Assembly (NCBI RefSeq): GCF_900090285.1
Contig: NZ_LT607754.1
Location: forward strand, 3,374,001 to 3,438,000
Source of the DNA: Micromonospora inositola
GTDB taxonomy: Bacteria; Actinomycetota; Actinomycetes; Mycobacteriales; Micromonosporaceae
Direction: 5' to 3'
DNA: 64,000 nucleotides
Below, one piece after another: positions 1-64,000 of the stretch (position 1 is the first letter of the stretch; each line of letters opens with the position of its first letter). A model generated the notes under the pieces. That model saw only the letters and a list, made by a program, of their open reading frames with translations. It made no database searches and was not told where the DNA came from. Both the position numbers and the translations under genes were made by a program.

Positions 1-873
1 ACCGGGCTGCACAAGGGGATCAAGTGGCTGTCGACCAGCAACGCGGTGCTGGCCGCCGGGCTGATGGCCTTCGTCTTCGTGGCCGGCCCGACGATCTACA
101 CGCTGGAGGTGCTGCCGGCCTCGGTCGGCGACTACCTCAGTCACCTGGTGGTCATGTCGACCCGGACCGGCGCGTTCAGCGATCCGGCCTGGCTGGGCTC
201 GTGGACGATCTTCTACTGGGCGTGGTGGATCTCCTGGGCGCCGTTCGTCGGCATCTTCATCGCCCGGATCTCGCGGGGGCGTACGGTCCGGGAGTTCGTC
301 ACCGGGGTACTGCTGGTGCCGAGCGGGGCGAGCATCATCTGGTTCGCGATCATGGGCGGCACCGCCCTGCGGGTGCAGCGGACCGGCACCCGGGACCTGG
401 TCGCCGACGTCGGGGCGAGCGCCGAGAACGCCCTGTTCGGGCTCCTGCACGCGCTGCCGCTGGCGACGGTCACCACGGTGCTGGCGGCGGTGCTGGTGGC
501 GCTCTTCTTCATCACCGGCGCGGACTCGGCCGCGCTGGTGCTCGGCTCGCTGAGCTCCCGGGGCGCGCTGCGGCCGCACCGGGGCGTGGTGGTGCTCTGG
601 GGCGTACTGATCGGCGCGGTGGCGGCGGCGCTGCTGCTCGCCGGCGGCCTGGCCGCGCTGCAGCAGGCCACCATCCTGGTCGCGCTGCCCTTCGTGGTGG
701 TGATGCTCGCCCTGGCGGTCGCCCTCGTCCGGGAGATGGCCACCGACCCGGCGGTGCAGCCGCGGGCCCGGCCGCGCCGCTCCGGACTGGCCGCGGCGGT
801 GCGCGCCGCCCGGTCATACGAGGAGGAGGAACCGCCGCCGGTGACCCGCTGGTTCCATCGTCCCCGGGGCTGA
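1..873 (+). CDS. BCCT-family osmoprotectant transporter, 3' part only
   Basis: This is the C-terminal 290 residues of a betaine/choline/carnitine transporter; the gene begins before the window. Six hydrophobic segments remain. A tryptophan-rich stretch (WAWWISWAPFVG, about residues 75-86) followed by FIARISRGRT is typical of the family. Such carriers take up betaine, choline or carnitine, usually driven by sodium or protons. The tail after the last helix is short, basic and acidic (EEEEPPP), and may be the cytoplasmic osmosensing tail. A second osmoprotectant system, a ProVWX-type importer, lies at 51.7-54.9 kb. The substrate cannot be told from this fragment. Confidence 0.9.
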   Translation, partial: TGLHKGIKWLSTSNAVLAAGLMAFVFVAGPTIYTLEVLPASVGDYLSHLVVMSTRTGAFSDPAWLGSWTIFYWAWWISWAPFVGIFIARISRGRTVREFVTGVLLVPSGASIIWFAIMGGTALRVQRTGTRDLVADVGASAENALFGLLHALPLATVTTVLAAVLVALFFITGADSAALVLGSLSSRGALRPHRGVVVLWGVLIGAVAAALLLAGGLAALQQATILVALPFVVVMLALAVALVREMATDPAVQPRARPRRSGLAAAVRAARSYEEEEPPPVTRWFHRPRG

Positions 874-908
874 ACCGCAGCCCGATTCCCGACGAAGTCG
901 GTCTACCT

Positions 909-936
909 CGAAATGTAGTAGGAGTGCTACATTTCG
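909..936. promoter_or_regulatory. Perfect 10-bp inverted repeat, likely operator
   Basis: The arms CGAAATGTAG and CTACATTTCG are perfect complements separated by 8 bases. The site ends 33 bases before the ATG of the ABC ATPase gene and is AT-rich against its surroundings, so it probably overlaps the promoter. The small XRE regulator at the end of the same operon is the obvious candidate to bind it, but nothing in the sequence proves that. Confidence 0.7.
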
Positions 937-969
937 CGGTACTGATCCGACACACCCGGGGGAGCGGTC

Positions 970-1947
970 ATGACCGCGGTTCAACTACCGGGAGTCGACG
1001 CGACTCCCCACCCGCCTGACGAGGGCCTGGTCCTCGACGTCCGCGACCTGCGCATGCGGTACGGCACCGTCGACGTGCTGCACGGGGTCGACTTCACCGC
1101 CCGGCGCGGCGAGGTGCTCGCCCTGCTCGGGCCCAACGGCGCCGGCAAGACCACCACGATCGAGATCCTGGAGGGCTTCCGGATGCGCTCGGCCGGGGAG
1201 GTCCGGGTCCTCGGCGTCGACCCCGGCCGGGGCGACGAGCGCTGGCGCGCCCGGATGGGCGTGGTGCTCCAGTCCTGGCGGGATCACGGCAAGTGGCGGG
1301 TCCGGGACGTGCTGACCCACCTGGGCGCCTTCTACGCCCCGTACGACACCGACCGGATACGCCGGCCCTGGCCGGTCGACGACCTGCTGGACGCCGTGGG
1401 CCTCGCCCCCCAGGCGGGCAAGCGGGTGCACCAGCTCTCCGGCGGCCAGCGCCGCCGGCTCGATGTGGCGGTCGGCATCGTGGGCCGCCCGGAGCTGCTC
1501 TTCCTGGACGAGCCGACGGTCGGCTTCGACCCGGCCGCCCGGCGCGAGTTCCACGAGCTGGTGCACCGTCTCGCCGACCTGGACGAGACCACCATCCTGC
1601 TCACCACGCACGACCTGGACGAGGCGGAGAAGCTGGCCGACCGGATCCTCATTCTGGCCGGCGGCCGGATCGTCGCCGACGGCTCGCCGGACGAGCTGTC
1701 CCGTCGGGTCGCGGGGGACGCGGAGATCCGCTGGACCCGGGACGGGGAGCGTTTCGTGCACTCCGCCGCCGACGCCACCGGCTTCGTCCGCGACCTGCTC
1801 CGCCAGTACGGCGACGCCGTGCAGGAGCTGGAGGTCCGCCGGGCGAGCCTGGAGGACGCGTACATGGCACTGGTCTACGAAGAGGAATCCGGGGTGCGGG
1901 CCGGCACGGCGACCCGGGTGTGGCGGCAGGGGAGCAGCGACCGATGA
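970..1947 (+). CDS. ABC-2 exporter ATP-binding protein
   Basis: A 325-residue ATPase of the drug/antibiotic exporter class (DrrA/CcmA-like). Walker A GPNGAGKTT is at residues 54-62, the signature LSGGQ at 156-160 and Walker B LLFLDEP at 176-182, followed by the switch histidine in TTHDLDEAE. The C-terminal 90 residues are the extension usual for this class. The start is supported by GGGGGAG 4 bases upstream. It overlaps the downstream permease by ATGA, so the two should be translated together. It should energise export of an unknown small molecule or lipid. The inverted repeat at 909-936 probably controls it. Confidence 0.93.
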   Translation: MTAVQLPGVDATPHPPDEGLVLDVRDLRMRYGTVDVLHGVDFTARRGEVLALLGPNGAGKTTTIEILEGFRMRSAGEVRVLGVDPGRGDERWRARMGVVLQSWRDHGKWRVRDVLTHLGAFYAPYDTDRIRRPWPVDDLLDAVGLAPQAGKRVHQLSGGQRRRLDVAVGIVGRPELLFLDEPTVGFDPAARREFHELVHRLADLDETTILLTTHDLDEAEKLADRILILAGGRIVADGSPDELSRRVAGDAEIRWTRDGERFVHSAADATGFVRDLLRQYGDAVQELEVRRASLEDAYMALVYEEESGVRAGTATRVWRQGSSDR

Positions 1948-2795
1948 ACCCGACCGTGGCGGCCGTCCGGGCCGGCGTCCAGCGCGGCGTGATCGAGCTG
2001 CGTAACTCCTTCACCAACGCTCAGGACCTGTGGAACTACTTCTTCCCGACCGCGGCCCTGCTGACCGCCATGTTCTTCATGCGCGGTTCCACGGTGCCCG
2101 GCACCTCCTTCTCCCTCGGGGCCCGAACGCTGCCCAGCGCCCTCGGCATGGGGCTGGCCTTCGGCGGCATGCTGGTCCTCGCCTCGCAGCTGGTCATCGA
2201 GCGGGAGGACGGCACCCTGCTGCGCGCCAAGGCCACCCCGAACGGGATGCTCGGCTACCTGGTCGGCAAGATCATCCTGATGTCGACGGTGGCGCTGGTG
2301 AGCATGTCCGTCCAGCTCGTCCCGGCGCTGTTCTTCCTGGACGGGCTCCGGGTGACCAGCGCGTCCGCCTGGTTCACCCTGCTCTGGGTGGCGGTGCTCG
2401 GCCTGGTCGCCACCCTGCCGATGGGCGCGGTCCTCGGCGCGCTGATCGAGAACCCGCGCAACCTCGGGCTGGTCATGCTGCCGAACATGGGGCTGATCGC
2501 CCTCTCCGGCATCTTCTACCCGATCAACGGCTACCCGGGGTGGCTGCAGGGCGTCGCCCAGGTCTTCCCGATCTACTGGCTAGGGTTGGGGATGCGTTCG
2601 GCGCTGCTGCCCGACGGCATGGCCGCGGTCGAGCTCGACGGCTCCTGGCGGCACCTGGAGACGCTCGGCGTGCTCGGCGCGTGGGCGGTGCTCGGGCTCG
2701 TGCTGGCGCCGGTCGTGCTGCGCCGGATGGCCCGCCGGGAATCCGGCTCGCGGGTGGCCGCCCGCCGGGAGCGGGCCATGCAGCGGGTCGGATGA
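1944..2795 (+). CDS. ABC-2 type permease
   Basis: A 283-residue membrane protein with about six transmembrane segments, partner of the ATPase before it. The ATG at 1944 overlaps the ATPase stop (ATGA). The usual ABC-2 features are visible: a first helix near residues 28-47, the EREDGTL stretch facing the cytoplasm, and GIFYPINGYPGWLQ before the last helices. The tail is strongly basic (RRMARRESGSR), as expected for a cytoplasmic end. Substrate unknown. Confidence 0.9.
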   Translation: MNPTVAAVRAGVQRGVIELRNSFTNAQDLWNYFFPTAALLTAMFFMRGSTVPGTSFSLGARTLPSALGMGLAFGGMLVLASQLVIEREDGTLLRAKATPNGMLGYLVGKIILMSTVALVSMSVQLVPALFFLDGLRVTSASAWFTLLWVAVLGLVATLPMGAVLGALIENPRNLGLVMLPNMGLIALSGIFYPINGYPGWLQGVAQVFPIYWLGLGMRSALLPDGMAAVELDGSWRHLETLGVLGAWAVLGLVLAPVVLRRMARRESGSRVAARRERAMQRVG

Positions 2796-2805
2796 GAGGG
2801 CGTCA

Positions 2806-3057
2806 ATGAGCGAGACCGTGCACAACCGGATCGCGGTGCTGCGCGCCGAGCGGGGCATCTCCCGCCGGCAGCTCGCCGACGCGCTGGGCGTGCACTACCA
2901 GACGGTCGGCTACCTGGAGCGGGGTGAGTTCCGGCCCAGCCTGCACCTGGCGCTGCGGATCGCCGCGTTCTTCGAGGTGCCGGTCGAGGTGGTCTTCTCC
3001 ATCGAGCCGTTCCCCCGGATCGGCGACGTGACCAGCGGCGCGGGCCGCTCCGCCTGA
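2806..3057 (+). CDS. Small XRE-family transcriptional regulator
   Basis: An 83-residue protein that is almost entirely one helix-turn-helix (about residues 8-62, with ISRRQLADALGVHYQTVGYLERGEFRPS as its core), like YozG-type regulators. GAGAGGG precedes the ATG by 5 bases, and only 10 bases separate it from the permease stop, so it is the third gene of the exporter operon. Small XRE proteins placed this way often control their own operon; the palindrome at 909-936 is the most likely target. Confidence 0.9.
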   Translation: MSETVHNRIAVLRAERGISRRQLADALGVHYQTVGYLERGEFRPSLHLALRIAAFFEVPVEVVFSIEPFPRIGDVTSGAGRSA

Positions 3058-3060
3058 CCG

Positions 3061-3087
3061 CGCGGCCCGCCGGTCCGGCGGGCCGCG
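3061..3087 (+). terminator. Strong hairpin terminator after the exporter operon
   Basis: Arms CGCGGCCCGCCG and CGGCGGGCCGCG are perfect 12-base complements around a GTC loop, starting 3 bases after the XRE stop. There is no long T run, as is usual in high-GC actinobacteria. Confidence 0.75.
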
Positions 3088-3170
3088 GCGTCCTTCGCCA
3101 CACGGGGCGTCCCCCAACCACCGGATCGTCGGTCCGGCAGGGCAGGATGTACGCCGAGGAGGTGGCGGAG

Positions 3171-5039
3171 ATGGCGGGGCGGATCCGGGACGAGGACATC
3201 GCGCTGGTCCGCGAGCGCACCTCCATCGCCGAGGTCATCTCCGACACGGTCACGCTGAAGTCGGCCGGCGGCGGCAACCTCAAGGGCCTCTGCCCGTTCC
3301 ACGACGAGAAGAGCCCGTCGTTCAACGTCTCGCCCGCCCGCAACGTCTGGTACTGCTTCGGCTGCGGGGCCGGCGGGGACGCGATCAAGTTCCTGATGGA
3401 CGCGGAGCACCTCAGCTTCGTCGAGTCCGTCGAGCGGCTCGCCGCCCGCGCCGGCATCCAACTGCGGTACGTGGAGGAGGACCGGTCCGCCCCGCGCAGC
3501 CGGCCCCAGCAGGGGCAGCGGCAGCGGCTGGTCGGCGCGCACGCGGCCGCGGTGGAGTTCTACCGCGCCCAGCTCACCACGGCCGGCGCCCGCCCGGCCC
3601 GGGAGTTCCTGGCCCAGCGGGGCTTCGACCGGGCCGCCGCCGACCGGTACGGCTGCGGCTTCGCCCCCGAGGGCTGGGACCTGCTCACCAGGCACCTGCG
3701 CCAGCAGGGCTTCACCCACGACGAGCTGGTCACCGCCGGGCTGTCCCGACCGGCCCGGTCGGGCTCCCTGATCGACCGGTTCCGCCGCCGGCTGCTCTGG
3801 CCGATCCGCGACCTCACCGGCGACGTCATCGGGTTCGGCGCCCGCAAGCTCTTCGACGACGACGACGGCCCGAAATACCTGAACACCCCCGAGACGCCGA
3901 TCTACAAGAAGTCGCACGTGCTCTACGGCATCGACCAGGCCAAGCGGGAGATCGCCAAGCAGGGCAAGGTGGTCGTCGTCGAGGGCTACACCGACGTGAT
4001 GGCCTGCCATCTGGCCGGGGTGACCACCGCCGTGGCGACCTGTGGCACCGCGTTCGGCTCGGACCACATCGGGGTGCTGCGCCGCCTGCTGCTGGATACC
4101 GACGCGGTGGCCGGCGAGATCATCTTCACCTTCGACGGGGACGCCGCCGGCCAGAAGGCCGCGCTGCGCGCGTTCGAGGACGACCAGCGCTTCGTCGGGC
4201 GCACCTTCATCGCGGTCAGCCCGGACAACATGGACCCGTGCGAGCTGCGCCTGGCCAAGGGCGACCTGGCGGTCCGCGACCTGGTGGCCCGCCGCGAGCC
4301 GCTGGTCGACTTCGCGCTGCGCCACATGATCAACCGGTACGACCTGGACACCGTCGACGGGCGGGTGGAGGCGATGCGCCGGGCCGCCCCGCTGGTCGCC
4401 AAGATCAAGGACCGGGAGAAGCGCCCGGAGTACGTCCGCAAGCTCGCCGGTGACCTCGGCATGGAGATCGAGCCGGTGCAGCGGGCGGTGCTGGTCGCCG
4501 GCAACGGCCACCCGACCGGCGAGCGGCCCGCCTCGGCCCGGCCCGCCCCGGCCGCCCCCGCCGTGGACAGTCCGCAGTCGATGGTCGAGCGGGAGGCGCT
4601 CAAGCTCGCCGTCCAGGAGCCGGTGCTGGCCGGACCGATGTTCGACGCGGTCGAGGCCTCCGAATACCGCCACCCCGTCCACGTGGCGGTGCGGGCGGCC
4701 ATCGCCTCGGCCGGCGGCGCGGCGGCGGCCACGGGCGGCGCGGTCTGGATCGAGCAGGTCCGCGACGCCTGCGAGGACCTGGCCGCGAGCGCGCTCGTCG
4801 GCGAGCTGGCCGTCGAGCCGCTGCGCATCGACGGCGAGCCCGACCCGCGCTACGTCTCGATCACCATGGCCCGCCTCCAGTGGGGTTCGGTGACCGCGCG
4901 GATCAAGGACCTCAAGTCCAAGGTCCAACGGATCAACCCGGTCAGCAACAAGGACGAGTACTTCGCGCTCTTCGGCGAACTGCTCTCGCTGGAGCAGCAC
5001 GCGCGGGCGCTGCGCGAGCAGGCCGCCGGAGGACTGTGA
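3171..5039 (+). CDS. dnaG: DNA primase
   Basis: A 622-residue DnaG, the RNA primer synthase for chromosome replication. The N-terminal zinc finger has C41, H44, C62 and C65 (CPFH...CFGC). The TOPRIM core has EGYTD at 271-275 and FDGD at 321-324. The C-terminal third is the helicase-binding domain. I chose the ATG at 3171 (MAGRIRDEDI) because GAGGAGG lies 8 bases upstream and mycobacterial DnaG begins the same way (MSGRI); an ATG at 3147 would add eight residues. The next gene overlaps its stop by one base. Confidence 0.97.
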   Translation: MAGRIRDEDIALVRERTSIAEVISDTVTLKSAGGGNLKGLCPFHDEKSPSFNVSPARNVWYCFGCGAGGDAIKFLMDAEHLSFVESVERLAARAGIQLRYVEEDRSAPRSRPQQGQRQRLVGAHAAAVEFYRAQLTTAGARPAREFLAQRGFDRAAADRYGCGFAPEGWDLLTRHLRQQGFTHDELVTAGLSRPARSGSLIDRFRRRLLWPIRDLTGDVIGFGARKLFDDDDGPKYLNTPETPIYKKSHVLYGIDQAKREIAKQGKVVVVEGYTDVMACHLAGVTTAVATCGTAFGSDHIGVLRRLLLDTDAVAGEIIFTFDGDAAGQKAALRAFEDDQRFVGRTFIAVSPDNMDPCELRLAKGDLAVRDLVARREPLVDFALRHMINRYDLDTVDGRVEAMRRAAPLVAKIKDREKRPEYVRKLAGDLGMEIEPVQRAVLVAGNGHPTGERPASARPAPAAPAVDSPQSMVEREALKLAVQEPVLAGPMFDAVEASEYRHPVHVAVRAAIASAGGAAAATGGAVWIEQVRDACEDLAASALVGELAVEPLRIDGEPDPRYVSITMARLQWGSVTARIKDLKSKVQRINPVSNKDEYFALFGELLSLEQHARALREQAAGGL

Positions 5040-5581
5040 TGGGACTGTTCAACCGGAAACCGAAGCTGCCCCCCGCCGACCGCCCGCCGCTGGCGCCCGA
5101 CGAACGGGTGCTCGCCTGGGCCGCGGCCGGCAACGGCGAGGGCGACGGCGACGGCGTGCTGGTCGCCAGCAACCTCGGCCTCTGGCTGCCCGGCCGGGGG
5201 CACCGGCTGGGCTGGCACGACATCCTCAAGGCGATCTGGTCGGGGCGGGAGCTGACCGTCACGCCGGCGGAGCGGGTCGCCGAACGGGACGGCTACCTGG
5301 TGGTGGCCGACTGCCCGGCCGAGACGTACCTGCTGCTCGACCCCGGGGAGCTGCCGCACCAGGTGCGGGCGCGGGTCACCCGCTCGGTGGCGTACACCGC
5401 GCACCACGAGGTGCCCGGCGGCGCCGGGCGGGTCGCCGCCCGCCGGGTGGCCGGCGTGGACGGGCTGACCTGGACGGTCCGCTACGACCCGGGCACCCCG
5501 ACCGGGGACGACGAGGTGGCCGCCGAGACCGACCGGCTGGTCGCCGCCGCGCGCGCCGCGACCGCCCCGGCCGACGTCTGA
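5039..5581 (+). CDS. Conserved hypothetical protein coupled to dnaG
   Basis: A 180-residue soluble protein starting on the A of the dnaG stop (TGATG), so it is translationally coupled to primase. It has no signal peptide or membrane segment. The N terminus is basic and proline-rich (GLFNRKPKLPPADRPPLAPDERV). The middle reads LVASNLGLWLPG...LGWHDILKAIW, a pattern reminiscent of the PH-like fold in small actinobacterial proteins. I do not recognise a named family. The coupling only shows co-expression with dnaG, not a replication role. Confidence 0.85.
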   Translation: MGLFNRKPKLPPADRPPLAPDERVLAWAAAGNGEGDGDGVLVASNLGLWLPGRGHRLGWHDILKAIWSGRELTVTPAERVAERDGYLVVADCPAETYLLLDPGELPHQVRARVTRSVAYTAHHEVPGGAGRVAARRVAGVDGLTWTVRYDPGTPTGDDEVAAETDRLVAAARAATAPADV

Positions 5582-5647
5582 CGCCCAGCCGCTCCGGTAG
5601 TCCACTAGCAATTGGATTAACCGGTCGATGATGTCGGACCCGGCCGC

Positions 5648-5660
5648 TAGGGTCGGCCGG
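5648..5660 (+). promoter_or_regulatory. Putative leaderless promoter for the NodI-like ATPase
   Basis: A -10 hexamer TAGGGT (5648-5653) ends 6 bases before the GTG start at 5660, and there is no Shine-Dalgarno sequence. This matches leaderless transcription, common in actinobacteria. The -35 region (TCGATG near 5625) is weak. Confidence 0.5.
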
Positions 5661-6592
5661 TGACCACTGCTCAACCACTCATCCAGGCTCGGGGGCTGGT
5701 GAAGCGGTTCGGCGACTTCACCGCCGTCGACGGCATCGACGTCGAGGTGCGACCCGGTGAGGCGTTCGGCTTTCTCGGGCCGAACGGCGCCGGCAAGTCC
5801 TCCACCATGCGCATGGTCGGCTGCATCTCCCCGCCGAGCGGCGGCGAGCTGCGCATCCTCGGCATGGACCCGGTCCGCGACGGCCCGGCGATCCGGGCCC
5901 GGCTGGGCGTCTGCCCCCAGCTGGACAACCTCGACCCGGAGCTGACCGTCCGGGAGAACCTCACCACCTACGCCCGCTACTTCGGCATTCCCCGCCGGGT
6001 GGCCCGCGGGCGCGCGGCCGAGCTGCTCGACTTCGTCCAGCTCGCCGAGCGCGCCGACAGCAAGGTCGAGCCGCTCTCCGGCGGCATGAAGCGCCGGCTG
6101 ACCATCGCCCGCGCGCTGGTCAACAACCCGGAGATCGTCCTGCTCGACGAACCCACCACCGGGCTCGACCCGCAGGCCCGGCACCTGGTCTGGGAGCGGC
6201 TGTTCCGGCTCAAGCAGCAGGGCGTCACCCTGGTGCTCACCACCCACTACATGGACGAGGCCGAGCAGCTCTGCGACCGCCTCGTGGTGATGGACGGCGG
6301 TCGGATCGTCGCGGAGGGCTCGCCCCGGGCCCTGATCGAGGAGCACTCCACCCGGGAGGTGGTGGAGCTGCGCTTCGCCGCCGACTCGCAGGAGGCGTTC
6401 GCCGGCAAGCTCGACGGGCTGGGGGAGCGGGTCGAGGTGCTGCCCGACCGGATCCTGCTCTACGTCGCCGACGGCGACGCGGCGGTCGCCGAGGTCACCG
6501 CGCTCGGCCTCGTCCCCGCCAGCGTCCTGGTCCGGCGCAGCAGCCTGGAGGACGTGTTCCTGCATCTCACCGGCCGGACGCTGGTGGACTGA
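5660..6592 (+). CDS. NodI/DrrA-like ABC exporter ATP-binding protein
   Basis: A 310-residue ATPase. Walker A GPNGAGKSS is at 40-48, LSGGM at 139-143, and Walker B LLDEP at 161-165, then TTHYMDEAEQLCDR. The run GVCPQLDNLDPELTVRENL is characteristic of NodI-type exporters. The GTG start appears leaderless. Its membrane partners are probably the two NodJ-like permeases at 7405 and 8221; between them and this gene lie a small membrane-protein gene and an inverted repeat. Substrate unknown. Confidence 0.93.
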   Translation: MTTAQPLIQARGLVKRFGDFTAVDGIDVEVRPGEAFGFLGPNGAGKSSTMRMVGCISPPSGGELRILGMDPVRDGPAIRARLGVCPQLDNLDPELTVRENLTTYARYFGIPRRVARGRAAELLDFVQLAERADSKVEPLSGGMKRRLTIARALVNNPEIVLLDEPTTGLDPQARHLVWERLFRLKQQGVTLVLTTHYMDEAEQLCDRLVVMDGGRIVAEGSPRALIEEHSTREVVELRFAADSQEAFAGKLDGLGERVEVLPDRILLYVADGDAAVAEVTALGLVPASVLVRRSSLEDVFLHLTGRTLVD

Positions 6593-6655
6593 CGACCTGC
6601 GGGCCGGCCTGCCGCGGCCCCACGTAGCATCGGCGGGTGACGGGGGAGGTCCACA

Positions 6656-7186
6656 ATGGAAAGTCAAGCGCGTCGCCAGGCCGGGTTGACGGCACTCTAC
6701 CTGGGTGTCTTTGCCACGATCTGGTTCAGCGTGCCGGCGGCGGATCCGCCGCTACGCACCCTGCTCGTGGCGGGCAGCGGTGCGGCCCTGCTCACCGCGC
6801 TGGTCGGCGCGGCCATGCTGATCCGGGCCGGCCGGCCGGCGGTCCGCAACCCGGCCACCGACCGCCGGTACGGGATCATCGTGCTGGTCGAGCTCGCCGT
6901 CGGTGCGCTCGGTGCGCTGGCGCTGGCTGCGGCCGGCCGGACCGAGCTCATCCCGGTGCTGGTCTGCGCCGTGGTCGGCGTGCACTTCTTCCCCCTGGCC
7001 CCCGTGTTGCGCGACCGGTTGCTGGTCCCGCTCGGGGTGACGCTCTCCCTGGTCGCGCTGGCCGGGCTGGTCGTGGGGCTCGCCTCCTCCGTCTCTGCGG
7101 GCCTGGTCGTCGGCTGCGGCGCCGGCCTGCTGCTCTGGGGCTACGCGCTGCTGGCGCTGGTCAGAGGAGCCCGCGCGGCGGGGTGA
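6656..7186 (+). CDS. Hypothetical multi-spanning membrane protein
   Basis: A 176-residue protein with about five or six hydrophobic helices and very short loops. The start at 6656 is supported by GGGGGAGG 6 bases upstream, and TAGCAT near 6625 could be a -10. I recognise no family. It lies inside an ABC exporter locus and could be an accessory subunit or unrelated. Confidence 0.8.
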   Translation: MESQARRQAGLTALYLGVFATIWFSVPAADPPLRTLLVAGSGAALLTALVGAAMLIRAGRPAVRNPATDRRYGIIVLVELAVGALGALALAAAGRTELIPVLVCAVVGVHFFPLAPVLRDRLLVPLGVTLSLVALAGLVVGLASSVSAGLVVGCGAGLLLWGYALLALVRGARAAG

Positions 7187-7226
7187 TCCTGCACTACGCC
7201 GTCCCCCGCTGACGCCCGCCCACCTC

Positions 7227-7287
7227 GTTGATCATGAAGTTGTTGCCGTCCACATCGGCGTGTCGCGGCAACAACCCCATGATCGAC
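7227..7287. repeat. Long imperfect inverted repeat (Micromonospora-style intergenic element)
   Basis: Left arm 7227-7248 (GTTGATCATGAAG, then TTGTTGCCG) matches the complement of the right arm 7266-7287 at 19 of 22 positions, with a 17-base spacer. It sits alone between two plus-strand genes and has no T run. I believe closely similar TTGATCATGAAGTT palindromes are dispersed in this family, but that is from memory. Confidence 0.7.
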
Positions 7288-7404
7288 GCCGCCGTTGCGG
7301 GGCGGATGGGGAATAGAGGCGACATCGCCGGTCGGCGGCCGTAGGGTGGCCGGCGGTCTGTCGTACCCCGGAGGTAGGAAGGCCGTGACGGGCGGAGAGC
7401 GGGG

Positions 7405-8208
7405 GTGGTCGACGTGAGCGTGGCGGAGCGGGCCCGGCCGGCGTTGCCGCGGGTGCCGGCGCTGGCGGTGCTCGCGCACTACCTGGTGGGCTACCGGCGC
7501 ACCTGGCGGGCGGGCGTCTTCTCGTCCTTCCTGCTGCCGGTGCTCACCGTGGTCGGCTTCGGGTTCGGCGTCGGCGCCTACGTCGACCAGGGCGTCGGCG
7601 GCGTGCGCTACCTCGACTGGCTGGTGCCGGGCCTGATCGCCTCCACCGCGATGCAGGTGGCGATCGGCGAGTCGACCTGGCCGGTGCTGAGCAACTTCCG
7701 CTGGATCAAGACGTACTTCGCGCAGGTCGCGGCGCCGCTGCGGGTGGGTGACATCCTCGCCGGCCACCTCGCCTTCGTGCTGTTCCGGGCGTTCACCAGC
7801 ACGGCCGCGTTCCTGCTGGTGACCGCCCTGTTCGGGGCGCTGCGCTCGCCGTGGGCGGTGGCCGTGCTGCCGGTGGTGCTGCTGCTCAGCCTGGCGGTCG
7901 CCGCGCCGACCTTCGCGTTCAGCGCCTGGGCGCCGAGCGACAGCTACCTGGCGCTGCTGTTCCGCTTCGCGGTGATCCCGATGACGCTCTTCGCCGGGGT
8001 GTTCTTCCCGGTCGAGTCGCTGCCGCAGGGGCTGCGCTGGCTGGCGTACGCGACGCCGCTCTGGCACGGGGTGGACCTCTGCCGGGCCGCCACGCTCGGG
8101 GTGGCGCCGCAGTGGTCGATCCCCGGTCACCTGCTCTACCTGGCCGCCTGGGCGCTCGCCGGCTGGTTGCTGGCCCGGCGCGCGTTCCGCCGCAATCTCG
8201 TCGTCTAG
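7405..8208 (+). CDS. NodJ-like ABC-2 permease, first of two
   Basis: A 267-residue permease with about six membrane segments. It carries the NodJ-type pattern YLDWLVPGLIASTAMQ near residues 68-83 and FFPVESLPQGLRWLAYATPLWHGVDLCR near the C terminus. The start is GTG at 7405; a GTG at 7414 is also possible, with GGAGAG upstream serving either. Twelve bases separate it from the second permease. With the ATPase at 5660 it should form a heteromeric exporter. Confidence 0.9.
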   Translation: MVDVSVAERARPALPRVPALAVLAHYLVGYRRTWRAGVFSSFLLPVLTVVGFGFGVGAYVDQGVGGVRYLDWLVPGLIASTAMQVAIGESTWPVLSNFRWIKTYFAQVAAPLRVGDILAGHLAFVLFRAFTSTAAFLLVTALFGALRSPWAVAVLPVVLLLSLAVAAPTFAFSAWAPSDSYLALLFRFAVIPMTLFAGVFFPVESLPQGLRWLAYATPLWHGVDLCRAATLGVAPQWSIPGHLLYLAAWALAGWLLARRAFRRNLVV

Positions 8209-8220
8209 GGGAGGAGTGTC

Positions 8221-9030
8221 GTGGTCGGTCTCGTCCTGCCCCGGCTGGTCAGCTTCGAGGGGGCGCCGCGCCGGTCCGCCTCGGTGGCCGAGCGCAACTT
8301 CACGTCGCTGAAGAGCGCGTACTGGCTGGTGCTCATCTCCGGCTTCCTGGAGCCGGTGCTCTACCTCTTCTCCATCGGCATCGGGGTGGGGGCGCTGGTC
8401 GGCGACCTCACCCTCCCCGGCGGCCGGGTCGTCTCGTACGCCGGGTTCGTCGCGCCGGCGATGCTGGCCTCGTCGGCGATGAGCGGCGCGCTGGCGGAGA
8501 CCACCTTCAACTTCTTCGGGAAGATGAAGTTCATGAAGCTGTACGACGGGATCATCGCGACCCCGGTGCAGCCGTTCGAGATCGCCCTCGGCGAGCTGGG
8601 CTGGGCGATGATCCGGGGCACGCTCTACTCGGCGGCCTTCCTCGTCGTCATGGTGGTGATGGACCTGACCAGCGTGGGCCGGGCGGTGACCGCGTTCCCG
8701 GCGGCGGTGCTGGTCGGCTTCGCGTTCGGCGCGCTCGGCATGGCCGTCGCCACGTTCATGCGCAGCTGGCAGGATTTCGACCTGATGGGCTCCGCCCAGT
8801 TCACCCTCTTCCTCTTCTCCGGCACCTTCGTCCCGGCCGAGGCGTACCCTGCCGTGCTGCGCTGGGTGGTCGAGCTGACCCCGCTCTACCGGTCGGTGCA
8901 CCTGATCCGGGGCATCTCCGTCGGCGGGGCCGGCTGGTCGTGGCTGCTCGACGTGGCGTACCTGCTGGTGCTGACCGGGGTCGGGCTGTTGGTGGCATCG
9001 CGACGGATGGGGAGGTTGCTCTACAAGTAG
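8221..9030 (+). CDS. NodJ-like ABC-2 permease, second of two
   Basis: A 269-residue paralogue of the previous gene with the same layout: YAGFVAPAMLASSAMSGALAE near 77-97 and SGTFVPAEAYPAVLRWVVELTPLYRSVHLIRG near the C terminus. GGGGAGG precedes the GTG by 5 bases. Two different permeases with one ATPase is a common actinobacterial arrangement for NodIJ-type exporters. Confidence 0.92.
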   Translation: MVGLVLPRLVSFEGAPRRSASVAERNFTSLKSAYWLVLISGFLEPVLYLFSIGIGVGALVGDLTLPGGRVVSYAGFVAPAMLASSAMSGALAETTFNFFGKMKFMKLYDGIIATPVQPFEIALGELGWAMIRGTLYSAAFLVVMVVMDLTSVGRAVTAFPAAVLVGFAFGALGMAVATFMRSWQDFDLMGSAQFTLFLFSGTFVPAEAYPAVLRWVVELTPLYRSVHLIRGISVGGAGWSWLLDVAYLLVLTGVGLLVASRRMGRLLYK

Positions 9031-9093
9031 CTGGTTAATCACCGGCCCTCACAGGGCATGTCCAGGGGCGACGCCGACGACGAGGGAGTGGCG

Positions 9094-10107
9094 ATGGCCT
9101 CCGACGAGACTTCCGCCCGCAGGGGGCGCAACCGCGGGCCGGTCGGCCCGGACGACGGGCCGGACAGCCCGACCCAACTGCCGGGCGCCGGGTGGAAGGC
9201 CGCGCTGAAGCGCACGGTCAAGGAGTTCCAGGACGACAGCCTCACCGACTGGGCGGCCGCGCTCACCTACTACGGAGTGCTTTCGATCTTCCCGGGCATG
9301 CTGGTGCTCATCTCGGTGCTCGGGCTGCTCGGCAACAGCGCCACCGAGGGGGTCAAGGACACCGTCAACCAGGCGGTACCCGAGAAGAACATCCGCGGGA
9401 TCATCGAGACCGCTATCACCCAGGCGGGCACCTCCGGCGGCCTGGCCAGCATCGCCGCGATCATCGGTCTGCTCGCCGCCTTCTGGTCGGCCTCCGGCTA
9501 CATCGCTGCCTTCATGCGCGCCTCCAACACCATCTACGACGTGCCGGAGGGGCGGCCGATCTGGAAGACCCTGCCGATCCGGCTCGGGGTGACCGCCCTG
9601 GTCGGCGTCCTGCTGCTGGCCGCCGCGGTGATCGTGGTCTTCACCGGCGGCCTCGCCGAGCAGGTCGGCAGCGCGATCGGGCTGGGCTCGACGGCCGTCA
9701 CGGTGTGGAACATCGTCAAATGGCCGGTGCTGCTCATCCTGGTCAGCCTGATGTTCGCGATCCTCTACTGGGCCTCGCCGAACGCCCGGCACGGCGGTTT
9801 CCGCTGGGTCAGCCCGGGCGGCGTGCTGGCGGTGGTGATCTGGCTGGTGATCTCCGGCCTCTTCGCCCTCTACGTCAGCAACTTCGGCTCGTACAACAAG
9901 ACCTACGGGGCGCTGGCCGGCGTGATCATCTTCCTGGTCTGGCTCTGGCTGAGCAACATCGCGATCCTGCTCGGCGCGGAGTTCGACGCCGAACTGGAGC
10001 GCGGACGCGCCATCGAGGCCGGGCACCCGGCCGAGGAGGAGCCGTACGTCGAACTGCGCGACGACCGCAAGGTCAAGAAGAAGCGCAACTCCGCCTCCGG
10101 CCGCTGA
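9094..10107 (+). CDS. YihY/BrkB-family inner membrane protein
   Basis: A 337-residue protein of the family once annotated as ribonuclease BN. About six helices lie between residues 40 and 300. FQDDSLTDWAAALTYYGVLSIFPGML near residues 41-66 and GALAGVIIFLVWLWLSNIAILLGAEFDAELER near the end are family hallmarks. Both termini are hydrophilic; the C terminus ends in a lysine-rich KVKKKRN tail. I prefer ATG 9094 because GAGGGA lies 6 bases upstream; an ATG at 9058 would add 12 residues. The biochemical role of the family is unsettled. Confidence 0.92.
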   Translation: MASDETSARRGRNRGPVGPDDGPDSPTQLPGAGWKAALKRTVKEFQDDSLTDWAAALTYYGVLSIFPGMLVLISVLGLLGNSATEGVKDTVNQAVPEKNIRGIIETAITQAGTSGGLASIAAIIGLLAAFWSASGYIAAFMRASNTIYDVPEGRPIWKTLPIRLGVTALVGVLLLAAAVIVVFTGGLAEQVGSAIGLGSTAVTVWNIVKWPVLLILVSLMFAILYWASPNARHGGFRWVSPGGVLAVVIWLVISGLFALYVSNFGSYNKTYGALAGVIIFLVWLWLSNIAILLGAEFDAELERGRAIEAGHPAEEEPYVELRDDRKVKKKRNSASGR

Positions 10108-10123
10108 CCCGCGCGACCCGATC

Positions 10124-10150
10124 GCCCCGCCGCACCCCGCGCGGCGGGGC
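10124..10150 (+). terminator. Terminator hairpin after the YihY gene
   Basis: Arms GCCCCGCCGC and GCGGCGGGGC (10 perfect pairs) enclose a 7-base loop, followed by GGTCCCTTCT. It lies 17 bases after the stop. Confidence 0.7.
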
Positions 10151-10261
10151 GGTCCCTTCTCCGTTCCCGGAGCCGGTCCAGGCGTCGGCTCCCTCGCGGA
10201 CCGTCGCGTCGGCGCCGTCCGACCCCGGTGACCAGCGCGGCTTTTAGTGATCCACTACGCG

Positions 10262-10283
10262 CTTTTGCTCAGATGGACAAAAG
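10262..10283. promoter_or_regulatory. CTTTTG-N10-CAAAAG palindrome before the ROK gene
   Basis: Perfect 6-base arms separated by 10 bases lie about 120 bases before the ROK start. The surrounding sequence is unusually AT-rich for this genome. A near-identical palindrome with 11-base spacing lies before the large secreted protein at 33.4 kb. It is a candidate operator for one of the two ROK regulators. Confidence 0.6.
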
Positions 10284-10335
10284 TTTGGCTCGGATCGCGC
10301 TGAAGCTATGGACACGCGGGCCGGAAGCCTCCTAC

Positions 10336-10353
10336 TGTGTCGGACACGACACA
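10336..10353. promoter_or_regulatory. TGTGTCG-N4-CGACACA palindrome, overlaps a -10
   Basis: Perfect 7-base arms around GACA. A TACTGT hexamer at 10333-10338 that could be the -10 of the ROK operon overlaps the left arm, so a protein bound here would block initiation. It lies 47 bases before the ROK start codon. Confidence 0.6.
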
Positions 10354-10400
10354 TCGCAGTTGCGTCGATGTGAACGACTCCGATGCGGAGGTGAGTCCCG

Positions 10401-11579
10401 GTGCGAACGGTGGACCCCCTGCACGTACGGCTGCTCCGGTTGCTCCGCGACGAGGGGCCGGTGTCCCGGGCGGAGCTCGGCGACCGGTTGCAGATGCCGC
10501 GGCCCCGCCTCCTCACCGAGCTGGAGCGGCTGGTCGGCCTCGGCTACGTCGCCGAGGCGGGGCTGGCCGCGTCCCGCGGCGGGCGGCGCTCGACGTTGGT
10601 CGAGCTGAGCCCGCACCTGCGCTTCGCCGCGGTCGACCTGGGCGCCAGCTCGATCGACGTCGAGGTGGTCAACGGCCGCCTCGAACCGGTGGTCGCCTAC
10701 ACCGAGCCGGCCGACATCCGCTCCGGCCCGAAGGTGACCCTCCAGCGGGTCAACGAGCTGCTGCACAAGGCAAAGGTGGACGGCGCGTACGAGCGGCTCG
10801 ACGCGGTCGGCATCGGCGTGCCCGGGCCGGTGAGCTTCCGCGACGGCGTGCCGGTCTCGCCGCCGATCATGCCGGGCTGGGACCGCTTCCCGGTCCGCGA
10901 GCTGCTCACCCGGGAGCACGGCTGCCCGGCGGTGGTCGACAACGACGTCAACATCATGGCGATCGGCGAACGGCACGGCGGGGTAGCCCACTCGGTGGAC
11001 GACTTCCTCTTCATCAAGATCGGCACCGGGATCGGCTGCGGCATCTACCTCAGCGGCGAGGTGTACCGCGGCACCGACGGTTGCGCCGGGGACATCGGCC
11101 ACATCCAGGTCGACGCGAACGGTCCGATGTGTTCCTGCGGCAACCTCGGCTGCCTGGAGGCGCTGTTCAGCGGCGCCGCGCTGGCCAAGGAGGCGACCGC
11201 GGCGGCCCGTGCCGACATCTCCCCGGCGCTCGCCGAGCGGCTCGACGCCCGGGGCGCGTTGACCGCGCTGGACGTCGCGCAGGGGGCGGCCGAGGGGGAC
11301 GTCACCTGCATCCAGCTCATCCGCGACGGCGGCCGGCGGGTCGGCGGCGTACTGGCCGGGCTGGTTAGCTTCACCAACCCGTCGATGATCGTGATCGGCG
11401 GCGGGCTCGCCCAGCTCGGGCACATCCTGCTCGCCGAGATCCGCAGCGTGGTCTACCGCCGGTCGCTGCCGCTCGCCACCGGCAACCTGCCGGTCGTCCT
11501 CTCCGAGCTCGGCCCGCGGGCCGGGGTGGCGGGGGCGGCCGTGCTCGCCAGCGACCTGGCCTTCGGGGAGGCGTCATGA
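10401..11579 (+). CDS. ROK-family transcriptional regulator (NagC/XylR type)
   Basis: A 392-residue repressor. A winged helix-turn-helix occupies residues 1-65, and a sugar-kinase-like ROK domain follows (VGIGVPGPV, DNDVN, IKIGTGIGCG). The zinc site is complete: H234 and the cysteines of CSCGNLGC (244, 246, 251). The GTG start has GGAGGTGAG 7 bases upstream. The stop overlaps the ABC ATPase start (ATGA), so the regulator leads the importer operon and probably regulates it. The inducing sugar is not known; the importer type suggests ribose, inositol or a similar small sugar. Confidence 0.93.
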   Translation: MRTVDPLHVRLLRLLRDEGPVSRAELGDRLQMPRPRLLTELERLVGLGYVAEAGLAASRGGRRSTLVELSPHLRFAAVDLGASSIDVEVVNGRLEPVVAYTEPADIRSGPKVTLQRVNELLHKAKVDGAYERLDAVGIGVPGPVSFRDGVPVSPPIMPGWDRFPVRELLTREHGCPAVVDNDVNIMAIGERHGGVAHSVDDFLFIKIGTGIGCGIYLSGEVYRGTDGCAGDIGHIQVDANGPMCSCGNLGCLEALFSGAALAKEATAAARADISPALAERLDARGALTALDVAQGAAEGDVTCIQLIRDGGRRVGGVLAGLVSFTNPSMIVIGGGLAQLGHILLAEIRSVVYRRSLPLATGNLPVVLSELGPRAGVAGAAVLASDLAFGEAS

Positions 11580-13255
11580 GTGCCCGCGACAGCGACCCGG
11601 CCGTCGCGGGGGCTGGCCCGGCCGGCGCCGACGACACGGGGGAGTCGGCCGGCCGGGGCCGGCCACCGGCGAGCGAGAGCGAGGAGGCCGCCGTGACGAA
11701 GGCGCCACTGGTCGAAGCCCCCGCCGACACCGTCGCGGGCGAGGTGGTCCTGCGCCTCACCGACGTGGTCAAGACCTTCCCCGGCGTACGCGCGCTGGAC
11801 GGGGTGCAACTGGAGGTGCGCGCCGGCGAGGTGCACTGCCTGCTCGGGCAGAACGGCGCCGGCAAGTCCACCCTGATCAAGGTGCTCTCCGGGGTGCACC
11901 GGCCGGACTCCGGCGAGGTCCACTGGCGCGGCGAGCCGGCGGCCTTTGCCAACCCGCAGGCCGCGATGCGGGCCGGGATCGCCACCATCTACCAGGAACT
12001 CGACCTGGTCGAGGACCTCTCGGTAGGGGAGAACGCCTTCCTCGGCCACGAGCCGCGCCGGTTCGGGTTCGTCCGGCGCGGCCGGATGGCCCGCCGCACC
12101 CGGGAGATCCTCGGCCGCCTCGGCCACCCGGAGATCCCGCCGGGCCGGATGGTCCGGGCGCTGCCCGCCGCCGGCAAGCAGATCGTCAGCATGGCGCGGG
12201 CGCTCTCCCACGAGGCCCGACTGATCATCATGGACGAGCCGAGCGCGGTGCTGGCCCACGACGAGGTGGACAACCTGTTCCGCATCATCCGGGAGCTGAC
12301 CGCGCAGGGCATCGCGGTCATCTACATCTCGCACCGGCTGGAGGAGATCCGCGAGATCGGCGACCGGGTGACCGTACTCAAGGACGGCCGGACCACCGCG
12401 GCGAACCTGCCGGCGCGCGACACCCCGACCCGCGACCTGGTCGCCCTGATGACCGGCCGCAGCATCGAGTACGTCTTCCCGGACCGCCCGGCCGCCGACC
12501 CCGACGGCGCCGAGCTGCTGCGGGTGGACGGCCTGACCCGGGCCGGCGAGTTCGCCGACGTCTCGCTGACCGTGCGGGCCGGCGAGATCGTCGGGGTCGC
12601 CGGGCTGGTCGGCTCGGGCCGCTCCGAGCTGCTGGAGACCATCTACGGCGCCCGCCGCGCGCAGGCCGGCACCGTCCGGATGGGCGGCCGTACCCTGCGG
12701 CCCGGCAGCGTCGGCGCGGCGGTGCGGGCCGGCATGGGGATGGCCCCCGAGGAGCGCAAGAGCCAGGCGCTGCTGCTCGGCGAGCCGATCTACCGCAACG
12801 TCACCCTGGCGACCTTCGGCCGGTACGCCCGCCTCGGCTTCACCGACGCCGGGCGGGAGCGGGCCGAGGCGGACCGCATCGCCGACTCCCTGGAGCTGCG
12901 TCCCCGCGACGTGCGGCGGCCGGTGCGCACCCTGTCCGGGGGCAACCAGCAGAAGGTGGTGGTGGGGCGCTGGCTGCTCGGCGACACCCGGCTGCTGCTG
13001 CTCGACGAGCCGACCCGGGGCGTGGACGTGGGGGCCCGAGCCGAGCTGTACCAGGTCATCCGGCGGTTGGCCGCCCGGGGCGTCGGCGTCCTGCTGGTCT
13101 CCAGCGAGGTGCCCGAGGTGCTCGGGCTCGCCGACCGGGTCCTGGTGATGCGCGAGGGCCGGATGGTCCGCGAGGCCCCGGCCGGCGAACTCGACGAGAA
13201 CACGGTGCTCGACCTCGTCATGGCGGGGTCCCTCATGGAAGGTACGCCAGCATGA
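11576..13255 (+). CDS. Sugar ABC importer ATP-binding protein, two ATPase domains
   Basis: A 559-residue RbsA/MglA/XylG-type protein with tandem ATPase domains. The first has Walker A GQNGAGKST near residue 90 and LIIMDEPSAVL. The second has GLVGSGRSELL near 344, LSGGNQQK and LLLLDEPTRGVDVGA. The second P-loop is degenerate, as is normal in the family. The first 50 or so residues are acidic and low-complexity, an unusual extension; a GTG at 11694 could be the real start. It pairs with the permease and binding protein downstream. Confidence 0.93.
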   Translation: MSARDSDPAVAGAGPAGADDTGESAGRGRPPASESEEAAVTKAPLVEAPADTVAGEVVLRLTDVVKTFPGVRALDGVQLEVRAGEVHCLLGQNGAGKSTLIKVLSGVHRPDSGEVHWRGEPAAFANPQAAMRAGIATIYQELDLVEDLSVGENAFLGHEPRRFGFVRRGRMARRTREILGRLGHPEIPPGRMVRALPAAGKQIVSMARALSHEARLIIMDEPSAVLAHDEVDNLFRIIRELTAQGIAVIYISHRLEEIREIGDRVTVLKDGRTTAANLPARDTPTRDLVALMTGRSIEYVFPDRPAADPDGAELLRVDGLTRAGEFADVSLTVRAGEIVGVAGLVGSGRSELLETIYGARRAQAGTVRMGGRTLRPGSVGAAVRAGMGMAPEERKSQALLLGEPIYRNVTLATFGRYARLGFTDAGRERAEADRIADSLELRPRDVRRPVRTLSGGNQQKVVVGRWLLGDTRLLLLDEPTRGVDVGARAELYQVIRRLAARGVGVLLVSSEVPEVLGLADRVLVMREGRMVREAPAGELDENTVLDLVMAGSLMEGTPA

Positions 13256-13329
13256 GCGAGCGAATCATCAACGCAGCGCCGGAAAGCCTCATGGCGGCGC
13301 CGAGCGAAGCGAGGCGGCGGCATGAGTGA
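13252..13329 (+). repeat. Linker with ATGAGCGAGCGAA...CCGAGCGAAGCGAGG signature
   Basis: The 66 bases between ATPase and permease form an open frame of 25 codons (MSERIINAAPESLMAAPSEA...) whose ATG overlaps the ATPase stop and whose stop overlaps the permease start. The GAGCGAGCGAATCATCAAC and GCCGAGCGAAGCGAGGCGG motifs resemble a sequence I recall as dispersed at gene borders in Micromonosporaceae. It is more likely a repeat that preserves coupling than a functional peptide. Confidence 0.4.
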
Positions 13330-14443
13330 GACGACTCCCACGGCGACGCCGGCGCGGGCGGCGGACCTGCCGGCGCAGTCGCCGCCGGTGGACCCGGCCG
13401 AGACCGCCGCGGCGACCGCGAAGTCCGACGCGCCGGGCCGGCTCTCCTGGTGGCGGGGCGACGGCGGCGACGGCGCCAAGCGAAACCTGGGCCTGCTGGC
13501 GACCCTGGTGGTGCTCGTCGTCATCGGCATCCTCACCCGGCCCGACCTGTACGGGAACGCGAGCTGGGTGTGGGGCAACACCCTCACCATCCTCAAGCTG
13601 GCCTCGGTGGTCGGCGTGGTCACCGTCGGGATGACCTTCGTGATCATCGGCGGGGGCATCGACCTGTCGGTCGGCGCGATCGTCGCCCTGGCCGGCGTCT
13701 GGTGCACCACGCTCGCCACCCAGAGCTACGGCGCCGGCGGCATGATCTTCAGCGCGCTCACCGTCGGGCTCGCCGTCGGCGTGGTCAACGGCCTGCTCGT
13801 CTCGTACGGGCGGCTGGTGCCGTTCATCGCCACGCTGGCCATGATGGTCGCCGCCCGGGGGCTGGCCGCCGAGATCTCCGACAAGCAGACCCAGGTCTCC
13901 ACCAACAGCTTCATCAACGGCATCGCCAGCACCGACCTCTTCGGCATCCCGCTGCTGGTCTACATTCTCGCCGCGGTGGTGGCCGCCGGCTGGGTGCTGC
14001 TGAACCGGACCACCTTCGGCCGCCGCACCGTGGCGGTCGGCGGCAACCCGGAGGCCGCCCGACTGGCCGGCATCAACGTCCGGCGGCACACCGTGCTCCT
14101 CTACGCGCTCTCCGGCCTCTGCTGCGGCATCGCCGCGGTCATGCTGACCGCGCAGGCCACCTCCGCGCAGGCGGCGATGGCGAACCTCTACGAGCTGGAC
14201 GCGATCGCCGCCGCCATCATCGGCGGGACGCTGCTCAGCGGCGGGCGGGGCACCATCATCGGTTCCCTGCTCGGGGTGGTCATCTTCTCCACCATCACCA
14301 ACCTCTTCGCCATCAACGGCCTCTCCACCGAGGCCCAGAACATGGTCAAGGGCGGCATCATCGTCGCCGCCGTCCTGATCCAGCAGGTGCAGTTCCGCAG
14401 CCTCACCCAGTTCCTCGGCCGCAACCGGGCCACCACCACCTGA
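13322..14443 (+). CDS. Sugar ABC importer permease (RbsC type)
   Basis: A 373-residue permease with about nine or ten helices after a soluble N terminus of 50 residues rich in Ala and Pro. The family pattern is clear: GMTFVIIGGGIDLSVGAIVALAG near residues 104-126, the EAARLAGINVRR coupling loop near 243-254, and ELDAIAAAIIGGTLLSGGRGTIIGSLLGV near 290-318. ATG 13322 lacks a strong Shine-Dalgarno sequence and may rely on coupling through the linker frame. Substrate class: ribose, inositol or a related sugar. Confidence 0.93.
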   Translation: MSETTPTATPARAADLPAQSPPVDPAETAAATAKSDAPGRLSWWRGDGGDGAKRNLGLLATLVVLVVIGILTRPDLYGNASWVWGNTLTILKLASVVGVVTVGMTFVIIGGGIDLSVGAIVALAGVWCTTLATQSYGAGGMIFSALTVGLAVGVVNGLLVSYGRLVPFIATLAMMVAARGLAAEISDKQTQVSTNSFINGIASTDLFGIPLLVYILAAVVAAGWVLLNRTTFGRRTVAVGGNPEAARLAGINVRRHTVLLYALSGLCCGIAAVMLTAQATSAQAAMANLYELDAIAAAIIGGTLLSGGRGTIIGSLLGVVIFSTITNLFAINGLSTEAQNMVKGGIIVAAVLIQQVQFRSLTQFLGRNRATTT

Positions 14444-14459
14444 CCCACGAGACACCGGC

Positions 14460-14485
14460 GGCCACCTCGACAAGTGACGGTGGCC
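14460..14485 (+). promoter_or_regulatory. Intra-operon stem-loop before the binding-protein gene
   Basis: GGCCACC and GGTGGCC pair across 12 bases in the 91-base gap between permease and binding protein. Such stems often stabilise or separate mRNA segments so that the binding protein is made in excess. Confidence 0.45.
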
Positions 14486-14534
14486 GGGCACAGCACACCC
14501 ATTTTCACCCCACCACCTCATCCAGGAGGTCGTC

Positions 14535-15587
14535 ATGACCCAGCACAGTCGCGACCTGTCGCGCCGCCGGCTGCTGTTCGGCGGGGCCGCGCTCTCCGCC
14601 GGCGTCGTGCTCGCCGGCTGCACCAGCAACGAGGCGGCGCCGACCGCCGCCCAGACGAAGGATGCCGCGGCCGGCGGGAACGCCGACCCGGGCAAGAAGG
14701 TGACCATCGGCTTCTCCGCCCCGGCCGCCGACCACGGCTGGATCGCCGCCATCACCAACAACGCCAAGGCGCAGGCCGCGGCGTACTCCGACGTGGAGTT
14801 CAAGAGCGTGGAGGCCGGCGCCGACGCGGCGGCCCAGCGCGCGGCGCTCTCCACCCTGATCTCCCAGAAGCCGGACGTGATCGTGCTGCTGCCGCACGAC
14901 GGCAAGGAGCTCAACGCGTTCGGCCTGGAGGCGATGAAGGCCGGCATCCCGGTGGTCAACCTGGACCGGGCCTTCCCCGATGCGCGGGCCTACCGGCTCC
15001 AGATCAAGGGCGACAACTACGGCATGGGGGTGGCCGCCGCCACCTACGTCGTCGCGCAGCTCAAGGCCAAGGGGGTCAGCAACCCGGTGATCGGGGAGAT
15101 CCCCGGCATCGACTCGCTGGAGCTGACCCAGGAACGCTCCAAGGGCTTCGCCGACACCCTCGCCGCGAACGGTCTGAAGGTGGCCAACCGCCGCCCGGCC
15201 GAGTTCACCGCCGACTCCGGGCAGCAGGCCGCCACCGGGCTCTTCCAGGCGCTGCCGAAGATCGACGCGCTCTGGAACCACGACGACGACCAGGGTATCG
15301 GTGTGCTCGCCGCGGTCAACCAGGCCAACCGCAAGGAGTTCTTCATGGTTGGCGGCGCCGGCTCGAAGAAGGCGATGGAGGACATCCAGGCCGACAACAC
15401 GGTGCTCAAGGCCACCGTCACCTACAGCCCCTCGATGGCCTCCTCGGCCATCTCCCTGGCCCGCCTGATCGGGCAGGGGAAGGGGATGTCCGACCTGGTG
15501 GAACTCCAGGTTCCGAAGGAGATCGTGCTCGCCTCGGAGACGATCACCAAGGAGAACGCGGGCAACTACCTGAAGCTCGGGTTCTGA
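14535..15587 (+). CDS. Sugar-binding lipoprotein of the ABC importer
   Basis: A 350-residue periplasmic-binding-protein-like protein (RbsB/Peripla_BP_4 type). The N terminus has a twin-arginine-like SRRRLLFGG followed by a lipobox LAGC with Cys near residue 29, so it is probably exported folded and lipid-anchored outside the membrane. Binding-fold landmarks are [22 protein letters not shown] and [21 protein letters not shown] precedes the ATG. It should capture the sugar for the permease before it. Confidence 0.93.
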
Positions 15588-15607
15588 CACACGGGGGGAG
15601 TCCCACC

Positions 15608-16819
15608 TTGTCCACTCACGACAGACACCTGCGGGTCGGCATGGTCGGCTACGCGTTCATGGGCGCGGCGCACTCCCAGGCGTGGCGCACCGTGAACCGG
15701 GTGTACGACCTGCCGGCGCGGGTCCGGATGTCGCTCATCTGCGGCCGCGACGAGTCGAAGGTGGCCGACGCCGCCGACCGACTCGGCTGGGACGGGCACA
15801 CCACGGACTGGCGGCGGCTGGTCGAGTCCGACGAGATCGACGTGGTCGACATCTGCACGCCGGGTGACAGCCACTGCGAGATCGCGATCGCCGCGCTGGC
15901 CGCCGGCAAGCACGTGCTCTGCGAGAAGCCGCTGGCCAACACCGTCGAGGAGGCCCGGCAGATGACGGCCGCCGCCGCCCGGGCCCGGGCCGACGGGGTA
16001 CGCGCCATGTGCGGGTTCAACTACCGCCGGGTGCCGGCGGTCGCCATGATGCGGCAGCTGGTCGCCGACGGACGGCTCGGCGTGATCCGGCACGTCCGGG
16101 CGGCGTACCTGCAGGACTGGATCGTGGACCCGCAGTTCCCGTTGGTCTGGCGGTTGCAGAGGGACAGGGCGGGCTCCGGCGCGCTCGGCGACATCGGCGC
16201 GCACATCATCGACCTCACCCAGTACGTGACCGGGCAGCGGATCGGCGGAGTCAGCGCGCTGACCGAGACCTTCGTCAAGGAGCGGCCGTTGCCGGCCGGG
16301 TCGAGCGGCCTGGCCGCCCACGCGGACGGCAACGGCCGGGCCACCGGCACGGTCACCGTCGACGACGCGGCGGTCTTCGTCGCCCGGCTCGACGGCGGCG
16401 CGCTGGCCACGTACGAGGCGAGCCGGTTCGCCACCGGCCGCAAGAACGCGCTCCGGGTGGAGATCAACGGCTCGCTCGGCACCGTGGTGTTCGACCTGGA
16501 ACGCCTCAACGAGCTGGAGTTCTACGACGCCACCCGGCCCGCCGCCGAGCAGGGCTTCACCCGGATCCTGGTGACCGAGGGCGAGCACCCGTACATGTCG
16601 GCCTGGTGGCCGCCCGGCCACATCATCGGCTACGAGCACTCCTTCACCCACCAGATGCGGGACTTCGTCGAGGCGGTCGCCACCGGCGTCGACCCGACCC
16701 CCTCCTTCGCCGACGCGTTGCAGGTCCAGCTCGTGCTGGACGCGGTGACCCGCTCGGCGGAGCTGGGCTCCTCCTGGACGGAGGTGGAGCCGGCCGTGGC
16801 GGCCGAACTGGCCGCCTGA
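15608..16819 (+). CDS. Gfo/Idh/MocA-family NAD(P)-dependent oxidoreductase
   Basis: A 403-residue dehydrogenase. The Rossmann start is [10 protein letters not shown] (residues 10-19), and the family motif EKPLAN carries the catalytic lysine of the EKP triad. A second-domain DIGAHIIDL supplies the usual Asp and His. The start is a TTG with GGGGGAG 8 bases upstream. The gene is 21 bases after the binding protein, so it is the last gene of the importer operon. Family members oxidise inositol, glucose derivatives or other cyclitols; it probably oxidises the imported sugar or its derivative. Confidence 0.92.
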
Positions 16820-16979
16820 CCCGTCGCGGCGCCGGCCGACCCGCCGGCACCGCCCGAACGGCTTTCCGGAGCCGGCCGGCGAGGGACCGGCCGCGGTTGC
16901 GCCCCGCGGCGGGGACGAGGCCGGCCCCGGAGGGCGTGCCACCGGAGCTTCTCCGGTGCGGCACGAGCAGCACCGCCGT

Positions 16980-17016
16980 CCGGTGCGGCCGGACCGGGAT
17001 TCCCCGGCCGCACCGG
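16980..17016 (+). terminator. 13-bp perfect stem-loop between importer and ebo operons
   Basis: CCGGTGCGGCCGG and CCGGCCGCACCGG pair perfectly around an 11-base loop, 70 bases before the next start codon. A smaller hairpin (ACCGGAG-CTT-CTCCGGT) lies about 40 bases earlier. The 267-base gap holds no AT-rich promoter-like stretch, so these may be a terminator, a partial terminator or attenuator, or a processing site for one long transcript. Confidence 0.6.
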
Positions 17017-17086
17017 CGGACGGGGCCCATCCGCACACCGACGACCAGCGAGATCTCGGCACGGAGGTTCCACGGGAAGGAGCACG

Positions 17087-18247
17087 ATGCGTACGGGTAT
17101 CTGGCTGATGGGGGCGCGCGGCTCGGTCGCGACCACCAGCATCGTCGGGGCGCTCGCCCTCCGGGCCGGGCTCACCGGCCCGACCGGCTGCGTCACCGAG
17201 CTGCCCGAGCTGCGGGGTCCGGCCCTGCCGGCCTTCGCCGATCTCGTCCTCGGCGGCCACGACGTGGTAGCGACCCCGCTGATCAAGCGGGCCGAGGCGC
17301 TGGCCACCGCCGGCGTGCTGCCCGGCCGGCTGGTCGACGCGCTCGCGGGGGAGCTGGCCGAGGTCGAGCGGGCGCTGCGCCCCGCCCCGGCCGGGGGCAC
17401 CCAGGCCGACCGGGCCGGCGCCGTCGAGCGGGACCTGACCGACTTCCGGGACCGGCACGGGCTGGACCGGGTGGTGGTGGTCAACGTCTGCGCCACCGAG
17501 CCGGCCGCCGTCCCGCACCCGGCGCACGCCGACCTCGTCGCCCTGCGGGCCGCGCTGGCCGGCCCCGACGAGGTGCTGCCGCCCAGCTCGCTGTACGCGT
17601 ACGCGGCCTTCACCGCCGGCTGCCCGTACGTCGACTTCACGCCGTCCACCGGGGCCCGGCTGCCGGCGCTGGCGGCGCTGGCCGCGGAGCGCGGCCTGCC
17701 GTACGCCGGGCACGACGGCAAGACCGGGGAGACGCTGGTCAAGTCGGTGCTCGCGCCGATGTTCGCGATGCGCCACCTGGCCGTCCGGTCCTGGTCGGGG
17801 GTGAACCTGCTGGGCGGCGGGGACGGCGCGAACCTGGCCGACCCGGCGGCGAACGCGGCCAAGGTGGCCAGCAAGCAGCGGGTGCTCGGCGAGACGCTCG
17901 GCTACGTCCCGCAGGGCGACACCCGGATCGACCACGTCGAGGAACTGGGCGACTTCAAGACCGCCTGGGACCTGGTCACCTTCGCCGGCTTCCTGGGCAC
18001 CGGGATGCGGATGGAGTTCACCTGGCACGGCTGCGACTCGGCGCTGGCCGCCCCGCTGGTGCTCGACCTGGCCCGGCTCACCGCCGCCGCGCACGCCGCC
18101 GGCCGGCGTGGCCCCCTCCGCGAGCTGGCCTTCTTCTTCAAAGACCCGCTCGACGCCCCGACCCACTCGCTCGCCGAGCAGTGGGCCCTGCTGCGCGACC
18201 TCGTCGCCGGCCTGCACCGGGGAGGCGCCGATGGCCAGCCTCGCTGA
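17087..18247 (+). CDS. Inositol-3-phosphate synthase-like cyclase of the ebo-type operon
   Basis: A 386-residue member of the myo-inositol-1(3)-phosphate synthase family, which turns glucose-6-phosphate into a cyclitol phosphate with transient NAD oxidation. The NAD site GARGSVATT is at residues 9-17. Other family blocks are NVCATEP, GHDGKTGETLVKS, SGVNLLGGGDG, ASKQRVLGE, and FKTAWDL...HGCDSALAAPLVLDL, which holds candidate catalytic Lys and Asp. GGAAGGAG lies 6 bases before the ATG. It opens a tightly packed operon and overlaps the UbiA gene by 17 bases. In classical ebo clusters I would expect the dehydroquinate-synthase-like EboD as the cyclase. The substrate may not be glucose-6-phosphate. 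Confidence 0.85.
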   Translation: MRTGIWLMGARGSVATTSIVGALALRAGLTGPTGCVTELPELRGPALPAFADLVLGGHDVVATPLIKRAEALATAGVLPGRLVDALAGELAEVERALRPAPAGGTQADRAGAVERDLTDFRDRHGLDRVVVVNVCATEPAAVPHPAHADLVALRAALAGPDEVLPPSSLYAYAAFTAGCPYVDFTPSTGARLPALAALAAERGLPYAGHDGKTGETLVKSVLAPMFAMRHLAVRSWSGVNLLGGGDGANLADPAANAAKVASKQRVLGETLGYVPQGDTRIDHVEELGDFKTAWDLVTFAGFLGTGMRMEFTWHGCDSALAAPLVLDLARLTAAAHAAGRRGPLRELAFFFKDPLDAPTHSLAEQWALLRDLVAGLHRGGADGQPR

Positions 18248-19151
18248 CCTCGCCGAACTGGTCCGGGCACCGGCCGCGCTCTCCGTACCCGGGGATGTGC
18301 TGGCGGGCGCGGCGGCGGCCGGCGTCCTGGACCGCCGGACGCCGGCGCTGGCCGGGGCGTCGGTGCTGCTCTACTGGGCCGGCATGGCGGCCAACGACTG
18401 GGCCGACCGCCGCCTGGACGCGGTGGAGCGGCCGGAGCGGCCGATTCCCTCCGGCCGAGTGAGCCCGCCGGCCGCGCTCGGGCTCGCCGCCGGCCTCACC
18501 GCCGCCGGGCTCGCCCTGGCCACCGCCGCCGGGGGCCGGCGGGCGGCGGCCGTCGCGGTGCCGCTCGCCACCACCATCTGGGGGTACGACCTGCTGGCCA
18601 AGAACACCGCGGCCGGCCCCGCCGTGATGGCCGCCTGCCGCGGCCTGGACGTGCTCCTCGGCGCCGCCTCCGCCGGGCCGGGCCGTGCTCCGGCCGCCGG
18701 CCGCGCCGGCGCCTCGGCGTCGCGTGGTTGCGGGTCACCGTCTGCGGGTAGGCGCCTGGCCAGGGCGCTGCCGGCGGCGCTGACCGTGGCCGCGCACACC
18801 TGGACGGTCACCGCGCTCTCCCGGCGCGAGGTCGGCGGGGCCGACCGGCGGCTGCCCCGGGCCACCCTCGCCGGCACGGCGCTGGTGGCGGCCACCGCCC
18901 TGGGCCGGGCCGACCCGGTCCCGGTCGCGCTCGCCGCCGGCTACGCCACCCGGTACGGCGCCGCCCAGGCCCGGGTGCTGGCCGACCCGTCGCCCGGTCG
19001 GGTCCGGACCGCCGTGACCGCCGGCATCACCGGCCTGCCCGCGTTGCAGGGCGCGCTGACCGCCCGGGCCGGCGCCCGACTGCTCGGCCTGGCCGTCGCG
19101 GCCGCCGCCCCGCTCGGCCGCCGCCTCGCCCGGTTGGTGTCGCCGACATGA
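18231..19151 (+). CDS. eboC: UbiA-type membrane prenyltransferase (EboC-like)
   Basis: A 306-residue membrane protein with about eight helices. Both prenyl-diphosphate motifs of UbiA enzymes are present: NDWADRRLD...RPERPIPSG at residues 55-75 and GYDLLAKNT...CRGLDVLLGA at 119-145. The CRGLD motif is characteristic of the EboC/SCO6762-like branch. It should move a polyprenyl chain onto an acceptor at the inner membrane face. GGGGAGG precedes the ATG and the gene overlaps the cyclase by 17 bases, so the acceptor may be the cyclase product. A basic stretch rich in Ala, Gly and Ser (about 146-172) between helices is unusual. Confidence 0.88.
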   Translation: MASLADLAELVRAPAALSVPGDVLAGAAAAGVLDRRTPALAGASVLLYWAGMAANDWADRRLDAVERPERPIPSGRVSPPAALGLAAGLTAAGLALATAAGGRRAAAVAVPLATTIWGYDLLAKNTAAGPAVMAACRGLDVLLGAASAGPGRAPAAGRAGASASRGCGSPSAGRRLARALPAALTVAAHTWTVTALSRREVGGADRRLPRATLAGTALVAATALGRADPVPVALAAGYATRYGAAQARVLADPSPGRVRTAVTAGITGLPALQGALTARAGARLLGLAVAAAAPLGRRLARLVSPT

Positions 19152-20068
19152 CCGGGCGGGCGGCATCGGGTGCGGCCGGGGCGGCCCACGCTCCGCTTCG
19201 CCCGACCGCGCTGCGGTTCGGCTACGGCACCAACGGGTTCGCCAACCACCGGCTGCTCGACGCGCTGGCGGTCATCGCCGACCTCGGCTACCAGGGGGTG
19301 GCGCTCACCCTGGACCACGACCACCTGGACCCGTTCGCGCCCGGGCTGGCCCGCCGGGTCGCCGCCGTGCACCGCCGGCTGGCCGCGCTCGGCCTGGCCA
19401 CGGTGGTCGAGACCGGGGCCCGCTACCTGCTCGACCCGTGGCACAAGCACGCGCCGACGCTGCTGCACGACGACCCGGCCCGGCGGGTCGACTTCCTGCG
19501 CCGGGCGGTACGGATCGGGGCTGACCTGGGCGCCGAGGCGGTCTCCTGCTGGGCCGGGGTACGCCCGCCGGCGGTGCCGGCCGCCGTCGCGTGGGACCGG
19601 CTGGTGGCCGGCTGCGCCACCGTCTGCGCCGAGGCGGCGGCGGCGGGTGTGCCGCTCGGCTTCGAGCCCGAGCCGGGAATGCTGGTCGAGGACATCGCCG
19701 GCTGGCGGCGGCTGCGGGCCGCGCTCGGCGCGCCACCCGGCTTCGGCATCACCCTCGACATCGGACACTGCCGCTGCCTGGAGCCGACACCGGTGCCGGA
19801 CTGCGTGGCGGCGGTCGCCGACCACCTGGTCAACGTGCAGATCGACGACATGCGCCGGGGCGTGCACGAGCACCTGGAGTTCGGCACCGGCGAGATCGAC
19901 TTCCCGCCGGTGCTACGCGCCCTCGCCGACGCCGGCTACCGCGGCCTGGTGGCGGTGGAACTGCCCCGGCACTCGCACGCCGCGCCGACCGTCGCCGCCG
20001 GCTCGATCGAGTTCCTGCACGCCGTCGCCCGGACGGCCGAGAAGGGCGGCGGCGCACCACGTACCTGA
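19148..20068 (+). CDS. Sugar-phosphate isomerase/epimerase-like TIM barrel in the ebo-type operon
   Basis: A 306-residue xylose-isomerase-like barrel. Metal-ligand candidates are the Glu in GFEPEPG, Asp and His in TLDIGH, the His residues near VHEHLEF and the Glu in VAVELPRHS, which is the usual Glu-Asp/His-Glu pattern. It starts on ATGA shared with the prenyltransferase. The EPEPG motif recurs in the EboE-like gene of the same operon (GFEPEPGCIVES), suggesting distant paralogy. It probably isomerises or dehydrates a sugar or cyclitol intermediate. Confidence 0.85.
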   Translation: MTGRAASGAAGAAHAPLRPTALRFGYGTNGFANHRLLDALAVIADLGYQGVALTLDHDHLDPFAPGLARRVAAVHRRLAALGLATVVETGARYLLDPWHKHAPTLLHDDPARRVDFLRRAVRIGADLGAEAVSCWAGVRPPAVPAAVAWDRLVAGCATVCAEAAAAGVPLGFEPEPGMLVEDIAGWRRLRAALGAPPGFGITLDIGHCRCLEPTPVPDCVAAVADHLVNVQIDDMRRGVHEHLEFGTGEIDFPPVLRALADAGYRGLVAVELPRHSHAAPTVAAGSIEFLHAVARTAEKGGGAPRT

Positions 20069-20081
20069 GAGGGGAGACGGC

Positions 20082-20705
20082 ATGACACCCGACCGACTGC
20101 GCGCCGCGCTGCGGGGCGTACCCGATCAACGGTGGCTGGACGCGGCGCTGCGCCGCGTCGCGACCGAACCCGCGGCGGTCGCCCGGCTCTTCCCCGCCGC
20201 CGCGCGGCGCTGCGGGCGGGGGCCGCTGCCCGACCCGCCCGGCTGGACCGTCGACGAGGCCGCCCGGGTGCTGCTGCTCACCGCCCTCCCCGCCGACCAC
20301 GCGGCGACGACGGCCGAGACCCTCTACCGGCACGGCGACGCGGCCGAGAAGCGGGCCGTGCTGCGGGCGCTGCCGCTGCTGCCGATCGGCGCGGCCTGCG
20401 TACCGCTGCTGCACGACGCCATCCGCACCAACGACACCCGGCTGGTCGCCGCCGCCCTCGGCCCGTACGCCCGGCACCTGGAGCAGGCGGCCTGGCGGCA
20501 GGCGGTGCTCAAGTGCGTCTTCACCGGCGTACCGCTGGCGGTCGTGGACGACCTCGGCGGCCGGGCCGACGGGGAGCTGGCGGCGATGCTGGCCGCGCTG
20601 GCCGCCGAGCGGCACGCGGCCGGCCGCACCATGCCCGCCGACGCCACCGACCTGCTCGACCGGCTCGGCGCCGGCTCGGACCTGACCACCGCCAGGGAGG
20701 CGTGA
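20082..20705 (+). CDS. eboA: EboA-domain protein
   Basis: A 207-residue, helix-rich soluble protein. The run LPLLPIGAACVPLLHDAIRTND and AALGPYARHLEQAAWRQAVLKCVFTGVPL are the conserved core of EboA as I know it. No catalytic motif is visible. GAGAGGGGAG precedes the ATG, and its stop overlaps the next start (TGATG). EboA has no established biochemical function; in other bacteria it always occurs with EboB-F, which is the main ground for the name here. Confidence 0.85.
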   Translation: MTPDRLRAALRGVPDQRWLDAALRRVATEPAAVARLFPAAARRCGRGPLPDPPGWTVDEAARVLLLTALPADHAATTAETLYRHGDAAEKRAVLRALPLLPIGAACVPLLHDAIRTNDTRLVAAALGPYARHLEQAAWRQAVLKCVFTGVPLAVVDDLGGRADGELAAMLAALAAERHAAGRTMPADATDLLDRLGAGSDLTTAREA

Positions 20706-21556
20706 TGCGCATCTTCGACCCGCACATCCACATGACCTCACGGACCACCGACGACTACGAGCGGATGGCCGCCGCCGGGGTGCGCGCGGTGGTGGAGCCG
20801 GCGTTCTGGCTGGGCCAGCCGCGCACCAGCGCCGCCACGTTCGTCGACTACTTCGACTCGCTGATCGGCTGGGAGCCGTTCCGGGCCGGGCAGTTCGGCG
20901 TCCGGCACCACGCCACCGTCGCGCTGAACCCCAAGGAGGCCAACGACCCGCGCTGTCACGCGGTGCTCGACCTGCTCCCGCGCTACCTGGACAAGGACGG
21001 CGTGGTGGCGGTCGGTGAGATCGGCTACGACTCGATGACCCCGGCCGAGGACGCCGCGTTCGCCGGCCAGCTCGCCCTGGCCGTCGCCCACGACCTGCCC
21101 GCCCTGGTGCACACCCCGCACCGGGACAAGGCGCGGGGCGTCGAGCGGAGCCTCGCGGTGGTCGCCGAGTCGGGCATCGAGCCCGGGCGGGTGCTGGTCG
21201 ACCACCTCAACGAGGTCACCGTGAAGCTGGTCCGGGACACCGGTTGCTGGCTGGGCTTCTCCATCTACCCGGACACCAAGATGACGCCGCCGCGGATGGT
21301 CGAGCTGCTGCGGACGTACGGGACCGAGCGGATGCTGGTCAACTCGGCGGCCGACTGGGGGCGCTCCGACCCGCTGCTCACCCGGGCCACCGGCGAGGCG
21401 ATGCTGCTCGCCGGCTTCACCGACGACGACGTCGACCGGGTGCTGTGGCGCAACCCGGTGGAGTTCTACGGGCAGTCCGGCCGGCTCGACCTCAGTGACC
21501 TGGACGCGCCCGCCCCCACCTTCGCCGGCAACTCCATCCTGCGCGGGGGCGAGTGA
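20705..21556 (+). CDS. eboB: TatD-family metal-dependent hydrolase (EboB-like)
   Basis: A 283-residue amidohydrolase-like barrel. The metal-binding start FDPHIHM gives D5, H7 and H9. VGEIGYD supplies the Glu, LVHTPHRDK the His, and VDHLNE and NSAADWG complete the set. It starts on the A of the eboA stop and its own stop overlaps eboE, so translation is chained. The substrate is unknown; in ebo clusters it would hydrolyse a pathway intermediate. Confidence 0.9.
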   Translation: MRIFDPHIHMTSRTTDDYERMAAAGVRAVVEPAFWLGQPRTSAATFVDYFDSLIGWEPFRAGQFGVRHHATVALNPKEANDPRCHAVLDLLPRYLDKDGVVAVGEIGYDSMTPAEDAAFAGQLALAVAHDLPALVHTPHRDKARGVERSLAVVAESGIEPGRVLVDHLNEVTVKLVRDTGCWLGFSIYPDTKMTPPRMVELLRTYGTERMLVNSAADWGRSDPLLTRATGEAMLLAGFTDDDVDRVLWRNPVEFYGQSGRLDLSDLDAPAPTFAGNSILRGGE

Positions 21557-22749
21557 TGCGGCTCCGGCACGCCGACGGCAGCACCGTCCACCTCGGCTAC
21601 TGCACGAACGTCCATCCGGCGGAGGACCTGACCGGCATCCTCGGCCAGCTCGACCGCTACGCCGTGCCGGTCCGCCGAGCCCTCGACGCCGACCTGCTCG
21701 GCCTCGGGCTCTGGCTGGCCGCCCCGGTCGCCGCCGAGCTGGCCGCCGACCCTGCGCTGCGCCGGCGGCTGCGGGCCGAGCTGACCGTACGCGGGCTGGA
21801 GGTGGTCACCCTCAACGGCTTCCCGTACGCGTCGTTCCAGGCGCCCGTGGTCAAGGGCGCCGTCTACCACCCGGACTGGACCACCGGCGACCGGCTGGCG
21901 TACACCCTGCACCTGGCCCGGGTACTGGCCGACCTGCTCCCCGACGACGCGGCCCGGGGCTCGGTCTCCACCCTGCCGCTGGCCTGGCGGGAGCCGTGGG
22001 ACGCCGACCGCGCGGCGGCGGCCCGGCGGCGGCTCGGGGAACTGGCCACCGGGCTCTCCGCGGTCGAGCGGGAGACCGGCCGGCCGATCCGGGTCGGCTT
22101 CGAACCGGAACCGGGGTGCATTGTGGAGTCCACGGGACAGGCGGGCGCGGTATTGTCAGCCATGGATACCGGCCGGCTCGGGGTCTGCCTCGACCTGGCG
22201 CACCTGGCGTGCGCCTGGGAGGAGCCGGTCGAGGCGCTGGCCCGGCTGGAGTCGGCCGGGCTGCCGGTGGTCAAGGTGCAGGTCTCCGCCGCCGTCGAGG
22301 CCGCCGACCCGGGCGACTCGGCCGAGACGCTGCGCCGCTGGGTCGAGCCCCGCTTCCTGCACCAGACCCGGGCCGCCGGCTGCGCCTCCGCCGCCGACCC
22401 GGCCGACCCGGCGTACGCGGCCGACGACCTGGACGCCGCCCTCGACGCGCGGCTGCCCGGGCCGTGGCGGGTGCACTACCACGTGCCGCTGCACGCGCCG
22501 CCCGAGCCGCCGCTGACCTCCACCCTGCCGGTGCTGCGGGCCGCCCTCGCCGGGCTGTTCGCCGGGCCGACCGCCGGCTGCGACCACCTCGACGTCGAGA
22601 CGTACACCTGGGGGGTGCTGCCGGCGGCGCGGCGGCCGCGCACCGACGCGGAGCTGGCCGCCGGGATCGCTGCCGAGTTGGCCTTCGCCCGCGACGAGCT
22701 GGTCGCCGTCGGCCTCGCCGCCCCGGCCGGAACGGGGGTGGGGCGGTGA
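21556..22749 (+). CDS. eboE: EboE: TIM-barrel metabolite-traffic protein
   Basis: A 397-residue xylose-isomerase-like barrel. The hallmark YCTNVHPAEDL (residues 15-25) and LNGFPYASFQAPVVKGAVYHPDWT are typical of EboE. Likely metal or catalytic residues are in GFEPEPG, CLDLAHLA, QVSAAVE and DVETYTW. ATG 21556 follows a GTG at 21553 that is equally usable; both overlap the eboB stop. Its own stop overlaps the eboF GTG. Annotated elsewhere as a metabolite traffic protein; the reaction is unknown. Confidence 0.9.
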   Translation: MRLRHADGSTVHLGYCTNVHPAEDLTGILGQLDRYAVPVRRALDADLLGLGLWLAAPVAAELAADPALRRRLRAELTVRGLEVVTLNGFPYASFQAPVVKGAVYHPDWTTGDRLAYTLHLARVLADLLPDDAARGSVSTLPLAWREPWDADRAAAARRRLGELATGLSAVERETGRPIRVGFEPEPGCIVESTGQAGAVLSAMDTGRLGVCLDLAHLACAWEEPVEALARLESAGLPVVKVQVSAAVEAADPGDSAETLRRWVEPRFLHQTRAAGCASAADPADPAYAADDLDAALDARLPGPWRVHYHVPLHAPPEPPLTSTLPVLRAALAGLFAGPTAGCDHLDVETYTWGVLPAARRPRTDAELAAGIAAELAFARDELVAVGLAAPAGTGVGR

Positions 22750-24140
22750 GCAAGCGGCTGGTGGTGCTGGACGTGGTCGGGCTGACCCCGCGCCTGCTGG
22801 CGCACATGCCCCGGCTGCGCGCGGTGGCCGAGGCCGGCTTCGCCGCCGAGCTGGGCACCGTGCTGCCCGCCGTCACCTGCTCGGTCCAGTCCACCTTCCT
22901 CACCGGCGAGCCGCCCTCCGGGCACGGGATCGTCGGCAACGGCTGGTACTTCCGGGACCTCGGCGAGGTGCTGCTATGGCGGCAGCACCACGCGCTGGTC
23001 GGCGGGGAGAAGCTCTGGCAGGCGGCCCGCCGGGTCGAGCCCGGGTACACGGTGGCGAACGTCTGCTGGTGGTATGCGATGGGCGCCGACGTGGACTGGA
23101 CGGTCACCCCCCGCCCGGTCTACCACGCCGACGGCCGCAAGGAGCCGGACTGCTGGACCGACCCGCCGGAGCTGCACGACGTGCTCACCGACGCGCTCGG
23201 CACCTTCCCGCTCTTCACCTACTGGGGGCCGGGGGCAGGGCTGCCCTCGTCCCGGTGGATCTGCCGGGCCGCCGAGCGGATCCTGGCCGACCAGGCGCCC
23301 GACCTGACCCTGGTCTACGTGCCGCACCTGGACTACGACCTGCAACGCTTCGGCCCGAACTCGCCGCGCGCCGCCGCGGCGGCGGCCGAGCTGGACGCGG
23401 TGCTCGCCCCGCTGCTGGACGCCGCCCGGGCGAGGGACGCCACGGTGGTGGCGCTGTCGGAGTACGGCATCACCGACGTCTCCCGGCCGGTGGACGTCAA
23501 CCGGCTGCTGCGCGCCGAGGGACTGCTGCGGGTCTACACCCAGGCCGGCATGGAGTACCTCGACCCGTGGACGTCCCGGGCCTTCGCGGTCGCCGACCAC
23601 CAGGTGGCGCACGTCTACGTCCGGGACCCGGCCGACGTGCCTGCGGTGGCGAAGCTCTGCGCCGGGCTGCCCGGGGTGGCCGAGGTGCTCGACGCCGACG
23701 GCCAGGCCGGGTACGCGCTGGACCACGCCCGCTCCGGCGAGCTGGTGCTGGTGGCCGAGCCGGACGCCTGGTTCACCTACTACTACTGGCTCGACGACGC
23801 CCGCGCACCCGACTTCGCCCGGCTGGTCGAGATCCACCGCAAGCCCGGGTACGACCCCGCCGAGCTCTTCTTCGACCCGGCCGCCCCGGGCGCGGCGAAG
23901 CGCCGGGCCGGGGTCGCGCTGGCCCGCAAGAAGCTCGGCATGCGCTACCTGATGAGCGTGGTCGGGCTGGACGCCGGCGCCCGGGCGGTCCGCGGCTCGC
24001 ACGGCCGGCTGTCCGCCGACCCGGCGGACGGGCCGGTGCTGCTCTGCTCGGACCCGTCCTCCGCCCGGGACCGGCTGGCCGCGACCGACGTGAAGGCGCT
24101 GCTGCTCCAGCTCGCCGGACTGGCCCGGGAGGCGCCATGA
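22746..24140 (+). CDS. eboF: EboF: alkaline-phosphatase-superfamily phosphodiesterase/pyrophosphatase
   Basis: A 464-residue protein of the type I phosphodiesterase/nucleotide pyrophosphatase family. Metal and nucleophile candidates: D in VVLDVVGLT, T in PAVTCSVQST (nucleophile position), D/H in YVPHLDYDLQRFG, E in SEYGIT and H in VADHQVAHV. No signal peptide is visible, so it should be cytoplasmic, unlike most phosphatases of this fold. GTG start overlapping eboE (GTGA). It probably removes a phosphate or cleaves a phosphodiester from a pathway intermediate. Confidence 0.9.
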   Translation: MSKRLVVLDVVGLTPRLLAHMPRLRAVAEAGFAAELGTVLPAVTCSVQSTFLTGEPPSGHGIVGNGWYFRDLGEVLLWRQHHALVGGEKLWQAARRVEPGYTVANVCWWYAMGADVDWTVTPRPVYHADGRKEPDCWTDPPELHDVLTDALGTFPLFTYWGPGAGLPSSRWICRAAERILADQAPDLTLVYVPHLDYDLQRFGPNSPRAAAAAAELDAVLAPLLDAARARDATVVALSEYGITDVSRPVDVNRLLRAEGLLRVYTQAGMEYLDPWTSRAFAVADHQVAHVYVRDPADVPAVAKLCAGLPGVAEVLDADGQAGYALDHARSGELVLVAEPDAWFTYYYWLDDARAPDFARLVEIHRKPGYDPAELFFDPAAPGAAKRRAGVALARKKLGMRYLMSVVGLDAGARAVRGSHGRLSADPADGPVLLCSDPSSARDRLAATDVKALLLQLAGLAREAP

Positions 24141-25204
24141 CCATGACCGTCGTACCGACCGACCCGACCCTGCTGCGGGCGCGCTTCGACGCGGAACTCG
24201 CGGCGTTCCTGCACCAGCAGGGGCCGGGCCGGTCGGACGGCGTTCCGGGGGCCGTTCACGCCGTCCTGCACCGGTTCGTCCTGGCCGGAGGCAAGCGGCT
24301 GCGGCCCCTGTTCTGCTACTGGGGTTGGCGGGGCTTCGGCGGCCCGGACGCGCCACCCATCGTGGGCGCGGCGGCGGCGCTGGAGCTGTTCCACGCCTTC
24401 GCGCTGATCCACGACGACATTCTGGACGGCAGCGACCGCCGGCGCGGCCAGCCCACGGTGCACCGGCACTTCGCCGACCTGCACGCCCGGTCGTCCGGGC
24501 GGGGCGACCCCGAGGCGTACGGGCGGCACGCCGCCCTGCTCTGCGGGAACCTCTGCGTCGCCTGGTCGCAGGAGATGTTCCACGGCTGCGGGCTGGGCGC
24601 CGAGCAGCTCCGCCGGGGGTATGCGGTCTTCGCGCTGATGCGCGCCGAGGTGATCGCGGGGGAGTACCTGGACCTGGTCTCGGCCGTCGGGGACGGCTCG
24701 GTGGCGACCGCGTTGACCGTGATCCGGATGAAGACCGCCCGGTACACGGTGACCCGGCCGCTGCAGATCGGCGCGGCTCTGGCCGGCGCGGATCCGGCCG
24801 CGGTGGCCGCCCTCGCGGAGTTCGGCGACCCACTGGGGGACGCCTTCCAGCTCCGCGACGACCTGCTCGGGGTCTTCGGCGACCCGGCGGTCACCGGCAA
24901 GTCCACGGTGGACGACCTGCGTGAGGGCAAGCCCACGGTGCTGATGGCGTTGGCGCGGGTTGCCGCCGACCGGGCCGGGTCGGCACGGCTGCGGGCCCTC
25001 TTCGGTAATCCGGCGCTGGACGCGGCGGGCGCGGCCGAGCTGCGCGAGCTCATCGAGGACTCCGGGGCCCGGGAGCAGGTGGAGCGGATGATCCGGGTAC
25101 GCGCGAAGCAGGCGCGGGCCGCGCTGGACCGGCAGTCGCTGGCGGAGCCGGCGCGGTCGGCGCTCGCGGACCTGGCGGCCCGCGCGGTGTACCGCCGGCA
25201 CTGA
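24137..25204 (+). CDS. Polyprenyl diphosphate synthase of the ebo-type operon
   Basis: A 355-residue all-trans isoprenyl diphosphate synthase. The first Asp-rich motif is DDILD (93-97). The second is DDLLG (241-245) followed by VFGD, a form common in actinobacterial geranylgeranyl/farnesyl synthases. GGKRLRP near 51-57 binds isopentenyl diphosphate. It starts on ATGA shared with eboF, so it belongs to the operon and most simply supplies the chain to the UbiA enzyme. Chain length cannot be settled by eye; Phe88 lies five residues before the first motif, which favours short chains (C15-C20). Confidence 0.92.
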   Translation: MTMTVVPTDPTLLRARFDAELAAFLHQQGPGRSDGVPGAVHAVLHRFVLAGGKRLRPLFCYWGWRGFGGPDAPPIVGAAAALELFHAFALIHDDILDGSDRRRGQPTVHRHFADLHARSSGRGDPEAYGRHAALLCGNLCVAWSQEMFHGCGLGAEQLRRGYAVFALMRAEVIAGEYLDLVSAVGDGSVATALTVIRMKTARYTVTRPLQIGAALAGADPAAVAALAEFGDPLGDAFQLRDDLLGVFGDPAVTGKSTVDDLREGKPTVLMALARVAADRAGSARLRALFGNPALDAAGAAELRELIEDSGAREQVERMIRVRAKQARAALDRQSLAEPARSALADLAARAVYRRH

Positions 25205-25293
25205 CCGCTCGGTGCGGACCGTGCCTCCGAGGGCCGACACGCCGCCCGTTCCCGATCCACGGGTGCGCCGGTCCCGGGACCGGCCGGCTGCCG

Positions 25294-25306
25294 TACCTTG
25301 GGCCGC
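25294..25306 (+). promoter_or_regulatory. Putative leaderless promoter of the decayed histidine kinase
   Basis: TACCTT (25294-25299) ends 7 bases before ATG 25307, with no Shine-Dalgarno sequence. The geometry matches the other leaderless candidates in this window. Confidence 0.4.
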
Positions 25307-25879
25307 ATGGGACGCCTCGCGCAGTGGCGCCGGATCGTCCGGGCGCACCCGACGCTCGCCGACGCGCTGCTGGCCGCGGTGCTGTTCCTGCTCGGCGCGG
25401 CGGCGGTGCTCACCCTCGACGTGCCGTGGCTGGACGCGGCCGTCGTGGTGCTGCTGCTCTGGTTCGGCGCCGCGGTCGCCCTGAGCAGGACCGACGCGCC
25501 CACCGAGCCGGCGCCCAGCCTCAACCGGCTCGACGCCCTGGTGGAGGGGCTCGGCACCGGGCGGCCGGTGCGCTGGACCGTCGCCGGGCAGCCCCGGCCG
25601 CTGCCCGGCGCCGTCGACGTGGCGGCGTACCGGATCATCGAGGAGTCCCTGACCAACGCGCAGAAGCACGCCGCGGGCGCGGCCGTCGCGGTCCGCCTGC
25701 GCTACGACCCCGAGGGCGTCACCATCGAGGTACGCGACGACGGCCCGCCCCGCCCGGAGGCGGTCGGCATGCGCGAGCGGGCCGAGACCGTCGGCGGCGC
25801 CTTCTCCGCCGGGCCGCGTCCGGGTGGCGGCTGGCTGGTGCGGGCCGAACTGCCCGCCCCCGAGGAGGAGGCCGAATGA
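25307..25879 (+). pseudogene. Sensor histidine kinase with its phosphoacceptor region deleted
   Basis: The reading frame is intact (190 residues) but the gene looks internally deleted. Two N-terminal helices (about 20-60) run almost directly into a C-terminal GHKL ATPase domain with N box [20 protein letters not shown] and [11 protein letters not shown]. NarL-type kinases have a DHp domain with the phosphorylated His between these parts (a RELHD-type motif); none is here. The next frame is a truncated response regulator. I read the pair as the relic of a two-component system; a retained ATP-binding role is possible but less likely. Confidence 0.7.
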
Positions 25880-25938
25880 CCGTCCAGCTGCTGCTGGTGC
25901 CGGGCCCTTCCCCGACGGTCTCCGTCGACCTAGAGTGA
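25876..25938 (+). pseudogene. Response-regulator start, truncated after about eight residues
   Basis: An ATG overlaps the kinase stop (ATGA) and opens MTVQLLLV, exactly how NarL-type response regulators begin, but the sequence then runs into [12 protein letters not shown] and a stop at 25936-25938 instead of the receiver Asp pair. The rest of the receiver and the DNA-binding domain are missing. Confidence 0.5.
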
Positions 25939-25965
25939 GGGCGGCGACCGCGAGGTGGCCGGTGA

Positions 25966-25991
25966 CCCGACGGGAGGCGCAACCCGTCGGG
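25966..25991 (+). terminator. Hairpin after the decayed two-component genes
   Basis: CCCGACGGG and CCCGTCGGG pair perfectly (9 bp) around an 8-base loop, 110 bases before the isomerase gene. It may end transcription coming from the ebo operon. Confidence 0.6.
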
Positions 25992-26099
25992 CCCAGGCGC
26001 GGACCCGCGCCCACCGGTCCTCCGTCGAGGCCGCCCGCACCCGGTCGCCCTCGCCCCGGTCCGCTACGGAATCCCCCACCACGACAGGGGAGAAGGACA

Positions 26100-27110
26100 A
26101 TGGCGCGACCCATCACGCTCTTCACCGGCCAGTGGGCCGACCTTCCGTTCGACGAGGTCTGCCGGCTCGCCGCCGAGTGGGGTTACGACGGCCTGGAGAT
26201 CGCCTGCTGGGGCGACCACTTCGAGGTCGACAAGGCCCTCGCCGACGAGTCGTACGTCGACCGGAAGCTGACCACCCTCGCCAAGCACAACCTGCAGGTC
26301 TTCGCCATCTCCAACCATCTGGTCGGGCAGGCGGTCTGCGACCACCCGATCGACGAGCGGCACCAGGACATCCTGCCGGCGCGGATCTGGGGCGACGGCG
26401 AGCCCGAGGGGGTACGCCGGCGCGCCGCCGAGGAGATCAAGGACACCGCCCGCGCGGCGGCGAAGCTGGGCGTCAAGACGGTGGTCGGCTTCACCGGCTC
26501 GTCGATCTGGCACACCCTGGCGATGTTCCCGCCGGTGCCCCCGGCCATGATCGAACGCGGCTACCAGGACTTCGCCGACCGGTGGAACCCGATCCTCGAC
26601 GTCTTCGACGAGGTGGGGGTCCGCTTCGCCCACGAGGTGCACCCCAGCGAGATCGCGTACGACTACTGGACCACCAAGCGGGCCCTGGAGGCGATCGGCC
26701 ACCGCCCGGCGTTCGGGTTGAACTGGGATCCGTCGCACTTCGTCTGGCAGGAGCTGGACCCGGTCAACTTCATCTTCGACTTCGCCGACCGGATCTACCA
26801 CGTCGACTGCAAGGACGCGAAGGTCCGTACCGGCGACGGCCGGCGCGGCCGGCTCTCCTCCCACCTGCCCTGGGCGGACCTGCGCCGCGGCTGGGACTTC
26901 GTCTCCACCGGCCACGGGGACGTGCCCTGGGAGGACTGCTTCCGGGCGTTGAACGCCATCGGGTACACCGGCCCGATCTCGATCGAGTGGGAGGACGCCG
27001 GCATGGACCGGCTGGTCGGCGCGCCGGAGGCGCTCCAGTTCGTCCGCCGGCTCGCCTTCGACGCCCCGGCGGCCGCCTTCGACGCCGCCTTCAGCAGCAA
27101 CCGGGACTGA
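26100..27110 (+). CDS. Sugar phosphate isomerase/epimerase (xylose-isomerase-like TIM barrel)
   Basis: A 336-residue barrel. Candidate metal ligands: E in [15 protein letters not shown] and H in [12 protein letters not shown] in [10 protein letters not shown] and E in SIEWEDAG. No signal peptide. GGGGAGAAGGA lies just before the ATG. A hairpin separates it from the ebo operon, so it may have its own transcript. Close relatives often neighbour Gfo/Idh dehydrogenases and ThuA proteins in pathways that oxidise glycosides to 3-keto sugars, and both kinds occur in this window. Confidence 0.9.
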
Positions 27111-27119
27111 CCCACGCCG

Positions 27120-27144
27120 CCGGGGCCGGCGCCGCCGGCCCCGG
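27120..27144 (+). terminator. Terminator of the isomerase gene
   Basis: CCGGGGCCGGC and GCCGGCCCCGG (11 perfect pairs) enclose a 3-base loop, 9 bases after the stop. Confidence 0.7.
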
Positions 27145-27218
27145 GCGGGCGTCGTGACGGGTGGGGTCCCGGCCGGGGCCGGCGCGGCTGTCCGGCAGAT
27201 GCCTGATCGGCGGCTACG

Positions 27219-27331
27219 AACCTGATGACGTGAATGATTCACCGTCGGCCCCGCCGACGACGCATCGGCCGCCCGGGCCGCGGGATGGCGGCGGCCTGCC
27301 CGGCGCGGTGATTCACCCACGTCATCAGGTT
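27219..27331. repeat. Long near-palindrome with 26-bp arms and a 61-base GC-rich centre
   Basis: Left arm 27219-27244 (AACCTGATGACGTG, then AATGATTCACCG) matches the complement of right arm 27306-27331 at 23 of 26 positions. It lies in the 374-base gap between the isomerase and the converging ROK gene; I see no gene in that gap. The same architecture (arms over 20 bases, few mismatches, no T run) occurs at 7227-7287 with a different sequence. Confidence 0.7.
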
Positions 27332-27484
27332 GGTAACGTCCGCGCTGGTGGCTGATCCCCGGCGGCGGCCGGCGCCCGCCCGCCCCGATGTGAGCGCGGC
27401 AAGGACCGAGGCTGCGGGTCCGACGTGGCCGGACGGAGCGCCGTGCTCACGCCGTCGGACCGAGGGCCGCGCGCCCAGCCTGGG

Positions 27485-28669
27485 TCAGCGGGCCGCGAAG
27501 ACGTGGTCGCTGATCAGGCGGGCCGCGCCGACCAGGGCGGCCCGCTCGTCCAGATCGGACAGGACGATCGGCATGCTGCCGGTGGCGAGCGGCGTCGAGC
27601 GCCGGTAGACCACCCCGCGGATCTCGGCGAGCAGCACGGGCCCGATGCCGGGGGCGGCCCCGCCGATGATCACGATGGCCGGGTTGAAGAAGCTGACCAG
27701 GCCGACCAGCACCTGCCCCAGCCGGCGGGCGCCGTCCCGGACCAGGGTCTGCGCGGTCGGGTCCCCGGCCGTCGCCGCCCGCGCGACGTCGGCCGCGGTG
27801 AGCGTACCGGCCTCCGCCACCCGGTCGGCGAGCGCCGCCGACCGGCTGCCGTGCGCGGCGGCGAGCGCCTCCCGGACCAGGGCGCCGTCCCCGCAGTACG
27901 CCTCCAGGCAGCCGGTGTTGCCGCAGTCGCAGAGCGGGCCGTCGTCGGTCAGCCGCAGGTGCCCGATGTCGCCGGCCCCGCTGGTAGCGCCCCGATAGAG
28001 CGCGCCGCCCAGCACCAGACCGCACCCGATGGCGCTGCCGAGCTTGACGTAGAGGAAGTCGTCGAACGCCCGGCCGGTGCCGGCGTGCAGCTCACCCAGC
28101 GCCATCACGTTGGCGTCGTTGTCCACCTGCACCGGGCAGCCCAGCTCGGCGGCGATCGCGTCGCGGACCGGGAACTGGTGCCAGCCCGGCAGGGCGGGCG
28201 AGGACACCGCGGCTCCCTCCGGAACCGCGACCGGCGCGGGCAGGGCCACGCCCACCCCGGTCAACCGGGACAGCCCCACCTCGGCGCGGAGCTTGCCGAG
28301 CAGTTCGACGGCGCGGCCGACGAGCGCCTCCGGCCCGCCCCGGACGTCGACCGGCTCGCCGAGGCGGGCGAGCACGGCCAGCTCGCCGTCGGTCAGCGCG
28401 ACGTCGAGCCGCCCGGCGCTGACGGCCACCGCGCCGAAGCGGACCTGCCCGGCGACGCGGAGCAGGGATGAGCGGCGCCCGCCCCGGGACGCGGCCGGCC
28501 CGGCCGTCTCCACCAGGCCCTGGCTGGTCAGCCGGTCCACCTCCGCGATGAACCGGGCCCGGTTGAGTCCCAGGGCGTCGGCCAGCTCGACCCGCGAGCG
28601 GGCGCCGTCGTCGCGCAGCCGGCGCAGCAGCCGCGCCTGGTCCGGGTTTTCCGGCCCGATCAACGTCAT
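27485..28669 (-). CDS. Second ROK-family transcriptional regulator
   Basis: A 394-residue ROK repressor paralogous to the one at 10.4 kb: N-terminal winged helix (LLRRLRDDGARSRVELADALGLNRARF), LTGVGVALPAP, DNDAN, and a zinc motif GHLRLTDDGP then CDCGNTGC. I chose ATG 28669 because GGAGG lies 8 bases upstream; earlier ATGs at 28684 and 28699 are in frame. The two ROK proteins share tails such as LAEIRGVVYRRS, so they are probably duplicates with different sugars. It lies downstream of, and on the same strand as, the secreted sugar-oxidising protein and its companion, separated by a strong terminator. Confidence 0.92.
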   Translation of the reverse strand: MTLIGPENPDQARLLRRLRDDGARSRVELADALGLNRARFIAEVDRLTSQGLVETAGPAASRGGRRSSLLRVAGQVRFGAVAVSAGRLDVALTDGELAVLARLGEPVDVRGGPEALVGRAVELLGKLRAEVGLSRLTGVGVALPAPVAVPEGAAVSSPALPGWHQFPVRDAIAAELGCPVQVDNDANVMALGELHAGTGRAFDDFLYVKLGSAIGCGLVLGGALYRGATSGAGDIGHLRLTDDGPLCDCGNTGCLEAYCGDGALVREALAAAHGSRSAALADRVAEAGTLTAADVARAATAGDPTAQTLVRDGARRLGQVLVGLVSFFNPAIVIIGGAAPGIGPVLLAEIRGVVYRRSTPLATGSMPIVLSDLDERAALVGAARLISDHVFAAR

Positions 28670-28705
28670 CGCGATCACCTCCATCGGCGAATCTTCCACA
28701 CCACC

Positions 28706-28721
28706 GTCACGGGCACGTGAC
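28706..28721. promoter_or_regulatory. GTCACG-N4-CGTGAC palindrome before the second ROK gene
   Basis: Perfect 6-base arms lie 37 bases before the chosen start codon, in a position suited to autoregulation. It does not resemble the CTTTTG...CAAAAG palindromes at the other two loci. Confidence 0.45.
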
Positions 28722-28726
28722 GCGAG

Positions 28727-28759
28727 GGGGCCGCGCCCGGTTTCCCCGGGCGCGGCCCC
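28727..28759 (-). terminator. 14-bp terminator of the secreted-protein operon
   Basis: GGGGCCGCGCCCGG and CCGGGCGCGGCCCC pair perfectly around a TTTCC loop, 22 bases past the stop of the minus-strand TIM-barrel gene. Confidence 0.8.
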
Positions 28760-28781
28760 TGCGGTGCTTCGGTCGGGTCGG

Positions 28782-29855
28782 TCAGCCCCGCAGACCCGAC
28801 ATGTGCTGGTAGCTGACCTCCGCGTAGCGCAGCGACCGGCCCGGGTCGGCGGCGCCGCCCGGCGCGTTGTCCTGCTCCCACATCGGGTTGTGGTAGCCCT
28901 TCGCGCCCATGTTGGCGAAGAAGGTGCCGTAGTCGATGTCGCCCTGGCCGAGCGGCACCATGTCGTAGCCGGCAGAGTTGGCCGGGTTGAACGCGCCGTC
29001 CTTGGCGTGGAACAGCGGGAAGCGCGTGGTCCGGGTCGCCACCGTGGCCAGCGGGTCGAAGACGTTCGTCTGCGTCACACCGTCCGGGTCCACGTAGCTG
29101 CGGTACCGGTACTGCGCCACGTGCGCCCAGTAGATGTCCATCTCGAACCAGACCCACTCCGGGTTGGTCAGCCCGAAGAAGTACTCCAGCTTCCGCACCC
29201 CGGAGGACCGGGTCGGCCGGCCCAGTCCGTCCAGCGGGCCGCTGTCCAGCAGGAAGTTGTACGCCGCGTCGTGGTTGTGCGTGTAGAGCTTCAGCCCCCG
29301 GGCGGCGGCCATCTCACCGAAGGTGTTCCACCGGTCGGCGGCGGCGTCCCAGTCGGCCTTGTAGTTGCTGCCGGTCGGGTCGTTGCCGGTGCCGATGTGC
29401 GTCATGCCGAGGATCTCGGCCGTGTCCAGCGTCTGCTCGAAGGCGGCGATGGTGTCCGGGGTGACGGCGCTCGGGACCGAGGCGTGCGAGCCGTTCGCCC
29501 GCAGGCCGTTGTCGTCCAGGATCTTGCGGATCTCCGCCGGGGTGATCTGCCGGCCGAGGATCGAGGTGTGCTGGGTGTAGCCGGCGAACTCGACCTCCTT
29601 GTAGCCGATCTCGGCGACTCGGCCGAGCACCCGCTCGAAGCCGTACGGCACGCCGGAGGTGTCCGGTGCGGCGCCGATCCGGTCGCGGACGCTGTAGAGG
29701 ATGATGCCGCGCTTGCCGGTGGGGACGAGCAGGCCGTTGCCCTCGGCGGCGGCCGACGGGGCCCAGCCGGCGGCGCCGACGGCGACCGCGCCGGCGGCGC
29801 CGGCGACGGTGCCGAGCATCCGGCGACGGCTCATTCCGTGCTGTGTGTCGTTCAT
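28782..29855 (-). CDS. Twin-arginine-exported xylose-isomerase-like TIM barrel protein
   Basis: A 357-residue secreted barrel. The signal peptide has MSRRRMLGTVAGAAGAVAVGAAGW and an Ala-rich cleavage site near residue 37 (APSAAAEG), so it is probably exported folded. The barrel has YKEVEFAGY, HIGTGNDP, YTHNHDAAY (His and Asp ligands), WFEMDIYWAH and FPLFHAKDGAF, the usual metal-site pattern. It follows the ThuA/dehydrogenase gene on the same strand by 95 bases and shares its terminator. Together they may oxidise and isomerise or cleave an extracellular sugar. Confidence 0.92.
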   Translation of the reverse strand: MNDTQHGMSRRRMLGTVAGAAGAVAVGAAGWAPSAAAEGNGLLVPTGKRGIILYSVRDRIGAAPDTSGVPYGFERVLGRVAEIGYKEVEFAGYTQHTSILGRQITPAEIRKILDDNGLRANGSHASVPSAVTPDTIAAFEQTLDTAEILGMTHIGTGNDPTGSNYKADWDAAADRWNTFGEMAAARGLKLYTHNHDAAYNFLLDSGPLDGLGRPTRSSGVRKLEYFFGLTNPEWVWFEMDIYWAHVAQYRYRSYVDPDGVTQTNVFDPLATVATRTTRFPLFHAKDGAFNPANSAGYDMVPLGQGDIDYGTFFANMGAKGYHNPMWEQDNAPGGAADPGRSLRYAEVSYQHMSGLRG

Positions 29856-29950
29856 GTCCTGGCTGCCTTTCCGTGCTGACTGGTGATGGGGGAGTGGTGC
29901 TCCGGTGGTCCGGGTGGGGCCGCCGGCGGCGACCCCACCCGGTGCGGTGG

Positions 29951-32900
29951 TCACGGGGTGACGCCGATGCCCTGCCCGGTGAACTCGACCCAGTTGAGGT
30001 TGCCGAAACCACTGGCCGGGCCACCGGGAACGGTGGTGAGGACCAGGTAGAGCCGGTGCGTGCCGCCCGGGTCGGTGAGCGGCACGGTGGTGCTGGTGAA
30101 GGCGTTGTTGCCGCTGGTCGCGTTGACCGTCGCGGTGGTCAGCAGCGGGCCGGTGGGGGAGTCGAGCCGGAACTCGACGCCGAACCGGGGCTGTCCGGCG
30201 GTGGCCGCGCTGCCACCGGAGGTACGCAGCGTCACCGACTGCATGTTCTTGAGGTTCACGGTGTTGTTGATCGCGATCCAGTCGCCCGGGTCGAGGCTGC
30301 CGCGTTGCTGGCCGCCGCCGGTGTCGGCGCTGGTGCCCACCGTGGTGCCGGACTCGTCGGTGGCGAACTCGACCTCCTGCCGCTTGGCCTGGACGATCTG
30401 CTGGTCCACCGTGGTCAGCGCCGGCTGCCCGTTCGCCCCGCCGTCGGTGTACGACGCGCTGACCACGCCGTAGATGTAGCCGCCGTGGGAGGCGTCGTCC
30501 GGGTCGGTGGGCAGCACCCCGGAGCAGCCGAACTGGTTGGCCTCGCCGTGACCGTGCTGGTCGTGGCCGAGGACGAAGGTCACCTCGACCTTGGCGCAGT
30601 CGACCGGCCCGTCCTCGGGGTCGGTGACGGTCACCGACCACGGGATGTCGTCGCCCCAGCTGAAGAAGCCGCCCTCGAGCGGGGTGGTGACGGTGACGGT
30701 CGGCGCGGTGTTGCCGACGGTGATGGTGGTGTTCGCCGACGCGGTCTTGCCGCTGGAGTCGGTCACCGTCAGCCGGGCGGTGTAGACGCCGTTGGCGGTG
30801 TAGGTGTGCGTCGGGTTCGGGTCGATGGAGTCGGTGGTGCCGTTGCCGTCGAAGTCCCAGGCGAACGAGATGGAGTCGGCCGGATCCGGGTCCTTCGAGC
30901 CCTCGCTGGAGAAGGCGACGGTGAGCGGCGCGGTGCCGTTGGTCGGGGTCGCGTTCAGCACGGCGGTGGGCGCCCGCAGGCCCTTGACGTAGCTGAACTT
31001 CAGCATCGCCGCGTCCGGGTTGACGTTGAAGAACCCGTCCCCGTACGTGAGCAGGTAGAAGTTGCCGTCCGCGCCCCAGCGCATGTCCATCGGGTTGTCG
31101 CAGAGGAACGGCTTGGCCGGCGTGGTGGGTGCCTGTCCGCAGTTCAGCACATTGTTGATCTTCAGGATGTCACCCTTGTCGTCCAGCCGGACCTCCTTGA
31201 GGGTGTCCCGGGTGAACTCGCCGAAGAAGATCGCGCCGTCGTAGTACTCGGGGAACTTCGTCTCCGACCTCAGCTCCGGGTCGAAGTCGTACTTCGCCGC
31301 ACCGTGCGGGCCGACGCCGCCCGTGCCGAGCTCGGGGAAGAGCACCGGACAGGTCTGCGTGGGCGTCGACAGGTACGACTCCGGGCACGGGGTGGGCGCC
31401 TGGAACGAGTACCACAGCTCGGACTTCTCCACCGCCGGCAGGTCGGTCAGACCGGTGTTGTGCCGGGAGGTGTTCTTCGGCGCCGCGCAGTCGAACGGCG
31501 CGACCGGCGAGATGGGGTTGGTGGTCCAGTTCATCTCGATGTACGGCAGGTTCGGCTGCACGCACATCGGCCAGCCGTAGTTCGCCGGCTTGTCGACCAC
31601 CATCATCCGCCCGGTGCCCGCCGGTCCGCGGCCCACCTGAGGGGTCGAGGAGTCGGGGGAGTAGTCGGTGATGTAGGCGACGTCGTTCTTGTCGAGGGTG
31701 ATCCGGAACGGGTTCCGGAAGCCCATGGCGTAGATCTCCGGCCGGGTCTTCGCGGTGCCCGCCGGGAACAAGTTGCCCGCCGGCACGGTGTACGACCCGT
31801 CCGCCCCGACCGTGACTCGCAGGATCTTGCCGCGCAGGTCGTTGGTGTTGGCGGCGCTACGCCGGGCGTCCACGAAGGGCGCCTGGTAGACCCCGGTGGC
31901 GCTGACCGAGTCGTTGTGCGGCGAGAAGCCGCCGGAGCCGCCGCCGCCGGCCGGGGTGTCGTCCCCGGTGACCAGCCAGAGGTTGTTCTTCGAGTCGAAC
32001 GCGATGTCGCCGGCCACGTGGCAGCAGGCCCCCCGGTCCACCGGCACCTGGAGGATCTTCTGCTCGGTGCTCAGGTCCAGCGACGGGGTGTCCCCGTCGA
32101 CGAACTTGAACCGGGAGAGCTGGAAGTAGCCCTTCCACTGGTCCCAGGCGGTCGGGTCGGTGCTGGTGGTGGGCGCGCTGCCGGTGGGGGTGTCCAGCGG
32201 CGGCGCGTAGTAGAGGTAGACCCACTTGTTGGTGGCGAAGTCGTTGTCGATCGCCGGGCCGTACATCCCGTCCTCGCTGTTGGTGTAGACCGGGATCTGC
32301 GCCAGCACGGTGGTCTGGTTGCTCGCCGGGTCGTGCAGGCGTACGCCGCCGCGCCGGTCGGTCTGGATCACCCGGCCGCCGGGGAGGACGTCGAAGCCGA
32401 TCGGCTCGTTGACGTTGGGCTGCGCCCCGATCACCGTCATCTGGTAGTTGGCCAGCACCGTCGCGCCGCAGTCGCCGTCGGTCACCCCGGACGCCCACTG
32501 GATCGCGCCGCCGAGGTGGGCGCGCAGGTCGGTGCTGCTGTAGCTCTCCGGGGTGGCGCCGAGTCCGGTGTAGAACGACCGGCCGCCCTGGTAGTCCTTG
32601 CACCAGGTCACCGGGTGGTCGAAGCCCATGGTGCCGCCGGGGTACGTCTTCTCGTCCACGGTGGCCAGCACGTGCGAGACGCCCCGGACGTTGGCCGCGA
32701 AGTTGTACCACCGGTCCGTGGTGGCCCAGCGTTGCGGCAGCGTCTCGGAGGCGGGGTGGACCCGGTCGGCGACGGTGACGGTGGCCTTGCTGACCGCGGA
32801 GGCGGCGCCGGTGGCCCGGGTGCCGAGCAGGTTGGTGAGGAAGGACCAGCTCGGCTCCGCCTCGATCGCGGAGTGGACGCCGACGAAGCCGCCGCCGTCG

Positions 32901-33286
32901 CGGTAGTACTGCTCGAAGGCGGTCTGCTGGGCGTCGTTGAGCACGTCGCCGGTGGTGTTCAGGAACACCACCGCGCGGAACTGCTTCAGGTGTGGTTCGT
33001 CGAACTTGCGGGCGTCGTTGGTGACCTCGACGGTGAAGCGCCGCTCGCGCCCGAGCTGCTGGATGGCCTGCACGCCGGCCGCGGTGGCGGCGTTGCTGCC
33101 GCTGGCCGAGCGGGTGAAGACGAGCACCTTGTACTCGATGCCGTTGCTGACGGGTGCGGGTGTCGTGAGTGCCGGCGCGGCCTGCGCCGGGGTCGGCTGC
33201 TGTTGCGCCGTCGCGACGACGGTCGCTCCGACGAGGGCGAGCAGGCTCAAGTGGATGGCGGCCCTGCGGCCGAATGGTCTGCGCAT
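29951..33286 (-). CDS. Large secreted ThuA / sugar dehydrogenase / PKD protein
   Basis: An 1111-residue exported protein with a Sec signal peptide (cleavage after AQA near residue 36). Order of domains: ThuA-like glutamine-amidotransferase fold (about 50-260; TRSASGSNAATAAGV, GGGFVGVHSAIE, FDHPVTWCKDY), a glucose/sorbosone-dehydrogenase-like six-bladed propeller (about 285-765; IGFDVLPGGRVIQTDRRGG, GDIAFDSKNNLWLVTGDD, YAMGFRNPFRI, GPHGAAKYDFDPE), a PKD domain (about 775-860; FAWDFDGNGTTD) and a C-terminal beta-rich carbohydrate-binding-like module (about 970-1111). The family binds PQQ or calcium in the propeller. Its role should be oxidation of a sugar or polysaccharide end outside the cell. 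Confidence 0.9.
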   Translation of the reverse strand: MRRPFGRRAAIHLSLLALVGATVVATAQQQPTPAQAAPALTTPAPVSNGIEYKVLVFTRSASGSNAATAAGVQAIQQLGRERRFTVEVTNDARKFDEPHLKQFRAVVFLNTTGDVLNDAQQTAFEQYYRDGGGFVGVHSAIEAEPSWSFLTNLLGTRATGAASAVSKATVTVADRVHPASETLPQRWATTDRWYNFAANVRGVSHVLATVDEKTYPGGTMGFDHPVTWCKDYQGGRSFYTGLGATPESYSSTDLRAHLGGAIQWASGVTDGDCGATVLANYQMTVIGAQPNVNEPIGFDVLPGGRVIQTDRRGGVRLHDPASNQTTVLAQIPVYTNSEDGMYGPAIDNDFATNKWVYLYYAPPLDTPTGSAPTTSTDPTAWDQWKGYFQLSRFKFVDGDTPSLDLSTEQKILQVPVDRGACCHVAGDIAFDSKNNLWLVTGDDTPAGGGGSGGFSPHNDSVSATGVYQAPFVDARRSAANTNDLRGKILRVTVGADGSYTVPAGNLFPAGTAKTRPEIYAMGFRNPFRITLDKNDVAYITDYSPDSSTPQVGRGPAGTGRMMVVDKPANYGWPMCVQPNLPYIEMNWTTNPISPVAPFDCAAPKNTSRHNTGLTDLPAVEKSELWYSFQAPTPCPESYLSTPTQTCPVLFPELGTGGVGPHGAAKYDFDPELRSETKFPEYYDGAIFFGEFTRDTLKEVRLDDKGDILKINNVLNCGQAPTTPAKPFLCDNPMDMRWGADGNFYLLTYGDGFFNVNPDAAMLKFSYVKGLRAPTAVLNATPTNGTAPLTVAFSSEGSKDPDPADSISFAWDFDGNGTTDSIDPNPTHTYTANGVYTARLTVTDSSGKTASANTTITVGNTAPTVTVTTPLEGGFFSWGDDIPWSVTVTDPEDGPVDCAKVEVTFVLGHDQHGHGEANQFGCSGVLPTDPDDASHGGYIYGVVSASYTDGGANGQPALTTVDQQIVQAKRQEVEFATDESGTTVGTSADTGGGQQRGSLDPGDWIAINNTVNLKNMQSVTLRTSGGSAATAGQPRFGVEFRLDSPTGPLLTTATVNATSGNNAFTSTTVPLTDPGGTHRLYLVLTTVPGGPASGFGNLNWVEFTGQGIGVTP

Positions 33287-33424
33287 CGAACCTCGCTCTG
33301 GTCAGGCGGGTCCGCCTCAGCCGGGACGAGGCTGAGGAGGTTCGCTGGGGAGGTGACGAGAGCCTGGCCAGGTTCTACGCAGGACGATATTTGCGTACGG
33401 GAAGAAAGAGAAGAGGTTCGAGGC

Positions 33425-33473
33425 GAAAGTTTCAGAGGAACTGCTCCTACTTTTGTTCGCCATCGGCAAAAGT
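33425..33473 (-). promoter_or_regulatory. ACTTTTG-N11-CAAAAGT palindrome and GAAAGTTTC box upstream of the secreted-protein gene
   Basis: Perfect 7-base arms at 33449-33455 and 33467-33473 enclose 11 bases. A separate 9-base palindrome GAAAGTTTC lies at 33425-33433. Both are in an AT- and purine-rich region 140-190 bases before the start codon. The first resembles the ROK-proximal palindrome at 10262-10283 but has one more spacer base. Confidence 0.6.
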
Positions 33474-33497
33474 CGCGCGGGGTCGAGGCTGGACATA

Positions 33498-33539
33498 CGA
33501 CAGCGGGCCGGTCACCCGAAGGTGGCCGGCCCGCTGTCG
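33498..33539 (-). terminator. Long hairpin terminator after the YtxH-like gene
   Basis: CGACAGCGGGCCGG and CCGGCCCGCTGTCG pair perfectly (14 bp), and the loop itself forms CACC-CGAA-GGTG. It lies 10 bases beyond the YtxH-like stop. Confidence 0.8.
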
Positions 33540-33549
33540 TCGGTGCGGG

Positions 33550-33954
33550 TCAGAGGGTGCTGGCGTTGGTGCCCGTGCCGGACGGCTTGGTGCGCGGGGT
33601 CGTGGCGGTCGACGACCCGGAGGTCGAGCCCGTCCCGCCCGTGCTGGACGAACCGGCCTTGGCGCCCACCGTGGCCGGCGTGCCGGCGAACGGCTTGTCG
33701 GCCGCGGTCAGCTCCTGCGTGCTGCCGTTGCCGCTGAGCTTCTCGCCGAGCTTGGTCTGCCCCAGCTTGTCCTTGCCCTCGCTGTACAGCCGGGTCGCCT
33801 GAGCCTGCGCGACGCCCGCCGCCTCCTGGACGGTCGGATGGTCGAGCACCTTGCGGCCTCGGACCACCAGCTCCTCGTACTTCTCCCGACCGGCACGGGC
33901 GCCCAGGACGAATCCCGCAGCCAGCCCGCCAAGAAACATGATCTTTCCGCGCAT
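33550..33954 (-). CDS. YtxH-like envelope protein
   Basis: A 134-residue protein. One N-terminal helix (KIMFLGGLAAGFVLGARAGREKYEEL) has the YtxH GxxxGxxxGxRAGxxKY pattern. A helical middle and a Thr/Ser/Gly-rich tail (GTGSTSGSSTATTP) follow. It is probably anchored in the membrane with the tail in the cytoplasm. Function unknown; the Bacillus members of the family are stress-induced. Confidence 0.85.
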   Translation of the reverse strand: MRGKIMFLGGLAAGFVLGARAGREKYEELVVRGRKVLDHPTVQEAAGVAQAQATRLYSEGKDKLGQTKLGEKLSGNGSTQELTAADKPFAGTPATVGAKAGSSSTGGTGSTSGSSTATTPRTKPSGTGTNASTL

Positions 33955-34135
33955 GGCGGCTCCTCTCGTACCTGACGCGCTGTCGTCCCCGACCGGGAAC
34001 GACCCACTCGCGCCTACGTCCTCTGTCGGCGGCTAACTACCCATCCTGCTCCGCGCTCATGCCTCCGTGCGCCCAGATGACGATTTGTCCTTTTCTGAGT
34101 GGCGTCACGGGTTCCGGACCCGTGGGGTAACCCCC

Positions 34136-34166
34136 TGGACCAACACCCCCGGATGTCCTGTACTCT
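34136..34166 (+). promoter_or_regulatory. Possible promoter of tRNA-Asn
   Basis: TGGACC (34136-34141) and TACTCT (34161-34166) lie 19 bases apart, with the tRNA beginning 49 bases after the -10. The spacing is slightly long. The 260 bases between the YtxH-like gene and the tRNA hold no gene I can support. Confidence 0.4.
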
Positions 34167-34214
34167 TGTCCCGTCGCACGGCACCGGGGAGATCCGGAAC
34201 CGGGCGATCTACGG

Positions 34215-34287
34215 TCCCCCGTAGCTCAATTGGCAGAGCAGCCGGCTGTTAACCGGCAGGTTTTTGGTTCGAGTCCAAACGGGGGAG
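34215..34287 (+). tRNA. tRNA-Asn (anticodon GTT)
   Basis: The 7-bp acceptor stem TCCCCCG/CGGGGGA is complete. The D arm (GCTC...GAGC), anticodon stem GCCGG/CCGGC with loop CTGTTAA (GTT at 34248-34250) and T arm with GGTTCGAGTCC are all present. No CCA is encoded. Confidence 0.96.
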
Positions 34288-34301
34288 CTCAGCTTCGCGA
34301 C

Positions 34302-34331
34302 ACGCCCGTCGGCCCCGCCGGCGGGCGTTTT
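34302..34331 (+). terminator. Intrinsic terminator after tRNA-Asn
   Basis: ACGCCCG pairs with CGGGCGT and CGGC with GCCG inside, followed by a TTTT run, the most classical terminator in the window. Confidence 0.8.
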
Positions 34332-34493
34332 CCGTTGTGCCGACCCGGGCCGGTGGCGGCAAAACCGGCCCCTGCACCGGGCGGTCCCCGACGAGCCGTT
34401 TACGCCCCGGAGTCACCCCTTCACCGGCAGGATGGTCGATGTCGACCCAGGCTCCCGCTGCGTCGATTGGTGCGTCGATTCCAAGGGGTGGAG

Positions 34494-36632
34494 ATGACCG
34501 GAGGACGGGGTCGTTGGACGGCCACCCTGATCGCGGTGGCGGTCGTGCTCGGCTGGCTGGTCGTCGGCGGGATCGCCGGGCCGTACTCGGGGAAGCTCGG
34601 CGAGGTCGCGACCAACGACAACGCCGCGTTCCTGCCCACCGACGCTGAGGCCACCCGGGCCCAGGACCTCTCCGCCGGCTTCCTGGAGAAGGAGACGACC
34701 CCGGCGCTCGTCGTCTACGAGCGCACCTCCGGGGTCACCCCGGCCGACGAGCAGCGGGTGCGGGCCGACGCCGCCCGGTTCGCCCAGCTGCCCGGCGTGG
34801 TGAGCCCGCTGCCGCCGCCGATCGTCAGCCAGGACCGCCAGGCCGTGCAGGTGATCGTCCCGATCGACGCCGCCGAGGGCGAACAGATCCGGCAGGTCGT
34901 CCACGAACTGCGCGACATCGCCGGCCCGGACCGGGACGGGCTGACCGTCAACGTGGCCGGGCCGGCCGGTCTGCTCGGCGACCTGATCGAGGTCTTCACC
35001 GCCATCGACGGTCCGCTGCTGCTGGTCACCCTGGTCGTCGTCCTGATCATCCTGCTGATCGTCTACCGCAGCCCGGTGCTCTGGATCTTCCCGATGCTCG
35101 CCGCCGGCATGTCGTACTCGCTGGCGTCGGTCTTCGTCTACTACCTCGCCAAGCACGACGTGATCAAGCTCAACGGGCAGGCGCAGGGCATCCTCACCGT
35201 GCTGGTCTTCGGCGCCGGCACCGACTACGCCCTGCTGCTGATCGCCCGCTACCGGGAGGAACTGCACCGCCACCACCGGCCGTGGGACGCGATGAAGACC
35301 GCCTGGCGGGGCGCCGCCCCGGCGATCATCGCCTCCGGCATCACCGTCATCGTCAGCCTGCTCTGCCTGCTGCTGTCCAGCCTCAACTCCAACCGGGCGC
35401 TCGGTCCGGTCGCCGCCCTCGGCATCGCCGCCACGCTGCTGGTCATGCTCACCTTCCTGCCCGCGCTGCTGGTGCTCGGCGGACGCTGGGCGTTCTGGCC
35501 GCGAACGCCCCGGGAGGACCAGGCGGACCCGCGGGCCGAGCACGGCATCTGGAGCCGGATCGTCGGCTTCGTCGCCCGCCGGTCCCGGGCCATCTGGCTG
35601 GTCACCGCCGTCGCGCTGGCCGCGCTCACCCTGGGCCTCAGCCAGCTCGGCGCCACCACCCTCGGCCAGTCCGACCTGTTCACCAGCCGCACCGACTCGG
35701 TGGCCGGCCAGGAGGCGATCGCCCGGCACTTCCCCGCGGGCACCGGCAGCCCGGCCACCGTCTTCACCACCCAGGCGACCGCGCAGCAGGTGGCCCAGGT
35801 GGCCCAGGGCGTGCCCGGCGTGGCCTCGGTCCGCCCGCTCACCCAGCAGGGCCAGGCCGGCCCGCCCGAGGAGAACGCGCAGCCCAAGGTGGTCGACGGC
35901 CGGGTGGAGCTGCAGGTGACACTGGCCGACCCGCCGGACAGCGACGGCGCCGAACGGACCATCCGCGACCTGCGCGCGGCGGTGCACAAGGTGCCCGGCT
36001 CCGACTCCGTGGTCGGCGGCTTCACCGCCATCAACGTGGACACCGCCGCCGCCTCCACCCGGGACCGCAACGTCATCATCCCGGTGGTGCTCGTGGTCAT
36101 CGCCGTCGTCCTGGCGCTGCTGCTGCGCGCCCTGCTCGCCCCGGTGCTGCTCATCGCCACCGTGGTGCTGTCGTTCCTGGCCACGCTGGGACTCTGCGCG
36201 CTGATCTTCAAGTACGTCCTGGACTTCCCCGGCGTCGACCAGTCCTTCCCGCTCTTCGCGTTCGTCTTCCTGGTCGCCCTCGGCATCGACTACAACATCT
36301 TCCTGATGAGCCGGGTCCGCGAGGAGTCGGTCAAGCGCGGCACCCGCGCCGGAGTGCTCCGCGGCCTCGCCGTCACCGGTGGCGTGATCACCTCCGCCGG
36401 CATCGTGCTCGCCGCGACCTTCTCCGCGCTCGCCGTGCTGCCGCTGGTGGTGCTGGTCGAGCTGGGCGTGGCGGTCGCCATCGGGGTGCTGCTCGACACC
36501 ATCGTCGTACGGTCGCTGCTGGTGCCCGCCCTGGCGTACGACATCGGGCCGAAGATCTGGTGGCCGAGCCGGTTGTCCCGGACGAGCCGCGCGGGGGACC
36601 GGGCCGGCGCGGAGGTGGAGCATGCTCGCTGA
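34494..36632 (+). CDS. MmpL/RND-family transporter
   Basis: A 712-residue MMPL protein with about 12 transmembrane helices in two repeated halves, each with a large outside loop after its first helix. Family motifs: VFGAGTDYALLLIARYREEL near the middle and VFLVALGIDYNIFLMSRVREE near the end, carrying the Asp-Tyr pairs used for proton relay. ATG 34494 is chosen because AAGGGGTGGAG lies upstream; an earlier frame would run through the tRNA. Such proteins export lipids, siderophores or drugs. It overlaps the next gene by 11 bases. Confidence 0.93.
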   Translation: MTGGRGRWTATLIAVAVVLGWLVVGGIAGPYSGKLGEVATNDNAAFLPTDAEATRAQDLSAGFLEKETTPALVVYERTSGVTPADEQRVRADAARFAQLPGVVSPLPPPIVSQDRQAVQVIVPIDAAEGEQIRQVVHELRDIAGPDRDGLTVNVAGPAGLLGDLIEVFTAIDGPLLLVTLVVVLIILLIVYRSPVLWIFPMLAAGMSYSLASVFVYYLAKHDVIKLNGQAQGILTVLVFGAGTDYALLLIARYREELHRHHRPWDAMKTAWRGAAPAIIASGITVIVSLLCLLLSSLNSNRALGPVAALGIAATLLVMLTFLPALLVLGGRWAFWPRTPREDQADPRAEHGIWSRIVGFVARRSRAIWLVTAVALAALTLGLSQLGATTLGQSDLFTSRTDSVAGQEAIARHFPAGTGSPATVFTTQATAQQVAQVAQGVPGVASVRPLTQQGQAGPPEENAQPKVVDGRVELQVTLADPPDSDGAERTIRDLRAAVHKVPGSDSVVGGFTAINVDTAAASTRDRNVIIPVVLVVIAVVLALLLRALLAPVLLIATVVLSFLATLGLCALIFKYVLDFPGVDQSFPLFAFVFLVALGIDYNIFLMSRVREESVKRGTRAGVLRGLAVTGGVITSAGIVLAATFSALAVLPLVVLVELGVAVAIGVLLDTIVVRSLLVPALAYDIGPKIWWPSRLSRTSRAGDRAGAEVEHAR

Positions 36633-37905
36633 GACCGACGTGGTCGTGGTCGGCGGCGGCCTGGCCGGCCTCGCCGCCGCCCGCCGGCTGCACCGCGCCG
36701 GCGTGCCCTGGCGGCTGCTCGAGGCCGGCGACCGGCTCGGCGGCCGGGTCGCCACCGACCAGGTCGACGGCTACCTGCTCGACCGCGGCTTCCAGGTGCT
36801 CAACACCGCCTACCCCCGGCTCGGCACCCTGCTCGACGTGGACACCCTCGACCTGGGCTGGTTCACCTCCGGCGTGCTGGTCCGCCGCGGTGACCGCCTC
36901 GACCGGCTGGTCAACCCGCTGCGCGAGCCCACCGCGGCGGCGCGCACCGCCACCGCCGCAGTCGGATCCCTGCTGGACCGGCTGCGCTTCGCCGCGCTCG
37001 CGACCGGCTGCGCCACCCTGCCCGTGAGCAGGCTGCTCGCCGCGCCGGAGACGACCAGCGAGGCCGCGCTGCGCCGGGCCGGCCTCTCCGACGCCATGAT
37101 CGAGGAGCTGCTCCGACCGTTCCTCTCCGGCGTCCTCATCGACCGGGAGCTGGAGACCTCCAGCCACGTGCTGGCCATGGTGCTGCGCTCCTTCGCCCGC
37201 GGCCGGCTCGGGCTCCCCGCCCACGGCATGGGCGCGCTGCCCCGAGCCATCGCCGACCCGCTGCCCGCCGACCTGATCGAGCTGGACACCCCGGTCGCCG
37301 AGGTCGCGCCCGGCCGGGTCCGCACCCAGGCCGGCGACATCGGCTGCCGCGCCGTCGTGGTCGCGGTGGACCCGCCGGCGGCGGCCACCCTGCTGCCCCG
37401 CCTCGGTCGGGTACGGATGCACAGTTACCACACCTACTACCATGCCGCCGACACCGCGCCGCTGGACGAGCCGATCCTGCTGGTCGACGGCGACCGACGG
37501 GAACTGGTCGCCAACACCGTGGTGCTCAGCAACGCGGCGCCGACGTACGCGCCAGCCGGGCGGCACCTGGTGGCCACCTCGGTGGTCGGCCCGCAGGCCC
37601 CGCCCGAGCCGGTGATCCGGCGGGAGCTGGACCGGCTCTACGGGCGGTCCACCGCCGACTGGACCCACCTGACCACCGTGTCGATTCCGGCCGCGCTGCC
37701 GGCCGCGCCCCCACCGCAGGGCCGGCTGCGCAAGCCCGTCGCGCTCGGCGACGGGCTGTTCGTCGCCGGCGACCACCGGGACAGCCCCTCCATCCAGGGG
37801 GCGCTCACCAGCGGGTGGCGCACCGCCGGAGCCGTCCTCACCGCGCTCCGCCCCAGCCAGGGCGGTCCGTCCGAGCCGGACGGGGGAGCCGAAGCCATCT
37901 CGTGA
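36622..37905 (+). CDS. FAD-dependent oxidoreductase (amine-oxidase/phytoene-desaturase-like)
   Basis: A 427-residue flavoprotein. The ADP-binding fold VVVVGGGLAGLAAARRL is at about 7-23, followed by LLEAGDRLGGRVATD. The C-terminal FAD motif FVAGDHRDSPSIQGALTSG is near 373-391. The middle resembles protoporphyrinogen/amine oxidases. It overlaps the MmpL gene, suggesting that they act together, for example oxidising and exporting a lipid. The substrate is unknown. Confidence 0.9.
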   Translation: MLAETDVVVVGGGLAGLAAARRLHRAGVPWRLLEAGDRLGGRVATDQVDGYLLDRGFQVLNTAYPRLGTLLDVDTLDLGWFTSGVLVRRGDRLDRLVNPLREPTAAARTATAAVGSLLDRLRFAALATGCATLPVSRLLAAPETTSEAALRRAGLSDAMIEELLRPFLSGVLIDRELETSSHVLAMVLRSFARGRLGLPAHGMGALPRAIADPLPADLIELDTPVAEVAPGRVRTQAGDIGCRAVVVAVDPPAAATLLPRLGRVRMHSYHTYYHAADTAPLDEPILLVDGDRRELVANTVVLSNAAPTYAPAGRHLVATSVVGPQAPPEPVIRRELDRLYGRSTADWTHLTTVSIPAALPAAPPPQGRLRKPVALGDGLFVAGDHRDSPSIQGALTSGWRTAGAVLTALRPSQGGPSEPDGGAEAIS

Positions 37906-37910
37906 TCACC

Positions 37911-37923
37911 TATGATCGCCGCC
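37911..37923 (+). promoter_or_regulatory. Putative leaderless promoter of the 37.9-kb gene
   Basis: TATGAT (37911-37916) ends 7 bases before ATG 37924, with no Shine-Dalgarno sequence. This decides the start over the ATG at 37912, which lies inside the hexamer. Confidence 0.5.
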
Positions 37924-38871
37924 ATGCCCGCACCCCTCCCGGCGATCGACTTCGACCCGGCCGCCGCCTTTCCCGAGGTCAACGACATGCGCGCGGCGCT
38001 CGCCGCGCGGGACTGGCCCCGGGTACGGCAGCTGCTCGACCCCCGCGACTGGGCGGGCCGGTCGTTGCTGGTGAGCGCCGCCGAGGACGTCGAAGGGGTC
38101 GGCGACTTCCTCCGTGCGGTGCTGGCCCAGAACCCCGGGGACACCGTCGCCGCGACGATGCTCGCCGCGCACCTGGTCGACGCCGGCTGGAAGATCCGCA
38201 CCAGCCTGCGTGCCGAGCACGTCAGCCGGGAGCAGTTCGCCCAGCTCCACGACCACCTGCGGCAGGCCGAGCAGATCCTCATCGACGTCTGCGCCCGTGA
38301 CTCCGGCAACGTCCTCGCCTGGCAGGAGCGGCTGACCACCGCGATGGGGCTGCAACTGGGCCAGGCCGAGGCCCGCCGCCGCTACGACCGACTGGCCCGG
38401 TACGCGCCGCACGACAGACGGTCGCAGTCCGCGCTGCTCCAGCAGCTCTGCCCGAAGTGGGGCGGCAGCTGGGACAAGGTCTTCGCGTTCGCCCGGGAGC
38501 GGATGCTGGCCGCGCCGGAGGGCGCCCAGAACGGCGTGCTGCTCGCCGACGCGCACTTCGAGCGGTACTTCGACTTCGACACCGACGGGGAGCGGGCCGC
38601 GTACGTGCGCGACCCGCAGGTGGTGCAGGACATCTGGACCGCCGCCCAGCGGTCCGTGCTGCACCCGCACTTCCGGCACGAACCCGGCTGGGTCTCCACC
38701 CGGTCCGTCTTCGCCCTCTGGTTCGGTCTGCTCGACCAGTGGGCCGCCGCGGCGGCCCAGTTCGCCGCCCTGGGACACCTGGGCAGCGAGTACCCCTGGT
38801 CGTACCTGGGTGGGACCAGCACACTCGACAAGTTCCGCACCGAGGCGTACGCGAAGGGTGGCCCCCGATGA
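37924..38871 (+). CDS. Hypothetical alpha-helical protein
   Basis: A 315-residue soluble protein without signal or membrane segments. It is helical throughout, with tetratricopeptide-like pairs (ARDWPRVRQLLDPRDWAGRS, FLRAVLAQNPGDTVAATMLAAHLVDAGWK). Conserved-looking blocks are LCPKWGGSW, FARERMLAAPEGAQNGVLLADAHFE and YPWSYLGG. I do not know a name for the family. It overlaps the M16-like gene by 4 bases (ATGA), so the two are probably one functional unit. Confidence 0.85.
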   Translation: MPAPLPAIDFDPAAAFPEVNDMRAALAARDWPRVRQLLDPRDWAGRSLLVSAAEDVEGVGDFLRAVLAQNPGDTVAATMLAAHLVDAGWKIRTSLRAEHVSREQFAQLHDHLRQAEQILIDVCARDSGNVLAWQERLTTAMGLQLGQAEARRRYDRLARYAPHDRRSQSALLQQLCPKWGGSWDKVFAFARERMLAAPEGAQNGVLLADAHFERYFDFDTDGERAAYVRDPQVVQDIWTAAQRSVLHPHFRHEPGWVSTRSVFALWFGLLDQWAAAAAQFAALGHLGSEYPWSYLGGTSTLDKFRTEAYAKGGPR

Positions 38872-40571
38872 TCCGACAGTTGGACGTGGACGGGGTGCCC
38901 ACGCTGCTGGCCCCCACCGCCGGACCGATGCGGGCTGGGCTGACCTTCCGGGTCGGCACCGCCGACGAGACGCTGGGCCGCAGCGGCATCACCCACCTGC
39001 TGGAGCACCTGGCCCTCGCCCCGCTCGGGCTGACCGACTACCACTTCAACGGCGCCACCGCGCCGATCTTCACCTCCTTCTACATGCAGGGCTCCGAGGC
39101 AGACATCGGCGGCTTCCTCACCGCCGTCTGCCGCACCATCCACGAGCTGCCCATGGCCCGGCTGGAGGTGGAGAAGGAGATCCTGCGCACCGAATGGAGC
39201 AGCCGCGGCAACGCGGCCGTCGACTCGGTGCCGCTGTGGCGGCACGGCGCCCGCGACCACGGCCTGACCAGCTACCCCGAGTTCGGGCTGCACGCGATCA
39301 CCGAGCACGACCTGCGGGCCTGGGCGGCCCGCTGGTTCACCCGGGAGAACGCGGTGCTCTGGATCGCCGGGGACCGGGTACCGGCCGGGCTGCGGCTGGC
39401 GCTGCCCGCCGGCGTACGGCAGCCGGTGCCGCCGGTGTCGTCGGCGCTGCCGCACACCCCCGCGTACTTCGTCAACGGCTCGCGGGCCGTGGTGCTGGAC
39501 TCGGTCGTGCGGCGCCGGATCGCCGCGGGCGTCTTCGCCGGGGTGCTGGAGCGGGAGATGTACCGCTCGCTGCGCCAGGAGGACGGGCTCTCCTACACCA
39601 TCAACACCGGGTACGAGCCGCGCGGCGACGGCCACGCCACGCTGCGGGCCCTCGCCGACGCGCTGCCGGAGAAGCAGGACGCGGTGCTCGGCGGCTTCAT
39701 CGACGTGCTGGCCAAGCTGCGGGTCGGTCGGATCGAACAGGCCGACCTGGACGCCACCGTGGCCAAGCGGGAGGACACCCTCGGCGCCGCCGAGGTGGAC
39801 GCCGCGCGGCTGCCCAGCCAGGCGCTGGACCTGCTCACCGGCCAACCCACCCGCACCGTCGACGAGCTGCGCGCGGAACTCAAGACCGTCACCCTCGCCG
39901 ACCTGCACCAGGTGGCCCAGGAGGTCACCGCCACCGCGCTGCTGATGGTGCCCGACGGCACCACCGCCGACTGGGCCGGCTTCACCGAGGCGCCCACCCG
40001 CTCCACCCACACCGTGCCCGGCACCGCCTACCGGGAACGGGAGGGTGACGGCGAGCTGCGGGTCGGCATCGACGGCGTCAGCTACGTCGGCCCCGGCGGC
40101 CCGCTCACCGTCCGCTACGCCGAGTGCGCCGCCCTGCTCGCCTGGCCGGACGGGGCCCGCCGGCTGATCGGCCACGACGCCATCTCGATGCACATCGAGC
40201 CGACCCTGTTCGACCTGCACCCCGGCGCCGTCGGGGTCATCGACCAGCAGGTCCCCGCCGATCGGCGCGTCCCCATGCCGGCCCGTCCGCCGGAAAAGAT
40301 CCCCCAGCCGTACGCGGGCGGCAACCGGCCGCATCCGCAGCAGCGCCCGGCCCCGGTCAAGCGCGCCTGGTGGGAGGTCCCGCTGATGGTGCTCAGCGGC
40401 CTCGCCACCCTCGGCGTCGGCGGGATCACCCTGCTGCTCACCTTCGGCCTCTTCGTCGCCGACGAGTCGGACGGCGACATCGGCTGGCTGTGGGGCATGG
40501 TCGGGGTGGGCTGTCTGCTCACTGTTATCCTCGCGTTGCCCATCGTGCTGTTGCGGCGGCGGAGACGCTGA
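38868..40571 (+). CDS. M16-like metallopeptidase with C-terminal membrane anchor
   Basis: A 567-residue protein. The inverted zinc motif HxxEH is present as HLLEH (near residue 43), and LEVEKEILRTEW near 100 holds the downstream Glu that completes the site. The second half-domain has SLRQEDGLSYTINTGYEP. After a linker rich in Pro and Arg (about 465-500) come two transmembrane helices and a short basic tail, an unusual addition to an M16 peptidase. One M16 unit rather than a pair is shorter than pitrilysin. It is coupled to the previous gene. Confidence 0.88.
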   Translation: MIRQLDVDGVPTLLAPTAGPMRAGLTFRVGTADETLGRSGITHLLEHLALAPLGLTDYHFNGATAPIFTSFYMQGSEADIGGFLTAVCRTIHELPMARLEVEKEILRTEWSSRGNAAVDSVPLWRHGARDHGLTSYPEFGLHAITEHDLRAWAARWFTRENAVLWIAGDRVPAGLRLALPAGVRQPVPPVSSALPHTPAYFVNGSRAVVLDSVVRRRIAAGVFAGVLEREMYRSLRQEDGLSYTINTGYEPRGDGHATLRALADALPEKQDAVLGGFIDVLAKLRVGRIEQADLDATVAKREDTLGAAEVDAARLPSQALDLLTGQPTRTVDELRAELKTVTLADLHQVAQEVTATALLMVPDGTTADWAGFTEAPTRSTHTVPGTAYREREGDGELRVGIDGVSYVGPGGPLTVRYAECAALLAWPDGARRLIGHDAISMHIEPTLFDLHPGAVGVIDQQVPADRRVPMPARPPEKIPQPYAGGNRPHPQQRPAPVKRAWWEVPLMVLSGLATLGVGGITLLLTFGLFVADESDGDIGWLWGMVGVGCLLTVILALPIVLLRRRRR

Positions 40572-40634
40572 GAGACCGCCCGTTTCGGTGGTGGTCGGAG
40601 ATCGACCGGGCGGGTTACGATCCGGCGCGGTAGC

Positions 40635-40711
40635 GGGGCGGTAGCTCAGCGGGTTAGAGCAGGGGACTCATAATCCCTCGGTCGCGGGTTCGAGTCCCGC
40701 CCGCCCCACCA
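40635..40711 (+). tRNA. tRNA-Met (anticodon CAT)
   Basis: Acceptor stem GGGGCGG/CCGCCCC, D arm GCTC...GAGC, anticodon loop CTCATAA (CAT at 40669-40671), T arm with GGGTTCGAGTCCC, and an encoded CCA at 40709-40711. A CAT anticodon could also be tRNA-Ile with lysidine; elongator tRNA-Met is the simpler reading. It is the insertion site of the element that follows. Confidence 0.93.
40667..40697 (+). repeat. Attachment site, tRNA-side copy
   Basis: 31 bases running from the anticodon loop to the T loop of tRNA-Met are repeated exactly at 42972-43002; the match stops abruptly at both ends. This is the usual core of actinomycete tyrosine-integrase sites. The tRNA itself stays intact. Confidence 0.85.
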
Positions 40712-40725
40712 CGCGAAACCCCTGG

Positions 40726-41310
40726 TCAGGCATGCCGACGAGGACCTGAACGAACCGCGTCAAGATCCGGACCAACGCCGTCAGTCCGCACTGAGTTCGC
40801 AGCGGTACGACCCGCCGCCCGGTCCAGGCGGTCCGCCACCTGGTCCAGGTCGTCCTCGAACAGGTCCGCGTAGACGTCCAGCGTCATCGCCGCCGAGGCG
40901 TGCCCGAGCATGCGCTGCACCGCCTTCACGTTGGCGCCCTCGGCCGCCGCGAGACTGGCCGCAGTGTGCCGGAGCTCGTGCGGTGTCAGGCCGGCGAGGC
41001 CGATCGACTCCGCAGCTCGGTCGAGACGCGGCGGCGGAAGTTGTTGTTGCGCAGCACCTCGCCAGCCGGGGACGTGAACACCAGCTCGTCACGGGCGCGG
41101 CCGGCGAGCTGCGTGGCCATCGGCTCGACCAGGAACCGGGGGAGCGGCACCGACCGGCGTTGGTGCGTCTTCGGCGTGCCGAACACCGCCCGTCCGTTGA
41201 CCTCAGTCACCGACTCCGCCACGAGCAACCGACGCTTCACCAGGTCCAGCGCCGCACCCGTAGCGCGGCCACGCACTCCCCAAGTGCGCTGATGCTGCCG
41301 AATTGTTCTC
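40726..41310 (-). pseudogene. Tyrosine recombinase (integrase) relic, frameshifted and 5'-truncated
   Basis: The C-terminal catalytic half is recognisable in two frames. One has LVKRRLLVAESVTEVNGRAVFGTPKTHQRRSVPLP...ELVFTSPAGEVLRNNNFRRRV and ends prematurely in the region of the other. The second frame has GLTPHELRHTAASLAAAEGANVKAVQRMLGHASAAMTLDVYADLF, including the HxxR and tyrosine of the active site. The N-terminal binding domain and the first catalytic Arg region (normally RWGE) are missing or changed. It cannot make a working integrase. Confidence 0.85.
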
Positions 41311-41323
41311 TTATGGATCAAGG

Positions 41324-41451
41324 GCGGCCCGCAAGCGGGCCGCGCCGGCCCGGCTCCGGCCTGCTGGCTACCTTCGGCCGGCATCGGCCGGGCCTGGCCG
41401 GCCACGCTGACGAGCGATCAGGATCACGAAGACCTCGGGGCTCCGCCCCGA
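41324..41451. repeat. Plasmid-like GC palindromes in the 320-base gap before the LtrA gene
   Basis: GCGGCCCGC-AA-GCGGGCCGC (41324-41343) and TCGGGGC-TCC-GCCCCGA (41435-41451) are perfect. The rest of the gap (41311-41629) holds no gene I can support. Such stems are common beside the integrase or replication genes of integrative plasmids. Confidence 0.5.
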
Positions 41452-41629
41452 GCCCCGGCCCTCCTCAGAGATCCGCTCTTTACTCAGCTGGGCGTCCAAA
41501 AACGCGGACGAATCGGCGCGGGTGTCATCCGTGCCTGGCCCGCGCAAGCGTTTACCGCCGTCACCGCCTGGGTCGATGAAACGGGTGAAATCGGTACGCG
41601 CCAGGCAATGCTCCGGCGATCATGGTGGG

Positions 41630-42847
41630 ATGGGGCGACCATCGAAGCCGGCACCGACCGGGGGCATCCTGCGCGGCGAGGAGGACGCCCAGCAGGCCAG
41701 CTTCCTGGAGCTGTTCTTCGACCTGGTGTTGGTGTTCGCCCTGATCGGGGTCATAGGCCGGATGGTGCCGGACCTTCTCTCCGACAACGTCGGCGTGCGC
41801 TGGCTGGCGCTGCTGTACACGGTCGTTCTGGTCCTGCCGCTGCTCTGGCTGTGGACGACCACCGCGTACATCACGAGCCGGTTCGACTACCGCAACGGCT
41901 GGATTCAGCTGCTGGTCCTGGTCAGCGCGTTCGGCCTGCTGATCATGGCGACGTCCCTGTACGAGTTCGAGCAACGCGGCGCCTCCTTCGCCGTTGTGTA
42001 CGTGTTGCTGCATATCGGACGCCCCTTGCTGCTCCGGCCGTTGTTACGGGAGCACGAGGAGGTACGGGCGCTCTACACCCGCCTGGCCATCTGGGCCAGC
42101 GTCTCCGGCGTCATCTGGCTCGCCGGGGCGGTGATGCGCGGAAACTACCGGTTGGCCCTGTGGTTGATCGCCATCACCGTGGACATGGTCGTGGCGCGGC
42201 TCGGATGGCCGGTACCCGGCATGCACCGAGCGCCCACCAGCGCGTGGGCGATGGCCAGCAGCCGACACCTCCCCGAGCGCTACCAGCAACTGTTGCTGAT
42301 CGCGCTCGGCGAGACGGTGCTGTCCATAGGCCTCACGTACGCCAACCACCCCGCCACGCTCGCCGCAACGACCGCCCTGGTGATCACATTCCTGTCGTCC
42401 GTGCTGATGTGGCGGATCTACTTCTATCGCGCTGGCCAGGTGCTGGCCGAGGCCGTCGAGATGTCGTCGAACAAGGCAGCTGCCGGCGGGATCGTCGGCG
42501 TGGCCCATGTGCTCATGGTGCTCGGCATCACCGCCACCGCGGCTGGCTCGGAAATCGTGCTGGCGCACCCCCAGGGGCCCTCCGTGCCGGCCTGGCTCAT
42601 GGTCATCCTCGGCGGGCCGGCGGTCTTCCTGTTCGGCCGCAGTCGGCTGGAACGGGTCGTCTTCAACCGGCTCGCCGTGCGCCGGCTCGTCGGCATCGCC
42701 GCTCTGGTCCTGCTGGCGCCGCCGCTGTTCTTCGGCCCGCCGCTGCTCGCCGCCATCGTCGCTGCGGTCGTGCTGCTCGGGGTCGCCGTCGCGGACGCTC
42801 GACGCGCCGCCGGCCGCCCACCGGAGGCCCCGTCCCCGTCCGCCTAG
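41630..42847 (+). CDS. Low-temperature-requirement A (LtrA)-like membrane protein
   Basis: A 405-residue protein with about 10-11 helices. The LtrA signature SFLELFFDLVLVFALIGVI follows the short basic N terminus, and AWAMASSRHLPERYQQLLLIALGETVLSIGL near the middle is the second conserved block. I chose ATG 41630 because the sequence just before the signature is typical and upstream frames are low quality. The function of LtrA proteins is not established (named from Listeria cold-growth mutants). It is the only intact gene in the tRNA-Met element. Confidence 0.9.
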   Translation: MGRPSKPAPTGGILRGEEDAQQASFLELFFDLVLVFALIGVIGRMVPDLLSDNVGVRWLALLYTVVLVLPLLWLWTTTAYITSRFDYRNGWIQLLVLVSAFGLLIMATSLYEFEQRGASFAVVYVLLHIGRPLLLRPLLREHEEVRALYTRLAIWASVSGVIWLAGAVMRGNYRLALWLIAITVDMVVARLGWPVPGMHRAPTSAWAMASSRHLPERYQQLLLIALGETVLSIGLTYANHPATLAATTALVITFLSSVLMWRIYFYRAGQVLAEAVEMSSNKAAAGGIVGVAHVLMVLGITATAAGSEIVLAHPQGPSVPAWLMVILGGPAVFLFGRSRLERVVFNRLAVRRLVGIAALVLLAPPLFFGPPLLAAIVAAVVLLGVAVADARRAAGRPPEAPSPSA

Positions 42848-42971
42848 CGGAGGCGGTCCGCATCCAATCCGCAAGAGGTCCACGGACGGCAGGGGAGTGG
42901 TGAGAGATGCCGAAAGGTGTTTCCGCTGCTAGGAGCCCATCCTCGCTGCTTGCCTGGTCGCCCGTTTTGAT

Positions 42972-43002
42972 CTCATAATCCCTCGGTCGCGGGTTCGAGT
43001 CC
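42972..43002 (+). repeat. Attachment site, distal copy
   Basis: Exact 31-base copy of 40667-40697 from the tRNA-Met. It lacks the 5' half of a tRNA, so it is not a gene. It marks the far end of the integrated element. Confidence 0.85.
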
Positions 43003-43086
43003 GCTGCGCGGATGCCGGCCCGGCCGCGAGCGGATGTGAGCCACAAAGAGGCGGCATCGGGCGCGTGACGCTACTTGCCGGCATCG

Positions 43087-43290
43087 ATGGTGATACGCCA
43101 GGGCCTGTATTGCCGCGTTTCAGAAGTCCGAGCTGACGTCACGCCGAGATGGTCGGACGCCTCCGGTCAGGTTGCCGCCTTCACGAGGGGATACTGGCGC
43201 GACGCGGTGTTCTGGAAGACGGAACTGCCGGCTCTGCAGAGCAATCCTCTGGTGACCGGCGTCGGCATCATCAAGCGAGGGCTCAAGTGA
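43087..43290 (+). CDS. Hypothetical small ORF next to the attachment site
   Basis: 67 residues from ATG 43087 (a TTG at 43075 adds four). No motif or membrane segment is visible. The composition is less GC-skewed than neighbours and no Shine-Dalgarno sequence is clear, so it may be a gene fragment. The stretch from 42848 to 43086 otherwise holds only the attachment site. Confidence 0.3.
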   Translation: MVIRQGLYCRVSEVRADVTPRWSDASGQVAAFTRGYWRDAVFWKTELPALQSNPLVTGVGIIKRGLK

Positions 43291-43327
43291 GGCGGACGGC
43301 GACAGCGTGCGCTAGGACGGAGAACCA

Positions 43328-43609
43328 GTGGCGGGAGGCCTCGGGCGCTGGCTGCGCAAGCAGTTGGGCGCAGGTGGGCCGGTCCCGGCCGGTCGCAGCG
43401 GGGACCGGTACGCGGTCCGGGGCGACACGCCGGCAGCGGAGGCGCTGCGGGCCTGGTTGGCCGCCCGCGCCCAGCTGGAGGCCGCCTTCGAGCCGCTGGA
43501 GCGGCGGATGGACGCCGGTGTGGACCGAGCGGCGTTGACCGCGCTGCGGCAGCGGGAGACCCTGGCTTGGAACGAGTTCCGGACCCGGCGTCTGGAGGGG
43601 GAGCGGTAA
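43328..43609 (+). CDS. Hypothetical helical protein
   Basis: A 93-residue, charged, alpha-helical protein (AEALRAWLAARAQLEAAFEPLERRMDAG...ALRQRETLAWNEFRTRRLEG) without membrane segments. GTG start. Its TAA stop overlaps the next ATG (TAATG), so the two are co-translated. Small pairs like this occur on actinomycete integrative elements, but I do not recognise the family. Confidence 0.6.
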   Translation: MAGGLGRWLRKQLGAGGPVPAGRSGDRYAVRGDTPAAEALRAWLAARAQLEAAFEPLERRMDAGVDRAALTALRQRETLAWNEFRTRRLEGER

Positions 43610-43803
43610 TGGCCGATCGGGATCTGCTCGACGCGCTGAGCGGTATGCAAGCGGCCTCCAAGGGCATCGACGCGGTCCTCGCGGCGGCGCGGGACGGACG
43701 TGGCGAGCTGGACCCGATGCTGATCGACGTCGAGGGGATCGAGCGCCACCGGGAGAGGTACCGGATGGAGCTGGACTACTTCGAGAGGTCGTACCGCGGC
43801 TGA
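43609..43803 (+). CDS. Hypothetical small protein coupled to the previous gene
   Basis: 64 residues, acidic and helical (LLDALSGMQAASKGIDAVLAAARDGRGELD...IERHRERYRMELDYFERSYRG). The sharing of its start codon with the previous stop argues that both are real. Possibly two partners of one complex. Confidence 0.6.
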   Translation: MADRDLLDALSGMQAASKGIDAVLAAARDGRGELDPMLIDVEGIERHRERYRMELDYFERSYRG

Positions 43804-43819
43804 CGCCGCAGCGGCCGGT

Positions 43820-44022
43820 GGGGCCGTCGACACGGCGGTCCCGCCGGCCGCACCGTTACGGCAGCTCGCCCAGCCCGCAGATGCAGCACGAGCCGCAGCG
43901 CGGTCGGGGCGCTCGGCGACCTGGTCCAGGTCGTCCTCGAACAGGTTCGCGTAGACGACGTCCAGCGTCATCGCTGCCGACGCATGCCCCAGCACGCGTT
44001 GAACGGCCTCCACATTCGCTCC
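43820..44022 (-). pseudogene. Second integrase relic
   Basis: About 40 codons (SANVEAVQRVLGHASAA... to LFEDDLDQVAE) match the C terminus of the integrase relic at 40.8 kb closely. Here the active-site region reads TLDVVYANLF, with one extra codon from an ACG duplication, and the rest downstream is not integrase-like. The 5' side is cut where the nadE gene ends. It implies a second, related element once lay here. Confidence 0.75.
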
Positions 44023-44952
44023 CTACGAGACCGAGCCGGCGGCGACCGAGTCCTTCCCCGCTCGTGGGCTTGCAGTTTGGTTGTCGTGTTCCAGGGAGCC
44101 GGGGCGGAGTGTTGTGCGGGGGGTGATGGGCAGGTTGCGTTTGTGGGCGCTGAGGCGATAGCGGGCAATGATTGTGTCGGCGACGTCCGGTGCGACGGGA
44201 TGTCCCTCCAGGAAGTCGTCGATGTCAGCGTAGGTCAGCCCTAATGCGTGTTCATCTGGCTTGCTGGGTGCGAGGTCTTCCAGGTCGGCGGTTGGGGTCT
44301 TGTGAATCAGGCGTTCAGGAGCGCCAAGTGCTCGGGCCACGGCTCGGACTCGCCGCTTTGTCAGCCCGGCCAGGGGCACGATGTCGGCGGCCCCGTCGCC
44401 GTGTTTGGTGAAGAACCCCATGACCGCCTCGGCAGCATGGTCGGTGCCGACCACAAGACCGTCGAGTGCGCCTGCCCCGGCGTATTGCACGATCATTCGC
44501 TGCCGCGCCTTGATGTTGCCGAGCACGAAATCCTGGTGGTGCGCGTCGCGGAAGGTAAGCCCGGCGGTTGCCAGTGCACACAGGGCTGCGTCGCTGGCTG
44601 GCCGGATGTCGACAGTGAGCACGGTGTCGGGTTGGATGAACGTGAGCGCTAGGCGAGCGTCGTCCTCATCCCGCTGGCTGCCGTACGGCAGGCGCATCGC
44701 AACAAATGTGGCGTGGTGCCCGGCGTGGCGGGCTTCTTCGGCGGCGAGTTGGCACAGCCGCCCGGCAACAGCCGAATCGATGCCCCCGCTGATGCCGAGG
44801 ACCAGGGTCCGGCGGCCGGTCGTGATCAACTGGTCGACGAGTAGTTGTGCTCGCCGGTCGGCCTCGGCTGCAGGGTCGAAGCCAGCTGTCACCGCCAGGT
44901 CCTCGGCGATGTGGCGCTGCCATCCGGCCGATGCGAGGTGTGCGTGACTCAC
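44023..44952 (-). CDS. nadE: NH3-dependent NAD+ synthetase
   Basis: A 309-residue stand-alone synthetase that amidates deamido-NAD using ammonia; no glutaminase domain is attached. The ATP-pyrophosphatase P-loop is LGISGGIDSAVAGRL, and GNIKARQRM and GTDHAAEAVMGFFTKHGDGAADI are NadE hallmarks. GTG 44952 overlaps the lactonase stop (GTGA), so the two are co-translated. Actinomycetes usually have a glutamine-dependent NadE, so this may be an extra, horizontally acquired copy; it abuts the integrase relic. Confidence 0.92.
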   Translation of the reverse strand: MSHAHLASAGWQRHIAEDLAVTAGFDPAAEADRRAQLLVDQLITTGRRTLVLGISGGIDSAVAGRLCQLAAEEARHAGHHATFVAMRLPYGSQRDEDDARLALTFIQPDTVLTVDIRPASDAALCALATAGLTFRDAHHQDFVLGNIKARQRMIVQYAGAGALDGLVVGTDHAAEAVMGFFTKHGDGAADIVPLAGLTKRRVRAVARALGAPERLIHKTPTADLEDLAPSKPDEHALGLTYADIDDFLEGHPVAPDVADTIIARYRLSAHKRNLPITPRTTLRPGSLEHDNQTASPRAGKDSVAAGSVS

Positions 44953-45881
44953 CGCTGCACCTGCTGGATCGGCTCGGGATAACGGGCGCCGTTGACGGTG
45001 ACGCGCAGCGCGTACAGGCTCGTGGCGGCGGTGATGAACAGGTGGTTGCGTTTGGGTCCGCCGAAGGTGAGGTTGGCGACGGACTCGGGCAGCAGCAGCT
45101 TGCCGATGAGGGTGCCGTCGGGGTCGAAGCAGTGCACGCCGTCCCAGGCTGCGGCCCAGACCCGACCGGCGTCGTCGAGGCGCAGGCCGTCGAAGCGTCC
45201 GAAGTCGCATTCGGCGAAGATCTTCCCGCCGGTCAGGGCACCTTCGGCCGTGACGTCGAAGACGCGGATGTGACTGGGTTCCTGGCGTGTGTCGGCGATG
45301 TAGATTCGCTGCTCGTCGGCGGAAAAGGCAAGACCGTTTGGCCGGCAGAAGTCGTCGGCGACGACTCGCAGGTCGCCGGTGGCCGGGTCGAGGCGGAACA
45401 CGTAGCAGGCACCACCGAACTCGCTGTCGCCCTTGTTGCCCTCGTAGTCGCTGTGGATGCCGTAGCTCGGGTCGGTGAACCAGATCGTGCCGTCGGCGCG
45501 TACGACGACGTCGTTGGGGCTGTTGAGCCGCTTGCCGTGGAAGCGGTCGGCGAGCACGGTGATGGCGCCGTCGTGTTCGGTGCGGGTCACCCGCCGATTG
45601 CCCTGTTCGCAGGTGATGAGCCGGCCCTGGCGGTCAATGGTGTTGCCGTTGGCGTACCCGGAGCAGTGCCGGAAGACGCCGACGGCGCCGGTGGTTTCGT
45701 CCCAGCGCATGAGCCGGTCGTTGGGGATGTCGCTCCAGACGAGGTAGCGCCCGGCTGGGAAGTACACCGGGCCCTCCGATTTGCGTGAACCGGTGTGCAG
45801 GCGTTCGACGACGTAGTCGCCGTCGCAGTAGCGGAAGCGCTCGTCGAGCACCTGGAACTGAGCAGGGATGGTCTCAGCCAC
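44949..45881 (-). CDS. SMP-30/gluconolactonase-like beta-propeller
   Basis: A 310-residue six-bladed propeller. Metal ligand candidates: E in SEGPVYF, N in NSPNDVVV, N/D in CRPNGLAFSAD and D in FDGLRLDDAGRV. Family members hydrolyse sugar lactones with calcium or zinc. GTG 45881 has GAGGAGG 5 bases upstream; the upstream frame has no support. It is divergent from an Lrp-type gene and coupled to nadE. Confidence 0.88.
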   Translation of the reverse strand: MAETIPAQFQVLDERFRYCDGDYVVERLHTGSRKSEGPVYFPAGRYLVWSDIPNDRLMRWDETTGAVGVFRHCSGYANGNTIDRQGRLITCEQGNRRVTRTEHDGAITVLADRFHGKRLNSPNDVVVRADGTIWFTDPSYGIHSDYEGNKGDSEFGGACYVFRLDPATGDLRVVADDFCRPNGLAFSADEQRIYIADTRQEPSHIRVFDVTAEGALTGGKIFAECDFGRFDGLRLDDAGRVWAAAWDGVHCFDPDGTLIGKLLLPESVANLTFGGPKRNHLFITAATSLYALRVTVNGARYPEPIQQVQR

Positions 45882-45982
45882 CGAAGCCTCCTCGGCTTGA
45901 GATGATGTTCGATAAGAAGCCTGTCCTGCCGAATCTGATATGGTCAACAGCAGTGTTATACGATTCACATCTTGGAGCGCAT
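45882..45982. promoter_or_regulatory. AT-rich divergent promoter region
   Basis: The 101 bases between the divergent lactonase and Lrp genes are the most AT-rich short gap in the area and contain TATGG, GTTATACGATT and CATCTTGGAG stretches. A shared operator for the Lrp protein is likely here; no perfect palindrome stands out. Confidence 0.5.
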
Positions 45983-46441
45983 ATGGACAGCATCGACCGA
46001 GCTTTGCTGGCGCAGCTGCAGGTCGACGCCACGCAGTCGTACGTGTCCCTGGGTCAGGCGGTCGGGCTGTCGGCGGGGTCGGCCCATGAGCGGGTGCGCA
46101 AGCTGCGCGAGCGCGGTGTCATCCGGCGTACCACCGTCGACGTCGATCCAGCCGCGGCCAGCCGCGGCGTGCTGTCCTACGTCATGCTGCAGGGAAGCGC
46201 CTGGATGGGCGACCCGCCGACCCGCGACGCGCTGGCGGACATCCCCGAGATCCAGGAGGCGCACGTCATCGCCGGGTCGGCGTCGTTGCTGGTGAAGATC
46301 CGCACCTCGACCACGGAGGAGCTGCAGGCCGTGCTGCGACGAGTCTTCGCCGTCGACGGCGTCACCGGCACCCAGACCATCGTCGTACTGGAGACCTTCT
46401 TCGAACGGCCCATGTACCTCGGCGGCAACGGTTCCAGCTAA
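45983..46441 (+). CDS. Lrp/AsnC-family transcriptional regulator
   Basis: A 152-residue regulator. The N-terminal helix-turn-helix (IDRALLAQLQVDATQSYVSLGQAVGLSAGSAHERVRKLRERGVI) is followed by the RAM sensor domain with AHVIAGSASLLVKI and TQTIVVLETFFERP. ATG 45983 has TTGGAG 8 bases upstream. It is divergent from the lactonase/nadE pair and probably controls it; the ligand is unknown. Confidence 0.92.
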   Translation: MDSIDRALLAQLQVDATQSYVSLGQAVGLSAGSAHERVRKLRERGVIRRTTVDVDPAAASRGVLSYVMLQGSAWMGDPPTRDALADIPEIQEAHVIAGSASLLVKIRTSTTEELQAVLRRVFAVDGVTGTQTIVVLETFFERPMYLGGNGSS

Positions 46442-46446
46442 GAGCA

Positions 46447-46890
46447 CTACACCTGCCACTCACCGGCGACCATCAAATCCCGGCCCACGATCTCGTTGGC
46501 CTCGCGCCAGGCCTGGATCAGCTCCGGTCGGATGCGGAAGTACGGGTAGTTCCGCTGTTTCCGTGGGTCGAACCCTGTCTTTGCCGCAAACGCGTCGCCA
46601 ACCTCGTCCGTGACCTCGTCGACGACCACCGCAGATCCCTCAATGAGCACCACGTCGCGGGTTGGCCCGATCGTGAGGCGGACCCGCCCGCTGGCGCGGA
46701 GGTTCCGAGCCGTGGGGTTGGTGGCCGCCGTCGAGATCAAGAGCGTCTCGCCGTCCGAGAGGAACGACAGGGGTACCAGATACGGCGTGCCCACGGGATC
46801 GGCGGTGGCCACCCAGGCGTCGACGTCGTGTTCGAGCCGGTGCAGTGTGTCCTTTTTGCGCTGCTCGGGCGGTCGGGGTGGGGGTGCCAT
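46447..46890 (-). CDS. Pyridoxamine-5'-phosphate oxidase-like (flavin split-barrel) protein
   Basis: 147 residues: DVDAWVATADPVGTPYLVPLSFLSDGETLLISTAATNPTARNLRASGRVRLTIG is the split-barrel core that binds FMN or F420. ATG 46890 has AGGAGG 9 bases upstream. It converges on the Lrp gene with a 5-base gap. The exact cofactor and substrate are unknown; many actinobacterial members reduce with F420. Confidence 0.85.
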   Translation of the reverse strand: MAPPPRPPEQRKKDTLHRLEHDVDAWVATADPVGTPYLVPLSFLSDGETLLISTAATNPTARNLRASGRVRLTIGPTRDVVLIEGSAVVVDEVTDEVGDAFAAKTGFDPRKQRNYPYFRIRPELIQAWREANEIVGRDLMVAGEWQV

Positions 46891-46973
46891 GGCGTCGAGC
46901 CTCCTGTCCACGATTCGAGCGATGATTATTGATCTGCTGCGGCGCGACGGTCTGATCGTCGCGCTCGCAGTCC

Positions 46974-47450
46974 TCAGTTCACCGCTTGCTTTACGAGCGC
47001 GCCGATTCTTGCCTCGTCTTCGGCGGTCAACTTCGGCAGAGCGAAGGTGGTTGGCCACATGGCGCCGTCGTCGAGGTTCGCCTCGTCGCTGAAGCCGAGC
47101 GTCGCGTACCTCGTTTTGAACTTCTGTGCGCTCTGGAAGAAGCAGACGACCTTGCCGTCCTTGGCATACGCGGGCATCCCGTACCAGAGCCTCGGCGAGA
47201 GGGCTGGCGCGCTGGCTGTGATGACGGCATGCAGCCGCTCGGCCATGACGCGATCCGGTTCCGACATCTCGGCGATCTTCGCCAGCACGTCACCTTCACC
47301 GTCCGCCTTGGCCGTACGCGGCCCGCGGCGCGCGGCCGTCCGCAGTTCCTGGGCGTGTTCCTTCATCGCGGCTCGTTCCTCGCCCGTGAATCCCTCGTAG
47401 GTCTTGTCGTTCGCGGCGGTGCTCTCGGCGGACTTCTTCCTGTCTCTCAT
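46974..47450 (-). CDS. DUF1801-like protein
   Basis: A 158-residue protein with a charged Lys/Arg/Glu N terminus and a C-terminal domain of the YdhG/DUF1801 kind ([30 protein letters not shown]...TRYATLGF). The family has been linked to iron handling, but the function is unproven. The intergenic 46891-46973 and 47451-47611 stretches show nothing convincing. Confidence 0.8.
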
Positions 47451-47611
47451 TGCAGGTCTTCCTCTCCTACGAGTTGGCTATGACATCGCGGTTTGGATCG
47501 GCACGCAGTCCAGCGCCCAGGTCCATGGCCAGTACTTCACATCTCGTCAGTGGTGCGCCGTACGCTGCGCCACTTGGCGGCATACGGCAGCATGAACAGA
47601 TACAGACCCGC

Positions 47612-47947
47612 TCAGCGGTCCTGTAGCAGTCCGAGGACATTGCCGTCGGGGTCGGTGATGGTGGCCACCAGGCGGCCGCCACCGACGTCGCGCACGGGCT
47701 CCTTCACGGTGGCACCCGCCGCGGTCACCTCGGCCAGTTTCGCCTCGATGTCCGGCACGTGCCAATAGGCCACCGGCGAGGTCATGCCCTGCGGTCCGCC
47801 GGCCGGCACCAACCCGATCTGCTGGCCGTCGACCTCGTAGCCGACGTAGTAGGAGCTGTCGGTCTGCGGCGCTACGCCGAGCAGCGCGGTATACACCTCC
47901 TTGGCCTTCGGGAGGTCGGAAACGGGATGCAGCACGGTCTTGATCAT
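47612..47947 (-). CDS. VOC-family (glyoxalase/bleomycin-resistance fold) protein
   Basis: A 111-residue protein with one babababb module: KTVLHPVSDLPKAKEVYTALLG at the start and ATITDPDGNVLGLLQ at the end with the usual Glu replaced. Metal-ligand candidates are H7 and the His of AYWHVPD. GGAG-like sequence precedes the ATG. Substrate unknown. Confidence 0.88.
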   Translation of the reverse strand: MIKTVLHPVSDLPKAKEVYTALLGVAPQTDSSYYVGYEVDGQQIGLVPAGGPQGMTSPVAYWHVPDIEAKLAEVTAAGATVKEPVRDVGGGRLVATITDPDGNVLGLLQDR

Positions 47948-48091
47948 GATTGCTCCTGAAGTCGTGGGTCACATCGACCTGGTTGGTGTGGTCGGTCATG
48001 ACCACGGCTAGAGCATCTCCCGGCTGCGGCAGGCCAACATCCGTGCCGACCACGGGAACCACCACGGAGTGGCGCCTACGTATACGGCAGG

Positions 48092-50938
48092 ATGGAACCC
48101 GTGGTAGCTCAGGCAGGGATTTCAGGCCGGGAGGCCGAGGTGCTGTCCCTGCTCGGGGAGCACCTCAGCAACGCGGAGATCGGCGCGCGGCTGTTCATCT
48201 CCGTCCGCACCGTCGAGACCCACGTGTCCTCGCTGCTGCGCAAGCTCGGTGCGCCGGACCGGCGGGCGCTCGCGCAGCTCGCGACCGAGTGGAGTCGGGC
48301 CGCGCGCGGGGGTGACGCGGCCCTCGGGCTGCCCGCGCCGGTGACCTCGTTCGTCGGCCGGGTACGGGAGCGGGCGGCGCTGGCCGAGGCGGTCAAAGCG
48401 CACCGGCAGGTGAGCGCGGTCGGCCCGGGCGGGGTCGGGAAGACCCGGCTGGCGCTGGCGATCGCGGCGCAGGCGGCCGGCGACTTCGCCGACGGTGTGT
48501 GGTTCGTCGACCTGGTCCCGGTCACCGACCCCGCCATGGTCGGGGCGGCGGTGGCCGCGGCGGTCGGCATCGGCGAGCAGCAGAGCCGTGGCATGGACGA
48601 GTCGGTGATCGCCGCGCTGGCCGACCGGCACGCCCTGCTCGTCCTGGACAACTGTGAGCACGTGCGAGACGGCGTGGCACCGTTCCTGGAGCGGCTGCTC
48701 GCCGGCTGCCCGCGGCTGACCGTGCTGGCCACCAGCCGGGCCCGGTTGATGGTGCCGTTCGAACGCGTCTATCCCATCCCGCCGCTGTCGCTGACCGGCG
48801 ACGGTGACTCGGATGCGGTCGCGCTGTTCCTCGACCGGGCCGCGGCGGTGGGCTCGCCGCTGGCGCCGGAGCAGCGCGACCAGGCCGCAGAGATCTGCCG
48901 CGGGCTGGACGGCGTGGCGCTGGCGATCGAGCTGGCGGCCGCCCGGTTGCCCACGCTCGGCCTGGACGGCCTCGCCGACGTGCTCTCCGACCAGCTGCGG
49001 CTGCTGACCGGCGGCGCCCGGGCCGACGACCGGCACCGGTCGGTACGGGCCATGCTGGATTGGAGCCACGCCCTCCTCGAGCTGGCCGATCGTACGCTGC
49101 TGCGCCGCATCGCGGTCTTCGTGGCTCCGTTCACGGTGGACGCCGCTCGGCAGGTGGCCGGGTTCGCGCCGCTCGAAACGGCCGCGGTGGTGGACGGGCT
49201 GGCCCGGCTCACCGAGCAGAGCCTGCTGACGGCGACCCCTTCCCCTGGCGGCACCCGTTATCGCACGCTGGAGACCATCCGCCAGTACGGAGTGGAGCAG
49301 CTGTCTAGTGCCGGCGAGCTCGACGATGTCCGATCTCGCCACCTGCGCTGGTGCTTGGCGACTGCCACCGAGCTGGCGCGGGATACGCCGCCGGGCACCG
49401 GGGTGTGGCGAGCCAGGTTCGACACGGCGGCCGATGACATCCGGGCCGCCCTCGGTTGGGCGGCCGACGAGCCCGATCACCGTGCCAACGCGTACGGCCT
49501 GGCACTGGCCCTAGCTCAGCTGACCTTCACCAGGAATCTGGTCGGCGAGGCCCAGCAGCGGTACGAACAGGCGGCATCGCTCACCGGTGACCCGGTCGCC
49601 GCGGGGTCGGCGCTCCGGTACGCCGCGGCGGTGGCTGGTTGTCGCATGCGTGGCGAGGACATGTACCGGCTCTACCGCGCCGCCGCAGACACCGCACGTA
49701 GCGCCGGGGACACCGCCGGGGCCGCCCGCGACCTGGCCACGGCCGCGGCCACCGTCTATCGGTTCTCCGGCACGTTCTCCCTGCCGCCACCGCCGGGTGA
49801 GGCTGCGGTGCTGCTTTCCGCGGCACGCGAGCTGGCCGGCGACGACCCCGCTGCCCAGGCCGCGGTGGCCCTGGCCGAGTGCGGGGTTCTCACGGACGCC
49901 GTCGATGCGGACAGGGGGAAGCCAGACACGGCCGTGCCGGAGGCAATCGCGCTCGCCGAGCGGGCAGTCGACCTGGCTCACCGGACCGGCGATCCGCTGG
50001 CCCACAGCGCGGCCCTCGACGCGCTCACCGCTGCCCAGTGCTGGGCAGGCGATACCTTCGCCACCGCGGACACGACCCATCGACGAGTCGAGCTGCTCGC
50101 CTCGGTGCCGGTGACGCCAGCCAGCGCGCATGAGCGGGCGAACGCGCTCTCCGAGGCGGCCGAGACCTGCATCGGAGTGGGTGACCTGGAGGGGGCCCGC
50201 CGGTGGGGCGAGCAGCTTCGCGACCTGCCGTTACTGGCCGAACGGGGTGACTTCGCCACGTCCCGGCTACTGGTGGCGGATGCGCTGGCGGGCAACGTCG
50301 ACGATGTGCTCGTCGGCAGCAGGCGGTTCCTCGATGCGTGGGAGCGCTCCGGAAGCCGGCATGCCCCCAACCTCGCGATGGCGGCGGCCGCGGTGGCGAT
50401 GGTCCACGGCCTGCGCAAGGACGACGGGGCGAGAGCCGAGTGGCTGGCCGTCGTCGACAAGCTCGATATGGCACCAGAGCAGAAGGCCGGCTACAGCGCG
50501 GTGTTCGATGCGATCGTCTTCCTCCACCACGGTCGGGCCGACCGGGCCATGGCGGGGCTAGTGGCCGAGCCCGACGAGATGGACGAGTGGGTCATCTGGG
50601 TGTGGCAGCATTGGTATCTCGCGCTGCGTGCCGAGGCGGCCGCGCTCACCGGGAACCCCGACGCACGCCGCCGCATCACCGCCGCACGAACGATCGTGGC
50701 CGGCAATCCGATCGCCGGCGCCCAGCTGGAGCGGGCAGAGGCCCTACTCGACGGCGACCAGGACCGGATGCTCGCCGCCGCGGCGGCGTTCGACGCCGCC
50801 GGCTGCCGCTACCAGTGGGCGCGGACGCTCGTACTCACCAGCGGTGAGCATGCCGCGACCGGCGCGGCGGCCCTGGCCGACATCGGTCTTGCCGCCCTCG
50901 ACACCCTCGCCATGCGTGCGGGCACCCGGCGCCGGTAG
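48092..50938 (+). CDS. LuxR-type HTH joined at the N terminus to an AfsR-like ATPase regulator
   Basis: A 948-residue regulator. A LuxR helix-turn-helix is at about 8-65 (SGREAEVLSLLGEHLSNAEIGARLFISVRTVETHVSSLLRKLG). Next comes an NB-ARC-type ATPase with Walker A GPGGVGKT at 111-118, Walker B LLVLDNCEH at 182-190 and GLDGVALAIELAAARLP, then long tetratricopeptide-like helical repeats to the end. In LAL regulators the HTH is at the C terminus; here it is first, so the layout is that of the BTAD/AfsR class with the DNA-binding domain swapped. Probable ligand-dependent activator; its target is not visible next to it. Confidence 0.9.
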   Translation: MEPVVAQAGISGREAEVLSLLGEHLSNAEIGARLFISVRTVETHVSSLLRKLGAPDRRALAQLATEWSRAARGGDAALGLPAPVTSFVGRVRERAALAEAVKAHRQVSAVGPGGVGKTRLALAIAAQAAGDFADGVWFVDLVPVTDPAMVGAAVAAAVGIGEQQSRGMDESVIAALADRHALLVLDNCEHVRDGVAPFLERLLAGCPRLTVLATSRARLMVPFERVYPIPPLSLTGDGDSDAVALFLDRAAAVGSPLAPEQRDQAAEICRGLDGVALAIELAAARLPTLGLDGLADVLSDQLRLLTGGARADDRHRSVRAMLDWSHALLELADRTLLRRIAVFVAPFTVDAARQVAGFAPLETAAVVDGLARLTEQSLLTATPSPGGTRYRTLETIRQYGVEQLSSAGELDDVRSRHLRWCLATATELARDTPPGTGVWRARFDTAADDIRAALGWAADEPDHRANAYGLALALAQLTFTRNLVGEAQQRYEQAASLTGDPVAAGSALRYAAAVAGCRMRGEDMYRLYRAAADTARSAGDTAGAARDLATAAATVYRFSGTFSLPPPPGEAAVLLSAARELAGDDPAAQAAVALAECGVLTDAVDADRGKPDTAVPEAIALAERAVDLAHRTGDPLAHSAALDALTAAQCWAGDTFATADTTHRRVELLASVPVTPASAHERANALSEAAETCIGVGDLEGARRWGEQLRDLPLLAERGDFATSRLLVADALAGNVDDVLVGSRRFLDAWERSGSRHAPNLAMAAAAVAMVHGLRKDDGARAEWLAVVDKLDMAPEQKAGYSAVFDAIVFLHHGRADRAMAGLVAEPDEMDEWVIWVWQHWYLALRAEAAALTGNPDARRRITAARTIVAGNPIAGAQLERAEALLDGDQDRMLAAAAAFDAAGCRYQWARTLVLTSGEHAATGAAALADIGLAALDTLAMRAGTRRR

Positions 50939-51210
50939 CGGCAGCGGTCGCGCTGAGGAGCCAGGCGATCTTGATGGCGATCGAGAGGTTGCGCGTGGCG
51001 GCCGAACACCCGAAAACGTTCGCGGGCAGACTCGCCCACCCGAGCCCGCCGCCGCCGACCCGGACGGGTCGATTCGGCTGACGGCCCGGGCCGGGGCGGT
51101 TCGCGGTACGGCGCCGGCGTGAGCGCCGGCCGCACAGCAGGATCCACCGTACGGCGACCTTGGGTACGCGTGCTCATCCGGATACCGACCCCGACGGGAA
51201 GGATCAGGCT

Positions 51211-51615
51211 GTGAACCAGACGACGTGGACGCGTACCCTGCTCGGCGGCCTGATCATCGGGGCGGCGACGGTCGGGGCATGGTGGGCCTGGCTGGGCTGG
51301 GAGACCGGGTACACGGTGGACCCGGAGACCGGCGCGACCAGCGGCCCGTACGCGCCGTGGCAGGTGGTCGGCTGCGTCCTCACCCTGGCCCTGATCGCCG
51401 CCGTCGGCGGCTGGCTGCTCAGCCCGTGGGTGGTGGTGCCGGTGATGACGGTCGCGTTCACGGTCGCCTGGGCGGCGCACGCCGCCTCGACCGACGACAC
51501 CGGCCTCTGGGCGGTGGGAGCGGTCCTGGTCCTGGTCGGGACGGCCGCCGGTACCTCCATGGTGAGTGCCGGAGCCGGGCTGATCCGCCGCCGTACGCGC
51601 AGATCGCCCGGCTGA
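51211..51615 (+). CDS. Small membrane protein
   Basis: A 134-residue protein with four helices and a short outside loop (WETGYTVDPETGATSGPYAPWQ). GGGAAGGA precedes the GTG by about 6 bases. No known family. It lies alone between the LuxR/ATPase gene and the converging betaine operon; the 272 bases before it show no gene. Confidence 0.8.
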   Translation: MNQTTWTRTLLGGLIIGAATVGAWWAWLGWETGYTVDPETGATSGPYAPWQVVGCVLTLALIAAVGGWLLSPWVVVPVMTVAFTVAWAAHAASTDDTGLWAVGAVLVLVGTAAGTSMVSAGAGLIRRRTRRSPG

Positions 51616-51679
51616 CGGATGCCGTTGGCCTGGCGGCTGCAGACCTCGCCGGCCGACCACGTCGAGCAGGAACACGCCG

Positions 51680-51705
51680 GGCGGCGAGGCAGTCGCCTCG
51701 CCGCC
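51680..51705. terminator. Bidirectional terminator between converging genes
   Basis: GGCGGCGAGGC and GCCTCGCCGCC (11 perfect pairs) around an AGTC loop, between the small membrane-protein stop and the end of the betaine operon on the other strand. Confidence 0.8.
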
Positions 51706-51733
51706 CGCGTCGGCCACCCGCCTTAAAGAACGC

Positions 51734-52621
51734 TCAGGAGAGCGTCTTCAGGTAGTCGGGGTTGGTCTTCAGCCACTCGTCGACGGCCTTGGCCTCATCG
51801 CCCTTGTGGGCGTTGAACATCAGATCCTCCAGCGAGCCGAGCTGCTGGCCGTCCATCTTGAACTTCTCCAGCATCTTGGTGACCTCGGGGAAGTCCTTGC
51901 CGAAGCCCTTCCGGCCGAGGGTGTTGATCTGCTCGGCCTGACCCAACGTGCCCTTCGGGTCGGCCAGGTCCTTCAGCTCGTACTTGGCGTAGGCCCAGTG
52001 CGGGTGCCACAGGGTGACCACGATCGGCTTCTTGTCGGCGATCGCGCCGTCCAGGGCGGCGAGCATGGCCGGCGTGGACGAGGTCTTGAGCTTCATCGTG
52101 CCGTCCAGGCCGTAGCCGGGGAGCAACTTCTCCTGGGTGGCTTTGGTCAGGCCGGCGCCGGGCTCGATGCCGATCATCTCGCCGCCGAAGGTGCCGGCCC
52201 TGGCGGCCAGGTCCTCCAGCGAGTCGACGCCCTCGACGTACTTGGGCACGGCGATGCTGAGGCTGGCGTCGTCGTGCCAGACGCCGATCTTCTCCAGCTT
52301 GTCGCCGTACTTCTCGAGGTAGGAGGCGTGGGTCTGGGGCAGCCAGCCGTCCAGGAAGAGGTCGATGTCGCCGCTGGCGAGGCCGCCGTAGACGAGCCCG
52401 GCCTCCAGGTTCTTGAGCTGGACCCGGTAGCCCTTCTCCTCCAGGATGTGCTGCCAGAGGTGGGAGGCGGCGATAGCCTCGTCCCAGGCCATGTAGCCGA
52501 TGGTGATCTTCTTGCCGTTGCCGGACGAGCCGCCGGAGTTCTCACCGCAGGCGGCGGCGCCACCCAGGGCCAGGGCGGCGGTCACCGCCAGCGCGACGAC
52601 GCGCTTCAGGGTCGTGAACAC
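51734..52621 (-). CDS. proX: Glycine betaine/proline ABC substrate-binding lipoprotein
   Basis: A 295-residue OpuAC-type binding protein. The signal peptide ends in a lipobox GAAAC (Cys25), so it is membrane-tethered. Conserved pieces are YMAWDEAIAASHLWQHILEEKGY, DIDLFLDGWLPQTH, VTLWHPHWAYAKY; the Trp residues would cage a quaternary amine. It is the last gene of the operon, 82 bases after the permease. Gene symbol by family role. Confidence 0.92.
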   Translation of the reverse strand: MFTTLKRVVALAVTAALALGGAAACGENSGGSSGNGKKITIGYMAWDEAIAASHLWQHILEEKGYRVQLKNLEAGLVYGGLASGDIDLFLDGWLPQTHASYLEKYGDKLEKIGVWHDDASLSIAVPKYVEGVDSLEDLAARAGTFGGEMIGIEPGAGLTKATQEKLLPGYGLDGTMKLKTSSTPAMLAALDGAIADKKPIVVTLWHPHWAYAKYELKDLADPKGTLGQAEQINTLGRKGFGKDFPEVTKMLEKFKMDGQQLGSLEDLMFNAHKGDEAKAVDEWLKTNPDYLKTLS

Positions 52622-52703
52622 GAGTATGTCCTTCCTTGCCTGTCTTTGAGCAGCCGGCGGACCCGCGTACGCGGGTACAGGGGTGCCGGCCGAGGGGCGG
52701 CGG

Positions 52704-53594
52704 TCAGGCCTGCCGCGCGAGGCGCTGCGCCCGCGCGGACGGGAAGCGGTCGCCCACCGAGTCGGTGATCCGGTCGAGCACCACGGCCAGGACCACGACG
52801 GCGATCCCGCCCTCGAAGCCGCTACCGACCTCGACCTGGGACAACGCGAACATGATCACGTCGCCCAGACCGCCGGCGCCGACCATCCCGGCGATGACCA
52901 CCATCGACAGGGCCAGCATGATGACCTGGTTGACCCCGGTCATGATCGTGGGCAGGGCCAGTGGCACCTTCGTCCGGAGCAGCACCATCCACGGTGGCGC
53001 GCCGAACGACTCCGCGGCCTGGACGATCTCCTTGTCGACCTGCCGCAGGCCCAGCTCGGTCAGCCGTACGCCGGGCGGCATGCTGAACACCAGGGTGGCC
53101 AGCACACCGGGCACGGTGCCGATGCCGAAGAAGAAGATCGCGGGGATCAGGTAGACGAACGCCGGCATGGTCTGCATCAGGTCCAGCACCGGCCGGGCCA
53201 CCGCGGAGGCGCGCCGGTTCTCCGCGACCAGGATGCCCAGCGGGATCGCCAGCATCAGGGAGAGCGCGCTGGCCACCAGGACCTGGGCCAGGGTGCTCAT
53301 CGTCTCCTCCCAGTACGGCATCCCGGCCACCAGACCGAGGCCGACCGCGGTGCCGAGCCCGAACTTCCAGCCGCGCAGCCACCAGCCGAGCGCGGCGAGG
53401 ACCAGCACGACCGCCACCGCGGGCACGCCGGTCAGCAGGTCGTCCAGCGGACGGACGAGGGCGTCGACCACGGCCGCGACCCCGTCGAAGAACGGGCCGA
53501 GCGTGCGGGTGGCCCAGTCGACGGCCGCCTCGGTCCAGGCGCCCAGGGGCACCCGGGGCAGTCCGGCGTCGAGCGGCGACTGCGTCAGGCTCAT
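52704..53594 (-). CDS. proW: Glycine betaine/proline ABC permease
   Basis: A 296-residue permease with about seven helices. The coupling loop ESFGAPPWMVLLRTKVPLALPTIMTGVNQVIMLALSMVVIAG is the family hallmark, and MQTMPAFVYLIPAIFFFGIGTVPG lies before it. It overlaps the ATPase stop by 4 bases. Confidence 0.94.
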   Translation of the reverse strand: MSLTQSPLDAGLPRVPLGAWTEAAVDWATRTLGPFFDGVAAVVDALVRPLDDLLTGVPAVAVVLVLAALGWWLRGWKFGLGTAVGLGLVAGMPYWEETMSTLAQVLVASALSLMLAIPLGILVAENRRASAVARPVLDLMQTMPAFVYLIPAIFFFGIGTVPGVLATLVFSMPPGVRLTELGLRQVDKEIVQAAESFGAPPWMVLLRTKVPLALPTIMTGVNQVIMLALSMVVIAGMVGAGGLGDVIMFALSQVEVGSGFEGGIAVVVLAVVLDRITDSVGDRFPSARAQRLARQA

Positions 53595-54868
53595 GCCGGC
53601 TCTCCCTTCGCGCCGAGCAGTTCGGTGTCGGGCCGCGTCGGCTCGTCCATCGGCGCCGTGTCGTCCACCATGGACACGTCGTCCGGAGTGGCGCTGGCCA
53701 GGGCGCTGAGCAGGGTGATCCGCGGGATGACGCCGGCCAGCCGGCCCTTCGCGTCCAGCACCGCCATCGGGTGCTGGCTCTCCGCGCAGTCGGCGAAGAG
53801 ATCGGCCACGGCGGTGTCCTCCGACACCGTGCGGACCCGCTCGGTCGAGACGTACCCGTCGAGGCTCTGCCGGCCCTCCCGCAGCGCCCGCAGCACCTCG
53901 TCCTCGGTGACCGTGCCCAGGAACCGCTTCCCCGGGCCGGTCACGTAGACCACGGACGTCTGGGTCTCCCGCAGCGCGCGGGCGGCCACCCGAGGGCCGG
54001 CGTTGACGTCCAGGACGTGGTGCGGCTTCTCCATCACCGACGAGGCGGTCAGGATCCTGGTCCGGTCGACGTCGGCGACGAACTGCGCGACGTAGCCGTT
54101 GGCCGGGTCGGTGAGGATCTCCTCCGCGGTGCCGATCTGCACGATCCGGCCGTCCCGCATCACGGCGATCCGGTCGCCGAGCCGCATGGCCTCGTTGAGG
54201 TCGTGGGTGATGAAGACGATCGTCTTGCCCAGTTCGGCCTGCAGCTCCAGGAGCTGGTCCTGGATCTCGCGGCGGATCAGCGGGTCCAGCGCCGAGAACG
54301 CCTCGTCCATCAGCAGGATGTCGGTGCCGGCCGCGAGGGCCCGGGCGAGCCCGACCCGCTGCCGCATGCCCCCGGAGAGGTCGTGCGGCAGCTTGTCCGC
54401 CCAGTCCTCCAGGCCGACCATTCGCAGGGCGTCGAGGGCGCGCTCGCGGCGCTCCGCCTTGGGCAGACGGGCGACCTCCAGCGCGTAGCCGGCGTTCTCC
54501 AGCACGGTCCGATGAGGCATGAGCGCGAAATGCTGGAAGACCATGCTGATTTTCTCGCGCCGCAGCTTGCGCAGCGCCGCGGGCTTGAGCGAGGTCAGTT
54601 CGACCCCGTCGACCCGCACGCTGCCCTTCGTCGGGCGGAGCAGGCCGTTGAGCATCCGGATGAGCGTGGACTTGCCCGAGCCGGAGAGGCCCATCACGAC
54701 GAAGATCTCGCCGGGCTTGACCTCGAAGTCCGCGTCGATCACGGCGGCGGTGGCCGGAAGACCGACCAGGGCCTCGGCGCGTGGCGCGCCGTTCGCGAGG
54801 CGCCTCACCGCCTCTTCACCTCTACTGCCGAATATTTTATAGAGTGACTTAACTGCGAGCGCGGACAC
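53591..54868 (-). CDS. proV: Glycine betaine/proline ABC ATP-binding protein with CBS domains
   Basis: A 425-residue ATPase. Walker A GLSGSGKST is at residues 60-68, then LSGGMRQRVGLARAL, LLMDEAFSALDPLIRREIQ and FITHDLNEAMRLGDR. Two C-terminal CBS repeats (about 290-415) would sense ionic strength, as in OpuA. GTG 54868 is preceded by GGAGAGGGG. Unlike GC-neutral neighbours, its first codons (AAGTCACTCTATAAAATATTC) are AT-rich, which may ease initiation. Confidence 0.94.
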   Translation of the reverse strand: MSALAVKSLYKIFGSRGEEAVRRLANGAPRAEALVGLPATAAVIDADFEVKPGEIFVVMGLSGSGKSTLIRMLNGLLRPTKGSVRVDGVELTSLKPAALRKLRREKISMVFQHFALMPHRTVLENAGYALEVARLPKAERRERALDALRMVGLEDWADKLPHDLSGGMRQRVGLARALAAGTDILLMDEAFSALDPLIRREIQDQLLELQAELGKTIVFITHDLNEAMRLGDRIAVMRDGRIVQIGTAEEILTDPANGYVAQFVADVDRTRILTASSVMEKPHHVLDVNAGPRVAARALRETQTSVVYVTGPGKRFLGTVTEDEVLRALREGRQSLDGYVSTERVRTVSEDTAVADLFADCAESQHPMAVLDAKGRLAGVIPRITLLSALASATPDDVSMVDDTAPMDEPTRPDTELLGAKGEPA

Positions 54869-55582
54869 GATCCCCTCTCCGACGAAAACCTCCGGCGGGT
54901 CATGCCATCGGTGGTCATCTTCGCGTCTCGTCCGTCGATATCAACATCTGTCACATTGAGCCGGCCACAGGGGCAGGCCCGGAAACTTACCGATGCAATT
55001 GACGAAAAGCCAGTCCGGAATGCGGGGACTGTGGATCTGCCCACAGAAATTCACGCCGTGGGTGTGCGTGGCGGGGCGCCGGATCCGGTCATCCCGTACG
55101 AGGTGGGGCGACCGAGCGGGCCAGGTCGAAGGGCGGCCGACCGGGGTGGCCGGGGTGTTTTGTGTGCGATCGTGCCAGCTCGCCGAAACGACGTCCCGGG
55201 TGGGGCCTTCGCTGGGATGTCCAGGCCCCGCTGGTGGGCGATTCCACGCAGCGTTCGGGGAGGTTCCGACCGGCTGATCGAGAACCGTCATACTCGACAA
55301 TTTTCGGCGTGGATGTCGACGGTCGTCGCGATGTCCGGTTTTCCACCGCGAAATGCTTGTCGTCGTTCGAGGTGAATCGGCTGTACGGAGATTCTCTGGT
55401 GGAAGCCCCGGCGCCGTGACCGCCGCTGAGCATCTGCCTGGTGGCCGGGATCCCCGCGCGTCTGGCTCTAGTAACAGCTTCCGGAACGCGGCGCTGCTGG
55501 CGAAGATGGCCCCCGGGCTGAGTGGGGGGCCAGCACGGCGTACGCCTTCGGCAGGCGCCCGCGCGAGGCGGCAACGCGGGTC
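54869..55582. other. 714-base gap without a supported gene
   Basis: Frames in this gap have no homology I recognise and change often between strands. The betaine-operon promoter should be within the first 150 bases. CTGTGG-ATCTGC-CCACAG (55029-55046) is a small palindrome. The sequence around 55280-55360 is AT-rich (GACAATTTTCGG) and could hold another promoter. The rest shows nothing definite. Confidence 0.5.
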
Positions 55583-55607
55583 GTCAATTCGTCAATGTAG
55601 CGTTGAC
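55583..55607. promoter_or_regulatory. Operator GTCAA-N7-TTGAC before the small regulator gene
   Basis: GTCAA (55591-55595), 7 bases, TTGAC (55603-55607), plus an extra direct GTCAA at 55583-55587. It ends just before the start codon, so a bound protein would block initiation. The same layout recurs at 56077-56105 before the MFS gene. Confidence 0.7.
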
Positions 55608-55612
55608 ACGTG

Positions 55613-56092
55613 ATGCCCGAGATGGCCCGGCTGGCGGAAGTGGCAGCTACCCGCGCCCGGCTGGACGAGCAGGAGCTGGAGCTCATCGACCGCGCACGGC
55701 ACGGGGGTGCGACGTGGGCGCAGCTGGCTGCCGCGCTGGGCCTCGGCAGTCGGCAGGCCGCAGAGCAACGCCGCCAACGCCTGGCCGCCGCACGATGGTC
55801 GCGCCGGCGAATCCTCGATCTCAGGTACTCCTCGCGGATCGCGGCTTTACGGGGCGCAGTATCCGATCTTCAGCGGTGGATCGACGCGGACCGGCGCTGG
55901 GATTCGCGGTTCCGGCGTGCGGCTCTGGTGCGGAGCACCGCAGCGGCCGCCCTTGATGCCGACCCGGGCTCGCTGTACGCGTTGGCCTCGTACATCTCGG
56001 CTGACCTGACGAACGCGGGGCGGGAACCGTTGCCAGCGCCCGTGCGAGCTGTCGCGATGAGCATGGACGCGTTGCTGTCAACAGAACATTGA
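55613..56092 (+). CDS. Small HTH regulator, probably controlling the adjacent MFS gene
   Basis: A 159-residue helical protein with a predicted helix-turn-helix near residues 27-57 (ARHGGATWAQLAAALGLGSRQAAEQRRQRLAAARWSRRRI), a layout known in small actinobacterial regulators. ATG 55613 follows a GTG at 55610; no Shine-Dalgarno sequence is seen, so the mRNA may be leaderless. Identical half-sites lie before it and before the MFS gene, which suggests autoregulation and control of efflux. Confidence 0.8.
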   Translation: MPEMARLAEVAATRARLDEQELELIDRARHGGATWAQLAAALGLGSRQAAEQRRQRLAAARWSRRRILDLRYSSRIAALRGAVSDLQRWIDADRRWDSRFRRAALVRSTAAAALDADPGSLYALASYISADLTNAGREPLPAPVRAVAMSMDALLSTEH

Positions 56093-56105
56093 CAGCGCCT
56101 GTCAA
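56077..56105. promoter_or_regulatory. Three GTCAA half-sites spaced by 7 bases
   Basis: GTCAA (56077-56081), N7, TTGAC (56089-56093), N7, GTCAA (56101-56105). The site overlaps the regulator stop codon and lies 65 bases before the MFS start. The first pair has exactly the spacing of 55591-55607. Confidence 0.7.
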
Positions 56106-56169
56106 CATTGCCGCCCTTCCACTCAAGATCGAGGATGTGAGTCGTCCCGGCTCAAGCTTTGGAGGACTC

Positions 56170-57417
56170 ATGCGCCGCAATGCTGCCCTGTTCGTGGCGA
56201 TCTCGCTGCTGTCGGGCTTCGGTAGCAGCGCCATGTCCCTGGTGGCCGGAATCTGGATTCTCGACCTCACCGGTTCCACCAGCCTCGCGGCCCTCGCCGG
56301 GCTCTGCGTGTACGCCCCCGTACTCGCCGGCCCGTGGCTGGGAGGTCTGCTCGACCGGGCGCCGCGGCGACCACTGGTGATGGCGGTCAACCTGACGTTG
56401 GCCACCGTCCTACTGAGCCTCTTGACCGTGCGGGGACCGAGCCAGACGTGGCTCATCTTCGCCGTGTCGTGCGCCTACGGCGTCAGCTACGTGTTGATCG
56501 ACGCGGGCGAGACGGCGTTGCTGCCATCCGCGCTGTCGCCCACGGAACTCGGCGACGTCAACGGCTGGCGGTCCAGCGCTCAGGAGGGCATGAAGCTCGT
56601 GGCGCCCCTGGTCGGCGCAGGTCTCTACGCCTGGCACGGCGGCCACGCGGTCGTCGTGCTCAGCGCGGCGACGCCGGTCCTGGTCGCCGTCCTCTACGCG
56701 GCCGTGCGACTGAGGCGGCCGCCACCCGACCTGCCGACAGCCCGGCAGCACGGTTTCCGCGCAGGGCTCGCCGTCCTGTCGGGACACCGGACGATGCGGA
56801 TCACCGTCGCGCTCGCGGCCGTGTCGATCGCGATGTCCGGCTTCACGACCGCGGCCAACTACGCGATCGTCACCACGGAGCTGGGCCTGCCGACGACGTT
56901 TCTGGGCGTACTGCTCAGCGCGCAGGGCACCGGGTCCATCCTCGGCGGCCTCGTCGTGGGTCGGCTCATCGTCCGGTGGAGTCCGGTCACCGTGGGCATC
57001 GCCGGTACCGCGCTGTTCGCCGTCAACTGCCTGGTGCGCTGCCTACCCTGGTGGCCCGGCACGGTTGCCGCCTCAGTGGTTGCCGGCATCGGCCTGCCCT
57101 GGACCCTGGTCGCAGCGGTGACCGCCGTGCAGACGCACACGCCGACCGCGCTGCTCGGTCGAGTGGCCGCGACTGCCAACACCGCGATGTTCGGACCCAT
57201 CGCTCTGGCCATCCCACTCGGCTCCGCCGTCGTCCACCTCGGCGGCCGTCCCACGCTCGTGGCGGCTGCCGCGATCTGCCTGACTTCCGCGGTCGCCGCG
57301 GACGGGCGGATGCGAGGTGGGCGCTCGCCGGGCGCCGGCCGACCCCCTCTGCCGGCCGACCCCCTCCGCCGACCGGTGCGGTCCCGCGCTGCCCCCTCCG
57401 CCCCGGTCAGCCGGTGA
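56170..57417 (+). CDS. MFS-family efflux transporter
   Basis: A 415-residue permease with 12 helices, of the kind of MFS_3/enterobactin exporter proteins. Helix 2-3 motif PWLGGLLDRAPRRPLVM is the MFS loop signature. ATG 56170 has GGAGGA 3 bases upstream; a TTG at 56089 would add 27 residues but lies inside the operator. The C-terminal 45 residues are Arg/Pro-rich. Its stop overlaps the convergent TetR gene by 11 bases. Substrate unknown; drug efflux is likely. Confidence 0.9.
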   Translation: MRRNAALFVAISLLSGFGSSAMSLVAGIWILDLTGSTSLAALAGLCVYAPVLAGPWLGGLLDRAPRRPLVMAVNLTLATVLLSLLTVRGPSQTWLIFAVSCAYGVSYVLIDAGETALLPSALSPTELGDVNGWRSSAQEGMKLVAPLVGAGLYAWHGGHAVVVLSAATPVLVAVLYAAVRLRRPPPDLPTARQHGFRAGLAVLSGHRTMRITVALAAVSIAMSGFTTAANYAIVTTELGLPTTFLGVLLSAQGTGSILGGLVVGRLIVRWSPVTVGIAGTALFAVNCLVRCLPWWPGTVAASVVAGIGLPWTLVAAVTAVQTHTPTALLGRVAATANTAMFGPIALAIPLGSAVVHLGGRPTLVAAAAICLTSAVAADGRMRGGRSPGAGRPPLPADPLRRPVRSRAAPSAPVSR

Positions 57418-57985
57418 ACTCGGCGGTGACCGTGCGCATCGCCCGGATCAGGTCCCGCGCGGTGGGGACGCTGTCCGGGTCGACCAGCCACTGGGTCGCC
57501 AGCCCGCCGAGCAGCGTCTGGTGGAAGGCGCCGAGGGTCAGGGCCTCCGCCTCGTCCGTGGTCGGGTCGAGGTGGTGGAAGATCTCGGCCAGCCCCAGCC
57601 GGGCCTGCCGGTTGGCGGTGGCGAAGGCCTCGCGCAGCTCCGGGGCCCGATCCATCTGCGCGATCAGCTCGAACTGGATGGCCCAGAGCGGTCGCAGCCG
57701 GGCGAAGGACTCGATGACCCGGGTCCAGGCCGCCTCGAATCGCTGCTCCGGGGTGGCGTCCGGGCCGACGTCCGCCGTGAGGCTCCGGTGCAGTTCCTCG
57801 CCCCACTCCGCCATCGCCTCGATCAGGGCCTCGTTGAGCAGCGCCTTCGTGGTGCGGAAGTGGTAGCCGATGGCGGCCAGGCTGGTGCCGGACGCGGCGG
57901 TGATGTCCCGGGCGGTGGTGCCCGCGTACCCCTTCTCCATCAGGCAGCGCCTGGCGCCGGCGAGCAGGTCTTCCCGATTTCCCAT
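57407..57985 (-). CDS. TetR-family regulator
   Basis: A 192-residue repressor. HTH at 6-50 (LLAGARRCLMEKGYAGTTARDITAASGTSLAAIGYHFRTTKALLNEAL), C-terminal ligand domain with FELIAQMDRAPELREAFAT. ATG 57985 is in-frame after a longer open frame without support. It is divergent from the flavin monooxygenase gene, and the repeats at 58011-58034 sit between them, so it most likely represses that gene. Confidence 0.92.
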   Translation of the reverse strand: MGNREDLLAGARRCLMEKGYAGTTARDITAASGTSLAAIGYHFRTTKALLNEALIEAMAEWGEELHRSLTADVGPDATPEQRFEAAWTRVIESFARLRPLWAIQFELIAQMDRAPELREAFATANRQARLGLAEIFHHLDPTTDEAEALTLGAFHQTLLGGLATQWLVDPDSVPTARDLIRAMRTVTAEFTG

Positions 57986-58010
57986 GGTCGACAGCCTAGC
58001 CGATTCTGGA

Positions 58011-58034
58011 ACAAACGTCTTGCACAAACGTCTT
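58011..58034. promoter_or_regulatory. Direct repeat ACAAACGTCTT x2, TetR operator candidate
   Basis: ACAAACGTCTT at 58011-58021 and 58024-58034, a 13-base period. A weaker GACAATCG follows. It lies in the 71-base divergent gap, 23 bases before the monooxygenase ATG. Confidence 0.65.
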
Positions 58035-58056
58035 AGACAATCGTACAGTGAACTGC

Positions 58057-59265
58057 ATGACGACCGTCCTGATCTCCGGCGCCAGCGTCGCCGGCCCCGC
58101 GCTCGCCTGGTGGCTGCGCCGCCACGGCTTCCGTCCGACCGTCGTGGAGCGCGCCCCCGCGCTGCGCGACGGCGGCTACAAGGTGGACATCCGGGGCGCG
58201 GCCCTGGCCGTGATCGACCGGATGGGCCTGCGCGGGCAGGTCGAGCGGCACGACACCGGGATGCGGTCGGCCCGCTTCGTGGACTCGGCCGGGGCGCAGC
58301 TCGCCACCATGGACGCCGCGCTCTTCGGCGGCCGGGAGGGCGACGACGCCGAGATCATGCGCGGCGACCTCGCCCGCATCCTCGCCGACGTCACCCGCGA
58401 GGTGGAGTACCTCTTCGACGACTCGATCGCCACGCTGACTCCGTCGGCCGACCGGGTCGAGGTGAGCTTCGAGCGGGGTCCGCGCCGGACGTTCGACCTG
58501 GTGATCGGCGCGGACGGGCTGCACTCGAACGTGCGGCGGCTGGCCTTCGGCCCTGAGTCGGCCCACCTGCGGCCGCTCGGGCACCACATCGCCATCTTCA
58601 CCGTGCCGGCGGAGTTCGGCGAGGAGCGCGTCGAGCTGATGCACCCGACGCCGGGGCGGACCGTCGGCGTCTACCGCACGTCCGGCGCGCCGGACGCCAG
58701 GGCGATGTTCATCTTCCCGTCGCCGGAGGGCGCCTCCGGGCACCGGGACGTCGCCGGCCGCAAGGCGCTGCTGGCCGAGGCGTTCGCCGGCGTCGGGTGG
58801 CAGGTGCCGCGCCTGCTCGACGCGATGTGGAAGGCCTCCGACTTCTACTTCGACTCGATGAGTCAGGCCCGGATGGACCGCTGGTCGACCGGGCGGGTCG
58901 CCCTGGTCGGGGACGCGGCGTACGGGCCGTCACCGGCGTCCGGGCAGGGCACCAGCCTCAGTCTGGTCGGGGCGTACGTGCTGGCCACCTCCCTGGCCGC
59001 GGCGGCGGGCGACCCGGTCGCCGGCTTCGCCGACTACGAGCGGCGGATGCGTTCCTTCGTCGAGGCGAACCAGTCCCTCGCCGAGCGCAACCTCAAGGGC
59101 ATGGTGCTCGGCTCGGCCGCGCAGATCCGGTTCCAGACGCTGATGCTGCGCCTGATGCCGCACCTGCCGGGCCGGGAGCGGATGATCCGCCGGGTGACCG
59201 AGCCGATCCGCAGGGCGGCCACCGCGATCACCCTCCCGGACACCCCGGAGCCGCGCGGGGCGTGA
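58057..59265 (+). CDS. FAD-dependent monooxygenase
   Basis: A 402-residue class A flavoprotein (UbiH/PheA-like). MTTVLISGASVAGPALAWWLRR carries the GxGxxG FAD motif; DLVIGADGLHSNVR and RVALVGDAAYGPSPASGQGTSLSLVGAYVLA are the second and third motifs. I chose ATG 58057 because relatives begin MTTVLISGASV; a GTG at 58048 is an alternative. It hydroxylates an unknown aromatic or drug-like substrate and is probably repressed by the TetR gene. Confidence 0.92.
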   Translation: MTTVLISGASVAGPALAWWLRRHGFRPTVVERAPALRDGGYKVDIRGAALAVIDRMGLRGQVERHDTGMRSARFVDSAGAQLATMDAALFGGREGDDAEIMRGDLARILADVTREVEYLFDDSIATLTPSADRVEVSFERGPRRTFDLVIGADGLHSNVRRLAFGPESAHLRPLGHHIAIFTVPAEFGEERVELMHPTPGRTVGVYRTSGAPDARAMFIFPSPEGASGHRDVAGRKALLAEAFAGVGWQVPRLLDAMWKASDFYFDSMSQARMDRWSTGRVALVGDAAYGPSPASGQGTSLSLVGAYVLATSLAAAAGDPVAGFADYERRMRSFVEANQSLAERNLKGMVLGSAAQIRFQTLMLRLMPHLPGRERMIRRVTEPIRRAATAITLPDTPEPRGA

Positions 59266-59275
59266 GGTCCGCCGG

Positions 59276-59818
59276 TCAGTGCGCCGGCGGTTCGGTGTGC
59301 AGGTGCTCGGCGTACGCGGCCCGCAGCTCGTCCCAGCCGAAGTTCGTCGCCTCGGCCCCGCGGATCGGGCCGACCGGGTCGCCGTCGAGCAGGTGGCCGG
59401 CGACGTCGAGGCAGAGGTGCCAGCCGGCGGCCATGATCGGTGCCAGCTCGGGCTTGTCGACGGTGTGCCGCAGGGTCAGCCGGGTGCCGGTGGCCGACGG
59501 GGTGAGCTCCCAGCGCAGCAGGCCGTCGCCCCAGGTGTACTCCAGCAGGGCCGGCCGCTCGGCGCGGAGCACGGTCGCCGGCCCGGGGAACCTCTCGTCG
59601 CCGTTGACCGTGGTCAGCGTGGCCTCGCCCGGGGTGCCCAGGTCCCGGCTGGCCAGGAACGGCGCCCACTGGGCGAGCCGGTCCGGTTCGGTCAGCGCGG
59701 CCCACACCTTCTCCGGCGGGTGCCGCACGTCCCGGACGAAGACCAGGTCCCAGCCGTCGTCGGCGGGCACCCGGGCGACCTCGGCGAGCGGGCCGGGTCG
59801 GAAGCTGTCGCGGTCCAT
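59276..59818 (-). CDS. SRPBCC-family protein
   Basis: A 180-residue AHSA1/START-like lipid-binding fold protein: RDVRHPPEKVWAALTEPDRLAQWAPFLASRDLG at the start and ETATR...LLEYTWGDGLLRWELTPSATGTRLTLRHTVDK later. It sits 2 bases after the ArsR gene on the same strand, an arrangement typical of ArsR/SRPBCC pairs. The ligand is unknown. Confidence 0.88.
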   Translation of the reverse strand: MDRDSFRPGPLAEVARVPADDGWDLVFVRDVRHPPEKVWAALTEPDRLAQWAPFLASRDLGTPGEATLTTVNGDERFPGPATVLRAERPALLEYTWGDGLLRWELTPSATGTRLTLRHTVDKPELAPIMAAGWHLCLDVAGHLLDGDPVGPIRGAEATNFGWDELRAAYAEHLHTEPPAH

Positions 59819-59820
59819 GG

Positions 59821-60132
59821 TCACTCCTGACTGTCGAGATGGCGTTCGAGGGCGTCGAGGTGGTCCGCCCACAGCCGGCGGTACGGCCCGAGCCAGTCGT
59901 CCACGGCCCGCAGCGGGCGTACGTCGAGCCGGTAGATGCGCTGCTGGGCCGCCGTGCGGACGGTCACGAAGCCGGCCTCGCGGAGCACCTTGAGGTGCTT
60001 GGAGACGGCCGGTTGGCTCATCCCCAGCGCCTCCACCAGGTCGCCGACGCTGCTCTCGGCGCGGCGTAGCCGTTCCAGGATGCGGCGCCGGCTCGGCTCG
60101 GCCAGCACGGCGAAGGCGTCGACGGACACCAC
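59821..60132 (-). CDS. ArsR-family regulator
   Basis: A 103-residue winged-helix repressor (LAEPSRRRILERLRRAESSVGDLVEALGMSQPAVSKHLKVLREAGFVTVRTAAQQRIYRL). GTG 60132 has AGGAGG 9 bases upstream; GTG 60129 is also possible. No metal-binding cysteines are seen, so it probably senses something else. It heads the pair with the SRPBCC gene. Confidence 0.92.
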   Translation of the reverse strand: MVSVDAFAVLAEPSRRRILERLRRAESSVGDLVEALGMSQPAVSKHLKVLREAGFVTVRTAAQQRIYRLDVRPLRAVDDWLGPYRRLWADHLDALERHLDSQE

Positions 60133-60136
60133 CCCA

Positions 60137-60156
60137 ATATGCCTCCTAAAGCATAT
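60137..60156. promoter_or_regulatory. ATATGC-N8-GCATAT operator over the ArsR ribosome binding site
   Basis: Perfect 6-base arms (60137-60142 and 60151-60156) enclose the AGGAGG that serves the ArsR gene. A protein bound here would block both initiation and translation; autoregulation is likely. Confidence 0.7.
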
Positions 60157-60228
60157 GACTGTCAAGGAATATGGCACGGTCCCGGCTCCGTGGGACCACG
60201 CCGCCCACGCCGACCGGACCGGCCCGGG

Positions 60229-60429
60229 TCACCCGCCGGCGGCCGTCCGGGGCGCCGGTCCCGGTCCGGGCGCGGGGCCGGGCTCGGGCTCCGGGGTGGG
60301 CGCCGGCACCGGAGCGGTCGGGTAGGCCGACGGCGCGCCGGCCGGGTCGGGGCCCACCCCGGTCGGGTCGATCTCCTCCTCGGAGGGGTGCACGTCGCCG
60401 CGCAGGGTCGGATCGCGATAGCTGCTCAT
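60229..60429 (-). CDS. Small proline-rich hypothetical protein
   Basis: 66 residues: SSYRDPTLRGDVHPSEEEID, then a tail of Pro-Glu and Pro-Gly repeats (APTPEPEPGPAPGPGPAP). GAGGGGGAA lies about 11 bases before the ATG. No membrane segment. It may be a real small acidic protein; the tail could also be chance in GC-rich sequence. Confidence 0.5.
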   Translation of the reverse strand: MSSYRDPTLRGDVHPSEEEIDPTGVGPDPAGAPSAYPTAPVPAPTPEPEPGPAPGPGPAPRTAAGG

Positions 60430-60544
60430 CCGCGTATGTTTCCCCCTCGACGCCGCCGCAACCGTGCCCGATCGCCCGGTGTCCACCCCTTGACAAGCCG
60501 ACGGATGATGCACCCGACCACGACGCCGCGAACGGGGGTACGAC

Positions 60545-61306
60545 ATGGAGCTGCACCGGAACCGAGGGCCGTTGGTGCTGGCCGCCGTCTGCGTCGTCGG
60601 CGGCGTGACCGTGCTGGCCGTCGGCGGCGCCAGCCGGTTCCTGTCGACGCTGGTCGCGGTGGGCGCAGCCGTGCTCGGCGGCGTGGTGCTGCTCGGCGCG
60701 CTGCGGCCGTTCCGCTTCGCGATCGGCCCGGACGGTCTGGACGTCCGGCGGCCCGGCCTGCGCGGGACGTACCGGTGGGAGCAGTTCGACGCGCTGGCGC
60801 TCGCCGACGGGCCGCCGGTGCAGGGCCGTCCCGGGACGCCACGGTTGCTCGGCGTGCCCGGCGCGGCGTTGCCTCCCGAGGTGCGGGCCACCGCGCGCCA
60901 CCCCGTCGACGGGCGGGCCGCCGTCGAGCTGCTCGACCTGGTCCAGGTGCGCCAGAGCGCCGACGAGGTGGCGGCCGCCCTGGCCCGGCACGCGGGCGAC
61001 CGCTTCACCGACACCCGGACCCGCGTCGCCGCGCGGCTCGTCGGCACCGACCTCGACTTCACCGAGAGCCTGCGGGGCTACCGGACCGAGCGGATCGACG
61101 AGCTGGTCCGGCGTGCTCAGGTGGCGCTGGCCCACGGCGACGCGGTGGCGCGGCAGGCGGCCCGCTCCGAGATCGAGCAGGCTCGGGCGGCCGGTCTGCC
61201 GGTGGCGCTGCGCGGGTACTCCGTCCTCCAGGTCGACGTGGCGCTCGACGCGCTCTGCGCCGCGCTGGCCGACCCCGCCGCCAACGACCGGAAGACCGCC
61301 CTGTGA
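60545..61306 (+). CDS. Membrane protein with PH-like and DivIVA-like domains
   Basis: A 253-residue protein. Two N-terminal helices (about 10-55) are followed by a PH-like stretch (FRFAIGPDGLDVRRPGLRGTYRWEQFDALAL) and a helical C terminus with LRGYRTERIDELVRRAQVALAHGD...LRGYSVLQVDVALDAL, the repeated RGYxxxxVD pattern of DivIVA-like domains. Its stop overlaps the alditol oxidase start (GTGA). Possibly a polarity or membrane-curvature adaptor; unproven. Confidence 0.8.
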   Translation: MELHRNRGPLVLAAVCVVGGVTVLAVGGASRFLSTLVAVGAAVLGGVVLLGALRPFRFAIGPDGLDVRRPGLRGTYRWEQFDALALADGPPVQGRPGTPRLLGVPGAALPPEVRATARHPVDGRAAVELLDLVQVRQSADEVAAALARHAGDRFTDTRTRVAARLVGTDLDFTESLRGYRTERIDELVRRAQVALAHGDAVARQAARSEIEQARAAGLPVALRGYSVLQVDVALDALCAALADPAANDRKTAL

Positions 61307-62616
61307 CCGACGCCCCGACCGCCACCGACGGCCCGCTCACCGGCGCCGCCCGGACGACCAGCGCCGTCACCCCGTACCGCCACGCCGGCAGGAACTGGGC
61401 CGGAAACGTCCGCTACGCCGCCCGACGGCGACACGAACCGTCCAGCGTGGATGAACTGCGCCGACTGGTCGCCGGCAGCGCCCGGATCCGGGCCGTCGGC
61501 ACCGGGCACTCCTTCAACCGGCTCGGCGACACCACCGGCGACCTGGTCTCGCTGTCCGGCCTGCCGCCCGCCATCGCGCTGGACCCGGAGCGCGGCACGG
61601 TCACCGTCGCCGCCGGCCTCCGGTACGGCGACGTCGCCACCCGGCTGCACGCCCAGGGGTACGCCCTGGCCAACCTGGCCTCCCTGCCCCACATCTCGGT
61701 GTCCGGCGCGGTGGCCACCGGCACCCACGGCTCGGGCGACGCCCACGGCAACCTGGCCACCGCGGTCGCCGCCCTCGAACTGGTCACCGCCGACGGTGAC
61801 CTGCTGACCGTCGACCGCGCCGACGACCGGTTCGCCGGCATGGTGGTCAACCTCGGCGCGCTCGGCGTGGTCAGCCGGGTGACCCTGGACGTGGTGCCCA
61901 CCTTCGACGTCCGGCAGTACGTCCGGCTCGGCCTGCCGCGCGACGCCCTCGATGCCGCCTTCGCCTCCGCGTACAGCGTCAGCGCTTTCACCGACTGGCG
62001 CTCGGCGCGGGTCGATCAGGTGTGGCGCAAGCAGCGCGCCGACCAGCTGCCGCCCGCGGCGGACTGGCTCGGCACGACGGCGGCCCCGGCGCAGCGTCAC
62101 CCGGTGCCCGGCATGCCGGCGGTGAACTGCACCCCGCAGCTCGGCGTGGCCGGGCCGTGGCACGAACGGCTGCCGCACTTCCGGCTCGGCTTCACCCCGA
62201 GCAGCGGCGACGAGCTCCAGTCGGAGTACCACGTGGCGCGCGACGTGGCCGCCGACGCACTGGCCGCCCTGGACGCGGTGGCCGACCGGATCGCCGCCGT
62301 GCTGCAGATCTGCGAGCTGCGTACGGTCGCCGCCGACCCGCTCTGGCTGAGCCCGAACCACGGGCGGGACAGCCTGGCGATCCACTTCACCTGGATCGGT
62401 GACGAGGCGGCGGTGCTGCCGGTGGTGGCCGCGGTGGAGGAGCGGCTGGCGCCGTTCGCGCCGCGCCCGCACTGGGGCAAGGTATTCGGCCTGGACCCGG
62501 CGGCGGTCGCCGCCGCGTATCCCCGGTACGCCGACTTCCTCGCCCTGCTGGCGGAGCTGGACCCGGCCGGGAAGTTCCGGACCGAATTGCTGGACCGCTA
62601 CCTTCCCCGGCGCTGA
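61303..62616 (+). CDS. Alditol oxidase (AldO-like)
   Basis: A 437-residue flavoprotein very like Streptomyces coelicolor AldO, which oxidises xylitol and sorbitol to the aldose with hydrogen peroxide. GTGHSFN holds the His that covalently binds FAD (near residue 64). NWAGNVRYAARR, ASLPHISVSGAVATGTHGSGD and HPVPGMPAVNCTPQLG...GPWHERLPHFRLGFTPSSG are AldO blocks. About 20 residues longer at the N terminus. GTG 61303 overlaps the previous gene. Confidence 0.92.
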   Translation: MTDAPTATDGPLTGAARTTSAVTPYRHAGRNWAGNVRYAARRRHEPSSVDELRRLVAGSARIRAVGTGHSFNRLGDTTGDLVSLSGLPPAIALDPERGTVTVAAGLRYGDVATRLHAQGYALANLASLPHISVSGAVATGTHGSGDAHGNLATAVAALELVTADGDLLTVDRADDRFAGMVVNLGALGVVSRVTLDVVPTFDVRQYVRLGLPRDALDAAFASAYSVSAFTDWRSARVDQVWRKQRADQLPPAADWLGTTAAPAQRHPVPGMPAVNCTPQLGVAGPWHERLPHFRLGFTPSSGDELQSEYHVARDVAADALAALDAVADRIAAVLQICELRTVAADPLWLSPNHGRDSLAIHFTWIGDEAAVLPVVAAVEERLAPFAPRPHWGKVFGLDPAAVAAAYPRYADFLALLAELDPAGKFRTELLDRYLPRR

Positions 62617-62850
62617 AGGCCGGGCTGGACCTGGTAGGCGAACCAGGGCAGGAAGAACTGGGTGATCGGGCCCACCGCCAGCGCGTACAGCACGGTGCCG
62701 ACGCCCACGCTCCCGCCGAGCAGCCAGCCCACGGCGAGCACGGTGATCTCGATCAGGGTGCGGACGAGCCGGATGGAACGGCCGATGGCGGCGGACGCCG
62801 CCGGTCATCACGACGATGTTGGCGACGGTGCCGAACGTCGGTCGCGGCCG
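62598..62850 (-). pseudogene. YczE-like membrane protein gene remnant
   Basis: The 3' part is legible: SIRLVRTLIEITVLAVGWLLGGSVGVG...YALAVGPITQFFLPWF, the C terminus of YczE-type proteins. Upstream TFGTVANIVVM belongs to the same family but is in a different frame, and the first half of the gene is absent. It overlaps the end of the alditol oxidase gene by 19 bases on the other strand. Confidence 0.75.
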
Positions 62851-62863
62851 GAGGGGGATCCCC

Positions 62864-63063
62864 GAGGATCACGTGCAGGAGGTGTTCCTGCGGGGGCGTT
62901 CCTCGCCGCCATCCAGCTGCTGCCGCCCCGCCAGCGGGCCGTGCTCCGTCCCTTCGCGCTGATCGTGTTGCGCCCGAAGGCGGGCCTCCTCGCCGCGATG
63001 GAGGTGTTCGAGGCACCCGGCCTGTTCGCTGCCTTCGCCCTCCCGGCGAGCCTGGACGCCTAG
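62864..63063 (+). pseudogene. ECF sigma-factor remnant with SnoaL-like end
   Basis: Fragments in two frames: EDHVQEVFLR (sigma region 2) and AFLAAIQLLPPRQRAVL (region 4 start), then directly FALIVLRPKAGLLAAMEVFEAPGLFAAFALP, the end of the SnoaL-like tail found on SigJ-type sigma factors. Regions between are deleted. Its stop overlaps the site-2 protease stop on the other strand. Confidence 0.75.
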
Positions 63064-64000
63064 CGGCCCCTCGTCGTCATCTGCTCGCGCATGCTGCCGC
63101 GCTGCACCGCGCGGCTGATGTCGCTCGGCGAGACGATCCCGACCAGCCGCTGGTCGGTCACCACCAGCGCCCGGCCATCGGCGCACTCGCTGAGCCGGGG
63201 GAGCAGGTCGTTGAGCGCCTCGTCCGGGGCGGCGAGCACCAGCTCGTCGGCTCGGCAGGACACCTCGCCCAGCGTGGTGGTGGCCCGCCGCTCGGCGGGG
63301 ATGCCGCGGACCCGGTCCAGGGTGACCAGCCCGACCGGGTGGCCGTCCTCGGTCAGCGGCAGCGCCGAGTGCCGGTACGCGAAGAGGTAGTGGTCCACGA
63401 AGTCGGCGACGGTCATGTCGCCGGAAGCGGTCTGCGGCTGCGGCGTCATCACCTCGCCGACCCGCACCCCGCGCAGCGCGCTGCCCATCCGGGCCTGCCG
63501 TTCCTCCATGCCGGCCGCACCGATCAGGAACCAGCCGATCAGCGCCAGCCAGAGCCCGCCGACCCCGGCGCCGGTCAGGAACCGCCAGAGCCCGAAGGCG
63601 ATCAACAGGGCACCGAGGCCCCAGCCCGCGCGGGCCGCCACCACGGACGCCTTCGTCCGGTCACCGGTCGCCTTCCACACCGCGGCCCGCAGCAGCCGGC
63701 CGCCGTCCAGCGGCGCGGCCGGCAGCACGTTGAAGATCGCCAGCAGGATGTTGATGCCGGCCAGCCAGGACAGTGCGCCGAGCAGCAGCCCGTGCGCACC
63801 GGCCAGGGCGAGCACCACCGCGATGCCGCCGAAGAAGAACCCGATCAGCAGGCTGACCAGCGGCCCGACGCCGGCGATGCGCAACTCGGCGCCGGGGTCC
63901 CGCGCCTCACCCTTCAGCTCGGACACGCCGCCGAAGAGCCAGAGCGTGATCCCTCCGACGCCGATCCCGTTGCGTTTGGCCACCACCGCGTGGGCCACCT
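63060..64000 (-). CDS. Site-2 protease (M50) with CBS domains, partial
   Basis: The last 313 codons of an intramembrane zinc metalloprotease; the gene continues beyond 64000. VAHAVVAKRNG is the end of the HExxH site and NVLPAAPLDGGRLL (about residues 90-103) supplies the second-site Asp. About four helices precede two CBS repeats (VGEVMTPQPQTAS..., LGIVSPSDISRAVQ). Relatives cut anti-sigma factors or membrane regulators. Confidence 0.9.
   Translation of the reverse strand, partial: VAHAVVAKRNGIGVGGITLWLFGGVSELKGEARDPGAELRIAGVGPLVSLLIGFFFGGIAVVLALAGAHGLLLGALSWLAGINILLAIFNVLPAAPLDGGRLLRAAVWKATGDRTKASVVAARAGWGLGALLIAFGLWRFLTGAGVGGLWLALIGWFLIGAAGMEERQARMGSALRGVRVGEVMTPQPQTASGDMTVADFVDHYLFAYRHSALPLTEDGHPVGLVTLDRVRGIPAERRATTTLGEVSCRADELVLAAPDEALNDLLPRLSECADGRALVVTDQRLVGIVSPSDISRAVQRGSMREQMTTRGR

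Follow-up and report, generated by a model that had tools for sequence, protein, structure and literature searches.

In the window, a 64,000-nucleotide stretch of the Micromonospora inositola genome, eight forward-strand genes form what we read as an ebo-type operon in which EboD is swapped for a cyclase resembling myo-inositol-phosphate synthase (Ino1) and for a companion TIM barrel (TIM2), and whose product would be a prenyl-cyclitol lipid for an extracytoplasmic step, a reading to which we give an even chance of being right. The ebo operon was named in 2016 and its product has been an open question ever since. Because EboD is replaced by an inositol-phosphate-synthase-like enzyme, the idea of a cyclitol as building block gains support, and the swap offers with inositol a concrete precursor that can be labelled to trace the ebo product. 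Moreover, Ino1-type clusters bring the pathway into genetically tractable Streptomyces. An earlier note on this DNA had recognized the cluster as a variant of ebo that contains an Ino1-like cyclase, which is borne out by profile matches and by conservation well beyond one genome; going further, the comparisons below indicate that the cyclase substitutes for EboD, brings its own TIM barrel and often lies beside sugar-oxidation genes.

As in the known ebo operon (eustigmatophyte/bacterial operon; EDB cluster of Pseudomonas), EboA, EboB, an EboC-type enzyme, EboE and EboF are encoded together, but instead of EboD there is a cyclase of Ino1 type accompanied by an additional TIM barrel. In the accessible sections of one study, ebo operons without eboD or without eboA are described and an isoprenoid-cyclitol is already proposed as the ordinary ebo product (PMC5133447), and for Nostoc punctiforme ebo is reported to help move or mature a periplasmic metabolite (PMC6282210). 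The word 'inositol' does not occur in the accessible main text of these two papers or of PMC9235831. An Ino1-type ebo cluster was not found in the open-licence literature of PubMed Central and, as far as can be judged from this searched library, the exchange of the cyclase, the occurrence of this exchange in archaea and the neighbourhood of 3-keto-sugar-type oxidation genes are new.

Operon Layout

Between positions 17087 and 25204 of the + strand lie eight co-directional reading frames, each with in-frame start and stop codons, with junctions of -17, -4, +13, -1, -4, -4 and -4 bases in 5' to 3' direction, i.e. six overlaps and one 13-base gap, in agreement with the eight genes of one orientation and seven overlapping or 13-base junctions counted in the earlier note. 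No promoter or terminator was found by a scan. The genes encode in this order the Ino1-like cyclase (17087..18247, 386 residues), a UbiA-family prenyltransferase of the SCO3242/EboC type (18231..19151, 306 residues), the xylose-isomerase-like TIM2 of the sugar isomerase/epimerase type (19148..20068, 306 residues), the all-helical EboA (20082..20705, 207 residues), the TatD-like metal-dependent hydrolase EboB (20705..21556, 283 residues), the TIM-barrel protein EboE (21553..22749, 398 residues), EboF of the alkaline phosphatase superfamily (22746..24140, 464 residues) and an accessory polyprenyl, perhaps geranylgeranyl, diphosphate synthase (24137..25204, 355 residues). In annotation records the pieces are named separately, as metabolite traffic protein EboE, EboA domain protein, inositol-3-phosphate synthase and SCO3242 family prenyltransferase, and are unlinked in the records examined.

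The ebo assignment had been made dependent on profile matches of the Ebo proteins and on conservation of the gene set elsewhere; matches are found for EboA and EboE, and the gene set recurs in other genomes. EboA matches its domain model (NF035938, 161.8/50; profile results are given throughout as score/curated cut-off in bits) and falls below the cut-off of the full-length EboA family model (83.9/320), and EboE matches NF035939 (399.1/250). The predicted model of EboA is all-helical with a mean pLDDT of 92.5; its fold had no match in the PDB at E<=0.001, the best weak ones being mostly designed or HEAT-like helical repeats. EboB, recognized by PF01026 (40.5/27) and by homology to EboB elsewhere, has AF_1765 (3guw, E 2.9e-25) as nearest solved relative and shares 57% and 50% identity with EboB of two EboD-type clusters (L144 and L145). 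No EboF model was among the profiles matched; EboF is assigned by PF01663 (phosphodiesterase, 211.4/23) and by its homology with EboF proteins from elsewhere, EboD-type clusters included.

The Ino1-like Cyclase

What does the cyclase make? Both Pfam domains of myo-inositol-1-phosphate synthase are present (PF07994, 168/25; PF01658, 100.5/27), and the nearest solved structure is Ino1 1u1i (E 2.5e-70, 240.8 bits), which we take to be from Archaeoglobus fulgidus. Aligned with 1u1i and with 3qw2, 3qvw and 3qvx, the altered forms of it, the cyclase keeps the three residues that are changed in these forms, and also K259 and K291. Moreover, active-site Asn and Lys residues, presumably catalytic, recur in at least 93% of the 21 Ino1-like proteins compared. 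By sequence the cyclase retains the Ino1 active site, and conversion of glucose 6-phosphate to an inositol phosphate is predicted. While 1u1i is its best solved relative and the active-site residues are common to both, the operon gene differs in being tied to a prenyltransferase.

An altered specificity, with an outcome other than an inositol, for instance a five-membered cyclitol phosphate or a different sugar phosphate, seems very improbable to us: 6k96, from the wider Ino1 superfamily, does make a five-membered cyclitol phosphate, and the genome holds two other Ino1-type matches, but 6k96 matches the cyclase with 40.7 bits as compared to 240.8 bits for 1u1i, whose active-site residues the cyclase follows. 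An identity as five-membered-cyclitol synthase was rejected on these scores. The housekeeping INO1 of mycothiol synthesis was likewise dismissed as identity of the cyclase, the TIGR03450 equivalog scoring only 30.8/638 with the two other matches available in the genome. That a separate copy is kept beside these two weaker matches is a point against the prenyl-cyclitol reading, as is the occurrence of an Ino1-like and TIM2-like pair also without ebo genes.

Conservation and Apparent Replacement of EboD

Among 172 loci, a set that leaves out three Ino1-like matches in other surroundings (L139, L142, L143) and the later EboD-type loci L208-L214, the order of the seven genes preceding the polyprenyl synthase is found in 132, in Micromonosporaceae, Streptomyces and deeper Actinomycetota. 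An Ino1-like gene is present in 147 of these loci and EboD in five. None of the 147 contained an EboD match, and as both cyclases occur together in no examined locus, the Ino1-like cyclase and TIM2 appear to stand in for EboD. Similarly, in a plasmid collection EboD matched 16 records, which do not overlap with the 40 that were listed out of 44 records matching the Ino1-like protein.

The linkage was approached from both sides. Starting from the cyclase (loci L052-L131 were fetched in this way), 71 of 80 named loci continue into other ebo genes and the remaining nine stop at a contig end just past the cyclase or EboC. From the EboE side the linkage was tested by loci L033-L051, L132-L136 and L148-L207, the last being 60 hand-chosen places among the EboE matches listed in Streptomyces, partly selected for double copies. 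A search of 396 Actinomycetota genomes for EboE yielded 20 loci in 19 genomes, window included, 17 with an Ino1-like gene, one with EboD instead, one Streptomyces copy without and one broken EboE. EboE was found in 201 of 295 Streptomyces genomes, 194 of them with the cyclase; seven had EboE only, seven the cyclase only and 87 neither (E<=1e-40; Fisher p 3e-57). The near-complete Streptomyces genomes G698, G750, G827 and G932 contain EboE but gave no match to the Ino1-like protein at E<=1e-6, and TIM2 occurs without an Ino1-like gene in 18 loci (among them L134, truncated at a contig end), so that a cyclase at this place is not an absolute requirement, which also speaks against the prenyl-cyclitol reading. 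Substitution by a second sugar-phosphate cyclase was considered for these Streptomyces and discarded: all four genomes have two such matches, but so (at least two, counted by eye) do 81 of 290 genomes with any match. In the three of them with the EboE place listed, no sugar-phosphate cyclase match was seen beside EboE.

Five EboD-type clusters, L037 and L132 from the same phylum and L144, L145 and L146 from Azospirillum, Ketogulonicigenium and Deinococcus, encode homologous EboB, EboC, EboE and EboF, but contain EboD, and the searches gave no Ino1-like or TIM2 match in them; an EboA match is absent too from L037, L132 and L146. L037 ends with a protein that by eye resembles type 2 IPP isomerase. 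Outside the phylum, where seven of the 12 non-actinobacterial Ino1-like records among the matches listed were opened, relatives of the Ino1-type cluster were found in Gemmatirosa and on three haloarchaeal plasmids (Halobaculum, Halocatena, Natronococcus). The haloarchaeal TatD-TIM-UbiA-TIM and Ino1-EboF clusters bring together homologues of UbiA, EboF and the TIM barrels, with identities to the window of 43-46% for the Ino1-like protein and 43-48% for EboB. They differ in having two TIM2-like genes, in being arranged in two of three cases as two divergent transcription units, and in that EboA and a separate EboE were not found by these searches.

Prenyltransferase, TIM2 and Polyprenyl Synthase

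The UbiA protein (PF01040, 65.2/34.2) lies by profile on the same UbiA branch as the UbiA-297/EboC prenyltransferases, but fits the SCO3242 family model (NF045897, 358.7/260) rather than the EboC equivalog (NF035940, 120.5/250, below cut-off). Residues N55, D56, D59 and D63 of the NDxxDxxxD motif are shared by at least 93% of the 29 EboC sequences aligned. SCO3242 itself and SCO3243, named 'Myo-inositol phosphate synthase', fall within the range of the CDA antibiotic cluster, SCO3210-SCO3249, according to the accessible part of PMC3610822.

Did cyclase and prenyltransferase move together? Cyclase type changes once on the EboC tree, twice on those of EboE and EboF and three times on that of EboB, which is suggestive of EboC sorting with cyclase type. 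The association leans on one mosaic genome, and in AU tests, run on a smaller set with five EboD-type clusters, alternatives stand for EboC (p 0.146), EboE (0.216) and EboB (0.335) and are marginally rejected for EboF (0.045). The clean claim of a joint move as a unit was for these reasons given up.

TIM2 matches PF01261 (125.7/31.1), and its predicted structure (mean pLDDT 77.4) has the UlaE 3-epimerase 3cqj as top Foldseek match (E 4.8e-14). The polyprenyl synthase (PF00348, 158/27) contains a DDILD motif. It follows immediately 3' of EboF in 58 of 172 loci, all 58 from Micromonosporaceae, and since this position is confined to that family among the loci examined it was rejected as a core gene; a polyprenyl synthase is also found near L033, L050, L115 and L121.

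Proposed Pathway

How could these enzymes act together? From family membership and active site, the Ino1-like enzyme would convert glucose 6-phosphate to myo-inositol phosphate or a close relative, which TIM2, judging from fold and gene linkage, may epimerize or isomerize. The EboC-type enzyme could then join the cyclitol to a prenyl diphosphate, in Micromonospora perhaps a C20 unit from the operon's own synthase, and EboB, EboE and EboF, in whatever order, would complete or make use of the product, EboA serving as a helical scaffold. The resulting lipid might serve an extracytoplasmic step, e.g. metabolite traffic or oxidation.

It could also be imagined that the cyclitol is only an intermediate, that TIM2 and EboE act in the manner of inosose or dehydroshikimate dehydratases and the ring becomes aromatic, and that the UbiA product is a prenylated quinol functioning as redox carrier in the envelope. 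The assayed EboC-type enzyme farnesylates aromatic quinolines, not cyclitols, as described in the accessible part of PMC9235831, which speaks for such a quinol and against the prenyl-cyclitol lipid. Weak scores on the IolE inosose dehydratase model (cut-off 290 bits) of 22 for TIM2, 43 for TIM3 and 21 for a Tat-like TIM barrel, the latter two encoded nearby, GSDH-type sugar dehydrogenases beside many copies and a PQQ dehydrogenase beside the EboD-type cluster of Salipiger point in the same direction. We nevertheless regard the quinol as unlikely, as the conserved seven genes include no dehydrogenase for the ketone needed before dehydration, the neighbouring Gfo/Idh/MocA dehydrogenase is not universal, and the best fold matches of TIM2 are 3-epimerases, not dehydratases.

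A prenylated cyclitol would be the most economical product of the operon, and to this extent the earlier note, which had proposed a prenylated cyclitol phosphate that is then hydrolysed or moved, can be followed. Its hydrolysis step is weakened because the metal-ligand positions of EboF are partly changed. The full ligand set of an active phosphodiesterase or nucleotide pyrophosphatase is incomplete in EboF (27 sequences compared), at positions that we take to be metal ligands from what is known of these enzymes: throughout the alignment, window included, Gln or Leu occupies the position of one His, and Glu-Tyr stands for an Asp-His pair. The window retains the first Asp, as do 15 of the 17 Ino1-type sequences with the window among them, but none of the 10 EboD-type sequences. 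The changed ligands make the role of EboF uncertain and count against the prenyl-cyclitol reading.

Gene Neighbourhood

The Ino1-type cyclase often adjoins sugar-oxidation genes, and the neighbourhood provides a testable hint at the product's purpose. Upstream on the + strand, an ABC sugar importer (11576..15587) consists of an ATPase (11576-13255, PF00005), a permease (13322-14443, PF02653) and a binding protein (14535-15587, PF13407). It is followed by a Gfo/Idh/MocA dehydrogenase (15641..16819, +; PF01408, PF22725) like levoglucosan and scyllo-inositol dehydrogenases (levoglucosan dehydrogenase model 354.6/650; PDB 4h3v 541 bits, scyllo-inositol dehydrogenase 5ya8 199 bits). Downstream lie TIM3 (26100..27110, +), a relative of SCO6571 (2zds, 599 bits) and of 2-hydroxy-3-keto-glucal hydratase (8ro4, 155 bits), and on the - strand a TIM barrel with a twin-arginine-like N-terminus (28782..29855; RRR in the sequence; PF01261, 72.5/31.1) and a probably secreted protein (29951..33286) combining ThuA, glucose/sorbosone dehydrogenase, PKD and CBM6 domains (PF06283, PF07995, PF18911, PF03422). 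Counting any match of at least 70 bits, some of which are not orthologues (e.g. Catellatospora ABC ATPases of ~25% identity), the binding protein is matched in 67, the permease in 65 and the Gfo/Idh/MocA dehydrogenase in 67 of 77 Micromonosporaceae loci, TIM3 in 32 and the Tat-like TIM barrel in 41 of 54 cyclase-bearing Streptomycetaceae loci, and the ThuA protein in 42 of these 54 and in 54 of the 77 Micromonosporaceae loci with cyclase.

Such neighbours, present in several lineages, would fit an operon for the breakdown of a sugar-like compound of levoglucosan or 3-keto-glycoside type, with the Ino1-like cyclase and UbiA performing a side task. This is very unlikely in our estimate, as a catabolic operon needs neither prenyltransferase nor polyprenyl synthase and as the seven genes also occur without those neighbours, in five of the 172 loci close to NRPS motifs and in Streptomyces camelliae adjoining an NHL-repeat ScyD/ScyE-family protein, an aromatic prenyltransferase and a multicopper oxidase.

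Returning to the prenyl-cyclitol lipid, a bolder extension, which we hold to be quite unlikely, is that ebo makes a new class of membrane lipid in bacteria and haloarchaea by either of two unrelated cyclases, and that this lipid acts as acceptor, anchor or carrier of substrates for secreted beta-propeller oxidoreductases (ThuA-glucose/sorbosone dehydrogenases, PQQ dehydrogenases, ScyD/ScyE). If true, a single mechanism would underlie scytonemin maturation, extracellular sugar oxidation and some antibiotic clusters.

Between TIM3 and the Tat-like TIM barrel, a ROK-family regulator is encoded on the - strand (27485..28699; PF00480, 154.7/22.9), matched by the same 70-bit count in 63 of the 77 Micromonosporaceae loci.

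An ebo operon with an Ino1-like cyclase

The source genome of the window is one contig of 6,707,994 bases. The operon occupies 17087-25204 on the plus strand, with the starts and stops of all eight genes checked in frame and junctions of -17, -4, +13, -1, -4, -4 and -4 bases, which bears out the tight same-strand arrangement described in the earlier note. Profile searches also agree with the gene identities given there, including cyclase, UbiA, TIM barrel, EboA and EboE, and yield in operon order an Ino1-like cyclase, a SCO3242-family UbiA prenyltransferase, a xylose-isomerase-like TIM barrel (TIM2), an EboA domain, a TatD-like hydrolase, EboE, a type I phosphodiesterase family protein and a polyprenyl synthase. 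The models for the EboA domain (161.8 bits; cut-off 50), EboE (399.1/250) and SCO3242 (358.7/260) were passed, and the cut-offs of the EboC equivalog (prenyltransferase, 120.5/250) and of the full-length EboA family (83.9/320) were missed in the profile search. The TatD-like and phosphodiesterase genes are assigned as EboB and EboF because they are homologous to their counterparts in other ebo clusters. Directly past the operon lies a short histidine-kinase-ATPase-like frame (25298-25879; PF02518, 34.2/26.4 bits), in which no other kinase domain was matched by Pfam profiles.

Passages of PMC5133447 name ebo, place EboD in the sugar-phosphate-cyclase family and propose an isoprenoid-cyclitol. 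Most ebo features are shared by the present operon but EboD is missing, and it is therefore filed as a variant rather than as an ordinary member. Among 172 loci, 147 carry the Ino1-like cyclase, five carry EboD and none carries both, so that in the variant clusters EboD appears to be replaced by the Ino1-like protein. The variant is real and widespread, and the cyclase swap supports a cyclitol building block; function and product of the operon we infer from sequence. The exchange renders the ebo product searchable. Among open-licence papers no description of an Ino1-type ebo cluster was found.

Distribution and co-occurrence

The gene set is kept in other genomes, as the earlier note had expected: the order Ino1L-EboC-TIM2-EboA-EboB-EboE-EboF occurs in 132 of the 172 loci, spread over Micromonosporaceae, Streptomycetaceae, Streptosporangiaceae and several deeper families. 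The closest relatives of the cyclase are Micromonospora or near kin wherever named (best 120 listed). In one draw EboE was present in 19 of 396 Actinomycetota genomes, and at 20 EboE loci including the window the cyclase was Ino1-like in 17 and EboD in one (L037); L051 has a broken EboE, and L034, a Streptomyces copy, has no cyclase, a complete copy (L036) lying elsewhere in the same genome. Further draws covered the class of genome G381, with EboE in 6 of 299 genomes, and that of G051, with EboE in 6 of 66. Five loci opened from the former are Ino1-type (L135, L136), EboD-type (L132), truncated at a contig end (L134) or a solitary distant EboE (L133). Cyclase-based fetching gave 80 named loci, 71 of which continue into the remaining operon; in the other nine the contig runs out behind the cyclase or EboC.

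Among 295 Streptomyces genomes (E<=1e-40), 194 have EboE and cyclase, seven only EboE, seven only the cyclase and 87 neither (Fisher p 3e-57, a value that does not count independent events because these genomes share kinship). Two of the EboE-only genomes hold parts of the cyclase, G734 a short fragment and G938 fragments where a contig breaks off, and no cyclase match was found in the other five. Sixteen Streptomyces ebo copies have no cyclase in the stretch read (L034, L149, L151-L156, L158, L161, L162, L164, L166, L168, L170, L171), and upstream of several of them lie an FAD-dependent oxidoreductase and an inositol-monophosphatase-family gene (L034 by Pfam, the rest by eye). In another Streptomyces cluster, L175, EboA-EboB-EboE is duplicated in tandem.

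A true EboD-like gene (52% identity) was found in one of the 295 genomes, G951, a fragmented and possibly contaminated assembly in which it co-occurs with an Ino1-like gene at genome level and no EboE passes the cut-off. At about 30-39% identity, the remaining Streptomyces EboD matches listed look like a housekeeping relative or other cyclases. In a plasmid collection 48 records matched EboE, 44 the Ino1-like protein and 16 EboD, and none of the 16 overlaps with the 40 listed of the 44.

Possible mosaic origin of the variant

Of 12 listed non-actinobacterial Ino1-like matches, seven were opened. TatD-TIM-UbiA-TIM plus Ino1-EboF occurs in Halobaculum, Halocatena and Natronococcus, Gemmatirosa has EboE, EboB, EboF, EboC, the Ino1-like gene and TIM2, and in Halomarina, Hymenobacter and Roseomonas the cyclase has a different gene setting. 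In Hymenobacter (L142, 9001-15540) and Roseomonas (L143, 9001-16308) genes resembling the Ino1-like cyclase (35-38% identity) and TIM2 (49-51%) accompany YcaO-like, Gfo/Idh/MocA and PIG-L genes; no ebo matches were found in these stretches, which apparently encode a separate Ino1 and TIM barrel pathway.

Gene trees of 24 to 29 sequences each require one change of cyclase type for EboC, two for EboE, two for EboF and three for EboB. Gemmatirosa EboB, EboE and EboF cluster with EboD-type sequences and its EboC with Ino1-type ones, as would be expected if the prenyltransferase has to fit the cyclitol. These mosaic trees hint at co-inheritance of cyclase and prenyltransferase. In approximately unbiased tests the alternatives stand for EboC (p 0.146), EboE (0.216) and EboB (0.335), and that for EboF is marginally rejected (p 0.045). 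The split of EboC by cyclase type is not simple, since haloarchaeal EboC (178-197 bits) outscores the four EboD-type EboC tested (80-98 bits) on the NCBI model.

Predicted roles of the proteins

The nearest solved relative of the cyclase is the Ino1 structure 1u1i (240.8 bits). In an alignment of 21 proteins, conservation reaches 93% or more at K259, K263, K291, K352, N240, D246 and D317, and the residues changed in PDB entries 3qw2, 3qvw and 3qvx are retained; we take the conserved residues, these included, to be catalytic. The structure prediction for TIM2 has moderate confidence (77.4), and its top matches are 3-epimerases, led by UlaE. In TIM2 the family's Glu, Asp and Glu are unchanged, with Gln, His or Ala at the usual His position; all four are presumably ligands in the family. 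As EboE and TIM2 have an E-P-E-P-like motif in common, they look like ancient paralogues. In the prenyltransferase the first Asp-rich motif is intact, and weak profile relatives include geranylgeranylglycerol phosphate enzymes (55.1 of 296 bits). The confident, all-helical EboA model has no significant PDB match and would fit a scaffold. The only solved EboB relative at the threshold used is 3guw (AF_1765), an uncharacterised TatD-like protein presumably from the same archaeon as the nearest Ino1 structure. The polyprenyl synthase has a DDILD motif with Phe five residues upstream, which would fit a C20 enzyme. By eye, the last gene (12722-13762) of the EboD-type cluster L037 resembles type 2 isopentenyl-diphosphate isomerase, a further isoprenoid link.

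Alignment of EboF with phosphonoacetate hydrolase shows changes at positions that we take to be metal ligands: in 27 of 27 sequences Gln or Leu stands in for one His, and Glu-Tyr for an Asp-His pair. The first Asp is present in 15 of 17 Ino1-type sequences, the window's included, and in none of 10 EboD-type ones. A role of EboF as plain hydrolase is therefore doubtful; the Ino1-like ebo variant proposed in the earlier note stands and hydrolysis of its product becomes questionable.

Neighbourhood and links to known pathways

Genes next to the operon in the window encode a sugar ABC importer, a ROK regulator and a Gfo/Idh/MocA dehydrogenase. They also encode two TIM barrels, one closely related to SCO6571 (2zds, 599 bits) and to 2-hydroxy-3-keto-glucal hydratase (8ro4, 155 bits) and one that begins with a twin-arginine-like stretch, and a large protein with ThuA, glucose/sorbosone dehydrogenase, PKD and CBM6 parts. 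Matches of at least 70 bits to this large protein accompany 42 of the 54 Streptomycetaceae loci that have the cyclase and 0 of the 17 that lack it (Fisher p 5e-9, many loci being of shared descent), 54 of 77 in Micromonosporaceae, 5 of 9 other actinomycetotal loci with cyclase, 1 of 3 haloarchaeal, 0 of 3 in Streptosporangiales, 0 of 1 in Gemmatirosa and 0 of 5 EboD-type loci.

Of the 172 loci scanned, L035, L157, L163, L177 and L181 have NRPS motifs within about 10 kb. The remaining ebo genes of S. coelicolor are presumably SCO3237-SCO3241. SCO3242 and SCO3243 ("Myo-inositol phosphate synthase") fall within the range called the CDA cluster in a passage of PMC3610822, and SCO3243 also appears in part of PMC3897704. 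According to passages of PMC6282210, which also recount the Pseudomonas EDB work, Nostoc punctiforme ebo mutants build up scytonemin monomer and ebo was concluded to serve export; an excerpt of PMC9235831 describes quinolines farnesylated by an EboC-type enzyme. The Salipiger EboD-type cluster L211 adjoins a PQQ dehydrogenase, none being found within the stretch read at the second cluster, L212. In Streptomyces camelliae the neighbours of the operon include a ScyD/ScyE-family protein with NHL repeats, an aromatic prenyltransferase and a multicopper oxidase. This plasmid stretch (L147, 8224-20450), in which the prenyltransferase is Orf2-type and a methyltransferase is also encoded, looks like a prenylated-aromatic cluster with extracellular oxidation. 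A 2Fe-2S protein gene at 20472-20795 of L147 is also called tet(W/32/O) by PLSDB at 100% identity; its length and product suggest that this resistance assignment is spurious.
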